Below, piece by piece: positions 1 to 64,000 of a DNA stretch of 64,000 nucleotides. The translations under genes and the position numbers were made by a program. The notes beneath the pieces were generated by a model. The model was not told the origin of the DNA, did not search any database, and was given only the letters and a program-made list of their open reading frames with translations. The stretch is from Patiria pectinifera (Eukaryota; Echinodermata; Asteroidea; Valvatida; Asterinidae): positions 12,543,501 through 12,607,500 of the forward strand of contig CM057146.1 in the NCBI GenBank assembly GCA_029964075.1, written 5' to 3'. Position 1 is the stretch's first letter. Every line of letters starts with the position of its first letter.

Positions 1-898
1 GTTTCAAGTCTGAAATCTTGCCAATTTGCCAGCTTGTTGGACTATTTATCAGCTTTTTAACAAGCTATAGTTTGTCCAAAACCATCCATCTTAAGTACCT
101 TTAGACTGCAATACATGAGAGCCACGCCGGTTGGCGCTGACAGGCCTTGCTGTAGGATTTACTGCACAAAAACGAAACTAGTGGCATCGTGTACTAATTT
201 TGACGTTTATTCCAAAAGTTTCAATCTGAAACCTTGCCGATTTGTCACCTTGTTGCCCTAGTCATCAGTTTTCCAACAAGCTATAAGTTTGTCCAAAACA
301 ATCCATGTTCAGGTAACTTTAGACGTTGATACATGAGAGCCATGCCGGTTGGCGCTGACAGGCCTTGCTATGGGATTTACTGTACAAAAACAAAACTAGT
401 GGCATCATGTACTACATATGACGTTTACTCCAAATGTGCCAAGTTTGAACCTAGCCGATTTGCCAGCGTGTACCTTATCATAATTAATGATAAGATACCT
501 TTAGACTGCGATGCATGAGAGCCATGCCGGTTGGCGCTGACAGGCCTTGCTATAGGATTTATTGCACAAAAACGAAACTAGTGTAATCATGTACTACATC
601 TGACGTTTACTCCAACAGTTTCAAGTCTGAAGCATTGCCGATTTGCCAGCTTGTTGGTTTATTCATCTGCTTTTCAACAAGCTATAGTTTGTCCAAATCC
701 ATCCCTGTTAAGGTACCTTTAGACTGCGATACATGAGAGCCATGTCGGCTGGCGCTGACAGGCCTTGCTCAGAGATTTACTGCACAAAAACAAAACTAGT
801 GGCATCATGTACCTACATCTGACGCGCACTCCAAAAGTTTAAAGTCTGAAGCCTTGTAGATTTGCCAGCTTGTTGGCCTATTCATCTGCTTTCCAACT
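1..898. repeat. Satellite array, about 217-bp unit, 4+ copies
   Basis: Units start at about 1, 218, 435, 618 and 837, each opening with a GTTTCAAGTCTGAA-like block. Each also carries a GAGAGCCATGCCGGTTGGCG segment and a CTAGTGGCATCATGTAC segment. Unit lengths are 217, 217, 183 (internal loss) and 219, then a partial unit. The array runs off the left edge. Short open frames inside repeat from unit to unit and are not genes. Confidence 0.9.
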
Positions 899-2881
899 AG
901 TGGTCGGTTCTCGAAGGGTAGACCGTAAGTATACCCGCCACTATCAACATCAATAATGTAGGGGCCGGAGGTGTTGCTGTTAGTGCACCAAATTAGCGTC
1001 CCTAAATAACAGATTTTAGATAGATGTTTGCAGACCTTATATGGAACAAATTAAAACACTCTCTCACAAAAAGATATAAGCATTATTTATTTATTTATCT
1101 ATCCATTCCTGTACCAAACTGAAACATGATTACGAGTATAAGGTAGACATTGACTTTCTTTTCATTTGCGACTGCATCCAATTAAGTCATATAGGCTAAT
1201 CTAACAGAAGATGCACAGAAAAATTGAATCCAGTTGAAATTATTTTCAAAACTAAAAGGCCCAATATGGATAACTTGATATAAAAAGTATGACAGTTTTT
1301 GTTTAGTGCACGATGGTGATTTTTCCCTGTATAGAGCCTTGTGTAACATAGACTTTTGTATTTTTTAAATATCATTGGATAACGTTACACTTTGCAGGTG
1401 CTGATTGGATTTCGTGCTGAACTGAGTCAGCACTTTGAAAATGGAATGTTCGACACTTTCAACTTGGTTAAAGTTCAATGACGGGAAGCACAAGGTTTCT
1501 TTAAACAAACAAAACAAAACACCCCTGAAAGTTGAACTGCTACTCATTACCGACCCTAACCGACTTGTTCCTGAGTATGCTAAACTATAGAATCAAGATT
1601 GCTTTCTATATAGACATGGTAAACCAAGTATCAATGTGGAATGATTCTACGTTGTACCTGATATTGATTCGAAACTAACCTAGTGCAATATATAACATTA
1701 CTACATTTTTTCTTTGTGCAGAATGCAATTGGCTTATAGACAATGACCATTAACAGACGACTTCTTTGAAGGGGCTTCACAGGAATCAATACGCATGCCT
1801 CTGGTTCACTTCCAAGGTACAGGGGGCTTCGCTAATCCAAAATGGAAACTGCTACATTGTTAAAGTACACAGATGCTTTCAGATAACGTGTCATTTTGGT
1901 CCTCGTTTTTTGTCCTCATCTTGAGATTTATGCCAACATGGGCTGATCGTTATTTGATGAGGTAATTTATTCCATTCTTTCATTAAAGAAACTACATTCT
2001 AGTGCTGACAAAAATAGCTTGTCGAATGGTAGGCATGCAACTGTCGTAATACTGGTGGCTTTATGTTACCAGGTTCCCAAAGCGCTTGGTCAAAATCTCC
2101 ATGAATTAGATGACAACATAGAAGACACCAGATCACTACTATTGGCAAACAAGCCATACATCATTGCGGAAATATAACATCATATTATGCACCTATTAAT
2201 GCAAAACCACATATTAAACCAAACCTTTAACAATTAAAATATAACAACAGAAAATATCTATATCTATGGCAAACTAGTCTAATTACAGCCTGAGGCAGGC
2301 TGCAAAGATAAAATAAAGCCTGCTATACAACCAACATGTATCATTAATTCCCAAAAGTAACCTAATAAGCGATTACACCAAATAACATCATCAAATGTAT
2401 TTCCTAATAAATGCGCTGTTTTATAGACTTCAACAAAATGAAAGAGTTGTACAAGTTGCTCTGATAAACTTTGAGAAAAGGTAATGTTCATACAAAACAA
2501 GTATATGCGTCATTTGTTTTGTTCTGTACATAGATGATGGCATCCATATATACATGTACACATTTTTGGGGGAAACGTGCAGTTCCTTTTGCTGAGAGAC
2601 TAACCAAAGTCATCATTGGCAATGCTGATCACTAATGCCACAATTAATTCCACCAAAAAAAATGCCACTTTGGGAAAAAAAAATCAATTACATGTTCATT
2701 GTATATGTTGTGGCATACATTTAACTAACATAATCCCTTTACTTGCTGAACCATGATAACATAAATTCAATTAAGAATTTCACATTCATGATGTACCCCC
2801 TCAAAAACCAACACCATCATCTACAAGTAAACCGCACTTCCAATAGACCAATTTCCTTTGTAGGAAATCATCACTATAATC
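899..2881. other. 3' flank of RhoGDI A, no gene seen
   Basis: AT-rich sequence downstream of the minus-strand RhoGDI stop codon; it should hold that gene's 3' UTR. I found no clear minus-strand poly(A) signal close to the stop. A dispersed repeat at about 1849-2040 (ACAGATGCTTTCA...CATTAAAGAAACTACATTCT) is related to 23380-23540. A short ATTT run lies at about 1083. No open frame looks coding. Confidence 0.6.
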
Positions 2882-3078
2882 TTATTCCCAATCTTTCTTA
2901 ACGGAGAAACTCCACTCCCACTCTAAGTAGATATTCTTGTCATCGTCTGTGAATTTACTCTTGACAAAGTAGACACCACGGCTTAGCATACCTTTGGGTA
3001 ACTCATCCACAGGAGTCTTGAAGAATTGCTCTTCCGTTTTGGGCCCGTAACTCCCAACCATGGACTGTTCCTTGTCCA
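2882..3078 (-). CDS. RhoGDI A last coding exon
   Basis: 197 nt including the TAA stop, again exactly the length found in copy B. Acceptor TTGTTCTTTGCAG, entered in phase 1. It encodes DKEQSMVGSYGPKTEEQFFK through WEWSFSVKKDWE, the C-terminal half of the prenyl-binding domain. 37 of 64 residues match copy B by hand count. Confidence 0.92.
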
Positions 3079-6000
3079 CTGCAAAGAACAAGTGGTTGAT
3101 TGGGGTTATGCCAGAGTTGTAATGACTCTAGTCAATGACTCGACTCGAGTCCGACTCGAGTCACAATTTTTGGTGACTCGACTCGACTCGAGTTTGTAAT
3201 GAAAATTTCAATCAATTTTTAGGTTGGGCACATTGTTTTTGGATATTTTGTGTTTCAATGTGGACGGTCTTAAATATTGCCAGAACATCCTTCTAGCCTA
3301 TTTAGAACTTAAAATTCAAGCATTTCTAGAAATTCCCCTACACCCTATTTTGTTCTATCCATTTTCAGTATCAATTAAAGTAGATTTACAAGTGTTCATG
3401 GATTTTGCATCCCTAAGCAATACCCTTAACCGCGATGGTTCCTCAGCACAAACAAAGAAAAGGCAGCTATTAATTAGGGCACCATGTCGCGTCACATTGA
3501 GACTTTTTTTGGAGGGGGGGTCCAGACAAATTGTGTCAGATGGTTACCCTGTACTACGGGTGTTTTCTCACAAAAAGGCGCACCCATGCAGTGTTCTATT
3601 CAAGTTCAGTACAATACAAGTCCATTCACAAAAAAATCACAAATACATTTTAAAAATCTGGTCATAAGTAGTAGAGGATGACTAATAACAAAAGAATGCA
3701 TTAGTCAGAGGTCATTTCAACAGCTTGTGAAAGGCCTTGGGACTGGACTGGATATATTGTGTTACTAAAATCAAAATGCAACACCGGGTGAGCGGCAAAT
3801 TGCATGTCCGTACATTCACTCACCTCTGATGCCCTTTCTGTAAACAACGTAAAAAAACCGCAGTCCAGAGACAATCTCACGTTGGACCTTTATTGGATAC
3901 AGACCAAAAAAAAGTAAAGACAACAATTCAAAAATCACGAAAAACCTTACTTTAAGTCTATTCTGTTCGGACCGCACGCCTGAGTGCAGAAGTCATCATC
4001 ATAACGACGGGTCCGATTGGGTTGGAGCTTGGTGCGTACCTAAACCCGGATGTGTTATAGATGAAAATGTAAGTTACGTCATGTGACGTCATCACGTGAC
4101 AAGTGACGTCATATGATTTGAAGGCCTATATCTACAGAACGACAGGTCCGATTGGGTTGAAAGTTGGTATGTACCTAGACCGGGATTTGTTATATAAAAT
4201 CAACCGTGACAGACCTGAAGATGACTTTTTTGGGAATCGATAGTGAACTTGCTTTCAACGATGTATGCTCTGCCTTAATTGTTATTTACAAAACAATGAA
4301 TATAGATGAAAATTGATGTGACGTCATCATGACGTCATCACGTGACATGTTGTGTCATAATTCAAAGCCCTATGAGAATGTGATCACATATTATATGCAA
4401 TGTAATCACGTATTATATGCAATTCAAAGCCCTATGAGAATGTAATCACATATTATATGCCACCATTTATTATAAACAGAACTACATATCCTTCCTGGAT
4501 GGAAATTATACCTAAAACTTTACATGTCACATGTCACAAAAAGTTACCGAAACAGCCCTGTGTTTGTCCACAAACATAAGTCTAGTTATGACTTAATTTC
4601 GTTGCCTTGCTGATGCCTCTTGGATGCCTCAATGTTCGACGGTCAGTCGTAGCTTCTAATGCCTTCCTGGTGCTTCTTTGATGCCTGATGCCTTGGTGAT
4701 GCCTCTTTGATGCCTCAATGCTCTATGGTCAGTCATAACTTATGATGCCTTCGTGATGCCTTCGTGATGCCTTTCTGATGCCTGATGGTCTGTCATGGCC
4801 TCGAATGCCTTCCTGGTGCCTCATTGATGCCACTTTTGATGCCTGATGGCTAGTGATGACTTAACGCTAATGTGTTGCTGATGCCTCTTTGATGCGTCAA
4901 TGCTCGATTGTCAGTCATAACTTATGATGCCTTTCTGATGCCTGAGTGGTCTGTCATGACCACCGAATGCCTTCCTGGTGCTTCATTGATGCCGGTTGAT
5001 GCCTGATGGCTAGTGATGACTTAATGCTAATGTGTTGCTGATGCCTCTTTGATGCCTCAATGCTCGATTGTCAGTCATAATATCTAATACCTGGTTCCTC
5101 TTTAATTGATGCCCCTTGGATGCCTGATTGTTAGTGATAACATACTTCTGATGCCTTGCTGATGCCTCTTTGATGACTCAACGCTCGATGGTTAGTCATG
5201 ACTTCTACAGCCTTTGTGTTGCCTTCCTGGTGCCTCGTTGATACACCTTTGATGCCTGATGGCAAGTGATGACTTAATTCTGATGCCTTGCTGATCGATG
5301 CCTCAATTCCTCGATGTTCAGTCATAACTTTTAATGATTTCCGGATGCCTCTTTGATGCCCCTTTGATGCCTGATGGCTAGTGATGACTTAATTTTGATG
5401 CCTTGCTGATGCCTCGTTGATGCCTCAATGCTCGAAGGCCAGTCATGTTTTATGATGCCTCTTTATTCCTCAGTGCTCGATGGTCAGTCATGACTAATGA
5501 TGCCTTCCTGAAGCCTCTTTGATGCCCCTTTGGTGCCTGATACAGTCAGTGATGACTTCTGATCGATGCCCGTTTGATGGCCGTTTGATGCCTGTTTGAT
5601 ACCTGCCTGTGATGCCTGATGCTCAGTGATGACTTCTGATGCCTTCCCGATGCCTTATATTGATTGATGCCTAAACAATGCCATGAGCTTCAGATGAACA
5701 TCAGCAGTCATCATTTTTACATCAATTATATGTTTCTTGATGACTGATTAATGTACGCCTTTAATGTTTTTCTTTATAAACTTTGCTCAAATTGCTACTC
5801 TTTTGATGTCCAATGATGCCTAAAAGAATGTGATGCCTTTTTGATGACCATTTGATGCCTATTTGATGGCAAAGCAGCTAATTCATGGCAAGTTCAGCCA
5901 AGCCGCCTGAAAGGTAGAGGGCGTTATCTCGGCAATGGGAGTTAAAGGAAATAAACAACTTTTGCTTTTGCTGTACTTTTCAGAAAGGATGTAGTTGGGC

Positions 6001-9000
6001 GGAGTATATTGCAGCAAATATCGTCATTGAACTGACCTGTTAAAGTTTGTGTTTATACATGCAGATGTTGAAAGAAAAAAACCGAAAGCTGTTCTTGTAG
6101 TCTAGTTGCCTGACCTTACTTCAGACGAAACAGACCAATTTATAGAGGACGGGGAATTGTCAGGTCAGGGAACTGAATCAACTTTAAACAAAATGTGGAC
6201 TTATTAAACTTGTTAAAATGGGGGCAGTATTTGAACCAAAATAGTATTTTTTTTCCAATGATGGGCAGTACAAAATAATCCACTTTTCTTGAAAATGACA
6301 GCACACCAGGTGCAATGATTTCACATGACGCATGGGCCCTGGACTATTGTTTTTATTTTTTTTATGTTGCAAATGATTAAGGTGTATATATTCCCTTTTA
6401 AAAAATTCCATGCATGCCCCATGGTGTGCACATTAGCAAGAACATGATCCCCAAATATTTCTGGTTGGTGTGTTTTCCATGATTCAATATTTCAAACGCA
6501 GGCTCCGATATAATAGAATCTACTCACCTTGAATTTGATTTTATTAATCCTAAATTTGATTTTAATCTTCATGCTACGCACAATAGCGAGATCCATAATG
6601 TGGCTGTTGCATTTCCATTGATGCAATTCTTGAAAGGCAGGCACTGAAAATATAAATTAGAATCAACTCACCCTGAACTTGAGTTTAATCCTGTACTCGG
6701 TGCCTTCCTTAACCACAATTGGGTTATGCTTCAATTGAGACAGATCACCTTTGAACAAAGCAAAGAGGACGAAAAAAGTGTGACAATCCAAGTGAAAATT
6801 GGGAAAACAAAACAATTTCAAAAGAAGACAACCTTCAGTTTAAAGCCACATAGGATCACTTGCATTTGTTGTTATTTCTGAAGTGGACCAATTTAAAGGC
6901 TGTTAATTAATAGCAGACATCGTTCGATTCCGAGCTATCAAATCCTTTGTGAACACCTTGCTGCAAAAAATCAAAAAAATCAACCCATCCCCTAACATAA
7001 CCCACTGTACATTTGTAACCGTCAAAATGCAGCTTGTAGAATTTGTTGTACATAGAACCCATAGGTCACAGGGAGTACCCGAGAAAATTGTTTGTTGCGA
7101 TAATGCCAAGGCTAAGTCCTTACCAGTGTGGCGTAACTAGGGTTAAACTCCTAGGCAGGCACCTGCGGGTCCATTTTTTTAAGGGGAGACTGAAGTGAGA
7201 ATATGGTTAACTGCATTTTTGTTAAATATTTTTGGGTGGGAGGGGGAGGGTTGTTCAAAAAATTATGGCCGTTAAGAAGTTATTTAGGCACCTTTTTCAC
7301 ATACAAATTGTTACATGTAATGTGAGTTTCTTTTATTAAGGCAGAGAAGTAAGGTTAATTTTTTTATGCGAATAGCCTTTTTGGGGGGTCGGCTTTAGTA
7401 TTGTTTTTGTTGATGTGGGGGGGGGGGGGCAACATGGGACACTCGCACATCCATGCTGAAATGTACACACTTTTTTCCGGACTTTTTTTGGCATCCGTAA
7501 TATCAGAAAATGGTGGGGGAGGGGCTGGTATACCATCTTCCAATGGGGGCGGTCTTCAAAACCGACGATTATGCAAACTTGGATATTTTATAGGGCGCAT
7601 TGTAATGCATTTGTCGTTCGTGTCCTCGCTATACCAATTTTGGGAATATAGTTACAAACAGAATATTATATATTTACCAACGTGGACAGACTGCATTGTG
7701 AGATACCTACCATAACGTAAGTTACCAATATTAATATCCCTCTACAGAGTTTACGATTGTTTTTTTTTTGATAATTGAACTGGCAGCTTGCACATGACTT
7801 ACACCCGACCGACACCCGGGTGTCGGTCACTTCGTTAAATGTCAACTTCGCCGACAACCACTTCGCCGTACATGGGGCAGTGTGGTGCAACATAATTGTT
7901 TTGCTTTGTCCTTTTCTGGTAACGTGAGTTATGCCTACTAATAACAAAAATATTGCCAGACCAATAAAAGTTGGTTTTGTTGCCCTATTTGTAGAATGTG
8001 CGCTTAATTTCAAGAGATTTTTCTGTGAGAAAAATAGTCCGAAGTCCCATTGGTCCGACCTCCCATTTGTCCGAAGTCCCATTGGTCCGAAGTCCCATTG
8101 GTCCGAAGTCCCATTGGTCCGAAGTACCATTGGTCCGAAGTCCCATTGGTCCGAAGTCCCATTGGTCCGAAACAGAATACTGTGGCGGAACCGATCCTGA
8201 CACCATTTGTGGCGGAACCGGCGGGTGTTGGCGGGAACCCGAGGGGACTGGTCTTACTTATCCCGGGACTCCAACCCACACCAATTATCCCACAAAAATA
8301 TTTATTAGCCTAACGAACGGGTGAGCGGCTACCCATACGAAAGGGGAGACAATTAACGAACGGTGGACTAAGCCTAGGGGCTGTTCGTTTGGTGGAAATT
8401 TACCACCGTTTTGTGACTGAGTAATTCATTGAATGTAATTAGAGCAAGACAAGTAGCGACGATAGGCCTCAAAGTGAACTCAGGTAACCCTCACAACAGA
8501 CCTAGGTAACCCTCAGTGAACCTGGTAACCATCACAGTGAACCTAGTAACCCTCAAGGTGAACCTGAGTAACCCTCACATAGACGAGTTATTCCAAAGAC
8601 GATTATCAATAGGATTTATTCAAGAATAGTTATAACAAGGGTCAACTGCAGTTACTGCACCCTTTGTAGTAAACTTAATTAGCCTTAGGTAACCCTCACG
8701 TGGTCAACTGCACCACATGATTATAAACTTATACAAGTATAATCCCCGTTATTATCACAGTTCCAATAACCCTCACACAGATTGAGCTGTCCCAATAACC
8801 CTCACAGAGGAAAGGTAACCCTCAACCCAATTTACACTATGAGCCCGATGTACATATAGCCCTCGCACAAGAAAGGTAACCCTCAACACGATTTATCGTC
8901 AGAGCAGGCTGTACTTTGTAATCCAAATAACCCTCACACGATCTGAGCGGTCCCAATAACCCTCACAGGAAACCAGTAAACCTCACAGTTATACAATATA

Positions 9001-11851
9001 AACCTTACGTGCAATAAATCTCACATGAAACAGGTAACCCTCACAAGTGCTCAGAACACGGCAAAGAGTAAACTCGTTAGGCAAGCTAATCCAATGATTA
9101 CGGCAATGATTGCCTCAGTCGTAAAACCCCACCGAATGGTGTCCAACCCACGACAAGCAATCTACCACCGAATCACAGTCTCACTAGCCTCTCAAACCAA
9201 GTTGTACAACTCCTAGCCCTTTTGTTCTAGCATTAATCAAGACACAATAATCAGTCTTAATTTCCCTACTAGATTCCATCTAAATCTTTGACCCCAATTA
9301 TCTTAGACAGTCGACACTCAATAACAGACCTTGAGCTACAACTTCACTCAACATATATTAGATAACACTTAGCTTACTGCTAACTATAACCCGGGGCTAC
9401 AACTCCCGAACCCGGCCGCACCAGAGCGTCCACCGTCAGAGATGAGCTCCTACTCCCGACCGGGGAGTACGCAACAGCAACAAAGACCCCAGCAACGGTA
9501 CCGCGACTTGACTCGTCCCTGAATCCCGAAGCTTGGCTTCTTTCAACTTGGCAACAGCACCAGAACGCGTTCCTACTACATTGACGTCATCTTGCGAACT
9601 CACGAGATGATCTCAGGACCCCACGCTAAAGCATGCTAATTCGCGCACAGCCTTCACAATATGCGTTGCTGATTGGTCGCTGTACACCTTGAATTATTAA
9701 TCTCCTGATCACGCAGAACAATTTATTGCTGATTGGTCCACGCGCACTTTGGCATTATAAGCACGCACCAAATGTCCTAGATCACGCGCATAAATAATTC
9801 CTAGGACTTAGACTCCTACACAAGTCTTCATATACATGTCCCCTGTTTCGTCACAATACTGTGTAGTTCCACTTGTTCAGGTTGACTGACTCTAACCCTA
9901 ACCCTAATCCTATGGGGCGTCGGACCAATAGGACTTCGGACCAATGGGACTTCGGACCAATGGGACTTCGGACCAATGGGACCTCTGATCAATGGGACTT
10001 CGGACCAATGGGACTTCGGACCAATGGGACTTCGGGCCAATGGTACTTCGGACCAATTGGACGTCGGACCAATGAGACGTTTATACCAATGGAACGTATT
10101 GACCAATGAAACTTCGGACCAATGGGACTTCGGACCAATGGGACTTCGGACCAATGGGACTTCGGACCAATGGGACTTCGGACCAATGGGACTTCGGACT
10201 ATAGAGACGTCCCCGAAAAATCAACCCTAAATGCTTTGAATTTATAGAATGACAGCACAGAGTTTACGAAGGATCCCCTCGAAATATAACTGTGGAACTG
10301 CCCTGTGTTTGCGTTTACCTGTCAGATCCAGAACAGTTTCCTCGTGGTCTACTGGAGCAAATACCATGGCCTTCAATAGTACATTTTGTCCGCCTTCATC
10401 TGAAATGTAAGGAATTAAAAAGGTCATCTAAAGCACATGTATACGTATTTAACTGGCTTATCCATTTTGTGCCAGCAACAAAAGAGATATAGCGCACAGC
10501 CGCACATAGGCGGGCGCTTTCGAATTAACATAAACCAAACAGGTGACGTCATCTTAAAAAGAAGATTTTAAGTTTTATATCTAGAGAACTACAGGTTCGA
10601 TTGGGTTGAAACCTTGAAGGTGCATGGACAGGGATGTGTTGTAGACGACAATTGAAATGAGATTATTGTGACGTCATAATGTGATTTTATTCAGATCTTT
10701 GAAATTTTGAAGATTATAATCATATCTCACGAACACAACATGCTCAATTTAAAATAGTCACAACTATCAGCCGAATTGTGTTAGAAAGTTGTGACTCGTT
10801 ATGTCATCCAAAACATGACGTTCTTTTTATATATCGATCATTTGCACTTAAATATACACTTCCACGGAGAAGCATAAACCAGTATCAAAATCATAACGCT
10901 GAAAGGTCCTATGTATTCTGTTCTTAGACAGATAAAGACTTTGTCTTGTTCTTCTTTTTTTGTTTGAATGTATTTGCACAGTACCTAAAACATCTGCAGT
11001 GCTACCCAGTAGAGCTTGCTTGTACTTGACCAGACTTTCATCATCGGCGTCAAGTTCTTGAAGCGTCTGCAAGTCCACTTTTTTGGGCGGTTTGTAGTCG
11101 CGGGTAAGCTCTTCAGTACCCGTCTGAGCTGGCACGGCTTCTGGTTCATCTCCCCTCTTTACTGCACTCCGACAGGGAGAGACAGAATTAACCTTAACGC
11201 TTGTATTACATTATACTACATTTAAGAGGATTCCCTGCTGAAACTGATAATAAAAAAGAACTTTCCGTGGTTTGGGGCAGTACCTTACATAGAGTTGCAG
11301 TAATTTTCTGCAGACTGACGCGGTACAGGGATGCATGGGTTAACACCACTGATCTCTATATAAAGACTGGATAGCTAATAAAGAGCCGCACAATGTACGA
11401 ATTTGACTCCATATTGGTGAGACCGGCTGGTGATCTACAAAGGACAAGTTGCCGTTTTTATAGACAGCATGATGTCTTTTGTAACGTCGCGGTTCACTTG
11501 ACTTATATTTTGACCACCACCACTGACCAAGGTTAACTACAATTTTTTTTAACGTCGTGGTTACTAACATACCGCAAATATCACTTTTTCGGCGTTTTGC
11601 AATGATAATCACTACGGAAATGTGTCACTTTTAGAACATCATAATATGTGTACGTGACCAAAATCCGCGTCAACTGTTGATACAACGCGCGCGTATTTAC
11701 ACGTAGAACGTTCGTATTATACGCGGCCATCTTCGTGAGACCGGGGGCGAATTGGTCAATATGCAAAGTCTTCTGTGTGAATGTTGTATGCATATCCGCT
11801 ATCCAGTTTTTATATAGAGATCAGTGGTTAACACGTACCTTTTCCAGACAT
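2882..11851 (-). CDS. Rho GDP-dissociation inhibitor, copy A (one exon not found)
   Basis: RhoGDI proteins bind prenylated Rho, Rac and Cdc42, extract them from membranes and block GDP release; they act in the cytosol. Coding exons on the minus strand: 11851-11839, 11161-10985, 10399-10319, 6748-6672 and 3078-2882. All have AG/GT borders, and the first four join in phase. Family landmarks are YKPP, LDADDESLVKYK (the GTPase switch-binding arm), VLDLTGDL, VKEGTEYRIKLKF, MVGSYGPK, KGMLSRG, FTDDDK and the terminal WEWSFSVKKDWE. The exon that should encode the I-V-x-G-[LM]-K-Y segment (about 64 nt, phase 0 to 1) was not found between 6671 and 3079, a stretch full of repeats. Without it, exon 6748-6672 and exon 3078-2882 do not join in frame. 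The gene is therefore either functional with an exon I missed, or decaying. With that exon the protein would be about 202 residues, against 204 in human ARHGDIA. Confidence 0.85.
3120..3960. other. RhoGDI A intron: GACTCGA repeats, then no recognised gene
   Basis: At 3126-3205 a short cluster of GACTCGA / TCGAGTC repeats forms small self-complementary segments. An open frame at 3224-3667 (plus strand) has no recognised domain and no relation to RhoGDI beyond a chance GLKY. The rest is unassigned intron. Confidence 0.5.
3990..4450. repeat. Dispersed repeat with CRE palindromes (TGACGTCA)
   Basis: Two units share GGTCCGATTGGGTTG, then A/GGTxCGTACCTAxACC and GGATxTGTTAT (about 4008 and 4147). 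A third, diverged unit lies at 10560-10700. At least four exact TGACGTCA palindromes lie between 4080 and 4345, and two more near 10540 and 10670. TGACGTCA is the CREB/ATF consensus; whether it is used here is unknown. Confidence 0.7.
4590..5890. repeat. Degenerate TGATGCCT satellite array
   Basis: About 1.3 kb built from 10-14 bp pieces around TGATGCCT, with larger units of about 130-170 bp ending in ATGCTCGATGGTCAGTCATGACTT-like segments (at least seven times). It fills much of the intron where the missing RhoGDI A exon should lie. Open frames inside are repeat artefacts. Confidence 0.85.
5900..6515. other. RhoGDI A intron, nothing recognised
   Basis: Unassigned intron between the TGATGCCT array and the exon-4-like remnant. 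Searched on the minus strand for the missing exon without success. Confidence 0.5.
6536..6651 (-). pseudogene. Partial duplicate of RhoGDI A exon 4 (possible alternative exon)
   Basis: Just downstream of true exon 4, the minus strand reads ATTAAAATCAAATTTAGG and then AAATCAAATTCAAG followed by donor GTGAGTAGATTCTAT. This copies the 3' end of exon 4 plus its intron start (GTGAGTTGATTCTAAT). An acceptor TATATTTTCAG at the far end opens a 116-nt frame that enters in phase 1 and leaves in phase 0, like exon 4. Most residues do not resemble RhoGDI. Likely a decayed tandem exon copy. Confidence 0.45.
6672..6748 (-). CDS. RhoGDI A exon 4
   Basis: 77 nt, the same length as in copy B. Acceptor ..GTTCAAAG, donor GTGAGT, phase 1 in and phase 0 out. 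It encodes DLSQLKHNPIVVKEGTEYRI then KLKFR, aligned with DLESFKKQSFVLKEGVEYRI in human ARHGDIA. Forms the first strands of the immunoglobulin-like domain. Confidence 0.9.
6760..8010. other. RhoGDI A intron, no gene seen
   Basis: Intron sequence with a G-rich tract near 7420-7440 and several runs of A or T. Open frames at 6903-7140 and 7336-7715 have no recognisable domain and no splice support. Confidence 0.5.
8470..9050. repeat. Irregular GTAACCCTCA motif array
   Basis: About 20 copies of GTAACCCTCA or AATAACCCTCACA, at uneven spacing of 20-50 bp, interleaved with GTGAACCT and short variable stretches. It lies inside the foldback element. Not a simple tandem repeat. Confidence 0.75.
9889..9912 (-). 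repeat. Short interstitial telomeric repeat
   Basis: CTAACCCTAACCCTAATCCT is about three units of the deuterostome telomere repeat (TTAGGG on the minus strand). It directly abuts the inner edge of the right minisatellite of the foldback element. Confidence 0.6.
10319..10399 (-). CDS. RhoGDI A exon 3
   Basis: 81 nt, acceptor TTACATTTCAG, donor GTAAAC, phase 1 in and phase 1 out. It encodes EGGQNVLLKAMVFAPVDHEE followed by TVLDLT. The matching exon of copy B is 84 nt and ends DIVLDLT. This is the link into the immunoglobulin-like, prenyl-binding domain. Confidence 0.88.
10985..11161 (-). CDS. RhoGDI A exon 2: N-terminal regulatory arm
   Basis: 177 nt, acceptor ..GAGTGCAG, donor GTACTG, phase 1 in and phase 1 out. 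It encodes the flexible N-terminal arm that contacts the GTPase switch regions. DYKPPKKVDL and LQELDADDESLVKYKQALLG match human ARHGDIA (NYKPP, IQELDKDDESLRKYKEALLG). Copy B encodes the same segment in its ATG exon. Confidence 0.9.
11339..11834. mobile_element. hAT-type MITE with 8-bp target duplication
   Basis: The element is 11347-11826 (480 bp). Its ends are CACTGATCTCTATATAAA and the reverse complement TTTATATAGAGATCAGTG, continuing to ACTGGATAGC. It is flanked by GTTAACAC at 11339-11346 and 11827-11834. An 8-bp duplication with CACTG ends fits hAT. It has no transposase. It lies in RhoGDI A intron 1, and the right-hand duplication overlaps the last two bases of the exon 1 donor consensus. 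Confidence 0.88.
11839..11851 (-). CDS. RhoGDI A exon 1 (start codon exon, inferred)
   Basis: ATG TCT GGA AAA G followed by donor GTACGT, with G at -3 of the ATG. The exon ends in phase 1, which is what the next exon needs: acceptor TGCAG, then TA AAG AGG. The join gives MSGKVKRGDEPEAVPAQ. Exon 2 has no in-frame ATG of its own, so an upstream start exon is required. This is the only phase-matching candidate I found. Short and unproven. Confidence 0.5.
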
Positions 11852-12900
11852 GGCGTTTCAGAGTTGGACTGTACCAAACTATTCCGAAGATTTAAATTAC
11901 TACAAGCAAATGTCAATGTCTGAAATAGCAGAGACTACTTCCAACTACAACTGCCTGAAATTATACAAATGTATGTGCTATTTTTCGTGAACATTTCACA
12001 GACTTTCAGGAAGGAAGGAGGATTGTTTTGTTTTGTAACTTTTTTTAATGTTGTCCATCGTCTAAACACTGCTTAAGGATACCTTTAAGGGTGTGCTTTA
12101 ATTAACCAAGAACACACACTAACTCCGCATGGCAAAGAATTGCATATTTTAAAAGTTTACTCTATTTTTTCAATATTCGCACAAGTTTGGCAATGTGGCC
12201 ATGACAAATCAAGGTAGGTCCGTGTGACCATGTGACACATTAGTGTGTTTGGCAGTTTGGCTTCATCTGATATTTCTGTTGTGAATCTCTTAAAAGTCGC
12301 ACACTCTCCACGAAGAGATGCCGTTTTGTTAAAGCAGTAATAAAACAGGTACAGCAGAATTTTATTTGCTTAATTTGTCAAAATTAAATACAAAACCTAC
12401 TCATTTTTTGAATGAGATTTCGTCAAAAAGCGACATTTAGTTATTTAATTATTTCTTCACAAACCTTGAATTATTAGCTGATGGACAATTTGTCAGGAAG
12501 TGTTTAATTTCGGCAAAACGCTTATTTTTCCCAAAATGCCTAAAAATGGGATGACGTACTATTTTCACTAAATGGAAAATAATAAGAGCCGGGACGCATG
12601 CTTCTTTAACCCTGAACTCCAAAGAATTTATTGGGGATGCAGTACCAAATGCTAAAAAACACTAATGGTAATGGGCTTTGTACATGCCAGTAGATGGCAC
12701 ATTTTGCAACGTATGCTCGTCCCTCCGCTGCAGATGCTTTTCGCCGTGATGTTTTTTGAACCGTCATGAAGCGCTTAAGTTATTTGCGTATCTTCTACTT
12801 GCGCGTTGCATTTTTAGAGTACACATTTAAAATTCAATCCATCTATTTTGATTGTGTTCTACAAACACGCACATAAATTCAAAATGTCTGCGCCCAGAGC
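11852..12900. other. Upstream flank of RhoGDI A, no certain gene
   Basis: Should contain the 5' UTR and promoter of RhoGDI A (minus strand); no TATA box or other convincing core element was recognised. At about 12731-12655 (minus) an AG-bounded frame with three cysteines could continue the secreted-protein candidate, but its acceptor is weak. Confidence 0.4.
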
Positions 12901-12904
12901 GGCT

Positions 12905-13410
12905 TCAGGGTGTCGAGCAGTACGCGCCCACCACTACCTGCTCTCTCACCCTGGTATTGGATCATTTGCATGTGCAAGATTTTTGAACACGTATGCAAAT
13001 TAGGAGTAGTCTGGTGCCTGCCTGTGCGTTACATTTGCGTTTGATTTTGTATGCGGTGTCTGGGGTAAAAACAGAATCAATTCGTCGCAGCGCGAGCATG
13101 GCGTGAGTTACGAAAACATGATTTTTATGTTAATTAAACTGTTACAATCTTAACGAGACACCATACAGTATCACATTTCATATTAATATTAACAAACTGA
13201 AAAGGAAATGAATATTTTGAGAAGGCGTGGACGAATGATCGCGAAAACACGTACTGCACGTTGTGAATAACAACACCATGCAAGTACACGATATAAATCC
13301 ATTTCTAGCCAATTGCGGTATCGAATCAGGAATCAGGAAGGAAGTTTCCTATCCAGGGCTTACTATTGGAAACAACGTTGGAAATAAAGTAAGCACTGGG
13401 GACGAGGTTG
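12905..13410. mobile_element. MITE, CAACCTCGTCCCC family, older copy
   Basis: About 506 bp. The right end GCACTGGGGACGAGGTTG and the block GGTGTCGAGCAGTACGCGCC near the left match the 34352-34865 element in reverse order. Its left terminal repeat has diverged and no clean target duplication is seen, so it is an older or truncated insertion. Confidence 0.75.
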
Positions 13411-13516
13411 GCTTCACGCGCCCATGAATAAGGAGTTAGTACTCTAGTAATTTAATATAGCTCTATGCTTATAAGTGAGATTAGTAAAGATGACAGATAC
13501 AAACAATCACGCAAAC

Positions 13517-14233
13517 CTACACTCGGTCAGGTATTCTCGCAGGTATTCCAGAAGCACCTCATCTTTGGCCGATTTCTCTGAGAAAAGTAAACAAAAAGTG
13601 AAATCAAACCAAGTCAAAAAGTGGATAGACATAATGTTATAGTTGTGTAATGTTATTGTTATGTTTTCTCTAAGATGTTCGTCATATATTGAATTGTACC
13701 TTTAATGTTATTTAATATAATACTTAATGGGTCTCCGTCCTTTGAATATTTACGGTATGGCTGTTCTATACTCGTAAGCCATTATTACTCATTTACTGTG
13801 TTTGATGCTTAGAAGTATAATAGCTTTTCTGAAATAATTCGTCTTTTTTTGTGTAATGGCATGCTTAAAACAAGCTACAACACAATACAATTTTTGCTAC
13901 CTCTACCAGTCTTTACATCTTAACCAAGACTGGTATTATTTCTCATTTCTGCCGTTACACGAGGAACTACATGTGTTTGCGAATAGTTTAATTCCCAATC
14001 GTATAGACAAAGCGCAGTTAGAGGATAAAGGCAGGGTCAAAAAGACTGTGTGCCAAATGCCATGCTTGTATCATCAAAGGCACAATTCCCTTAAATATTG
14101 TCCCTATCTGTCCCACTTTAAGTCTTACATAGGGTCTATCTTACAATCACACGAACATGTACATACCTTGAAGTGCCGTAGCACATACACAGCTGAGGCA
14201 CATCAAGAGAATCACACAGGCGTGTCCCTTCAT
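13517..14233 (-). CDS. Candidate secreted small-protein gene (two exons, incomplete)
   Basis: Exon a (14233-14167) starts MKGHACVILL and continues as a hydrophobic, Cys-rich leader ending ATALQ, with donor GTATGT in phase 1. G at -3 of the ATG gives good start context. This is a typical signal peptide. Exon b (13577-13517) has acceptor TTACTTTTCTCAG and enters in phase 1. It encodes KSAKDEVLLEYLREYLTEC, an amphipathic, charged helix, and ends at a weak donor GTTTGC; reading through instead gives CRFA and a stop. The leader, phase match and helix support a real gene, perhaps a peptide precursor. I do not recognise the family, and no further exon is convincing. It lies about 1.7 kb upstream of RhoGDI A on the same strand. 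Confidence 0.4.
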
Positions 14234-14330
14234 TTCAAGTCTCTTCTGTTCTTTTGTAACGAAACAAATGGGGGCAGTCATGTTGGGAAGACATTTGTAT
14301 TGATACATCGTGGAAGTGACCATGGGAAGT

Positions 14331-15110
14331 GAACGCACGGATGTCGCTAGAGAAGGGGTGTTGGGTCCCTCCACCCAATCAATCGGTTTGTTGGCAAAGC
14401 TATCGTCCTGTCGGCAAATATACTTTAGTTTTGGAGTTTGTGTATATATACACGAGTGCCACTAGTGAGCGCAAATTTGCATCCTTGTGGAGCCATTTCC
14501 ACAATAGGGAACAAAAGATTGTATAGGTCTCCACAGGGCAATTTCTATAGATGAATAGGTCTCCACAAGGTTTTCACGAAGCAGATATATTGATTTTACC
14601 CAAAAACTAGGAATTTCCAAGGTGGGTTGATTCGTCGCAAATGAAAGAGTTTTAGAAAAGGGATATTAAGTCCGAATTTTAGCCAAGGAAATTAATTCTG
14701 GTTAAAATAAGAGCATTTTGGAACTTCACTTTCAAACTCGAAAACTTTACTACACGAGAACAAGGAAATGTCTCCACAAGGATACAAATTTGAGCGTGTG
14801 TGAAGGGGTGTGAGAATGGGAAGTGAAAAGTCCAATCGTCCATTTTTGGTTTAATTGTACGCACGGATGTCGTTAGAGAAGGGGTGTTGGGTCCCTCCAC
14901 CCAATCAATCGGTTTGTCGCCAAAGCTATCGTCCTGTCTGCAAATATACTTTAGTTTTGGAGTTTGTGTATATATACACGAGTGCCTGTGTGAAGGGGTA
15001 CGGGTGTGAGAACCCCCATCAATTGGTTTTGTCGGAAAAACTGTCGTCCTGTCGGCAAATATACTTTGGTTTGAGTACACACGAGTACCACTAGAGAAGG
15101 GTTGGGGTGA
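14331..15110. repeat. Three-copy repeat, 110-135 bp units
   Basis: Units at 14331-14465, 14857-14990 and 14990-15105 share CGGATGTCGxTAGAGAAGGGG, CCCAATCAATCGGTTTGT, ATCGTCCTGTCxGCAAATAT and ATACACGAGTGCC. The first two are nearly identical, the third more diverged. The segment 14513-14580 (GGTCTCCACA, GGGCAATTTCT) also occurs inverted at 23290-23360. Open frames on either strand here are repeat-borne. Confidence 0.8.
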
Positions 15111-15214
15111 CATAAATTTTTCCAAAATTGTCGTCCTGTCCAATATATGCTTTGACGAGTGGCGCAACCTATCTTCCCATAATTGTTTGAAGATCGTTCG
15201 CTTTGAATAGTGCG

Positions 15215-15293
15215 GTCCGGGGGTAGACGCCATCCAACTTTGGGGGCACTGATCGACATGCCCCAAAAGTTGGATGGTGTCCACCCCGGGCTA
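15215..15293. repeat. Imperfect hairpin, about 33-bp arms
   Basis: GACGCCATCCAACTTTGGGG pairs with CCCCAAAAGTTGGATGGTGTC around a 10-nt loop, with partial pairing continuing outward through CCGGGG. Origin unknown; possibly a short foldback remnant. Confidence 0.65.
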
Positions 15294-15371
15294 GCTTCCA
15301 GTACAGACGGCCTGTCGACAATTTTCTGTCAACACCCTCCATTAAAATTAACATTGGTAGGCGACGCCCTG

Positions 15372-15579
15372 TATTTGCAGGGGCCGTATCATAAGTCCGA
15401 CGCCTCATAGGTCCGACGCCTCATAAGTCCGACGCCTCATACGTCGGACGCCTCATAGCTCCGACGCTTCGTAAGTCCGACAATTAAACGCCTCGTTTTT
15501 CCGTTGTCGGACTTATGAGGCGTCGGACTTATGAGGCGTCGGACCTATATGAGGACTTATGAACGGACCCCTATTTGCA
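15372..15579. mobile_element. Small foldback element with 16-bp minisatellite arms
   Basis: The element is 15380-15571 (192 bp), flanked by TATTTGCA at 15372-15379 and 15572-15579. The left arm has about five copies of a 16-bp unit GTCCGACGCCTCATAA with variants. The right arm carries the reverse complement (TTATGAGGCGTCGGAC). The outer ends are GGGGCCGTATCATAAGTCC and, inverted, GGGGTCCGTTCATAAGTCC. The unit matches 11 of 16 positions of the 8.0-10.2 kb foldback unit. Confidence 0.85.
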
Positions 15580-15589
15580 TTTCTCACAG

Positions 15590-16190
15590 CGCTTGTACCC
15601 GAGTTTTGATCGACCGAATAATCATGGTCACCTGACCAAAACTCTGAATGGACATGATCTGACAGGTCAATAATGCGCTGTCTGATACAGAAGCAGGAAG
15701 GTCCGTTTCATTATGAGAGAGGTATTAACTGGGGGGGGGGGGCAGGTGCAATGTTATTATAAATGAAATCCAAGATGGCAGCTATTTTGAAAAATCCAAG
15801 ATGGCGGCCATCCATCTGGGATACATCATCAGCAATGAGTCATTAAGATTACTAGGTATCAAATGTATGGGGTTTGCCGCCGAAATTGACTTCGTACGAC
15901 ATTCGAGTCAAAATTTAGAGGTAAAATTCAATTGGTACATGTCCACACACGGCATCCATTATTTTAACTTTAATTTCGGCAAATTGATATACGGCATTTA
16001 TGCAAATTATACGGCATTTGGAAAATTACGGAATGATAGGGATCTTGACATTTACCTAGGACTAGAATAAAAGGACTAAAACGACGTTTAAAGTACCTCC
16101 AAAATCTACCTTTGCACTGTAGTGAAAAAAAATTTGTTGCAATTTGTTTGAAGTCAAACGTTATATCGCCTGTACTAGTGGTCGAAACGA
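15590..16190. other. No gene seen
   Basis: Unassigned sequence between the small foldback and the DIRS-like fossil, with a G-run at 15731 and a repeated AAATCCAAGATGGC at 15768-15805. Confidence 0.4.
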
Positions 16191-16199
16191 CACAACACG

Positions 16200-17430
16200 A
16201 CAAGCCCGATTGCGCCTGTGATAATCAGGCAAACACACAAGCCTCTGACACCGGTGCGGCCGCCATCAGTAAAGAAGACATCCAAAAGGAATTCAGCGCG
16301 GTAAAGGATACCGTCTCACGAGTACAACTGGACTCTTCACTCAGGCTGTGTGAGGGCCCCAACAGGTACCAATAATAAAACTGAGAGGGCACTTTACTTT
16401 CTGCTACAAAAGAGCAGTCGCTACGTATAAACAGTTCTGAAAGTGCTTCAGCTAGCGTACAGCGACCTTCACAAGAATGAAAGTGTGGATCCAGCATTCT
16501 TGGACCAGCTGGCTGTAACTTTGAAAGCCAACTTGGACTACAATCAGCGTGAGTACGAGGCAGTTATTGTGGCATCACAATTCGACGAGGATACCTCCAA
16601 GTTGGTTCACAGCTTTCAGAAAAACAATGCTTGCTTCTCGGATCGAGGGGTGAACCAGCTAAAATTAGCAGCAGAACTAGCCGCAGCTTCAAGAAAACCA
16701 ACATCAGGGGCACGTTCAAGTTGTAAGTTATATCCCCCCAGAGGCAGGGGTACTTATACTTATAGAAATTATGGTAGAGGTGTAGGTGGTCGTGGTAAAG
16801 GTAGAACGGATGTGTTCCATGGCTTAGCAGCCAACTATCCTCCCAACCAACCTCAATATGGAGGAGAATAGTTCTCAATCATGCCACTCTCTAACTATTC
16901 CAAATGGCAAGAAATAGGTGCGTCTCCTACTGTTATTAGTTGGCTTCAATGTGGTGTTACACTACCGTTTACCACTGACCCACCGGTGATTGAATTGCCT
17001 AACAGAAATTTTTCAAGTGATCAAAAAACTGTTTGAATAGTGAGATTAAGAACTTGCTTCAGGAAGATGTACCTTAAAACCTAGAGTTGTCTCTCCACTG
17101 AATGTGGTACCGAAGAAGGGCAAAAACAAGTGGAGACTTATTATTGCTCTTCGTGTTGTTAATTCTTACATTAATGCTCCCAAGTTTTCTAACGAGAAAA
17201 TTGATGTTGTTTATTCATTAGTGAAGAGTGAGGACCAGTTAATTACGATTGATCTCAAGGATGGGTTTTATCATGTGCCTGTGTGTGAATCTCAACAAAC
17301 CTTCCTAGGGTTTAAATGGAATCATAATTGTTATTGCTGGACCAAACTTCCATTTGGGTTAAATATGCCTCACCTTACTTCTTTGCAAAAGTTTTACGAC
17401 CGGTTCTTGAATAATGTTAGGGTCTAACAA
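16200..17430 (+). pseudogene. DIRS-like retroelement fossil (gag-like and reverse transcriptase parts)
   Basis: A gag-like region with a glycine- and arginine-rich tail (about 16200-16870) is followed by a reverse transcriptase region (about 17090-17430) whose spacing and wording resemble DIRS-type tyrosine-recombinase retrotransposons; a Ty3-like origin is less likely. It is broken, with at least three breaks. Both ends are missing, and no recombinase region or terminal repeat was recognised. It appears moderately old. Assignment rests on recognition of the reverse transcriptase segment by eye. Confidence 0.65.
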
Positions 17431-17624
17431 ACAAAAGAGGCAGGTTGGATGGGGCACTACTTTGGCGCATAAAAACTACGTTTGTGGTTGGCGCTGTAGA
17501 ATTATTGATTAGAGGATTACTGGTCACATATGCTTGCCTGTGTTGATAAACACTATAGGATTAGGGATTCGGCCTGAGTTTTTTTTATTACACCTATTAT
17601 AATAATTATTATTATAATTAGTAT

Positions 17625-17870
17625 ACCAAAGATTCCCAAAGAGCGCCCTAAAGGTACTGTAGCTTGCAAGCGTTAAGAAACCTGTAGAAAGGATAGTATT
17701 GAGTAGTAATTACAGTTTTAGAGGAGAAGACAGAATACTTCGAGGGAAAGGCAACCGAATGAGGCAGGAAGAAGCCCGGCCACGTGTATGTTGGCCCATG
17801 TGGAACTCGGACCCGGGTCACAGCGGTGGAAGGCAAGACAGCTAGTACTGCTACGCCAACCCGACTGAAG
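17625..17870 (-). repeat. tRNA-derived SINE, family 1, copy 1
   Basis: Read on the minus strand it begins GGTTGGCGTAGCAGTACTAG (A-box-like) and GACCCGGGTCC (B-box-like), then a body with CTAAAACTGTAATTACTACT and GCGCTCTTTGGGAATC at the 3' end. Copies 2 and 3 are at 45712-45974 and 48600-48812. This is the most diverged of the three. Confidence 0.75.
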
Positions 17871-18139
17871 TAATGGGAATGAATTATTTTGTTCAATCTC
17901 GTCTGAGGTTTTGAAAGGTTAATTTGGAACAGGGACGCCCAAAAACGGAAGTTATCCAATGAACACCTGTTCTTCTCATCCCGAAACCGATATGTACAGT
18001 CCTTTCAGTCGCCGTAAGCTCTGGGGATTAGCAGGACATTAGGCCTTGTCGTCGTGTTGCTAATGTGTGCATGCTGGCCAGCATTGGTAGGCTAATATAC
18101 ATTGACCCGTTCCTGAATCACACGTTAATTAAACTCCAA

Positions 18140-18297
18140 ACTACAATGTAAAAATGTTTGGTAAATAATTCGTTGGGCAAAATATAAACAACACAATATG
18201 TATTAGGCAATGTTGCCCGATAGTTAAACGTGTTAACTATTCGCCAATCGTTGGTCGAATAATCAACCCTTTTGCCCAACTTTTTTTTACAGTGCAG
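18140..18297. mobile_element. Short MITE with CACTGTAAAAA-type ends
   Basis: The ends ACAATGTAAAAATGTTTGG and (inverted) CACTGTAAAAAAAAGTTGG are followed by internal inverted GTTGGGCAAAA / TTTTGCCCAAC. No clear target duplication. Confidence 0.55.
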
Positions 18298-18299
18298 GT

Positions 18300-21200
18300 T
18301 TGAAACTGTACGGCATTGCAAAAACCACGACGTTCAGTTCAGTTCAGATACATATATTTACGTTTGAAAACCTCTGAACGGTTCGAGGTCAATGGAGCTG
18401 GAGGTCCGGTGAAAAAAAAAGAAAACCAGATGAACTTACCACGATGTTACAAAAGTGAGTCACAATAATAAGGCGGCAACTTGCGCTTTACTAAACCCCA
18501 ACCGATCTCCACGAGGGGCTCCAAGTAGCTGTCTTTTTTTTCTGCGGTTCTCTGTTCGCTATCCAGTCACACTGAAAGAGTAGAGTGTTTTTTATGGCGA
18601 GGACACGAATGATTAAGTAGTGGCGATCGCGATATGGGCGCTTTCACCTCCGCCCACGGTTGAACAGACTTGGTTATTTCCACCGTGAAAGCATTGGCTT
18701 TCGTCCTTGGGTATAAGTGGTTTTTTTTTCCAATGCAAACAAACTAAATAAAATATGCACCAACGCACAAACTAAATGGCACAATGAACCTAATGGCTTG
18801 CATAGAAGTAGAAATTTAACCTGCATAGAAGTTGAAATTCTACCTCCATTTGTATAACTAAATATCAAAGTGACCCTGCACAAATACACTTGATATACAC
18901 GCACATCTGTAAAGGTACTGCGTACTGTATAGGCCCTAGCGGACTGTGCACGGATCTCCCGTCTCGTTAATTATAGTGCAGGCAAAATACTTTTATTTTT
19001 AAAGCTATAGTCCATCATGATCTCAATTTCAATTCAAAAGTTGCTAAATCATGTTTCGAATTCTACCTACATTTCCTTGTTTGGATAACATTTTCTAAAG
19101 CAAATCACTATCAGAGACCGGATAAGGACATAATAAAGATACAAAATGGCTAGTATCATTATACCCTAAATTAAGTTGCGCGCAAATACCTCTTACTCAT
19201 ACATTCTCGACAAAGGTCAGTATTGATGAGCTTCAAATTCACAAACTTCTATCTACTGGCACAAACTTCTTTCTACTAACAAAAATAAACGGTGAATTAT
19301 GTGAAAAATGAAAAATTCTTGATCATATGCCAAAATACCGGGGCGGGGGGGGGGGGATGTGGTGTTCATGGTAAATTGGGCTAAACAGTAGGCGACGGGT
19401 TGCCTTACCAACAAAATAAAGGATTTTTTTTTTTTATTCATGTCTTTTATTCATTTATCATATTGCTTGGCTAGGTCAATAATATTGATGAGTGGGATGG
19501 GCGATGTGAAAGAATACCTTAATCTTGAGAATCAATCCAAATGTATTTTGAGTAATCTTTGGAATTTCCTTGAACTTGTAGGCACCCACCTGCTTTTTAG
19601 CCCAATTATACGGCTAAACACCTCTTTCCCCATTTTTGTTTTTTGTTTTCTGGGCTAAACATCACATTTTTATCATTGTTCAAATTTGCAGAAGTTAATT
19701 CACGTTGGGTCAGTTTGGGAATTCGAATTTGCCATTAAGCAACATTTGTGAAATGTAAGCAAAGGAATTCGAAACCGGTTCATGTGATTACTTTGTTTGT
19801 CTTTGTTTCTTTGTTCCAATTTGAAAATGCTTAACACTATTTCCCAAAAGATACGGCTACATAGCAGCAGCCACAAATGACCATATTTTGATCACTTTTT
19901 TTGCATAAAAACAAGCACGTGTTACTGAAATGAAGCATGTTTAAGATCAAGTCAGGGCCTCATTGAGAAAAAGGTCAGTGATATAAGAAAACCAGGATCG
20001 TCATTTAAATCTAGAAGATTGAAGGGCAAATGCACAGTAGTTTAAAACCATAAATGACCCAGACATCATCAATATTCTTGAATTATCATCAAAATATCAT
20101 TGAAAACGAATTCAAATGCAATCTTTTACCATGTAAAATATTTTCCAAATTCATTAGTACGTGCATCTTTGTCAAAACGATGCAGATTTTGCTATTCGGG
20201 AGTTTTACTCGCTGCTGGGAAGTAGCGCCCTCTGTTGACCAATAGTGTACAGTGTGACAACTATTTTTTCCAGGTCAAAACGTCGCGGATCTAGGACGAC
20301 GTACGTTCACTGCGCTATTTTGTGAGATCAAAAGTAAGACTTACCCATGCTTGAATTCAATCTACACAAATGGGACTTATTAATTTACTGGAGAATTTTC
20401 ATTTTCGAAGGAATGTAGCGTAATTTTTAATCATTGTTTTCCCTCGAAATTTGGGAAATAAAATCAATCATTGTGTGCGCGTGCGACGCAGGGGAATAAT
20501 GTATGTTTATGATGTTTCTCGCTTTTTTTAGTTTTGGGGAAGAGAGGGCAATCAGTAGTATGTTAGAAGTATTTTTATATTCTAAAAAGAAAAACAACCA
20601 ATACTACTTTGTAACTTTCTCTAAGTAGAAAAGAAAAAATCAAAAGCACTTTAACTTACTCTAAGCTTTATGCCGGGCTAAATGTGTTCCATGTCACGAT
20701 CTTCTTTGCTTATGCGATCGCGAAATCTGCCTGATATACTGACAACAAATGTTTCATCGATCGAGAAACTCATCCAATCACACCTTTTTTGTTTGTCACT
20801 GTGCCGTGTATTGTTTTTGCTTCCATTCACTGTTAAATAATCTGATTCGACATAGGATTTTCTCAGTGTATTTAGGTCCAGGTTATCAATAATAATTTCC
20901 TAGGCAACATTGATGAAGCGATTTAAAAATCCATGTTTTGTAGCTTTGGTGAGTTTGTTTCTTGGAGAGAAAAAAAACAGAGAAAAAAACCTTAAAATTG
21001 AGATGAAAGGCCTTTACACTTAATAGAAAGACCAGGTTTTGCTGTAAGTGAAAGTCATACAGAATCGTTCTGAAAAGGGCCTATTCCGAAATAAACTTTG
21101 CTACAATTATTATAGTCCAAAATGCACATGGCATTTTGAATGTAAGTTACTGTCTGACACGAGCAATTTCTTTCTTAACTTTACAAGAAATTAAGTTTCA

Positions 21201-21355
21201 GATATTAACTACTCTACATGACATCAAAACCCTACAAAGAACCTGCTTGTGCGAAATGTGCACCTTTATTTCATGCCAAGGACACTTAGTAAAATGTGAT
21301 ATCGATGTACATGTACATGTCTCATGTGCATGTACAGTACGTGAGGTTGGCTCAC
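18300..21355. other. Gene-free stretch with minor repeats
   Basis: No open frame with a recognised domain or splice support. 18998-19070 (CTATAGTCCATCAT...CAATTCAAAAGTTGCTAAATC) is a fragment of the dispersed family at 40060, 43620 and 49300. Poly-G at 19342 and poly-T at 19425 are simple runs. Confidence 0.5.
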
Positions 21356-21358
21356 TAC

Positions 21359-21499
21359 CCGGTTCGTTAGTGAAAACGTCATACACGCGCGCGCACCACT
21401 GATTACTAGCGCCCATTGGCTACAAACGCTCGAGCTGCGTTAACTTCCGGTTCCAATCATGCAGAAAGTGCTGGAGGTGACGTCACACTAACGAACCGG
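21359..21499. mobile_element. 141-bp MITE, CCGGTTCGTTAGTG ends
   Basis: Perfect 14-bp terminal inverted repeats CCGGTTCGTTAGTG / CACTAACGAACCGG, with ACGTCA set just inside each end. Target duplication not resolved. The GC content is higher than in its surroundings. Confidence 0.75.
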
Positions 21500-22019
21500 A
21501 CAGACCAATCGGATTGAAAAGGGAATTCCCCTCTTCATGGCTTGTCAACAAAGGGCGCTGTTTTTCTTACTCAGCCGCTGCGTTTCGATCACCTGGCCGG
21601 CGAAAATGATCGATTTTTCGGAATGAAGAAGATTTGGGGGGATTTTGGGGGCTATTTTATTTTTGTAGCCAGATAGTCTGTCTAACAATTTATGAAGGCA
21701 AAAGTGCAATATACCCTGGCCGTTGGTTGCCGATTGAAAAAAATGTGTAAAGTATTTGTTTTGTTAATATTTTTCTTAAAATAGCGATATAATCTTTGTG
21801 TCTGCGCTCATTTAATGACCTTTTGCTTACAGGTATCGATATAAATCATTATCAAATGAAAGACTGATGAAGTGGATTCAGAAAAAAATAAGTTACAGAA
21901 AACAACAAGTTAAGGTCCTGGACACAGCAACTCCTTAAATCTCATGTAGCCAAATTAAAATCTGTCATTATTGAATAAAGAGGCTAGGTAATAAAATATC
22001 AATTTCAAAGTGGATGACA

Positions 22020-23001
22020 CCTCAAAACAGTGGCGTAGCCACCAGGGCGTGGGGTGCGACCCCCCCCCCAGAAACCTTTTCGTCCCCCAGTCGCCCCACT
22101 GAGATTTTGAGTTTCGAAAAAAATTATCATTGATCTACATGACGCCATGGGCGTCAATCCTGGGGGGACAGGGGGACTGGTCCGGCCCCCCACTTTTTGA
22201 AGGGTGGGGGACACAATATCAAATGTCCCCCCCCCCCCAGATTTGTGAACTCGTGTCTCATTTACAGGGCCCTAGTATGTACTACAATGTATCTTTTGCT
22301 TAGAAAATATTGGTTAAAGTGGTCAGAAATTGCCTCAGATAGCACCACAGAGCATTTAGAATCCAAAATTTGTCGGGGCCCTTAAGCGGGCCCCGAACCC
22401 CACGCCTATAGCTCAGATTTCTGGTAGCTGATTCAATGACTCCAACCTCGAAAACAATGTTCAAAAAATTTTCTTATGCCTTTAGCTGAGAAAACCTCGA
22501 AAATTATGTTTAAATTATTATCTTTTGTGCAAAGATAATTATTGGTTAAAGTGGTAAGAAATTGCCTCAGATCACACCACAGAGCATCGAGAATCCAATT
22601 TTTTTCGGGGCCCGTAAGCGGGCCCCGAACCCCACGCCTATATCTCAGAATACCGATAGCTAATTCAATGACTCCAACCTCGAAAACGATGTTCAAATAA
22701 TTATCTTTTGCTAAGAAAATATTAGTTAAAGCATGGAGGAAAGTGGTAAGAAATTGCTTCAGATCACACCACAGAACATCTAGAATCCAATTTTTTTCGG
22801 GGCCCTTAAGCGGGCCCCGAACCCCCACGCCGTAAAGGGCTTCGCGCTTCGCGCTCGCATCAGTTCTGATCAAGGTATGTCCCCCCCCCCCACTTTTGAG
22901 AAGCGATTGACGACCCTACATGACGCCCCCCCCATGACATGTTCCAGCCCCCAGCGCCCCACCCCCACTGAAAAAATCCTGGCTACGCCACTGCCTCAAA
23001 A
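22020..23001. mobile_element. Non-autonomous hAT transposon, 966 bp
   Basis: The element is 22028-22993 with ends CAGTGGCGTAGCCA and TGGCTACGCCACTG, flanked by the 8-bp duplication CCTCAAAA at 22020-22027 and 22994-23001. Both features are classic hAT. Inside are three tandem units of about 190 bp (from about 22303, 22540 and 22727), each with GGTTAAAGTGGT, GCCTCAGAT, CACCACAGA and GGGGCCCxTAAGCGGGCCCC, and several C-runs. No transposase remains. Confidence 0.93.
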
Positions 23002-24340
23002 TAACTTTTTTTTGTGATTTGAATCATATCTTTGGACATGTCAGGTAAAAGTATAAACAAAAACTTGAAAAAAATAAATGCCTGGGTCTTTAACCACTGT
23101 GAAATGGTAATAGTGGAGTCATGTCTTTGTTCTCGTGTACTAAAGTTTTATTTGTGAAAATCTAGTTTCAAAATGCTCCTATTTTAACCAAAATTAATGA
23201 TGGGCTGAAATTCGGACTGAATATCCCGTATATAAAATACTTCAATTTGCGACGTATCAAAACACCTTAGGTAAAATACATAATATCTATTCATGATAAC
23301 CTTGTGGAGACGTATTCGCTTAAAGAAATTGCCCTGCATGTGGAGACGTATACAATCTTTTGCAGTTCAAATTAGAAACTGATACGTTATTGAAGTACGC
23401 AGATGCTTTCAAACAACATGTATCATTTCGGTTCTCATTTTGTTAATATATTAAAGTCTACGCAAATTCATTGATATTCTCTAACCGAGTTGTGACATCT
23501 AAAGAATCTACATTCTTCATAGCTAGGTTGTCGACTATCTGTCCGAAGGCCCGTCACCGTCAGAAACACGGTGAGAAACCGGACAAGGAGAGAGCCGACT
23601 GTTGCCTTGAATTTCCCTTTACTTGGAGTCAGAGTTAATTAGTAGCATTCCAAAGATATTTGGGTAATTTCAGGGAAGTTGCCCGAGTGAGGATTGCCGC
23701 TAGTGCGGATTGCGATTGAGGATTACGGATTGCGGAGTGCGGAGTGCGGATTATTATAGGCGCTACTTTATAATTGTATAACTGTAATTGAAACCCGATT
23801 GCGTAAATAAGATTATTCCCAATAATAGAAGAGAAGAATATTAAATCAGTTCCCATTGATCTTGCCGATAATTCCTTTTGTCTCGCAATACTTTATTAAG
23901 TGTGAGTCAACAGAGTCAACCCATCAACTACCAATCGACGGCGGCACATTTCCACCAAAACGAATCCATATCCCTGGGTCTTTAGATTGCTCGTCAATGT
24001 TAGAGGACCGAGGAAAACATGTGGTATTTTATTTTAGATTTATGGCTCAATATTTGACCCCAACCCCTAACTTTTGGATATTGACCCAATATTTGGAAAC
24101 CTTAAGATATAGCAAGTGGATAATAGCTTAATTTATATTTATTTTTGAGGGCCATGGAATCGATTGATGGTGCGCGGTCTAGAAGTAATCAGAGGTCATT
24201 TTCTTGCTCCAAGGACAAGGGTCAATGGCATTTTATTTAAAAAAAAATACTTATTTGGTTTCATTTTTCCGACAGGCACGATTTTTGTGCAACTCCCTTT
24301 GATATGATAATTACTGTGCCTCGACTTACTGCATGTACGG
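23002..24340. other. Gene-free stretch with dispersed repeats
   Basis: 23290-23360 (TTGTGGAGACGTAT...TGTGGAGACGTAT) matches 14513-14580 in inverse orientation. 23380-23540 matches 1849-2040. 23690-23755 holds short GGATTGCGGAGTGC repeats. No coding signal. Confidence 0.55.
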
Positions 24341-24405
24341 CTGTTGACTATGGCGTGTCAAACGTTGCAATATTCAATATTTTGCAATATATGTTGGATG
24401 TTCAA

Positions 24406-24840
24406 TATGTGTTTGTTATCTTTTACATTTATGTGCGATGTTCAATATAAGTGTGCGATGTTTTTCATTATTTGCGCGATGTTTAATATATTTGTGCGAT
24501 GTTTTTACAATATATGTGCGATGTTCAATATATGTGTGCGATGTTTTACATTTATATGCGATTTTCAATTTATATGTGCGATGTTTTTGACGATATATAT
24601 GTGCGATGTTTTCAATATTATGTTCGATTTTTTGCATTAAATGTGCGATGTTTTTCGATACAATTTTGTGTGTTGTTTTACAATATATTTGCGATATTCT
24701 CAAATATGTGAACAATGTTTTACACATGTTTGACATTTCGAGCTATTTGTATTCGATGTTTCATCGGTATGTCTGCATTCGATCTTTTGCAATATGCATT
24801 TGATATTTCCCTTTTCATTCGATGTTTCTTTAAGAGTCAA
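24406..24840 (+). repeat. GTGCGATGTT minisatellite, left arm
   Basis: Irregular 22-30 bp units with TGTGCGATGTT or TTCAATATATGTGTGCGATG, more than a dozen. The mirror block is 35020-35440. Open frames rich in Met, Cys and Phe on either strand are artefacts of the repeat. Confidence 0.85.
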
Positions 24841-25179
24841 AGTCTGGTTGCTAGACCGCGAAAGTCTGACTATTTTGCCTAAAGTCAGTGTATGAGACGT
24901 CAGGGGATCGCGTAAAGTGATTAGAGCCAGACCTAAACGGTAAAAACCGGAATTGTGGGTAATTCTTTAAGCATACGCAATGCGTTCATCATTGTTTGGG
25001 CAGTACCCCCAGCTGTGCTGTACTACCCATAGTGTTATGTGCATCATCTATGCATTGAGGAGTGCATGACACATGGTCTGAGCTCCAAGGCCGATCTGTG
25101 CACCTGTCCCGTTTAATGATCCAGTTACCTGATAATTTGTTAGCATAAGCTGATGTAAAATTGGGCAAAATTAGATGTT

Positions 25180-25890
25180 TATGAAAAAAATCAAATTGTA
25201 AGGGGTTAACCTTGCATTTTTTTTAGCAAAATCGTGAAAAAATCAGATGTTTCTAAAAAATTGCAGATTGTATGGGGTTAGATGTTTATGAAACATTTCA
25301 AATTGTAAGGGGCGAACATTGCATATTTTAGCGAAATTGGGCAAAATCAGATGTTTCCGAAAAATTTCAGATGTAAGGGATTAACCTTGCTTTTTTGTGT
25401 AATTTTGTAAAGTTAGATGTTGCGAAAAATTTCAATTTAAAAGGGGTTAACCTCTCATTTTTTTAAAGCAAAAATGGGAAAAAATCAAATGTTTCTGGAA
25501 AATTGCAGATTGTAAGGGGTTTGCCTTGCTTTTCGAATAAGATTGGGGAAAATTAGATGTTCATGAAAAAAATTCAAATTGTAAGGGGTTAACCTTGCTT
25601 TTTTTTTTTGGAAAATAGGACACAATCAGATGATTCTGGAAAATTGCAGATTGTTAGGGCTTAACCTTGTATTTCTAGCAAAATTGGGCAAAAAGAAATG
25701 TTTTATGAACATTTTAAATTGTAAGAGGTGTACCTTGTATATTTAGTAAAATTTGGCAAAATCAGATTTGTATGAAAAATCTAAAATGGTAAGGGGTTAA
25801 CCTTGCTTTTTTAGCACAAATTGGAGCATATTTTACTAAAATTGGGCAAAATCAGATGCTTCTAAAAAAATCCAGATGTAAAGTTTCCGC
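25180..25890 (+). repeat. 68-bp satellite block 1, left arm
   Basis: About ten units of the form AAGGGGTTAACCTTGC, ATTTTTAGCAAAATTGGG, CAAAATCAGATGTTTCTGG and AAAATTGCAGATTGT, with point and length variation. The mirror block is 33440-34180. Confidence 0.88.
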
Positions 25891-26299
25891 AAAAACAGCT
25901 GTTGAAAAAGAGCCCAATGTTGAACTTTACTGAGTCTGAGGTCTATCGAGGGGACGGTCCTTATTTCAACTCCCGGAGATTCGCTGACAGTCTCTATTTT
26001 TCTTTTTAAGAAAGTCGAAATAGCTGAAGAGGGAGGTGAGAATCTATATGTGCCCAGATACAAAGAAATCTACGCGTCTGCCTTTTGAAAATACACAATT
26101 GCGGTGTCCTTTGTTGCGTAATGATCCGCCTAGCACACGACTGTTTTGCACATTAGGCTGTGTTATGAAGCTTCCTAACAAGCCAAACATACTGGGCTCA
26201 TTATATCGACTTGTTTTTACCCATTAAGGTAAAGCAAATGGACCCAGTAATCCTCCTGGCGCGTTTGCTTACCTATAAAGACAACTTTTCTCAGTTTAA

Positions 26300-26395
26300 G
26301 GAAAATTCTAAGGTAACGAAATGGCCGAGTGGTTACGATTCGTCGTCCACGGTTAGCGGGGTCCCGGGTTCGAATCCCGCTGGTGTCTTTTTGGT
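26300..26395 (+). repeat. tRNA-derived segment (SINE-like), left arm
   Basis: Contains TGGCCGAGTGGTTA (A box) and GGGTTCGAATCCC (exact B box) at proper spacing, but the 5' flank cannot pair with the 3' TGGTGTC to form an acceptor stem. It is therefore a tRNA-derived repeat rather than a functional tRNA gene. The right-arm counterpart has lost the A box. Confidence 0.7.
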
Positions 26396-27289
26396 TTTTA
26401 ACGTATGAGTTCAATTATTCACTATAAGAGATTTAATTTCCCGTCGTAAAGTACCAACAGTACCTTAGCTTAATCGGTAAGCACTGCTGCTGGTACTGTC
26501 CGCGAGTTCCAGGTTGGCGCCTTCGTACAGGTTCAGGGCATGTGGTCCACTCGGAGGATCAGGGCTTAGGGGCCGCCCTGTTCCTCCCTTAGCTCTTTGC
26601 TTTTACATGGTGCCTGGCCCTCCGGGGTTATATGGATGGATAGGGAAGGAAGTGTGTATTGGTCGGGGACGCCGAGACCCCGGAAGAGAACTAAGGGATC
26701 GGCTGGGGCATTGTTATGGCTCAGACCGATCCCTGAAAGCTTGACTAGCACATAACTTTTTGATTTTTTTACCCTCTATCTTTTATACTTTGGTTTAGTT
26801 TGATATCTACAGCTGCTCGGCAGGTCTACGGGTAGTATCAAAATTGAAACAAAGGTGTATGTCATAAATCAATGAATATTTCATTAATGATTAATATAAT
26901 GACGCGATTGCCAATTGACTTAAGAAACGCCATAAATTATACCGGGAAAGAATAAAGATGTACATTGTAATATAAATATATTTATACATCTTTCAAATAA
27001 CGTGTCTTTAATTGTGAGCATTCCAAACAATACAGTAATTCGCAATGGTATTAGAATGGTATATGATCATAGCACGATCAATGCGTCTCTATTAAATTAA
27101 AAATATATACTTTAGGCCCCTATGTGTGAAATATTCTTTGATTGACTATGAGCATTCCATACGAATGAGTTAATTCGCAAAATATAGCAACAACAAAAGA
27201 GAAAAGAAAAAGAGAAAAATCCTTTACCCTAAAAACTGGAAAAATATTTGTTTTAAAAAAGTCAAATGGAACACTTCATGTATTGATTG

Positions 27290-30200
27290 AACAGTTTGCA
27301 AAGAGTTAGCCTTACATTTTAGCAAAATTGGGAAAAATCAGATGTTTCTGGAAAATTGCAGCTTGTAAGGGGTTAACCTTGCATTTTTAGTAAAATTTAG
27401 ATGTTTATGAAACATTTCCAATAGTAAGGGGTGAACCTTGCATTTTTTAGCGAAATTGGGCAAAATCAGATTTTTCTGGAAAATTTCAGATTGTAAGGGG
27501 TTAACCTTGCTTTTGTAGTAAAATTTGGCAAAATAACAAATTGTAAGGGGTTTACCTTTCTTTTTTAGTAAAATTGGGAAAATTTAAATGTTTATGAAAA
27601 ATTTCAAATTGTCAGTGGTTAACCTTGCATTTTTTAGCAAAATCAGGTGTTTATGGAAAATTTCAGAGTGTAAGGGGTTAACTTTGCATTTTTAGCAAAA
27701 TTGGGCAAAATCAGATTTGTATGAAAAATCAAAAATTGTAAGAGGTTAACCTTGCCAAATTAGGGCAAAATCAGATGTTTCTGGAAAATTGCAGATTGTA
27801 AGGGGTTATAACCTTGCTTTTTTAAGCGAAATTGGGCAAAATCAGATGTTTCTCGAAAATTGCAGATTGTAAAAGGTTAACTTGGCATTTTTAGCATAAC
27901 TGGGCAAAATCAGATTTATATGAAAAATCTCAAATTGTAAGGGGTGAACCTTGTATTTTTAGCGAAATTGGGCAAAATCAGATCTTTCTGGACAATTTCA
28001 GATTGTAAGGGGTTAACCTTGCTTTTTTAGTGATATTTGGCAAAAATAAGATAGTTGCAGATTGAAAGGGATTAACCTTGCATTTTTAGCAAAACTGGGC
28101 AATATCTGATTTTTATGAAAAATCTCAAATCGTAAGGGGTGAACCTGGCATTTTTAGCAAAATTGGGCAAAATCAAAAGTTTCTGAAAAATTTCAGATGT
28201 AAGGGGGTTATGGCCAAAAAAAAAAAAATATTCGGTCTCTGGTCAGACCAAAGTTCCAGAATTGACGCGGCCACGCGGCTTTTTTTTTTTTTCTTCTTTT
28301 CTTCAAGCTTGGATTGTGCAGACAAGGTGTGGTACTATTTTGCTTTTTTGGTGTCCTCATGTACATTGGTGTCCTCCATAATTTGCCTTGGTGCTTTCGA
28401 TCATTTGCCTTGGTGCAATTTCCCATTCCTTGGTGCTCTTTGGTAAAAAAAAATGAGGAGGTGCGGAAATAGAGGGCGCTGTTGGAGCTACCGCGGAACA
28501 TTTTGAAAAAAAAAAGATCGACGCGCATGCTTAAAATCGACGTGCGCGCTGACCAGAGACCGAATTATTTTTTTTTTTTGGCCTAACCTTGCTTTTTTAG
28601 TAAAATTGGGCAAATTTAAATGTGCATGAAAAATTTCAAATTATTTGGGGTTAACCTGGCATTTTTTTAGCAAAATACGGCAAAACCAGGTGTTAATGGA
28701 AAATTTCAGATTGTAAAGGGTTCACCTTGCATTTTTAGCAAAATTGGGAATAATCAGATTTGTATGAAAAATCAAAATTGTAAGAGGTTAACCTTTGCCA
28801 AAATTAGGGCAAAATCAGATGTTTCTGGAAAATTGCAGATTAAAAGGGGTTAACCTTGCATTTTAAGCAAAATTGGGCAAAATGAGATTTTAATGAAAAA
28901 TCTCAAATTGTAAAGGGTGAACCTTGCATATATAAGCAAAATTGGGCAAAATCAGATGTTTTTGAAAAAAAATCCGATGTAATTTGGTAAAAATTAGGTG
29001 TTTATGAAAAATTTCAAATTGTAAGGGGTTAACCTTGCATTTTGTAGCAAAATAGGGCAAAATCAGGTGTTTATGAAAAATGTCAGATTGTAAGGGATTC
29101 ACCTTGCATTTTTAGCAAAATTGGGAAAAATCAGATTTGTATGAAAAATCAAAAAACGGTAAGGGGTTAACCTTTGCCCAATGAGGGCAAAATCAGATGT
29201 TTCTGGAAAGTTGCAGATTGAAAGGGGTTAACCTTGCATTTTTAGCAAAACTGGGCAATATCAGATTTTAATGAAAAATCTCAAATTGTAAGGGGTGAAC
29301 CTTGCATTTTTAGCAAAATTGGGCAAAATCAGATGTTTCTGAAAAATTTCAGATGTAAGGGGATTAACCTTGCTTTTTTAGCAAAATTGGGAAAAATCAG
29401 ATTTGTAAGAAAAATCAAAAATTGTAAGGGGTTAACCTTTGCCAAATTAGGGCAAAATCAGATGTTTCTGGAAAATTGCAGATTGAAAGGGGTTAACCTT
29501 GCATTTTAAGCAAAATTGGGCAAAATGAGATTTTTATGAAAAATCTCAAATTGTAAGGGGTGAACCTTGCATATATTAGCAAAATTGGGCAAAATCAGAT
29601 GTTTCTGAAAAACATTCCGTTGCAAGGAATTAACCTTACTTTTTTTTTTAGTGAAATTTGGTAAAAATTAGATGTTTTATGAAAAATTTCAAATTGTAAG
29701 GGGTTCAGCTTGCATTTGTTTTTAACAAAACAGGGCAAAATCAGATGTTTATGGAAAATTTCAAATTGTAAGGGGTTAACCTTGCATTTTATCAAAATTG
29801 GGCAAAATCAGATGTTTTTGGAAAATTTCTGATGTAAGGGATTACCCTTGCTTTTTTAGTGAAATTTGGCAAAGTTAGATGTTATGAAAAATTTCAAATT
29901 ATAAAGGGTTAGCCTTGCATTTTTTAAGCGAAATTGGGGGGAAAAATCTGATGTTTCTGGAAAATTGCAGATTGTAAGGGGTTAACCTTGCTTTTTGAAT
30001 AAGATTGGGAAAAATTAGATGTTCATGAAAAAAATTCAAATTGTAAGGGGTTAACCTTGCATTTTTTTAGCAAAATAGGACACAATCAGATGATTCTGGA
30101 AAATTGCAGATTGTTAGGGCTTAACCTTGTATTTCTAACAAAATTGGGCAAAAAGAAATGTTTATGAAAAATTTTAAACTGTAAGAGGTGTACATTGTAT

Positions 30201-30315
30201 ATTTAGTAAAATTTGGCAAAATCAGACAAAAATCTAAAATGGTAAGGGGTTAACCTTGCTTTTTTAGCAAAATTTGGAGCATATTTTGCAGAATCAGATG
30301 CTTCTATAAATCCAG
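27290..30315 (+). repeat. 68-bp satellite block 2, left arm
   Basis: About 40 degenerate units of the same satellite as 25180-25890, interrupted by a MITE at 28211-28583. The last unit (30270-30320) repeats the block-1 end (GGAGCATATTTT, AGATGCTTCTA, AATCCAGATG). Orientation flips just after it. Confidence 0.85.
28209..28585. mobile_element. TA-flanked MITE with GGCCAAAAAA ends, copy 1
   Basis: The element is 28211-28583, flanked by TA in the satellite word GGTTAACC. The ends read GGCCAAAA...TCGGTCTCTGGTCAG and its inverse. TA duplication suggests Tc1/mariner. The interior (GGTGTCCTCAT, TTTGCCTTGGTGC) matches the 39129 copy in inverse orientation. Confidence 0.85.
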
Positions 30316-30329
30316 ATGTAAATTTTCCG

Positions 30330-32040
30330 CTAAAAATACAAGGTTCACCCCTTACAATTTGAGATTTTTCATATTAATCTGATATTGCCCAGTTATGCTA
30401 AAAATGCCAAGTTAACCCCTTACAATCTGCAATTTTTAAGAAACATCTGATTTTTCCCAATTTCGCTTAAAGAAAGCAAGGTTAACTCCTTTCAATCTGC
30501 AATTTTCCAGAAACATCTGATTTTGCCCTAATTTGGCAAGGTTAACCCCTTACAATTTTTTATTTTTTATACAAATCTGATTTTGCCAAATTTTGCTAAA
30601 ACTGGAAAATTAACCCCTTACAATCTGAAGTTTTCCATAAACACCTGATTTTGCCCTATTTTGCTAAAAATGCAAGGTTAAGGCAAAAAAAGTCTCCGGT
30701 TTCTGGTATGCGCGCGCGTCGCCTTAGCCATGCGCGTCGGCAAAATGAAAAAGTGTTTTTTCAATGAAAGATGATGTCTCAAAACCGCCAAACTCACTGG
30801 TTTGATTGGAATCCTGCTACTGCACAATTTTAAAGTGTTTTTAGATGGGGTTATGATCGATAATAAGCTTCATGTGGCCTCACTGGACTCCCATATATTT
30901 GCACTAAGTTTAGTCGGGCACCATTTGCAGTCATCAGCCGACATTTGAAGCAAAAAAGTCAGGTAAAAAAAAAAAAAAGCCGCGTCGCCGCACCACTTTT
31001 TGGACAAGCTCCATACCAGAAACCGGAGACTTATTTGTTTTGGCCTAACCACTGACAATTTGAAATTTTTCATAAACATTTAAATTTACCCAATTTTACT
31101 AAAAAAGCAAGGTTAACACCTTACAATTTGAAATTTTCCATAAATATCTGATTTTGCCCTGTTTTGCTTTAAAAAAAATGCAATCTGAACCTCTTACAAT
31201 TTAAAATTTTTCCCAAAAACATCTAATTTTTACCAAATTTCACTAAAAAAAAGGTAAGGTTAATTCCTTACATCGGATTTTTTTTCAGAATCTGATTTTG
31301 CCCAGTTTTGCTTAAAATGCAAGGTTAACCCCTTTCAATCTGCAATTTTCAAGAAACATCTGATTTTGCCCTAATTTTGCCCTAAGTGAACCCTTTACAA
31401 TCAGACATTTTGCATGAACACCTGGTTTTGCCGTATTATATTTTGCTAAAAAATGCAAGGTTAACCCCTAACAATTTGAAATTTTCAGATGTAAGGGGGT
31501 TAACCCCTTTCAATCTGCAATTTTCCAGAAACATCTGATTTTGCCCTAATTTGGCAAGGCTACAATTTTTGATTTTTCATACATATCTGATTTTGCCCGA
31601 TTTTGCTAAAAATGCAAAGTAAACCCCTTACCATCTGAAATGTTTCCATAAACACCTGATTTTGCGCTATTTTGCTAAAAAATGCAAGGTTAACCAATGA
31701 CAATTTGAAATTTTTCATAAACATTTAAATTTTCCCAATTTTACTAAAATAGAAAGGTTAACCCCTTACAATTTGAAATTTTTCATACACATTTTATTTT
31801 GCCAAATGTTACTACAAAAGCAAGGTTAACCCCTTACAATCTGAAATTTTCCAGAAAGATCTGATTTCGCCCAATTTCGCAAAAAAATGCAATGTTCACC
31901 CCTTACAATTTGAAATGTTTCATAAACATCTAAATTTTACTAAAAATGCAAGGTTAACCCCTTACAAGCTGCAATTTTCCAGAAACATCTGATTTTTCCC
32001 AATTTTGCTAAAATGTAAGGTTAACCCCTTGCAAACTGTT
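30330..32040 (-). repeat. 68-bp satellite block 2, right arm
   Basis: The same satellite as the left arm in inverse orientation (CAGAAACATCTGATTTTGCCC, GCTAAAAATGCAAGGTTAACC). About 20 units, interrupted by a MITE at 30681-31045. Confidence 0.85.
30679..31047. mobile_element. TA-flanked MITE, divergent copy 2
   Basis: The element is 30681-31045, with TA at 30679-30680 and 31046-31047, inserted in the satellite word GGTTAACC. The ends AGGCAAAAAAAGTCTCCGG and CCGGAGACTTATTTG...GGCC are related to copies 1 and 3, but the interior differs. Its position does not mirror copy 1, so it is an independent insertion. Confidence 0.8.
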
Positions 32041-32939
32041 ATATCAATACATGAAGTGTCCCATTTGGTTTTTTTTTTTAAACAAATTATTTTTTCCAGT
32101 TTTTAGGGTAAAGGAATTTTCTCTTTTTCCTTTCTCTCTTTTGTTGTTGCTATATTTTGCGAATTAACTCATTCGTATGGAATGCTCATAGTATGGAATG
32201 CTCATATTTCACACATAGGGGCCTAAATTATATATTTTTTTGAATTTAATAGAGACGCATTGATCGTGCTATCATATACCATTCTATTACTATTGCGAAT
32301 TACTGTATTGTTTGGAATGCTCATAATTAAAGACACGTAATTTGAAAGATGTATAAATATATTTATATTACAATGTTCATCTTTATTCTTTCCCGGTATA
32401 ATTTATGGCGTTTCTTAAGTCAATTGGCAATCGCGTCATTATATAATGATAGTCAAATTGATCAAACGAAACTCCGTTTTGATTATAGTCAATTATGAAA
32501 TATTCATTGATTATGACATATACCTTTGTTTCAACTTAAATACTACCCATAGACCTGCCGAGCAACTGTAGATATCAAACTAAACCAAAGTATAAAAGAT
32601 AGAGGGTAAAAAAAATCAAAAAGTTATGTGCTAGTCAAGAATGCCCCAGCCGATCCCTTAGTTCTCTTCCGGTCTCTCCGTCCCCCCGACCAATACACTT
32701 CCTCTTCCCTATCCATCCATATAACCCGGCCAGGCACCATGTAAAAGCAAAGAGCTAAGGAAGGGGGGGGCAGCCCCTGCCCCCTGATCCTCCGATCCTG
32801 GACCACTGAACCTGTACCTGGCGCCAGGCGCCAACCTGGAACTCGCGGACAGTACCAGCAGCAGTGCTAAGCTAAGGTACTGTTGTACTGTTGGAGTTAA
32901 ATAAAACTTAAATCTCTTATATAGAATAATTGATACGTA

Positions 32940-33012
32940 AAAACAAAAAGAAAAAAGACACCAGCGGGCCAGAACCCCGGACCCCGGACACCGTGGACGA
33001 CGAATCGTAAAC
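32940..33012 (-). repeat. tRNA-derived segment, right arm, A box lost
   Basis: Counterpart of 26300-26395. Relative to the left arm it lacks about 36 nt including TGGCCGAGTGG; the junction falls in TTTACGATTCG, where TTTA and TTA give microhomology. The B box is also altered (GGGTTCTGGCCC). Confidence 0.7.
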
Positions 33013-33439
33013 TGAGAAAAGTTGTCTTTAGGCCTATAGGTGAGCAAACGCGCCAGGAAGATTACTGGGTCCATTTGCTTTACCTTAATGGGTAAAAACA
33101 AGTCGATATAATGAGCCCAGTGTGTTTGGTTTGTTAGGAAGCTGCATAACACAGCCTAATGTGCAAAACAGTCGTGTGCTAGGCGGATCATTACGCAACA
33201 ATGAACGCCGCAATTGTGTATTTTCAAAAGGCAGACGCGTAGATTTCTACTCTTTGTATCTGGGCACATATAGATTCTCACCTCCCTCTTCAGCTATTTC
33301 GACTTTCTTAAAAAGAAAAATAGAGACTGTCAGCGAATCTCCGGGACTTGAAATAAGGATCGTCCCCTCGATAGACCTCAGACTCAGTAAAGTTCAACAT
33401 TGGGCTCTTTTTCAACAGCTGTTTTTGTGGAAACTTTAC

Positions 33440-34180
33440 ATCTGGATTTTTTAAAAGCATCTGATTTTGCCCAATTTTAGTAAAATATGCTCCAAATTTT
33501 GCTAAAAAAGCAAGGTTAACCCTTTACCATTTTTGTTTTTACATACAAATCTGATTTTGCCAAACTTTACTAAATATACAAGGTACACCTCTTACAATTT
33601 AAAATTTTTGATAAACATTTCTTTTTGCCCAATTTTGCTAGAAATACAGGCTTAAGCCCTAACAATCTGCAATTTTCCAGAATCATCTGATTGTGTCCTA
33701 TTTTGCTTTAAAAAAAATGCAAGGTTAACCCCTTACAATTTGAATTTTTTTGATGAACATCTAATTTTTCCCAATCGTATTTAAAAAGCAAGATTAACCC
33801 CTTACAATCTGCAATTTTCCAGAAACATCAGATTTTTTACCCAATTTCGCTTAAAAAATACAAGGTTAACCCCTTATAATTTGAATTTTTTTCATAAACA
33901 TCTAACTTTGCCAAATTTCAATAAAAAAGCAAGTATAATCCCTTACATCTGAAATTTTTCGGAAACATCTGATTTTGCCCAATTTCGCTAAAATATGCAA
34001 TGTTCACCCCTTACAATTTGAAATGTTTCATAAACATCTAACCCCATACAATCTGCAATTTTCCAGAAACATCTGATTTTTCCCGATTTTGCAAAAAAAA
34101 TGCAAGGTTTTTTAACCCCTTACAATTTGATTTTTTTTCATAAACATCTAATTTTGCCCAATTTTACATCAGCTTATGCT
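33440..34180 (-). repeat. 68-bp satellite block 1, right arm
   Basis: Inverse copy of 25180-25890, about ten units, starting with the shared TTTACATCTGGATTTTTT and ATGCTCCAAATTTTGC segments. Confidence 0.85.
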
Positions 34181-34342
34181 AACACATTATCAGGTAACTG
34201 GATTATTAAACGGGACAGGTGCACATCGGCCTTGGAGCTCAGACCATGTGTCATGCACTCCTCAATGCATAGATGATGCACATAACACTATGGGTAGTAC
34301 AGGCACAGCTTGGGGTACTGCCCAAACAATGCATGATGAACG

Positions 34343-34874
34343 CATTGCGTACAACCTCGTCCCCAGTGCTTACTTTATTTCCAACCGTGTTCCCAATAGT
34401 AAACCCTGGATAGGAAACTTTCTTCCTGTATCCTGATTGGATACCGCAATTGGCTAGTAATGGATTTTTATCGTGTACTTGGTGCTATATATTCACAACG
34501 TGCAGTACGTGTTTTCGCGATCATTCGTCCACGCCTTCTCGAAAATACTAATTTCCTTTCCAATTTGCTCATATTAATATGAAATATGATACTGCATGTT
34601 GTCTCGATAAGATCGTAACAGTTTGATTTCAAAAATCGTGTTTTCGTAACTCACGCCGTGCTCGCGCTGCTACGAATTGACTCTGTTTTTACCCCAGACA
34701 CCGCATACAAAAACAAACGCTAATGTGTAACGCATATCCAGGCACCAGACTGTTCCTCATTTGCATACGTGTGGAAAAATCTTGCACATGCAAATGATCC
34801 AATACCAGGGTGAGAGAGCAGGTAGTGGTGGGCGCGTACTGCTCGACACCCTGGGGACGAGGTTGCATTGCGTA
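34343..34874. mobile_element. 514-bp MITE, CAACCTCGTCCCC family, with 9-bp target duplication
   Basis: The element is 34352-34865, with ends CAACCTCGTCCCCAG / CTGGGGACGAGGTTG, flanked by CATTGCGTA at 34343-34351 and 34866-34874. The left arm has the uninterrupted site (TACGCAATG, about 24974-24983). A related, older copy is at 12905-13410. A 9-bp duplication fits MULE-like elements; no transposase is present. Confidence 0.93.
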
Positions 34875-35019
34875 TGCTTTAAGAATTACCCACAATTCCG
34901 GTTTTTACCGTTTAGGTCTGGCTCTAATCACTTTACGCGATCCCCTGACGTCTCATACACTGACTTTAGGCAAAATAGTCAGACTTTCGCGGTCAAGTAA
35001 CCAGACTTTGACTCTTAAC

Positions 35020-35440
35020 GAAACATCGAATGAAAAGGGAAACATCAAATGCATATTAATTGCAAAAGATCGAATGCAAACATATTGATGAAACATCGAA
35101 TACAAATAGCTCGAAATGTCAAACATATATGTGTAAAACATTGCTCACATATTTGAGAATATCGCAAATATATTGTAAAACAACACACAAAATTGCACAT
35201 ATGTATCGTCAAAACATCGCATATTGATATAAATTGAAAATCGCATATAAATGTAAAACATCGCACACATATATTGAACATCGCACATATATTGTAAAAC
35301 ATCGCACAAATATATTAAACATCGCGCAAATAATGAAAAACATGGCACACTTATATTGAACATCGCACATAAATGTAAAAGATAACAAACACATATTGAA
35401 CATCCAACATATATATTGCAAAATATTGAATATTGCAACG
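35020..35440 (-). repeat. GTGCGATGTT minisatellite, right arm
   Basis: Inverse of 24406-24840 (AACATCGCACATAT units), with slightly fewer units. Homology ends at the GTCAAACG / ACTATGG boundary near 35455. Confidence 0.85.
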
Positions 35441-35730
35441 TTTGACACGCCATAGTTGACGGATGTGTTTGTGCATGGGGCGTACCTACGTACGTCACTA
35501 CGTGCAGACAAAGCACACATGCAAGGGTCGTTGAGGCTATTCCGGCAATACAACTAGTTGGCGCGGCGCGCGGTGTAGCGGGAACAAGCTCGTTTGGGGC
35601 ACAAGCTGACAGCCTTGGTCAAGGCTAGGTACGTGTACTTTCCCGGCTCAGTTGCTTTACTATGTAACATTTACAGTTCACGTGGGCTACAATAAATGCA
35701 CTCAAATCAAATCCTAGATATCCTAGCACA

Positions 35731-36017
35731 GATATTTACATGGGCGTCGCCAGGATTTTTTCTAGAGGGAGGCAAAAAAAATTTTTCCCCAAAAAATGCT
35801 TGTATTTCTCAACACATTCTCGATTTATCAGTTTTAGAGGGGGGGCAGGGACATTTTGCCCCCCCCCCCTCAACTCATTTAATTTACACCACTTTGTCTT
35901 CGCGCCTCTTTTTCTTTTTTTTTCTTTTCTTTTTTTTCTTCCTTTTTTTTGGTGCTTTTCCAGGGGGGGCAAGTGCCCCCCTTGCCCCCCCCCCCTCGCG
36001 ACGCCCATGGATATTTA
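35731..36017. mobile_element. hAT-type MITE, 271 bp
   Basis: The element is 35739-36009, with ends CATGGGCGTCGC / GCGACGCCCATG, flanked by GATATTTA at 35731-35738 and 36010-36017. The interior has long C- and T-runs. A similar CATGGGCGTC word occurs inside the 22 kb hAT element. Confidence 0.9.
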
Positions 36018-36019
36018 GT

Positions 36020-36420
36020 TTTCAAAACGAGCAGAATTTCAAAAATCACATATGGTACATGAATCGGTCGTCGGGTAAAGAGGACCAAACCTAAATGGAA
36101 TCCAGACTTCCTCAAAAGAAAAGGAAACGCAAGATTTTCCGGGTATCTGACTAAGGACAGTGAATTTTCCCAGACACAAACGAAAGGCGTTGGTTGTCTG
36201 CTTCTGAATCTGTGGTGAGAAGATTTCGTTTAATTTCTCTGTATTTTCTGTTGGCAAAGTAAGTTGATAGTCAAGAAGTTATCTTGTGTGGATGATCAGT
36301 ATTAGTTCGTACCCACCGCCCAAACAGTATGACTATGAGCAAATGGGGTCTATTCTTATTTTAGTCCTCGGTCATACAAACTAGTCCGACCATCAGGCAT
36401 CACTGCACTCAGAACTTATT
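36020..36420. other. No recognised gene
   Basis: A minus-strand open frame at 36257-36039 has even composition and no low-complexity sequence, but no recognised domain and no convincing splice borders. Left unassigned. Confidence 0.4.
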
Positions 36421-36426
36421 CCTGCA

Positions 36427-36930
36427 CCATGTCCATGGTCCGACTAGCCCCAAAATGTGGCCTATTTACTGGACTGCCTCGTAAACATAGGCCACACACC
36501 GACCATGTACAAAAACGTGTCGACGGAGCCAAATTTTGATTTTCACATTTGGGCTTACTTTGTAGGTTTTTTTTGCTTTAGAAGCATTCTCACCCTCTAT
36601 ATAGGCTAATCAGAAAGTGCTGCCTTTTTCAGATGTCCATTTTTCGTGAAATTTCCAGATTCATTTTTACACGTTTTCGTATCAAAATTTCAACATGAAA
36701 TTTCACAAAAATTAGACATCTGAAAAAGGCAGCACTTTCTGATTAGCCTATATAGAGGGTGAGAATGCTTCTAAAGCAAAAAAAACCTACAAAGTAAGCC
36801 TAAATGTGAAAATCAAAATTTGGCTCCGTCGACACGTTTTTGTACATGGTCGGTGTGTGGCCTATGTTTACGGAGGCAGTCCAGTAAATAGGCCACATTT
36901 ATGGGGCTATGGTCCGACATGTCCGATATG
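36427..36930. mobile_element. Near-perfect hairpin (foldback MITE), arms over 200 bp
   Basis: From CCGACTAGCCCCA to about 36660, the sequence recurs reverse-complemented from about 36705 to TGGGGCTATGGTCCGA. Over a stretch of about 160 nt I find roughly four differences between the arms. The loop is about 45 nt. No coding content. Confidence 0.88.
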
Positions 36931-37007
36931 GGGCGCCGTTTGTCAAATAGGCCTACATGTATATTTACTAGTATAGGTATAGCCTATAGCCAATTTTTGG
37001 AAAAAAA

Positions 37008-38020
37008 TATTGCAACCTGACGCCACTTCAGCGGTTGTGTACAAAGTCTATGGACTGATGGAGAGTCAAGAAAATTTCTAAGTATTTCCTAACAAAATTG
37101 GAACGCAGTGGCTATCATTACGGCAGCCGTAACGCATTTCCCATTTTCTATCGTTACGGTAGACTGCAACTTTTATAAAAACATGAGAAGAAAATATAAA
37201 ATTAGAAGGAAAAAAGTGAATTCGAACGTTATGAAATTCGGACTTCATTTTCCTTTTAACAAAAATCCTCCAAAGCCTCAGCCTCAGGTTAGAAAAGGAA
37301 AAAAAATCGAGTGCAAAACTGAGATGCGAACCCCAACCTCGCGATGCAAAATCCTACCCTCTTTCGACTGAGCTGTCGCACTGCTCGCTAAAACGTGGGG
37401 AAACAAATAATTATATACCTGCGTGCGTATCAATAAAGTATTGTAGAGGGCGCTAAACAACGGCTGCCGTAACGATAGCCACTTCAAAATTGGAAATGTT
37501 TCTCAGTCCCAGATTCATGTCCCATTCGAGGCACCTCGTGATTGGCCCGTCTGGCGTCTGACGCCGCCCTCGATTTACACTGGGCCTATAGACAGTGTCT
37601 GTGGTCAGTTCCCAGACCAAAAGACTCTGACTTTTCTGGCGTCACACCAACAACACTTCGTAAAACGTTAAAACTGAAACTACTAAGTACTACTAGCTTC
37701 GGTACGCGATTTGGAAATGGGGCTGTTTTCATTATTTTTTGCACCATCATGATCGATTCAACCCTAAGTTTAAGCGGCCTGAACGTTAGAATGTCAAGAA
37801 GAACTGGGCATAGTCTTGGGGTAAAACATACAGCGGCCGCTCCAAAAATCAACTCCAGATTTTTCGGTCGTTGACTCAATGCGTATTGGGGATATAGTAT
37901 ACTGTATGTTCGCGTTGATACGCCTATCTATGGGGCTCCGCTATGCGGAGCACCATAGTTCTAGGGCTATGACTTTCATTGAGATGATATATGAAGAAAA
38001 AAGTGGCGTCAGGTTGCAAC
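37008..38020. mobile_element. MITE with GTTGCAACCTGACGCCAC ends, interrupted by two insertions
   Basis: The ends TTGCAACCTGACGCCACTTC and GTGGCGTCAGGTTGCAA match the intact 186-bp copy at 62496-62681. Against that copy this one carries a 382-bp insertion at 37104-37485 and a second of about 450 bp at 37521-37970. The second contains a hairpin CTATGGGGCTCCGC / GCGGAGCACCATAG at 37929-37960. Confidence 0.8.
37094..37495. mobile_element. Nested MITE, AGTGGCTATCRTTACGGC ends
   Basis: The element is 37104-37485, with terminal inverted AGTGGCTATC(A/G)TTACGGCAGCCG. AAAATTGGAA repeats at 37094-37103 and 37486-37495 are a 9-10 bp target duplication. Its minus strand holds a decayed tRNA-like segment (GACAGCTCAGTCG, GGGGTTCGCATCTC) at about 37310-37390. 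The 62700-62846 region ends with a related terminus. Confidence 0.85.
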
Positions 38021-38024
38021 ATTT

Positions 38025-39120
38025 TTTCCCCAATTTTAAGCATGTTTTTACCTAGCCTGAGTAACTCCAGCTCTATCGCATTAGAGCTGGATTCACAACT
38101 ATGTTACAAGAACCGGGTCGTAAGAATCCCGAAATCCCGGACTGTGTATCCCCTGCGCATTACAAAAACGGTCCATTTTCCCTACATTATCCCGACCCAG
38201 ATTCTATAATTCATACCTCATACGATGCAGCAGACATTCGTGAAGCTAATAATCGACTTCAAACAGAACAACAAAGACTAAAATATGAAATTTTTCGATG
38301 ATTTTGGTGGCAATTCTCCAGAAACCACATGAAAACGTTGTGCAACACTATTTTGCCGTTGTAAAAGGGGGGGGGGGGTGGAATTTGATATGTTTGGGGG
38401 TGCCCATATTGGTGCACTCAATCATGTCAGTACATGTCAGTAAATGTCACATCATGTTGCAAGGTGGTATGAATTTACGTACGATTATTCGTTACTCTAT
38501 TTTTTATCCAACACTGGGACTGCGTGTTTAAAATTGAAACAAATAAAAGCTTGCTTTTGCTACTCGGAACACGATAATTAATTTTTTTAGGGGGGGTGGG
38601 GGGTGGTCATGATAAGTGACCTTTTTAAAACTTTTTTTTTCATTTTCAAAATCCACATTTTTTTTAATGGCAATTCCGCAATCCAAGTTTTTTTGTTAAA
38701 AACATTTTCTGATTATTTAGGCCCCTATTTACATCCAGATCGTATGCAGATACTGCATTCTAGCCACTTCTGCTTTTGCCATATTTGGCCCACATTTAAC
38801 ATTTTCTTTTGCAATGATTGATTTTGGGGTTTTTTTTACAATCAAATCAAATCTTTCAATTTGATTTGAATGATGCATTTCAAGTATTGACAATTTTAAA
38901 AAGTGAATGACAACTGACAAATTAGAAAAATTTGACATTTTGAAATTTTAAAACTTTTGAAAGTTAAACGAAGGGCCCATATTACCAAAATGTTAATGCA
39001 AGTGACACATGTACATGTACAGTGAAACGTCGCTATTACCAACACCGCTATAACGAATATTCCGCTATTACAAACATCCCCGTTGGCTCCCAAACTTGTA
39101 AATTCTTTTAAAATACACAA
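38025..39120. other. Gene-free stretch
   Basis: A short hairpin (CCAGCTCTATCGCATTAGAGCTGG) lies at about 38067-38092, with G-runs at 38370 and 38590. No coding or RNA gene was recognised. Confidence 0.5.
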
Positions 39121-39126
39121 TCACTA

Positions 39127-39492
39127 TAAGGCCAAAAAAAAATATACTCGGTCTCTGGTCAGCGCGCGCGTCAGTTTTAATCCTGCGCATCAACCTTTTT
39201 TTTCCTTCAAATTAACACAGAAGCTACAACAGCCCCCCACCTTCCTCAAATTTTCAAATTTTTTGGACAAAGAAATTGGGAAATTGAAATTGCACCAAGG
39301 CAAATGATAAAGGGCAAATGGAGGACACCAATGTATAATGAGGACACAAAAAAGCAAAATAGTACCCACCTTGTCTGTACAATTGAAGCTTGGAAAAAAA
39401 AAAAGCCACCCCCCCCCAAAAAAAACGCGTCGCCGCACCAATTCTGGAACTTCGGTCTGACCAGAGACAGATTATTATTTTTTTTGGGCCTA
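39127..39492. mobile_element. TA-flanked MITE with GGCCAAAAAA ends, copy 3
   Basis: The element is 39129-39490, flanked by TA. The ends GGCCAAAAAAAAATATACTC and GGTCTCTGGTCAG are inverted at the right end. The interior matches copy 1 (28211-28583) in opposite orientation. Confidence 0.85.
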
Positions 39493-39629
39493 ACAAACGA
39501 CCATTGTAATGAACATTTTTGTCTCGCCTGGACTTTGTGCAATCACAATGTCTGTATGTAATATGTGTATTATTATGTACCGGTAGTACGTGGTATTTTG
39601 GTTCAAGTTTCAAGGAATTGGTCTCATTT

Positions 39630-39880
39630 TAAAAGAAGTCCAATTGGATTCAAACTTGAATCATAGATGCAACATTAGAACCATATGTTAATGATGTCAA
39701 AGGTCACATACCAAGGTCAAGGGTCATCTGAGGTCAAGTTGTAAAATAGGCTGTAAAAAAGTGAAGTCCAATTGGATCCAAACTTGGGTAATAGATGCAA
39801 CATGGCAACCTTCATGTGATAATTATGTCAAAGGTCACATGCCAAGGTCAAAGGTCTCTCTTTGAAGGGAAAATACAACA
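39630..39880. repeat. Two-copy tandem repeat rich in AGGTCA
   Basis: Two units of about 126 bp (GTCCAATTGGATxCAAACTTG, ATAGATGCAACAT, GTCAAAGGTCACATxCCAAGG) with several AGGTCA words, the nuclear-receptor half-site sequence. 51239-51545 is a similar but different array. Confidence 0.75.
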
Positions 39881-40059
39881 TTTGCAAACATCAAAAAATA
39901 AAACTACCAAATCATTTTGAAATACCTTGCTGGACTGTTAGTGAATGACAGTGTAAAGCATACTGTAAAATCATGGCACCTGGTATATTGTCATTTTCAA
40001 GAAAAATGGTATTTTTGTATCAATTTCCAATGCTGATCGGCCGATCAGCGTTGGAACGA

Positions 40060-40315
40060 CGATGGCTTTGTTATAATACTGGCCCCAGTTGACCATCGCA
40101 CTTGTAGCTGCAATTCAAAACAATTCAAAACATGATTCAGTAACTTTTGATGTGAAATTGAGATCCTAGAATGCTGCTTTTCTCGGAATGTACAGCTGAA
40201 GCTTAGCTGAAACTTCATCAGGTTAGTTGCTCAGTATCCTTCATTAGAACACTTTTGTTGCTTCAAACGAACAAAATGCACTAATTACAAATGATGGACT
40301 ATAGCTTTAAAGATA
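40060..40315 (+). repeat. Dispersed repeat family 2, copy 1
   Basis: AATTCAAAACATGATTCAGT, GAAACTTCATCAGGTTAGTT, TTGTTGCTTCAAACGAACAA and AATGATGGACTATAGC in order. Other copies: 43620-43835 (inverse), 49300-49560 (direct, diverged) and 18998-19070 (fragment). Confidence 0.8.
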
Positions 40316-40894
40316 ACTGCGAAAGCAGGCGAGAGTCACACGGTTCAAGAACCGCCTTGTTTATGGACCCCATGATGTTCGTTATAACAGCGTTCACATA
40401 CACAATATTGCCATCTGGACAGATTTTAATAGACTGTAGCCTATAAATGCAAAAATGTTAATTTCGTTTCAAACTACGTGTATGTCATAATTCCATTCAA
40501 TTGAAAAAATGACACTTCACTTTCTCAATTCTCAACATGCTTTCAACTTGGAAGATGTGATGATATACATGTACATGTAAGCACAAGGTTGAAAAGTTCA
40601 TGGCCCCACTTCTTCTTTAGAATAGAAATAGCAATCTGTGATCTAAATATTTAGATGTTATAGTCATCTGATTAAACACTGACTCCACAAACATAGACGA
40701 AGGAATTTGTCATTAATAGTGCAAAGAAATACTAACCAGTGTACATTTCTTTTTGCACCACTCTGTATTTAACAGCCTTTTTTTTTTTATCTGATCCATG
40801 AAATACACAAGATCATGACTCACACAGTCTTCTCCTTGGTTTTGTTTGATCCTCAATGAACTGTCCTCATCTTTTTAAGATCGCTTAGTGATGA

Positions 40895-41160
40895 CTCACA
40901 TAAACAATGTAATGGAGTACAATGTAATGGATATCAACAGACCATCTTCGTACGAAAAATTACAATTTTGTGTATTCAATGCCATCAGGTACATTGTACC
41001 TGTGCGCACAGTGTGTGTGCAAAATGTTCTAAACACGCGTGCATGTTGCTCGAAATTTCTTTGAAATACGGCACAGCTGATGTGCGTCACGAAAATGTGA
41101 CTCCTAAAATGCCAATGCACGTGACAATCTGTAGGCAGTGACATTATTTGAGAAATACCT
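40895..41160. repeat. Dispersed repeat family 3, copy 1
   Basis: Shares CATCAGGT, CTGTGCGTCACGAAAAT-like blocks, AAAATGCCxATGCACGTG and GAGAxAxACCTAT with 55690-55912, in the same orientation. Confidence 0.7.
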
Positions 41161-41199
41161 ATACAAAGTTCATGTAAGCTCAGCTTTGCAATTGCCCCC

Positions 41200-42110
41200 C
41201 CCCCCCAAAAAAAAATGAAAAAAATTAAGCATTAGCATACCATTGGGTCAGTACGGTGGACATACATTTGTGTATTTTTAGAAAAGATGTGGACAGCCAA
41301 TATAGCACTTTATCTACATTGTAGTTTTTGGGGCGGGAAGGTGGGAATGGAAATGTTAACATAATTTAGGCCTACTTCACTTGGAACACAATTTGTTCTG
41401 CATTTTTCTGAAAGTACATGTAGCATGACTTTTCAAGGGAAAATCAGGAAACTGCAGTTGGATTGCAGAGTGCAGACTAATAAATGTGGCCAACTGCTGG
41501 GGAAGCTATTATCATTATGCACAGGAAATCCAAGGTTGGAGGTTGAACACACTAGGAGCCCAGGGACCCGCCAACCCACTCCCTGTGTAAGCCGCCATCC
41601 TGTTTGGCCGATTGGGGAAGATATTGTGGAAGGAAATTTCTTTGTCCAAAGGAAGTACATATGAAGAGTGTTAACACATACATGTACATGTACCATAAGT
41701 CAGTCTTGCACGATTTTGGGATCACTTGTCCAAAGTCTTCATCTATATTGTTTTGTCCTCCAGTGGGCTGGTAACTTGCTGTTGCGTTGTGGATCTACTG
41801 TACCCAAATATATTGCGGATTTGGTATGTACGTCTGTGCATGGACTGAGTTGTTCATTATTCCACTGATCATAGAAAAGGAACTGACTACAACTTGTCAT
41901 TATTGTGAAAAACGTCTGTCTGCCATCCTATCTGAACATGTTGGTAGACCTGTGTAATTATTTCCATAAATAAGGCTGCCAATTAATGCATATAATCATT
42001 AATTTGAACATTAATTACCGTACTTTCTGCACTCTTTGCAGTTTCAGTATGTGGTAATGGTTTGTCCTTGCCACTCAAAACATGAATCGTACAAATCAAA
42101 TTTATCTTCT
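41200..42110. other. Gene-free stretch
   Basis: Simple C- and A-runs at 41190 and several TACATGTACATG words. The open frames at 41425-41868 show no recognised domain and no splice support. Confidence 0.45.
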
Positions 42111-42119
42111 TCATACATG

Positions 42120-42820
42120 TACATGCACATGATGAAAAATATTGCTTCACATGTAATGGAGACACCAAATTTGGTGTCCCCGTTACAGGTGAAATCACTG
42201 TCTTTTTTGTCATAAATACATGTATCTGCATGATTACAATAAAGTTCATGAAATTCATTTGTTTCATAAAGTAATTGGAATGATTACATACTAAAAGAAA
42301 TTAAGAAATTTTGAATGAAATACTTAAGATATTGGTACATAAAAGTTACTGGTTTCACGTGTAACTGGGACATCGACCTTAAAATATGGAAATTACCACA
42401 ATTTGTGCAGTATCCATCTGACAATGTCTGAATTTTATGGTATAATAGTGTAATTTATTACATGTAGCTTACACATGTACGAAATTGATAGAATTCAGAA
42501 ATTTCAAAGAAAGCCAACACATAGGCCTATAATGGCACAAAAAGATGTTTTGCACTGTAATGGACATTTGGGGGGACACCATGGTGTCCCCTGTACACGT
42601 GAAACTAGCAACTTATTTGGGCTATATTTCTTAAGCCTGTCATTCAGTGTCATTAAAAATTCAAAAGAACAGACACCAGTATCTTTACTGCTTTATAAAA
42701 TACATGAGTTTAAGACATTTTCAATGAAAACCAATAGAAATACATGTATGGCACAAATGAGTCACCGATTTCACGTGTAACAGGTTGGTGTCCCTGTTAC
42801 ACGGAAAACCATGTTTTTCG
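42120..42820. repeat. Diverged tandem array with GGTGTCC palindromes and CACGTGTAAC words
   Basis: Four points about 200 bp apart (near 42165, 42355, 42570 and 42770) pair a GGACACC...GGTGTCC palindrome or half of one with TTCACGTGTAAC or its inverse. Units also share ATGGCACAAA and TTTCAATGAAAxCCAA. CACGTG is an E-box core; function unknown. Confidence 0.6.
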
Positions 42821-43194
42821 TCATGAAAGAAGAAAATCAAGTCCGAAAATGAAAAATGTATGTTTAAAGTACAGTAAGATCAACCTGTCCTACAAATTTG
42901 CATCCAAATTAACATATAACATTAACATTGTCAAATGTCGCACTTTGGATCCCATATTTATGGAATGAACATACACTAAATGTCAAAATACTGTATAATT
43001 AAAAATAGTTTTGACTTTATTTAAATTATGTATGTATACATACGTGTACACTAACCTGTACATGTAATGTAGGTTATGTGTAAACAATACCAGTAAGTAC
43101 ATGTACTTTTCCCACAGTGATGCCAACTTTGAGTGAGACCTGAGCGTGAGAATTTGGTGATGGAGCTTGATCAGAACGAATGCGAGCGCGAAAC

Positions 43195-43345
43195 ACAAAG
43201 CCCTAAAGGCGCTGGGTTCGAGGCCCGACTAGGGCCCTAGAAAATTGTGTATTGTAGACGCTCTGTGGTGTGATCTGAGGCAATTTCTGACCAATTTAAC
43301 CAATTTTTTGAGCAAAAGATCATCATTTAAACATCACTTTTGAGT
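43195..43345 (-). repeat. Fragment of the 190-bp unit of the 22-kb hAT element
   Basis: Read on the minus strand it carries GGTCAGAAATTGCCTCAGAT, CACCACAGAG and GGGCCCTAGTCGGGCC, as in the tandem units at 22303-22870. No hAT ends are present, so the unit is also dispersed on its own. Confidence 0.7.
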
Positions 43346-43619
43346 TTGAGTCAAGTATTTATTTATTTATTTTTTAGCGTGAGAAATCCCGTGTGGGCGT
43401 GACAGTGTGACAATAACCTGAAATGCGTGTGTCTCACACTAAGTGCGTGAGAGTTGGCAGGCTGTTACCTCAATGTCTGTAGTGTCGCTAAAGCTATGTC
43501 ATCAAGGTTCATTGATGATGGAATAGTCAATTAGTCATAACATGCATAAGGAAATAAATTGAATTTGGAATACTTTCGCATTCAATTCACATAGATACCG
43601 ATACAGGTGCATTCATTAG

Positions 43620-43835
43620 CTTGAAAGATATAGTCCATCATTTGTAATTTGTGCATTTTGTTCGTTTGAAGCAACAAAAGTGTTCAAAATCTAATGAAGG
43701 GTACTGAACAACTAACCTGATGAAGTTTCAGCTCAGCTTCAGCTGTATTTTCTGAGAAAAACAGCATTCTAGGATTTCAATTTCAAATGAAAAGTTGCTG
43801 AATCATGTTTTGAATTGTTTTGAATTGCAGCTATA
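43620..43835 (-). repeat. Dispersed repeat family 2, copy 2
   Basis: Inverse of 40060-40315 with few differences. Confidence 0.8.
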
Positions 43836-44104
43836 TGCGATGTCGCGCACTAATCCGACGAATTATAGCAACTAAATGCTTGCATAACAAAACGAACTAA
43901 TTTAAATTTCCCACGGTGCGTCTTAAGACACACACCGTTGGAAAGGCCTTCTTTCGTTGATTACTTCAAAATGACAGCTTGCCAGAAAGAATAATTTCAC
44001 AGGGAGTTTAGTCCACTTACTATCTTTCAACCAAGTATGTTTTTCAACAATAATTACGCCAGTTCGTTCCTTTTCTCGGATGACTGCAAATGATGGACTA
44101 GGCC

Positions 44105-44212
44105 TATAGCTTGAAATTTCCAGCTTTCTATGATAGGCTCATGACATGGGGGACTCGGGAATCTCCCCATGTCATGAGCCTAGAAAGCTGGAAATTTCAA
44201 GCTATGCTATAG
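44105..44212. repeat. Strong hairpin, about 45-bp arms
   Basis: TAGCTTGAAATTTCCAGC...CTCATGACATGGGG (44107-44151) pairs with 44165-44204 around a 13-nt loop, with one 5-nt bulge and otherwise nearly perfect. The 5' flank carries the ATGATGGACTA word of dispersed family 2, so it probably belongs to that repeat. Confidence 0.8.
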
Positions 44213-44214
44213 CT

Positions 44215-45700
44215 CTTGTCTATATTTAACCAATTTATGAAATGAAATTATGCATTTCCTGTCAGCACTGGAATTTCTTCCTACTTGTCAGGAAGTGTAT
44301 TGGTAATGTACTACCCAAATTTGAACACCATTTAAACCATCTGCGAGAACTATATTCAACAAAAATTTCTGTCTGTACTGTATACATAATACATTTGTGT
44401 AAATGAAGTACACTACATGTACATGTAGTTCTTTCTGAGGACCAGGCTTTAACCAGGCACGGCTGACTGGTTAAGATGTCAAGATTGCCTCGACTCTCCT
44501 CCAGGTGACATCTAAACGTACGCTAAATCCCTCATGCCTTTTGTACTCACAAAAAGTCCGTGAAGTTTGTGGAGGCAGACTGTGTGTTGATTTTGACTTG
44601 GCCGCAGTGCATGGCCTGTTCTACAATTTACGCTCCAGTGCGCACCTCGGAGTATTGAAACAGATGAGGTTTTCGGCCAGAAATATCATACATGCTGTTG
44701 AAATGTCTTTTGTGAAGCTGTATTTGTGGCGTTTGGCTGTATATCAGAAGTTGGCTAGAAAATGTTGCCTTTTGCGAAATCGAAATTTTTGGCAAAAATA
44801 ATGCCGGCGCGAATTGGTTAAAAGGCAGACATAAATTTTACTTGGGAACACATATTGTGCAACTGTCTAGTCTTCTTAAATGTATGGAATCTTTCTGGCA
44901 CCCTTTTTGGTTAATTTGATCGAAAAGTGCACTTTTTTTTAACATTTCACATTTTCTGTGCTTTTCCTGACAACTGAGGGCGCTGTGGCTGTGATGTCAT
45001 TTCAGGAAGACACTGTTCAGTTTAGGGGTTTTCTGTTCAAATTGTTGACCTGCAAAATGTGCACATTGACAACGTTTGTGAGAAAGTTTGCTCATGTCCC
45101 GAAACAATGAATCACCATAGAAGAAAAAATTGTGAAAACAAACATATCAAAAATCTTGTCAAATTTTCGTGCTGAAATACATGAAATAGCTGTAACATTG
45201 AGGTTTCCGCCTAAAATGACATTACACTTTCGCTTATGAATATGGAAATCTGCCAAATTTGGCAAAATGAAAATTGAAAGTTATTACAATGTAGGTTAAA
45301 TGGGACACGTTTTCAAGGGCCGTTTGGCCAAGATTCCAATATTGTTGGTTTTGTATTGCTCGACAGGGTATACAGTGTACTGCCTACATGTACATGTACA
45401 GGTACAACTGTACTGGTTAAATTAATGTACAATGTACGAATGGAGCAGCGTTTGTGAGCTATTTATAGCTGGTTACCACCCCCATTCCAGAGAAGTAATA
45501 ACATTCTTGCACAGGTGGGGGCCCTATAAATCAGCTCTGTTGGTGCACACTATATAAAAAAGGAAAATTGTTTACTTTTTTTTATGAATTACATGTATGT
45601 CAATGATATAGAATTAGCCCTGCCTGTGTAGTGATTGCAAGTCTTGTTACTGGGGTACTGGTTTGTTCCCTGATATTTTTTTTGATATTATTATTAACCA
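44215..45700. other. Gene-free stretch
   Basis: A plus-strand frame at 44505-44801 encodes 98 residues without recognised domain; it may be a chance frame. TACATGTACATG words at 44415 and 45387. Confidence 0.45.
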
Positions 45701-45711
45701 TTTTTGGAAAT

Positions 45712-45974
45712 GAAACCAAGGATTCCTCAAAAGCGCCCTAGGCACTGTAGCTCGCAAGCCTGAAGAAACCTGTGGAGAGAAAACAATGAGAAGAAATTAC
45801 AGTTTTAGAGGTGGGAGGAAAAGCCCACAAAGAATATTCTGACATGTCTGAGGAAAACCCACGGAATCAGGTAGGGGCTGAAAACCCAATCCACATATTG
45901 GCCCAGGCGGGATTGGAACCCGGGTCACAGCGGTGGAAGGCGAGGAAAGTACCGCTACGCCAAACTGACTCCCC
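45712..45974 (-). repeat. tRNA-derived SINE, family 1, copy 2
   Basis: The fullest copy. The minus strand opens TTTGGCGTAGCGGTACTTTC and GACCCGGGTTCCAATCC, and closes with CTTTTGAGGAATCC. Shares GATTCCGTGGGTTTTCCTCA with copy 3. Confidence 0.85.
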
Positions 45975-45979
45975 AAATT

Positions 45980-46870
45980 TCTGAACATTGGTGCTGAAAT
46001 TGTTTACTGACAAAACATTTTCCGACACATACGTGTGTGTGAATTATTAAACAAGGGTTTCAGGAGGGTGACCAACCCACAACAGTGTTCGCAAACAGGA
46101 TTTTCACTCCCAACGTACATGTAATAGGGGGTAGATGAAGAACGTCAAGAACAAAGATAGTGGACTTAAGCCCCTACCGCAACTTGCGTTAATTTTTGTG
46201 CATAAAATTTTACAGTACAGGAGCTCAGTATACTATTAAATGATAACCAAAATTACATTGTACATATGTACATATGTACGTGATCAAAGAGTGGGCTTGT
46301 CTTCGCCACTTTTTGTAGCTGTTCACGGATTTAAATTGTTTTCGTAAGATGATTTTTTCCTTCTTTTAGTTCAGGGTTTTAAAATGGCAGCTGCAATCTT
46401 GAATATTTGCCCAGCTGCGCTTCTTATACGCACTTGGGCATTTGATAATCGGCAGATCGGCAACCCAAGAACACTGTTTGCAGGGAGCAGGGTTCGAATG
46501 CACCCTTTGTAACCTTGTTTTTGTGCAAGCCTAGACTTGGATGTATTCTCCTTGTGGAAATGTTCAAGTGTTGTTGCAGTTGAACATTGCAGTGAGATGT
46601 TTTGTATTGAGTACATTCAGACGGATGGAAGCATGCTTTTATAAAGTTGTTCTGGAGGTTTTAAACATCTAAAAATGCATCTAAGTTTGCACGACGGACC
46701 TTCAACAAAACGTGATTGTGTGCCAACTTGTATTCGGGGCTGGACAGTTTTGGGCGAGATTCAAAAGCAAACAGTGGCAAAAATCTCTTCGAAAACTTTG
46801 ACAAAGGTTTGACCATCCATTCATTTTAATTCCCAGAATTCATTAATTAAATGTTATTTTCTCTACCGCA
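45980..46870. other. Upstream flank of RhoGDI B
   Basis: Expected to hold the promoter and a non-coding first exon of RhoGDI B, since an acceptor lies just before the coding start. No core promoter element was identified with confidence. Confidence 0.4.
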
Positions 46871-46903
46871 ACAGGCACAAACTTCTGATAAAATTTCCCT
46901 AAA

Positions 46904-47081
46904 ATGGCTGAAACGGAAGACACCGCCGCGCCTTCAGGGAGCGACACAACTGACGGAGCGCCGCTCGCTTACAAGGCCCCGGCGCCAAAATCACTGAAAG
47001 AAATACAAGAGTTGGATAAAGACGATGAGAGTCTGGCGAAATACAAGAAATCACTGCTCGGGGAAGGTGTTGAGGCAGAAG
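46904..47081 (+). CDS. RhoGDI B exon 1
   Basis: 178 nt, 59 codons plus one base, donor GTTGGT. Encodes the acidic start MAETEDTAAP and the regulatory arm. A 15-bp minisatellite begins 46 nt after the donor. Confidence 0.95.
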
Positions 47082-50000
47082 GTTGGTGGAAAGGGGCAGT
47101 CTGGGCACCAGACTTCATCTGGCATGTCTGGGTGATTCAGATCTGGGTGATTCAGATCTGGGTGATTCAGATCTGGGTGATTCAGATCTGGGTGATTCAG
47201 ATCTGGGTGATTCAGATCTGGGTGATTCAGATCTGGGTGATTCAGATCTGGGTGATTCAGATCTGGGTGATTCAGATGGGAGGCCTGACCTCATATCACA
47301 TGTTCATATGAGGACAGGCCATGCCCTAATCTTATTTGTTTAACCCTAAAGGGGCCGGGTTATTTTGACCATCTCTCAGCCGGGGGATTCCGCCCCCCCC
47401 CTAAGATCTCGGCCATGGAGTGACGAAAAATTTTGAAACTCGACACATGCATAGAGAAACTCTTCCTAAACATACTTAAGAAATTTCATGACTATAGGTC
47501 AAAGGGTTTTGGAATTATGGCTAATTAATTATTCATATGCACGAATGGCAATTCTGCTCTGTGTACACGACGTATATGTGAAAATTCAGTTTTCACGGCG
47601 TAGCGGCGCGTGATGAAAATATTTTCTCTGCGCGGCAACCCGTTGTCCGATTTTTATGTTTTTGGTATCAAAAGATGCGCAAAGCTCGAGGCTAAAAAGT
47701 CATAACAGCTCGGGTCGCGAAAAAATTTTTTTTAGAGGCTATCACGAAAAATGTTGAGGGGGGGGCGGATTCCGCCCCGGCCCCTTTAGGGTTAATGCAT
47801 TAACGCTCCTATGCGAACATACAGTCTGTGCCAAGTTGTCCTGTTTTCAACAGTTAACAGCTCCAAGCCTACATTAAGCAGGATTGACTGGCTGTGACTG
47901 TTTATGTAACTTGATATGTTGAGCTATACTCTGACTGTAGGTGATTGATAAGCCAGCTGTGCCTATAACTTGTCTGCTTTTGTCTGTTGACTGAATTTGA
48001 CTAGTCAAAGCGCTTGCTTGAAATACGATCTGACTGTCGGTGACATACGCCTATGTAAAAGGCATGGCAGGGGAAGAGGATTGAATTATGTTACTGTCTG
48101 TGACTGCTCAGATGGCAGTAGGGGTAACGATATTGCCCCTTACTGTGATTTGGCTTATATCATGAAAGAACTTCATCAGGCTGGTAAAATTTCAACTTTG
48201 TAAATGAATTTTCTATAAAACACAGCCAATTACTTAAGTAGTTTCATTGACGTTTTGACTAGTTTCACTAGACATCCTCAGAACGAAGCACCACCAGTGA
48301 TGTGGCGTGCTAATTGTAATCAGTCAGAACAGCTGCCAGTGCCCTATTTGTTCAAGGGGGGGATTTTCAAATTAAGAATGACCTCTGTCTCTCGGCTACG
48401 TCAACCAAGCAAGAACATGCTGGCCTACTCTGAATCTGCCTTGGGATTTTTTTTAATGTTAGGCTTTGCTCAGACGAAAGCTCTGTCATAATTTGTTTGC
48501 AATACTCTGTCATTTTTTATTTTATTTTTATTTATTTTATTTCTTATTTTAACTGGGTAGCCCATTCAGTGGAATCCACTAATCTCTCAGGGGTCCCAGT
48601 AAAGAGAAGACAATGTGAAGAAATTACAGTTTTAGAGGTGGGAGGAAAAGCCCAGAAGAGTATTCTGAGGAAAACCCACGGAATCAGGTAGGGACTGAAA
48701 ACCCAATCCACATATTGGCCCAGGCAGGATTCGAACCCGGGTCACAGCGGTGGAAGGCGAGGAAAGCACCGCTACGCCAACCTAACTCCCCGTACACCAA
48801 CCTGACTCCCTGTAATACATAATTTTGCATTATGTATACTGTGGATTGTTTTCAGAAACAAAATTGTAAAAGCTTGATTTTCGTAGCGGAGTTGGAATAT
48901 TGAACAGGCTTATATATATATAGACCCTTTCCAATAGGCAGCCATCTTTGAGCTGATTTGATTTGAGTAATAAAGGTAGAGTTTATCATTTGCAGCTATC
49001 CAAAAAGTTGGTGACAAAATTATTGTTCCAAAGCATACTCAGTTTAATGATAGTAATGGCACTTAACTCCACTGTGAAATTATTCTTTCTGGCATGCTGT
49101 CATTTCGAAGAAAACAACAAAAAATAGTAATATGCAAAGATGTGTCTAAAAACGTATTTTTAAAATTCCCTTTAGTACATGCATGACATGTAGTCTGTGT
49201 TTAATTCGGCGAAGACGTGAATGGGCACGCACAAGCGTTGACACGATGCACACGTACCGGTACGCGCGGTTGCTATAATTCATCAGTTCAGCGCGTGACA
49301 TTGCGTAGCTGCAATCAGCTGAATGAGAACATGTCCCGGACACCGATTTCTGGCGCAATTCAAAACATGACTCGGCAACTTTCAAAATGGACTCAAAATC
49401 CTTGAATATTGTTTTCTTAGAATATACAACATTCACAGAGTTAATGAAAACTTCATCGGGTTAATTGTTGAGCACCCTTCTTTAAATACTGAGTACTTTT
49501 ATTGCTTCAAATGAACAAAAATGCTCAAATGGCAAATGATATGCTCTATCTTCAATGAATGCACAAGAGATACAACTGATGCACATACCTGTGCAACAAC
49601 ATAATTCACCTCCAATGTGGCGGCAATGCACAAGAACTATTGGAAAATAAATTATGTTTGACATTTTTCTTTCAGCGACTGGGGAGGGTCCCAAAGTCAC
49701 GCTGCAGGAGTTAGCTCTTCTTGTGGAAGACCATGATGATATCGTGTTGGATTTAACAGGTAAGTTTGAGTGTATCGTTATTACTTAATTTCACAGAACA
49801 ATATGGGGTCATACATAAACTAGCAACTGCTGGGAAATTTGAACAAACAGCAAAAGCATTTACTTTGGAGTAAAAGCATTAACCCAAACTCCCTAGACAT
49901 TTTTGCTAGAATGCAGCCTCAATCTTACAAAATATTCTAACTATCTCCGTGTAAAATTGCATACAGCCTTAATCCTCTAAAATTGTCCGCTATTTCTTGA

Positions 50001-53000
50001 ATGTGGTATTTGGAGGGGTGACCACTGCCTCAATCCTGCAAAATCCTCCAACAATCACTGTCAATATGTTGAGGCAGAGCCAGTGACATCCTCAGTTCGG
50101 AGGCCTTTCAAGTATAATCTAGGCCTAATTAAGACCTTGACACAGTGTATCCTCCAAAATCAGCCACACCTTTTTGCCATCTAATCGTGTTCCCTAACGT
50201 GGCGCACTTCGAAGCTCACCCGACTTTCCTCGTGTAGCGTTGCCAAACCTCTTTGTTGACAAACCTCAAATTCATGCAGTCAAATACTGGTACTTTTACC
50301 TTATTAATGCTTGCTATTATTAAACCGCTGTAAACAATTTCAGTTTCATAAAATTTAATCCGAAATTCAAAAACGGTGGCGTCCGGAAATTGGGCACAAA
50401 TTGGCGGAGTGTTCCCTAACGTGGCGCACTTGAATGAATCTCGGAAAATTCCAAATAAACATTTAAGAATTTCTGTAAACTTGATAAATTCTGATAAATA
50501 ATTATATCTCTACTTACATACCCAGCCAGATGTTTGTCAGAAAATTATTTTTTAATTTTCGGGGCATTTTCAAAGGGTTCACTTTGCACTTTAAAATAAT
50601 ATCGGAAAATCACGCCAAAACAAATTTTTCTTGTAACTTTGTTACGGGTAAATAAACTCGCAATTTATGAACAGGAGTGTGTAGAACTTGATGAATTTCA
50701 CTTTCTGTGAAATTTCAGTGAAAACTTTTGCTCTAGCTAGGCGCTATGGGCGAAAAATCAAAGTGCGCCACGTTAGGGTACATCAACAATAAACATGTAT
50801 AGCCTCAGTCCTGCAAAATACTTCATTGTGCTAAGAGGATTTTGGAGGATTTACAGAGAGACACGATGATTTATTGAGCTAAAAACAATTGTGCAAGGGC
50901 ACTCTGAAACACTGCAGCCATCGCTGTTGCACTCTGACGTCTTGGGCCAGGACTAACTGTCATCCTATAAAGAGAACTTTCATCCTGTCAAAAGAAGTTT
51001 GATTTTGCTCTTTTCTTTTGCCCCTCTAAGGTGATCTTGCAAAGCTAAAGGAAAAGAATTACGTGATCAAAGAAGGTGTTGTCTACAAAGCAAAACTAAC
51101 ATTTGTGGTAAGTACTTAAGTCTTATCACCGTGATGTACGTGCAGTTCCTTTTTTATCCCCCTGACTTTAGCCAAGAAAGGGAGACTTGCGACAGTGTGC
51201 TGTGTGTTCCATTTTGGTTAGGTTAACCGTTTAGTGCTGTCATATGAAAAGTCAGACTTCACTCTCAACCAAACTTGGTGACATTAATCTTTGGGTAGGG
51301 GGACTTCAGAGGAGTGGAAATATTTCAAGTCAAAGGTCATCTAGGGGTCAAATGAGGTCATTGCTTTTGGTTTGTTAAACTGAAAAGTGTTGTCATATAA
51401 AAAGTCAGACTTCACTCCCAACCAAACTTGGTGACAATAATCTTTGGGTAGGGGGACTTAAGATCACTTGAGCAATTCAGGTCAAAAGTCATCTAGGGGT
51501 CAAATGAGGTCATTGTTGATTTTGCTCAGGTCAACTGAAAAGTGTGCTTACAAGTTGACTGTTTAAATACTGCCAGCATGCTAGGGGATCTTGCAGTTTT
51601 ACTTGCATAATTTTTTTTATGTTCATGAGGAGAGGATACTTACCTAACTCCCATAGAGTATTCTGGCTAGAAACGCTGCTAAACGCAGCAACATGCAACA
51701 CTTGTCAAAAGGACAAGCCTGCTCAGTGTATTACACTCAGCAGGCTTGTCATTTTAAACAAGATTCATCAGGTCAAAAATATCAAGGCCTACCATAACTG
51801 CCTTAGAGTCTGCATTTGGTCACCAACTGCAGTGGGATACAATACATGTACGTGTGATTCCCGATACAGTGAGCCACCAAGAGGTTACCACGGAGAGTCA
51901 GTTTTTTGCAGTGCATTGTAAGCAGCCTCGACTCCATGGGCGCGTTCCCATTCTTTCACTAGCCCCTGGTGGCATGAGGAATACGTAAATGACACTGATA
52001 ACCGGCTTTTCAGAGCGTACTGCACAAAATATTTTTAAGACTGCATATCACGTCATGTGATGTACGAACATTTTTTCAAGACTGCGCAATGCCTGTGCGA
52101 TATTGAGTCTGGAAGCCTGCTCGTTTTTTGCCCACAAATATCTATACATGTACATTTAATATAAATCCTTGCTAAATGATGCAATTTCGAATCTTATGTT
52201 GATTCTACAAAAAAGTTTTAACATAGTCAGCACTGCGTTGCACGTTATATCCAGGGCTTAAGATCGCGCAAGGCGTGACAGGAACCAATTACATGGCTTG
52301 ACGTGAACTGTTGGTGAGAATCGCCTGTATTGTGGTATTGACTAGTGACTTGCACACTTGCTTGTAAGTTACTTCACGTCATCCTAACACATTTTTAACT
52401 ACTTGTGAGTACTCGACTACTCACCCAGGCCTCGACTACTCGTCCAGGCCTAGTGACATGCAATGTGGAACGGGAGACGCTCGTGACATTTATATTGGAA
52501 TAATTAGACTTTGTGGCCCGAAACACCCTTTATCCCCAAATGATTGTTTTTCTCCTCGTAATAATTAATATCAGAAACGCTCTCGACCATTTTCGTGTTG
52601 GTTATTAGCATGGGAGTCGTCAGCCAACATGAATATGTGGCCCGACCTACCGGTATAACAAACACACCGGGGTCTATAAAAGTTTGTTTGGCAGTCATTT
52701 GTTATTGAACTTAATCCTGCAACAAGTCAGGCATGCAACTTTTCCTCGGATCAGCTGATTTCCTCTTTTTTTTGACCTCCCATGTGTATCATTGAAAATA
52801 GAAAAAACACTGTACAAACCTCTTGGAAAGAATTGAATTTCCTCTTTTTTTGTGTAACTTACCAGTTGCATGCCTGAACAAGTACTGTGTTGAACCGCAC
52901 ATAACATTTGTTCGTTACGCCAAGTGCTCGGAATACAAGTGTAGAATGGTATTCACCTGTATGTAACATGGCTTCATTTGTTTACAGGTGGAGAACGATA

Positions 53001-55382
53001 TTGTTGCAGGCTTGAAGTATGTGCAGGTATCCCACAAAACACTTGCTCCAAGTAAGAACTTTCAACATTTTCATTGTTAACTAGTTATATTTTATCAGGG
53101 TTTCAGTCTGCTGGCTCTGGAGCGCTGTGGTCCAGTGGTTACAGTGTTTGACTCGCGTGCCGCAGTACAAGGGTTCGAACCCGGTTGGGGAACATATGGT
53201 GCTTGTGTTCTTGGGCAAGACACTTTACTACAATTGCCTAGCTCTCTCCACTTAGGAGTTTACATGTGTAATGGGGGTACCTGTGAAGGTACAGACCATA
53301 ATGTGCTGATCTTGAAATGCTGCAAAAACTGGTCTCATGGCCTGATTAACAGTAGCCTTTAGTCAAGTCCCACGCACCTGTACCTGGACCACCTGGACAC
53401 GTAACGCACCCCGGATGCTGGCACGTAAAAAGACTAGCACGAGTGGCAAAGCCGCGAGGGCCTTGACTACATATCTCGTGGAACTAATCACTTATTCATT
53501 TATTCACGTAATATAAATCATGCAATATAAACCAATCATCTAACGGTGGTTTGCGGTTACCAGCAACAGCACGCGCGCCATGGCGCGCGTGCTGTCTGGT
53601 GCCAGACGCCGGCTGAATTACGTTAGTAATTCTGCATTTTCATTGGTCAATTCACAACGGGTAATGTATTATGCATGTCTACCAAATCGGTAGACAAATG
53701 TTAAGAAAAACATACATGTAAGCGTTCTCCACGAGATGGTAAAGGCCCTCACGTCTTCGCCGCTCGTGCTAGTCTTTTTACGTGTCAGCATCCGGGGTGC
53801 GTCACGTGTCCGGGTAAGCGCGTTGGACTTGGCTAAAGGCTAGATTAACAGGGGTAGTAATTGTGAAGGGCTTTGAGCCCTTTGGTATAATGCGCTGTAT
53901 AAGCACCATATTATCACATTATTAAAAGGAAATGCTCTGTTTTGATTAAAATGTGTGTACCGGTAGGTGCGCTTGAGTGCTTGAGATTCATCTCAAAGCA
54001 ATGTTACTGGTACAGTTGATGCAGTGAGCAATTTTGCATGGATTCACCAAACAGTGCAAATTACAAATGTACGAGGCAATTGTTACTTTTATGTAACTAT
54101 CTGGAAAGTTTTGCTACCATGTTTTTGCTGTGACAAAATCACAAACTCACTGCATTTTGTCATACACAATTTTTTCTTTTTTTTACCTCATTGATTAACA
54201 CTTTACGCTCCCAGATACATGTACTTCGAAATGCTTTGAGATGTTTTTGGAGAATTTTGCAAGATTCAGGACGGAAGAAAACAGCTACTGTTACTAAATT
54301 TACACGGGGCACGATGCTAAAATGTGAAAGCATTTGAAAGGATAAATAAAATCTCTGTTATTCACATATAAGAAAGAAAGAAAAACCTGCATGTCCAAAT
54401 AAATATCTTAGTCACCCGGTGAAAAATGAATACTATGTGGCATTGTGTGTTTAGTTTCATTGCGTGCGTTTGTTTATGGTGTAAATCGAGGACACACACG
54501 TGCAACATCATCGATGAATTGAGGACAGGAACCAAATCGAGGACTTCTCTGTTAGAAAAACGTGTACAAAACCAATGAGAGCTGTTGCAAAAAAGTTACA
54601 GTATAAACAAAGGACAAGGGAAGAGGAACAATAGAAAATACTCGATTTACACCACAAACAAACGTGGGCGCATTTGTCTAGTCAAACCGTGGACGAAAAA
54701 TTCCAGAGAACAAAAGAAAACAATATCGTCCACGATTCCCAGCATACGTCTGCGATTGGGGTCGTGTACAAAACCTATGGGAGTCTTCCTAAAAAGGAGT
54801 ACAAACGAAAGAGGGACAATAGGATGTCCATGATCGGCGGTGTGAACACGACTGTATGAGTATGGGTGTGTTTGTTTATGGTGTAAATCGAGGACAAACA
54901 CGTGCAACATCATCGGTGAATCCAGGACCCAAATCAAGGACGACCTCGATTAGAAAACGTGTACAAAACCAATGAGAGCTGATGCGAAAAAGTTATGAGT
55001 ACAAACAAAGGAAAAGGGAAGAGGAACAAAAGAAAATCCTTGATTTACACCATAACCAAACGTGCTGGTTTGTGTGTGTGTTCATTTGATAAGTGAAGTG
55101 CCCTCAATAGGCAATGCAGACTGGATGATGCGTTAAAGATCAGAAACCTTTTAATTTTGAAAAACTGTACAATTTTGCTTTGAAGGCGACACATCCACCT
55201 ACATGTTGGGAAGCTACGGCCCCAAGAAGGAAGCCCACGTCTTTACGGCGCCTGTGGAGGAGTTTGCCAAGGGCATGCTTGCCCGGGGACACTACACCGT
55301 CCAGAGCAAGTTCCTGGATGATGACGGACGAGAGTTCCTCAGCTGGGAGTGGGCGTTTGACCTCAAGAAAGACTGGGAGTAG
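46904..55382 (+). CDS. ARHGDIA: Rho GDP-dissociation inhibitor, copy B (complete)
   Basis: Five exons: 46904-47081, 49676-49759, 51031-51107, 52988-53051 and 55186-55382. All introns are GT-AG and phases match (1, 1, 0, 1). The 199-residue product compares with 204 in human ARHGDIA. The N-terminal arm carries YKAPAPKS and IQELDKDDESLAKYK (about residues 34-48), which contacts GTPase switch regions. The immunoglobulin-like prenyl-binding domain follows: LDLTGDL (about 83-89), VIKEGVVYKAKLTF, DIVAGLKYVQ (about 117-126), MLGSYGPK (141-148), KGMLARG and the final LSWEWAFDLKKDWE. The protein keeps prenylated Rho-family GTPases soluble and GDP-bound. The start has a strong context (AAAATGG); an acceptor at 46873-46874 implies a 5' UTR intron. 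A single invertebrate RhoGDI is usually co-orthologous to vertebrate A, B and G types, so the symbol is by family. Confidence 0.96.
47128..47277 (+). repeat. Perfect 15-bp minisatellite, 10 copies
   Basis: Exactly ten head-to-tail copies of CTGGGTGATTCAGAT, 150 bp, with no mismatch seen. It sits in RhoGDI B intron 1, 46 bp after the exon 1 donor. A multiple of three with no stop, so it stays open in all forward frames. The lack of divergence implies recent expansion or ongoing homogenisation. Confidence 0.97.
47340..47795. mobile_element. piggyBac-type MITE, 448 bp
   Basis: The element is 47344-47791, with ends CCCTAAAGGGGCCGGG / CCCCGGCCCCTTTAGGG, flanked by TTAA at 47340-47343 and 47792-47795. 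TTAA target and CCCT ends fit piggyBac (Kolobok is the alternative). A second inner inverted GGATTCCGCCCC segment is present near both ends. Confidence 0.9.
47796..48598. other. RhoGDI B intron 1, unassigned
   Basis: CTGACTGT-type words recur loosely between 47880 and 48110; TTTATTTTATTT run at 48519-48550. Frames at 47997-48203 and 48255-48491 have no recognised domain. Confidence 0.45.
48600..48812 (-). repeat. tRNA-derived SINE, family 1, copy 3
   Basis: Very close to copy 2 in the tRNA-like half (GGCGTAGCGGTGCTTTCC, GACCCGGGTTCGAATCC) and body, truncated at its 3' end. The TTCGA B box is intact here. Confidence 0.85.
49300..49560 (+). repeat. Dispersed repeat family 2, copy 3
   Basis: CAATTCAAAACATGACTCGG, GAAAACTTCATCGGGTTAAT, TATTGCTTCAAATGAACAAA and GGCAAATGATATGCTCTA align with 40060-40315. 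It ends about 115 bp before exon 2 of RhoGDI B. Confidence 0.75.
49676..49759 (+). CDS. RhoGDI B exon 2
   Basis: 84 nt, acceptor TTTTTCTTTCAG, donor GTAAGT. Encodes TGEGPKVTLQELALLVEDHD then DIVLDLT. Phase 1 in and out. Confidence 0.94.
50192..50778. mobile_element. MITE with CCCTAACGTGGCGCACTT ends, possibly nested
   Basis: CCCTAACGTGGCGCACTT occurs at 50192 and again in the same orientation at 50414, and once inverted at the right end (50761-50778). Either one element overlaps another, or a terminal segment was duplicated. No clear target duplication. Lies in RhoGDI B intron 2. Confidence 0.8.
51031..51107 (+). CDS. RhoGDI B exon 3
   Basis: 77 nt, acceptor CCCCTCTAAG, donor GTAAGT. Encodes DLAKLKEKNYVIKEGVVYKA then KLTFV. 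Ends in phase 0. Confidence 0.94.
51239..51545. repeat. Two-copy 153-bp tandem repeat with AGGTCA words
   Basis: Units start at 51239 and 51392 (GTCATATxAAAAGTCAGACTTC, CCAAACTTGGTGACA, CTTTGGGTAGGGGGACTT, CATCTAGGGGTCAAATGAGG). Lies in RhoGDI B intron 3. Confidence 0.85.
51546..52980. other. RhoGDI B intron 3, unassigned, with one hairpin
   Basis: A hairpin at 51712-51750 (GACAAGCCTGCTCAGTGT, loop ATT, ACACTCAGCAGGCTTGTC) pairs 17 of 18. CTCGACTACTC words repeat near 52420. No coding support for the frames here. Confidence 0.5.
52988..53051 (+). CDS. RhoGDI B exon 4
   Basis: 64 nt, acceptor GTTTACAG, donor GTAAGA, phase 0 in and phase 1 out. Encodes VENDIVAGLKYVQVSHKTLA then P, matching VNREIVSGMKYIQ in human. 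This is the exon for which no counterpart was found in copy A. Confidence 0.93.
53112..53930 (+). repeat. tRNA-derived SINE, family 2, split by a MITE
   Basis: The head GCGCTGTGGTCCAGTGGTTA (A box) and GGGTTCGAACCC (B box) is followed by a TTGGGCAAGACACTTTACT body. After the insertion at 53353-53842, the tail resumes with GAAGGGCTTTGAGCC and ATAATGCGCTGTATAAGCACC. Lies in RhoGDI B intron 4. Confidence 0.88.
53344..53851. mobile_element. 490-bp MITE inserted in SINE, 9-bp target duplication
   Basis: The element is 53353-53842. Ends TAGCCTTTAGTCAAGTCC / GGACTTGGCTAAAGGCTA match 17 of 18, and inverted homology continues for about 120 bp with ACGCACCCCGGATGCTG and AAAAAGACTAGCACGAG. Flanks GATTAACAG at 53344-53352 and 53843-53851. 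A 9-bp duplication with long inverted ends suggests a MULE-like element. Confidence 0.93.
54463..55066. repeat. Direct-repeat pair of TIR units (200 bp each) around a 200-bp spacer
   Basis: 54463-54664 and 54863-55066 are about 200-bp near copies. Each begins GTTTGTTTATGGTGTAAATC and ends with its inverse (GATTTACACCACAAACAAAC). The spacer has its own GTGGACGA / TCGTCCAC inverted pair. Resembles a MITE dimer. Frames here are repeat-borne. Confidence 0.75.
55186..55382 (+). CDS. RhoGDI B exon 5
   Basis: 197 nt with TAG stop, acceptor TTTTGCTTTGAAG. Encodes DTSTYMLGSYGPKKEAHVFT through KKDWE, with the conserved DDD loop and WEW. Confidence 0.95.
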
Positions 55383-57780
55383 TTTGGCAAAAGAGGGTAG
55401 TGAAATTTGCAAATCTAGGGATTGTACTGGTACATTCTATGAACAGGGGCTTACGGCATATTGTCTATTTTGTTTTATGCATCACTACTTGTGACTACAG
55501 GATTATGTGTGTGAGGCAATCGCATTCTAGAGGCTAGTATGATGACAATAGAGTCAACAACATTCTGTAGCCACGGGCAAGGACATGCATGTACATGTAT
55601 ACACTTATTGACTGGCAATGAGGTCACTAGGGCATGTCTATTCACTGGTTGAATAGTTTGAGGTTGCTAGTGCATGTACAATTTTAATAGATCTCTCTCA
55701 TGGGACGCCATCTTTGTGGAGAAATGACTACAGCGTGCAACCCCATCAGGTGCTTGCAGTGTACAAAATTATCTAAACAGGTGCACGTGTTGCCAGAAAT
55801 TTCTTCAAAAATACGGTGCAGCCAATGCGCGTCACGAAAATCTGATGCCCAAAATGCCGATGCACGTGGCAATTTGTAGAAAGTGACGTAATTTGAGAGA
55901 GACCTATGGGATCAAGTGCATTCTGTAGCCAAGGGCTAGTATACACATATTGACTGGCAATGCGGTCACTAGTGCATGTCTGTGCACCCTAAGGTGCTGG
56001 TGGTGGAGACCAAGGGAAATAGCACTCTCTCATGGTCTATGCCCGAGGGAGCATAGTAGACGTGCACTAGTGACCAATAATGCCAGCCAGCATGTGTTTT
56101 TGACACACTACAATTTGTGATGAAGCCTGTATTTTTTGTGTCATGATGAGTCTTGCAAACTCCCAAAATTGTGCTGACACCAGTCAAAATACTTAAAAAG
56201 CGAACAAATGATATTCGACTACCATTTAGTTCAATCTCGATGCACATTTCATACATATACATGTATTAATGAACCCCATGTGACCGTGTTTTAGCCAACC
56301 AGGATATAGAATGAGGGAATGTAGCATTAATCGTGTGAGCTTTTCACTTTCTTCCAAACAGGCAAGTGCATTTATACTCGTAAGTCATATTGTTATATTG
56401 TAATTTCATTGGTCGAGAACAGCCACGTGTCCAGTCTGTAAAATGCGTATACATGTATACCATGATTAACCTCATGTACAATGCGCGTTGCACACACGCG
56501 TGTACAACCTGCACGCGCGCTCGCGACTGAGAAAGTCCAGCATGGATTCAATGCGCAACCGCCAAGTCTCATGTCCTGCAGGAAAGCCTGCAGTTATCAA
56601 GAGTTATCATTACACCACACTGATTTAATTTATTTCTTGCATTGTAAGTTACAACCATAGGCTTTGCCTATGCACTCCTCGGGTGTTAAAAAAGCTGCAT
56701 ATCCCAGATCACAGCAGTCAACAATTATTAAATCTAGCTCATTCTGCAGCCACAGGTTATAACATCCATGCTGCCAGAAGCTAGTCCATTCCTCATAGTC
56801 CACATCAGGCCTGTCTCGTTTTCGCATGAGCTTCAGGCACCGTCAGCAAAGCATTCAAATGTCTATCCCAGTGGTCTCCCAAACTGTCCCTTTGCAACTG
56901 TCGAGCGGTTAGCATTACAAGTCTATAGCATTACAAGCAAACAAATTTTAAGTTTTCAGTGCGGCCATCTTTGTCTGGTTCCCTGAGACAGGTCCATGCT
57001 TTTTTTATTGTATGCAAAAGTGCCTCTATATGGAACCCTCCTATTCAGAATCATTTCACTGAGCCAACTGTTTCCAGAAAACAAAGCCATTGTCTGTTAT
57101 GCGCATTATGTGTTTTTATGCATTATTAAACTAAAAGGAACCTACTTACACAATTAAGTTTCAGATTTTGTATATATTTTAGTTATGTTTTCCACATAAA
57201 ATTTGTTTGTATCTAGCATTTATATTGCTACCAGGTGCCATACTGAGCATTAAGGATTTCTCTGGCCAATGTTTCTTGCCTTTTATACACACCAAGATTG
57301 AATACTTTTGCAGGACATCTATTGTTAAAACATTTTTTAGTAAATCATTTTGGAAGCACTTTCTTGCCGAACAAAACATGAAGAAATACCAGTGTGAATC
57401 AGAAAGAAGTCTGTATTTGACTTCATCTTATACTGATGAAAATGACCAAATTTGGATTTTAATTAAGTGTGCTTCGAAACCGGGTACTAGAGTGATGTCA
57501 GGAACCGGTTCCAGATTATGGGATCAGGTACCTGTAACCAACTTAACAAAAAGTTTTGATTATATGTTAAAAATATTATGTTGAAAAAGGGTTTTTATTG
57601 AATTATTATCATGTCACCCTAAACATGTCAATTGTTTTTGTGGACAACCAGTTTATTCCCAAAACATTAACTGACCGTGTCAATTTTCACACAATTTGTT
57701 TTGCTCATTCCACCAAACTTTAAGTAAATGTTTTAAGTAAGCTTTTGTCTTGCCGTACAAAAAGGGTGCTACAAATGTAT
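55383..57780. other. RhoGDI B 3' UTR and intergenic sequence
   Basis: The 3' UTR of RhoGDI B should start here; no nearby canonical AATAAA was found. 55690-55912 is dispersed family 3, copy 2. A plus-strand frame at 57207-57584 (125 residues, with a hydrophobic start MYLAFILLPG) has no recognised domain; AT-rich and probably chance. Confidence 0.5.
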
Positions 57781-57806
57781 GTTAAGTTTTACAGGAACTT
57801 GTTGGC

Positions 57807-58064
57807 GAAGGGCAAGACCTAATTTGATTTACATCACCCCGACGCCAAATTCCATCTTGTGAATAGTTAATGCGGTACCCGCTGCTATGTGATTCGAACC
57901 AGCCAACCGATCCCGTTAGCTTGGTGGTCGAGTGGTAAGGCATCTGCACTAGAAAGCAGGAGGTCATGGGCTCGAGTCCCACCCGAGTGATTTTTTCCAA
58001 CTTTTCACTCAGGAGGTAACACACTGAGTATATACGTCGGTGAAGGGCAAGACCTAATTTGATT
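57807..58064. repeat. tRNA-like SINE insertion with 23-bp direct repeats
   Basis: GAAGGGCAAGACCTAATTTG(ATT) at 57807-57829 recurs exactly at 58042-58064, flanking 212 bp. Inside, 57917-57992 folds partly like a tRNA: GGTCGAGTGG D arm, CTGC-ACTAGAAA-GCAG anticodon arm, GGGCTCGAGTCCC T arm, weak acceptor. The loop resembles tRNA-Ser(AGA), but variable arm and T loop are wrong for a working tRNA. ACAGGAACTTG blocks (57791 and 58072) lie outside each repeat. Confidence 0.65.
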
Positions 58065-58848
58065 AAGTTTCACAGGAACTTGATTGTTTTTAACTGTGGC
58101 CAGCAATTGCCCTAACACTCCTGATTCCTTCAAAATCCACCGGCAGATTTGAAAGGTTTTGTAGGATTGAGGAAAGTGAAGTGATACAACCCAGCCACTA
58201 TAAAAATACTTTCTATTGGGCTTGCAAAGTACGAAGAATGCATCATTCATTTTCTGCACATTGGTGGATTTTGGAGGATCAAGGAAGTAATTGCTTACCG
58301 TGAATCCCTCTTTTCAAACAAAACCTGAGTACATAGCTTATATTTGGGTTTTTGCCCAAGCTCAGCTGCAACCAGGATAATCTCAAAATTTAATGCCCAC
58401 AACAAGCAACCAGCAGGAAGCAATTATAGTATCACTTGACTGAATGACTTGTTTGCCTTAAGCCTTCCCAAGTGGCCTAAATGCACATTTCAATAAATAT
58501 ATTATCTAGTGTATCATTTGTTTAAGTCCAGAAATAGAACAATGCACAAATACTGGAAATCCCAAATTATGGGGCTGTGCATGTGTACTTATTCTACATA
58601 ACCCCCGAGGACCGACACACAAAGGAAGAACAACGGATCCTTTCAGTCCTCAGGAGTTGGGTCTTTTGTTCAAAATGGCCCTCTGTGGTAGGTTTGTGTG
58701 CTTAGTCTATGGGAGAGTGTTATATTACAGAAATTAAGGAAAACACAAAGCATTGTCCTCGGGAGTATAGTAAAACAAGAGATGGATTGGACCTTGCTCT
58801 ATGCCAGGACTGACCGCCTGTGGTTTGGCAAACTGCCTTATGGGATTA

Positions 58849-59118
58849 AAGGCCCAATGTCATGGCACTGCTAACCACAGAATTCCGTGCTAACGATCGC
58901 CATTTTGTGCTAACCGCGCAAGCAGAAAAAAAAATCTGTGCTAACCCTGTAAGCACAGAATCGATATCCTTAGTTACGGGATGTATGCTTGCATGTGCAG
59001 AAGCCATGGCAAGTTTCTCACTAACCCTTGAAATACGCTTACCATAAGTATAGAATTTTCTGCTACAGTAAGCAGGGATTTTTTGCTTACGGTAAGTAGA
59101 GCCATGAAATTGGGCCTA
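58849..59118. mobile_element. MITE with GGCCCAATTTCATGGC ends
   Basis: AGGCCCAATGTCATGGC at the left and GCCATGAAATTGGGCCT at the right are inverted. The interior repeats GTGCTAAC / GTAAGC words. Target duplication not resolved. Confidence 0.75.
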
Positions 59119-59119
59119 G

Positions 59120-61300
59120 ATGCTGTTGCATTGGGATGAGTCACTAAAAGATAAGCAACGATCTGTCCTGAAATGGAAAATAGCCTGGCTTTTAAAAGGT
59201 GTATACGTGCCTGTTATTAAAGTGAAACTCCATTAACGTTTTTAATAGTTAAAAAAAGAGAGGGTACCAGCATAAGGATAATTGAAAGAAAAATGAATTT
59301 TTATTGTTTAGTTAATATGTTTATTATGTCGATATATTCGAATACCACATTTTCTTTTATGTTCAATTTGTTTTTACATAAAAATTGTATTGAATGAAAA
59401 TGTATTGACGTGGGAATATTGAGATCTGGAGAAAAATCATGACATCTAGATTCTAGATTTATAGTGTCGGATCAGGCTGGAAAAATATAAAATTTTGAAT
59501 TTGTAACGAACTTGACCAAAATGATTATTGATAGAGAGTTAGTCTAAAAAGTTAAAAATATTTTTATTTTTTGTGTTTTTGCACTGGGTATCCCAATTTG
59601 TAAGCATTAATCATCTTGCAAACAAACCCCCATGAAACTGTTGTTCATGCATAATTCATTTTAATTTGTGCTTAGTATTGGCTCCACTTGGGCGTTCATG
59701 CTTCAGTGGTAGCTTTATTATATTGTAAACGATTGTTGAAATTGATAATACATATTTTATTTTAGCATATATTATACATGCCCACGCATGTAATTGAATG
59801 TATCAGTCCTGTATGATATAAATACAGGCATTTTAATGATTAGATTCTGTCGGCCATAATGCATAATGACAATCGATTTGCACATTTTCCCCATCATGCT
59901 TATGATTGTGATAATATAGAAAAGCAAAAACTAAGGTTTTCGGAAAAAATAGAAAAAAAAAAAAATCAGCTGCCTCAGTGTTACAGCTTGCTTGAATTAA
60001 TACATGTATACGTGAAAACAAAAGATTATAAGGGGATCAGGTTTAGGATGCTGCTTGAATTAAGACTGGTCTTTTGGATTTGCCATCATCACTGAATGGT
60101 TTCCCCACAAATTTGTAGCTGGTCGCAACATAATAAGCACTGAATTAAAAAAAGGTCAACAAAGGAATATGAAAATGTACTGTTTTGTTTTGTGGAACAG
60201 TTGGGTTTTTTTTCATTTAATAGTGATAAAAACAAAGTTCTCTGATAAGATTTCAATGAGATATACCACAAAAATCGAAGTTAATTTTTTAAAAATGATA
60301 AACTCTTTGTCTCAGCCACAATTATTTCTGAATTTGATGAAAAAGAACGCCAGTATATATAACCTGCTTTATAATCATCAATGCTTTTACTCAAATGTTA
60401 TCATAAGTGACACGTTGCCTTTTCTGATATCAGTGTATTGTAATTGTTTTGTATAAGAAAAGGAAAAACATATATTTCCATTGTTTCTGAACTGCATTGA
60501 AGAAACTATTGTTTCCAGTAAAACAGTATTAGAAATGTTCTTGCCTCGATTATTAAAGAAAAAAAATAGTATTGAAAGCTACTTGCCTCAAAGAACAAGT
60601 CACGGTGCTCAGTCTGTCTATCAAGTGGTTACTTTTTTTATTGTCATAATTAGCCAGCAACTTGGAAAGGGTCCATTTTGTTTTGGAACATTTTCAAAGA
60701 GAAGTGCATGCTAACGAAAAAAAGTCTTCCTTTGAAAAGTAATCGCACATGTATGCCATATTAAAGACAATCATAAAATATGCACACTAAACTTTGTGTC
60801 AGTTGTTGTTTTGTTTATTAACAGCTCTATAAATATGCCAGGAATTAAGGCCTATACTTTAGTACTGGGAATAACAAAATGATTTTCTTTGCTGTGTCCA
60901 TGTTGTAGTATCCTTTGAAGTTAATTGTTTCATCTCGGAGACTTAATGACTCCTATCTTTTAATTCTCAATCTGGATTAAAAAATGAAATATTTACTCAA
61001 TAATATGAAAATCAAACACTTTTAGGACGATTTCGTTCTTATAAAGTGATTTAATTGGCCTACAACTGTGAAAAAAAATAGTTGTAAAAAATGTTTTCAG
61101 TATATAAAGCATTTAAAAAAAACATGTAGGCCTACATTTATCTGAGTGAATTTTTATCCTGGCCCAAATGCTTACTAATTTGAAACAATTAATTATGGAA
61201 TAATTTGTTGATCTTTAATAGCTGATCAAGGGGAAACCTTATAGACAGTTAGATATTTTCCGAAATTATGCTACAAAGAGTTGTTATGGGATAGATTTTT
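59120..61300. other. AT-rich intergenic sequence
   Basis: Very AT-rich with poly-A and poly-T runs. No repeat family or gene was recognised. Open frames at 59859-60095, 60169-60456 and 60481-60714 are rich in Phe, Lys and Asn and look like chance frames. Confidence 0.5.
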
Positions 61301-61404
61301 AATGGATTAAAATGTTTTCATTTTGCCGGGTGGTTGTATTTTGCAAAAGCAGCCGAAAGCAACCAACTAGCAAAGGACACGACCGGGTCATGGGTCACTT
61401 TCAA

Positions 61405-61423
61405 CCAATCACGTAGCCCCACG
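61405..61423 (+). promoter_or_regulatory. ER stress response element (ERSE), CCAAT-N9-CCACG
   Basis: CCAAT at 61405-61409, nine bases, then CCACG at 61419-61423: an exact match to the ERSE-I consensus bound by NF-Y and ATF6/XBP1 in the unfolded protein response. It lies 116 nt upstream of the PDI start codon, in the sense orientation. Known for vertebrate ER chaperone genes; use here is inferred. Confidence 0.85.
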
Positions 61424-61446
61424 GAAGGAGGCAGGTCGTATATTAC

Positions 61447-61455
61447 GCATGCGCA
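61447..61455. promoter_or_regulatory. NRF1-like site GCATGCGCA
   Basis: GCATGCGCA matches the core of the NRF1 site found in many TATA-less housekeeping promoters. It lies between the ERSE and the PDI ATG. The short motif means a chance match is possible. Confidence 0.45.
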
Positions 61456-61538
61456 AACAATACAGGTTCTCTTTGCCACGTTTGCCAGGTGCCGCGTCTG
61501 CTTTTCGCTGTCCACTTGGTCTTTAAATCGTGTCCAAA

Positions 61539-61683
61539 ATGAAGTTTTTCGCCGTTGTGCTTGCCGTTTTGGCTGCTACTGTTGTTGCTGTTGATGTCGA
61601 GGTGGAGGAGGATGTCGTCGTTTTGACGGACGACAATTTGGCTGCATTTGTTGCCGAAAATAAGCACGTGCTCGTCGAGTTTT
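61539..61683 (+). CDS. P4HB: Protein disulfide isomerase, first coding exon (partial gene)
   Basis: 145 nt, 48 codons plus one base, donor GTAAGT. MKFFAVVLAVLAATVVA is a clear ER signal peptide, with cleavage likely near residue 17. EVEEDVVVLTDDNLAAFVAE follows, then NKHVLVEF, aligning with human P4HB ([28 protein letters not shown]). The split codon after VEF begins the YAPWCGHC active site in the family, so the catalytic CGHC lies in the next exon, outside this window. PDI forms and rearranges disulfides in the ER lumen and is the beta subunit of prolyl 4-hydroxylase. Start context AAAATGA. Could be another class-I PDI; P4HB is favoured by the acidic EVEED start and the RhoGDI linkage. Confidence 0.93.
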
Positions 61684-64000
61684 GTAAGTTCCATTTGTCA
61701 ATGTCTTGAACTTGAATACGTATGTTTGTTGTGGCCTTTTTCATTTGTTCAGTTGCATGCTCATTTGGCATGTTTGGGGGGAGATGGAAACTAAAAAAAA
61801 GAAGACAGACATGTCAGCATTTCGTTTGCAAGTGTTAATTTTTGTAATACATGAGTAATATATTGCTCTATCTGTCAAGTGTCATCATGGTTAGGACTTA
61901 ATTACTCACTTAGGGTGGCATTTTTGACGAATATATTTTCTACATTTGTTTTTGATCAGTTGGTGTGGTTTTGAAGACAAAAACTGAAAAGAAAGAAGCA
62001 TTTTAAATACAAGTTTGGATTTCGATTTTTGTCGAACATTGTTGGAATGTGCAAACGAAAGAAAAATGGATTTAAACCAGGTGTTATACCTAGTGTTTTT
62101 GAGACACGGTGAAAAGTATTTACATTCATGACAATGTAGGCCTAATGCAGAAATAAGGTGTGATTATTAATATGATTAAAATGTTCAAAACTAACATTTT
62201 CTCATAATCTTTGTCTTTATTCATGCTTATTTACAATAAAAATATACAATGTGTAGGCCTAGCTGACGGCAATCATGATTTCAAAAATTCTGATATTTAA
62301 TTTTAAATGGAACAGTACATGTGCCTACATGTACATGTAGGTTATGAGTATGCCAAAAAATCAAAATTTAAATCACAATTTCCTATTTAGAAAAAGAGCC
62401 ACCAAATGAACAGCGCCCTCACACATTTTCTAATGTTGCTATCATGGTCATTGTTTGTCTGCTGTGGCCGTAATGCAACTTTCAGAAAAAAAAACGTTGC
62501 AACCTGACCCCACTTCAGTGGTTGTGTACAAAGTCTATGGAGAGTCAGTATATCCTAACAAGTATTTCCTAACAAAATTGGAAATGTTTCTTAGTCCCAG
62601 ATTCATGTCTTATCATCATTTTTGCAATGACTGACTTTCATTGTGATGATGTATGAAGAAAAAGTGGCGTCAGGTTGCAACATTTTTTCCCAACTTTCAA
62701 CTGCTGCTATCGTTAAGGAACTGCCTGGTTCCCTGACGCAATAGTGTTCAACATCACGATCTTCGGCTGTTGGAACCAGTCTATCAAACAAATGGTTCTC
62801 GGATATTTGAAAATTGCGTTACGGCTGTCGTAACGATAGCCACTACATGTGCGTTGTTTTTCTGTCACTAGTAAACCAAACGGAATTATACTAGCCGAAC
62901 ATTTGCCAAGTTTTATTTTTTGGAGGGGGGGGGGGTGGTCACTCCATCAGGCAGGATGTGGCTGGGAGGATGATTGTGACTTGAAAATTTGGGGAAAATA
63001 CCTTGTTAAAGTTGTAAATGGTACATGTATTTATCATTCAAAAAATGACTTCTGTGACCTAAACCCTACCTCAAGCAATTAGGGGTTTGTTTTTCTGACA
63101 ATGACCATGCAAAGGCTGTGAAGAGTCCACAAAATTTTCTTGTATTTCCTAACAACATTGGAAATGTTTTTCAGTTCCAGATTCATGTCTTTTCAATATT
63201 TTTGCATTTTTGCAAAACTCTGTAAGAATACAGAAAAAGCAGACTTGTTTTCATGAATGGAACACATTGTTAACCATCTTACATTTGTACATGTTAAAAT
63301 TATGGGATAATTTAAATTGTCAGTGCCTGCAGGCTGATTAACATTTATATTTTAATCTTATGATCAGCAGAACTGTGTTGTTTCATTGTGTCACTGTATG
63401 TGTACATGTACATCATGTAGTGCATATGGCGCAAAAAAGGCCACGTGCTGCTCCATATAAATGTACATGTGCGCCACTACCAGTTTTGTGGGAAGCAGAT
63501 GCCATATGGTAGGTACTGGTAGTGTGCATGAAGCAGTGAGGATAATGCACAAAAGAAATTAGGACAGAAATATTTTAAAAACCCTAATCCCCAAAGAGTT
63601 CATTTGGAGTAAAGTACCACATACACGGTACTTCAAAGTACTACAAAAACTATGTACATCATGTATGTTGGTACCAAGTGCTAGAAACTATGAGTTCTCT
63701 GCCCACTGATATGCTTAAGTACTGCATACTACAGTTAAGTATTTTTGTAGCTTTAGGTGAGCTTAGGGTTAATGACGGAAATTGGGAAAGAGGTGAATGA
63801 AGAATATTAAAAAGTTTGATAATTTATCGAAATTGGAGAGAGGAACCATCTAGATTTATTTTTGTTTTTGCTATGCGTCTTGCTGAAACTGCCAAAATCC
63901 AACGGGCGATTTACAGTGCAGTAAACGAGTTATATTTTTTTTCGTGTTTAAACAAAACAAAAATATAGAAAAAAGTAGTTGCATCAGTTGATACAATCAT
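61684..64000 (+). other. PDI intron 1 (to right edge)
   Basis: No second exon (YAPWCGHC) appears before the window ends. Contains MITE copies at 62496-62681 (GTTGCAACCTGACSCCAC ends) and 63110-63220 (internal fragment of the same family), and an AGTGGCTATCGTTACG terminus at 62820-62846. TACATGTACATG words lie near 62325, 63400 and 63460. Confidence 0.75.
62496..62681. mobile_element. MITE with GTTGCAACCTGACGCCAC ends, uninterrupted copy
   Basis: GTTGCAACCTGACCCCACTTC at the left and GTGGCGTCAGGTTGCAAC at the right. It is colinear with 37008-38020 once the two insertions there are set aside, and serves as the reference for them. Confidence 0.82.

Follow-up and report, generated by a model that had tools for sequence, protein, structure and literature searches.

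Among described transposons, close counterparts of the giant palindromic element analysed here include two elements of Drosophila. In the passages that portray it, Tetris, a foldback element of Drosophila virilis (PMC4079207), resembles the present family in that it is apparently non-autonomous, carries tandem repeats inside its inverted repeats, has no conserved ORF, is tied to satellite DNA and heterochromatin, and has inverted-repeat ends in common with a short MITE, DAIBAM. It differs in its target-site duplications (TSDs), which are given as 8-10 bp as against 6 bp here, and in number, with three structurally complete copies as against 26 inward-facing pairs of exact ends here, and the two likely belong to different superfamilies. 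Galileo of the P superfamily, as far as the relevant parts of PMC3573991 describe it, likewise has long, internally repetitive terminal inverted repeats (TIRs) of variable length, the longest being in non-autonomous copies, and the tandem repeats of one arm expand independently of those in the other, but its TIRs reach about 1.26 kb whereas the arms here are about 4-6 kb, and it has 7-bp target sequences rather than 6-bp TSDs. In its termini the family is like IS3EU (GingerRoot), for which TA..TA ends with a TSD of usually 6 bp (PMC10045372) and, specifically, TAYGG..CCRTA ends with a 6-bp TSD (PMC12730594) are given, whereas the portions of these two papers that deal with the group mention no foldback or satellite-bearing form.

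Architecture of the window element

The window is the whole stretch of DNA that was analysed, 64,000 nucleotides long, and its comparison with itself reveals a real palindrome, the arms of which align over long segments at 80-95% identity (24347-24611 with 35456-35189 at 95%; 24974-26298 with 34351-33008 at 93% over 1352 nt). The element occupies positions 24349-35454, begins with TATGGCGTGTCAAACG, closes with the reverse complement of TATGGCGTGTCAAACG, and has on either side a perfect 6-bp TSD, GTTGAC, read from the plus-strand sequence at 24343-24348 and 35455-35460. Its blocks lie in mirror order. From the outside inwards, a terminal 20/40-bp minisatellite is followed by unique core U1, a block of 68-bp satellite, two further unique cores (U2 and U3) and a longer array of the 68-bp satellite. 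On the left arm (plus strand), the terminal module (24349-24660) consists of the TATGGCGTGTCAAACG end followed by 20/40-bp minisatellite of the ATATATGTGCGATGTTCAAT type, and next to it lie U1/U1b (24661-25160), the first 68-bp satellite block (25161-25829), U2 (25830-26300), U3 (26301-27250) and the left half of the main 68-bp array (27251-30274), which is broken at 28207-28584 by a foreign repeat with a diverged copy (77%) at 39129-39494. The satellite switches strand at the centre (30275-30328), near 30.3 kb. On the right arm (minus strand), the right half of the main array (30329-32075, with 68-73-bp units at 30329-30681, 31047-31251 and 31572-32038) leads to U3 (32076-33007), which is diverged and about 85% identical to the other U3 copies compared, then to U2 (33008-33490), the first satellite block (33491-34165), U1 (34865-35196) and the terminal module (35197-35454) of minisatellite and CGTTTGACACGCCATA end. 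The right-arm core is split by a nested short transposon with ends AACCTCGTCCCCAG (34352-34864), a related copy of which is located at 12906-13410. Hence long inverted repeats make up most of the element and contain internal tandem repeats, as in Foldback elements.

An earlier note on this DNA had described an 11-kb palindrome resembling a Foldback-type transposon, with minisatellite, satellite and tRNA-like blocks mirrored on both arms. The pairing of the arms confirms the palindrome, the limits proposed for it (24343-35460) coincide exactly with the element plus both 6-bp TSDs, and the mirrored minisatellite and satellite blocks agree with the block order given above; these parts stand, as does the Foldback reading, while the tRNA-like label does not. 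That label may have referred to the left-arm U1/U1b region, in which no tRNA was found. ARAGORN detects no tRNA anywhere in the window, the sole Rfam match there at the gathering threshold is a tRNA that lies beyond the element (57918-57990), and a permissive scan of the element yields eight sub-threshold matches, none of them to the tRNA family and one of them a 15-nt fragment of the tmRNA model. A tRNA origin of the unique core is accordingly rejected.

Copies, shared ends and target-site duplications

The 613.5-Mb genome contains 185 termini of the family end pair TATGGCGTGTC (92 and 93, at no more than three mismatches), while a reversed control gives none, and the consensus of 60 distinct terminal stretches is TATGG..CCATA. 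A variant end pattern, examined for other subfamilies of ends, has six matches. Where exact termini are neighbours less than 25 kb apart, 26 of the 32 pairs face inward and delimit lengths of 3.5-20.9 kb. TSDs were scored in 16 copies with both ends read, namely the window element, C3:11849k, C6:12303k and all but two of 15 fetched elements, the two left out being C10:11252k, with one end outside the fetched stretch, and C14:20908k, with an end below the match limit. An exact 6-bp TSD is present in 13 of the 16 (the window element and 12 of 15 others), and 15 of the 16 match at five or more of the six bases, as against 5 of 240 mispaired flanks. Two copies match at five bases, and the C7 copy lacks a TSD whether scored with the inner of its two right ends, as in the count, or with the outer. 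For 12 of the 13 copies with an exact TSD, six is the only length that matches exactly, and the remaining one also matches at a length of three. No 6-mer recurs among these 13 TSDs, which are spread over eight contigs, so that independent insertions are common.

The unique cores were compared among arms that retain at least 85% of a module, and they differ little between elements, with mean identities of 96.4, 97.3 and 96.8% between elements and 97.4, 98.1 and 96.9% between the arms of one element. The greater likeness of the two arms is only slight, and gene conversion within elements, of which it would be the mark, was set aside. The left-arm U2 of the window element is 97.8% identical to a counterpart in another element and 97.4% to its own right arm, while the corresponding values for U3 are 99.5 and 84.9%; U1 was left out of this comparison of arms because its right copy is split. 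Two long copies (C6:13895k and C10:11252k) include several kb unlike the window element, and one array of the C10 copy has 84.5 units, compared with 18.9 in the longest row of the window element.

We propose that the window element is very likely a single insertion from a foldback-type family of non-autonomous DNA transposons, the many copies of which are dispersed and have common ends and TSDs. The earlier note had held that other copies with the same outer ends would make it a mobile element, and many unlinked copies with 6-bp TSDs do exist. Its alternative, that a segment around a satellite was duplicated in inverted orientation at this one locus, would account for a true palindrome, and element ends copied together with their flanks do occur on C2, but it is highly improbable given the 185 similar termini genome-wide, a palindrome that ends exactly at a 6-bp TSD, and left-arm U2 and U3 sequences that are closer to other elements than to their own right arm. 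An assembly artefact, in which two loci were joined or an inverted repeat was collapsed, is likewise highly improbable. The locus is known from the assembly alone, but many copies repeat this architecture between flanks and TSDs of their own, the arms are about 3-15% apart in U2 and U3, and the nested insertion is one-sided. The shared termini and the TSD statistics therefore lead us to reject both a one-off inverted duplication and a misassembly for this locus.

Transposase and superfamily

The earlier observation that no transposase is visible extends to the copies read, as a Pfam scan of 30 of the 36 frames that reach 130 aa in 20 fetched stretches recognised none belonging to the family; the other six frames lie in C14:30775k and C18:11653k, and genes of shorter exons could escape such a frame search. 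The domains above the cut-off (BEL/Pao, Gypsy, DIRS-like and SCAN) are in three long copies (C14:21255k, C14:30775k and C18:11653k), the DIRS-like call being a reverse transcriptase frame that adjoins a phage-integrase frame just under its cut-off, and the remaining scanned frames gave no family or sub-cut-off noise. The large ORFs of these three copies were rejected as the family's own transposase and assigned to nested retrotransposons. The genome has 87 matches to the integrase core rva_4, some in open frames, but none of them is within 35 kb of the 137 (of 185) element ends tested, so that the link between rva_4/IS3EU genes and the family is putative. The one such gene that was read, L059, has nothing in common with the element over 6 kb of sequence, and its four exon frames, compared by tblastn with 16 elements, gave a best E of 0.3, so that no IS3EU-like exon remnants were seen. 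No phage relatives were found, as expected for a eukaryote.

With no transposase gene found between the ends, the superfamily is read from the ends and the TSD length alone, and since the consensus ends conform to the TAYGG..CCRTA printed for IS3EU and the TSD is an exact 6 bp in 13 of 16 copies, we infer a non-autonomous, IS3EU-like family that is moved in trans. It is unlikely that this foldback is moved by a different superfamily (Polinton/Maverick, Mutator-like or one with a transposase not yet described), even though no rva_4 gene is near the ends tested. Mutator TSDs are commonly 8-10 bp, and Polinton/Maverick elements have AG..CT ends and polymerase and integrase genes. The 6-bp TSD, the only exact length in nearly all exact copies, is outside the former range, and the TATGG..CCATA ends do not fit the latter group, nor were polymerase or integrase domains present in the two larger frames that the window element contains. 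In favour of these superfamilies, the printed passages concerned assign most foldback elements to Mutator, give 4-10 bp for MuDR and IS256 jointly, a range that includes 6 bp, and ascribe 6-bp TSDs to Polinton as well.

A typical copy of the family comprises two multi-kilobase inverted repeats, each composed of a minisatellite at the end, unique cores and arrays of 68-bp satellite. An IS3EU/GingerRoot integrase-like transposase encoded elsewhere would bind the terminal module, perhaps at several sites offered by the minisatellite, and would insert the element with 6-bp staggered cuts, while the internal satellite arrays may grow and shrink and help to set element length.

Chromosomal distribution and significance

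The exact ends cluster in the middle of chromosomes, with none of 2000 simulations as tight, in a test limited to 117 exact termini (51 and 66) that reduce to 85 loci, 72 of them on contigs of known size. These zones are probably pericentromeric, and most but not all loci of the 13 exact TSDs fall in crowded zones. The build-up might reflect target choice or slower loss. It is also conceivable, if somewhat doubtful, that it arose mainly by duplication of blocks already there rather than by insertion bias or retention; the flanks of six ends on C2 agree at about 93-99.7% where they align, so that some copies did arise by segmental duplication, and C20 has a dense group at 25.05-25.17 Mb, but the diversity of the exact TSDs argues against this as the main source. 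Far more speculative, and improbable as it stands, is a role of the family as a satellite-delivery vehicle, in which an IS3EU-type transposase would put whole palindromic satellite arrays around the centromeres of many chromosomes, the arrays would expand locally (as in the C20 cluster and the C10 array) and become a source of pericentromeric or centromeric satellite, and selection for a role in heterochromatin or the kinetochore might act on the palindromic form itself.

If the superfamily assignment holds, the foldback architecture arose in a superfamily for which no published example turned up in the literature searched, and the arms here exceed those of Galileo several-fold. One paper in that literature, an oyster satellite survey (PMC8268682), reportedly contains both terms, IS3EU and foldback. 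With this family it becomes testable whether satellites reach centromeric regions by way of transposons, and long palindromes are in addition rearrangement hotspots. The inward pairs, chromosome-sized contigs and a miniature terminal-module relative also make the growth of inverted repeats by satellite uptake testable. This relative, 383 bp long, is largely two terminal modules, with a TSD that matches at only three of six bases by eye.

The palindrome and its dispersed relatives

Self-comparison resolves an inverted repeat with mirrored modules from 24347 to 35456 of the window, as expected from the mirror-order blocks described in the earlier note, whose coordinates (24343-35460) correspond to the element plus both target-site duplications (TSDs). 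The left element end, TATGGCGTGTCAAACGTTGCAATATTCAATATTTTG, starts at 24349, its reverse complement forms the right end, finishing at 35454, and GTTGAC abuts the element on the outer side of both ends. The tRNA-like sequence also proposed for the palindrome found no support in tRNA and RNA-family scans. The arms differ by a nested short transposon in the right arm (34352-34864), a foreign repeat in the left arm (28207-28584), divergence of the unique core module U3 in the right arm, and satellite arrays that are unequal between the arms. The nested transposon has AACCTCGTCCCCAG ends and a duplication of about 10 bp, and relatives of it lie at 12906-13410 of the window and inside another genome stretch (L058).

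A search of the 613.5-Mb genome (1020 contigs) that tolerated up to 3 mismatches located 185 instances of the 24-base end, 92 in forward and 93 in reverse orientation, against 0 for the same end read backwards as a control. Of these, 117 are exact (51 + 66). Among adjacent exact ends separated by under 25 kb, the two ends point inward in 26 pairs, which span 3527 to 20857 bases, and do not in 6. An exact 6-bp TSD is present in 13 of the 16 copies with both ends read, each a distinct 6-mer; two others agree at 5/6 bases and the copy on contig C7 has no TSD, while mispaired flanks agree at 5/6 bases or more in only 5/240 cases. Other copies with the same outer ends, which the earlier note had named as the sign of a mobile element, therefore do exist, and with their TSDs they identify the palindrome as one. 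A 601-base left-arm piece has at least 99 genome matches (best 40 of 533 candidates scored) and a right-core piece at least 69 (best 40 of 194). Core identity between copies averages 96-97% (range 83.9-99.5%), the low values involving the right-arm U3 of the window element, and on this identity we take the family to be fairly young. An older relative on C5, at about 80% identity, matches the element in the order of its terminal module and U1 across the 1 kb read, and a 383-bp miniature on C8 is largely two terminal modules.

Superfamily and source of the transposase

Complete IS3EU families are described as always having TA..TA ends and usually 6-bp TSDs (PMC10045372), and fungal IS3EU elements with TET genes as having 6-bp TSDs and TAYGG..CCRTA ends (PMC12730594). 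The element matches both of these printed descriptions in its ends and TSD, and we infer that it belongs to IS3EU. A search with rva_4, the Pfam integrase-core profile that we take to be associated with IS3EU, gave 87 matches, 0/87 of them within 35 kb of an element end (137 ends listed, of 185). The rva_4 gene at C18:11588k has several exon-like frames bearing the core, and its 6-kb surroundings have no sequence in common with the element; these results speak against the listed copies being autonomous. No transposase was recognised in the element copies read, which agrees with the earlier note. The lack of an rva_4 gene near the listed ends also speaks for a non-autonomous foldback element mobilised by some other superfamily, a reading that we consider unlikely, the ends and TSD length being those described for IS3EU.

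We strongly favor a giant foldback-type, non-autonomous family, probably with an IS3EU/GingerRoot-like transposase supplied in trans. Its copies have inserted with a 6-bp duplication, have a palindromic architecture in common, vary in array length and carry nested insertions, and in those read no coding capacity of the element's own was recognised. An IS3EU-like transposase would mobilise them in trans, the terminal minisatellite may, by analogy with Galileo, offer putative repeated binding sites, and copies would then accumulate in heterochromatin. The Drosophila foldback elements Tetris and Galileo are similar in structure and satellite link; new here are the size, with arms several kb long, the superfamily to which the element apparently belongs, and its clustering in zones. 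No such family was evident among the titles and abstract openings listed from the literature, a Repbase or Dfam entry being possible; one paper, an oyster satellite survey, contains both "IS3EU" and "foldback."

Contig C7 (44.85 Mb) holds 38 of the 87 rva_4 matches, well above its genome share. At C22:6691250-6703064, two rva_4 exon frames with equal scores are oppositely oriented at a distance of 11.5 kb and may mark a palindrome with a transposase gene. One exon frame of an rva_4 gene, that in genome stretch L059, has a weak tblastn match in the window at 60478-60687 (E 1.4e-4, 37% over 73 aa), with stops in the one frame translated at that site.

Cargo, satellite and chromosomal zones

The large open reading frames of three long copies (C14:21255k, C14:30775k and C18:11653k) are BEL/Pao, DIRS-like and Gypsy retrotransposon genes, presumably later insertions. 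There are 36 frames 130 aa or longer, of which domain scans covered 30, and the smaller scanned frames had no domain above cut-off. Two other long copies (C6:13895k and C10:11252k) contain several kb dissimilar to the window element, without large frames. The 68-bp satellite contributes to length variation, one array in a C10 copy reaching 84.5 units, and a 271-base stretch of it has at least 437 genome matches (best 40 of 819 candidates scored). Among these best 40, 33 have a listed element end within 15 kb, 4 are in a cluster on C20 and 2 are near element cores, and C5:15664k is the one not accounted for by ends or cores; from these best candidates we take the element to be the main carrier of the satellite. 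The C20 cluster (25.05-25.17 Mb), a dense local group of element ends and satellite matches, is possibly a nascent element-derived array.

On contigs of known size, 66 of 72 loci lie at 0.30 to 0.76 along the contig, and the median nearest-locus distance is 0.33 Mb vs 1.65 Mb simulated, with 0/2000 simulations equally tight. When the most loci within any 3 Mb were compared with 500 simulations per contig, C18 (11/13 loci; simulated maximum 7), C2 (8/9; maximum 5) and C1 (5/5; maximum 4) exceeded every simulation, C6, C8, C13 and C14 equalled the maximum, C10, C15 and C21 were only mildly raised, and C19 was not raised; C5, C7, C9 and C12 have fewer than 3 loci each. Segmental duplication accounts for part of this clustering, because six C2 ends have flanks in common (93-99.7% over aligned parts, up to 1.5 kb), one of them in part only. 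From their positions on the contigs, we read the element zones as probably pericentromeric.

Other features of the window

The window spans C18:12543501-12607500 and also contains a fragment of a reverse transcriptase and two pieces that resemble Rho-GDI. The Rho-GDI N-terminal pieces lie in opposite orientation at 10848-11210 (-) and 46892-47311 (+), the latter continuing into 10.1 perfect tandem copies of a 15-bp unit. A near-perfect hairpin at 36445-36909 (189-bp arms, 95%, 15-nt loop), about 1 kb beyond the right end of the element, is probably a MITE. The 16-bp minisatellite GTCCGAAGTCCCATTG occurs at 8037-8171 and 9912-10199 in inverted orientation with 1.7 kb between, possibly a second, smaller foldback-like element.
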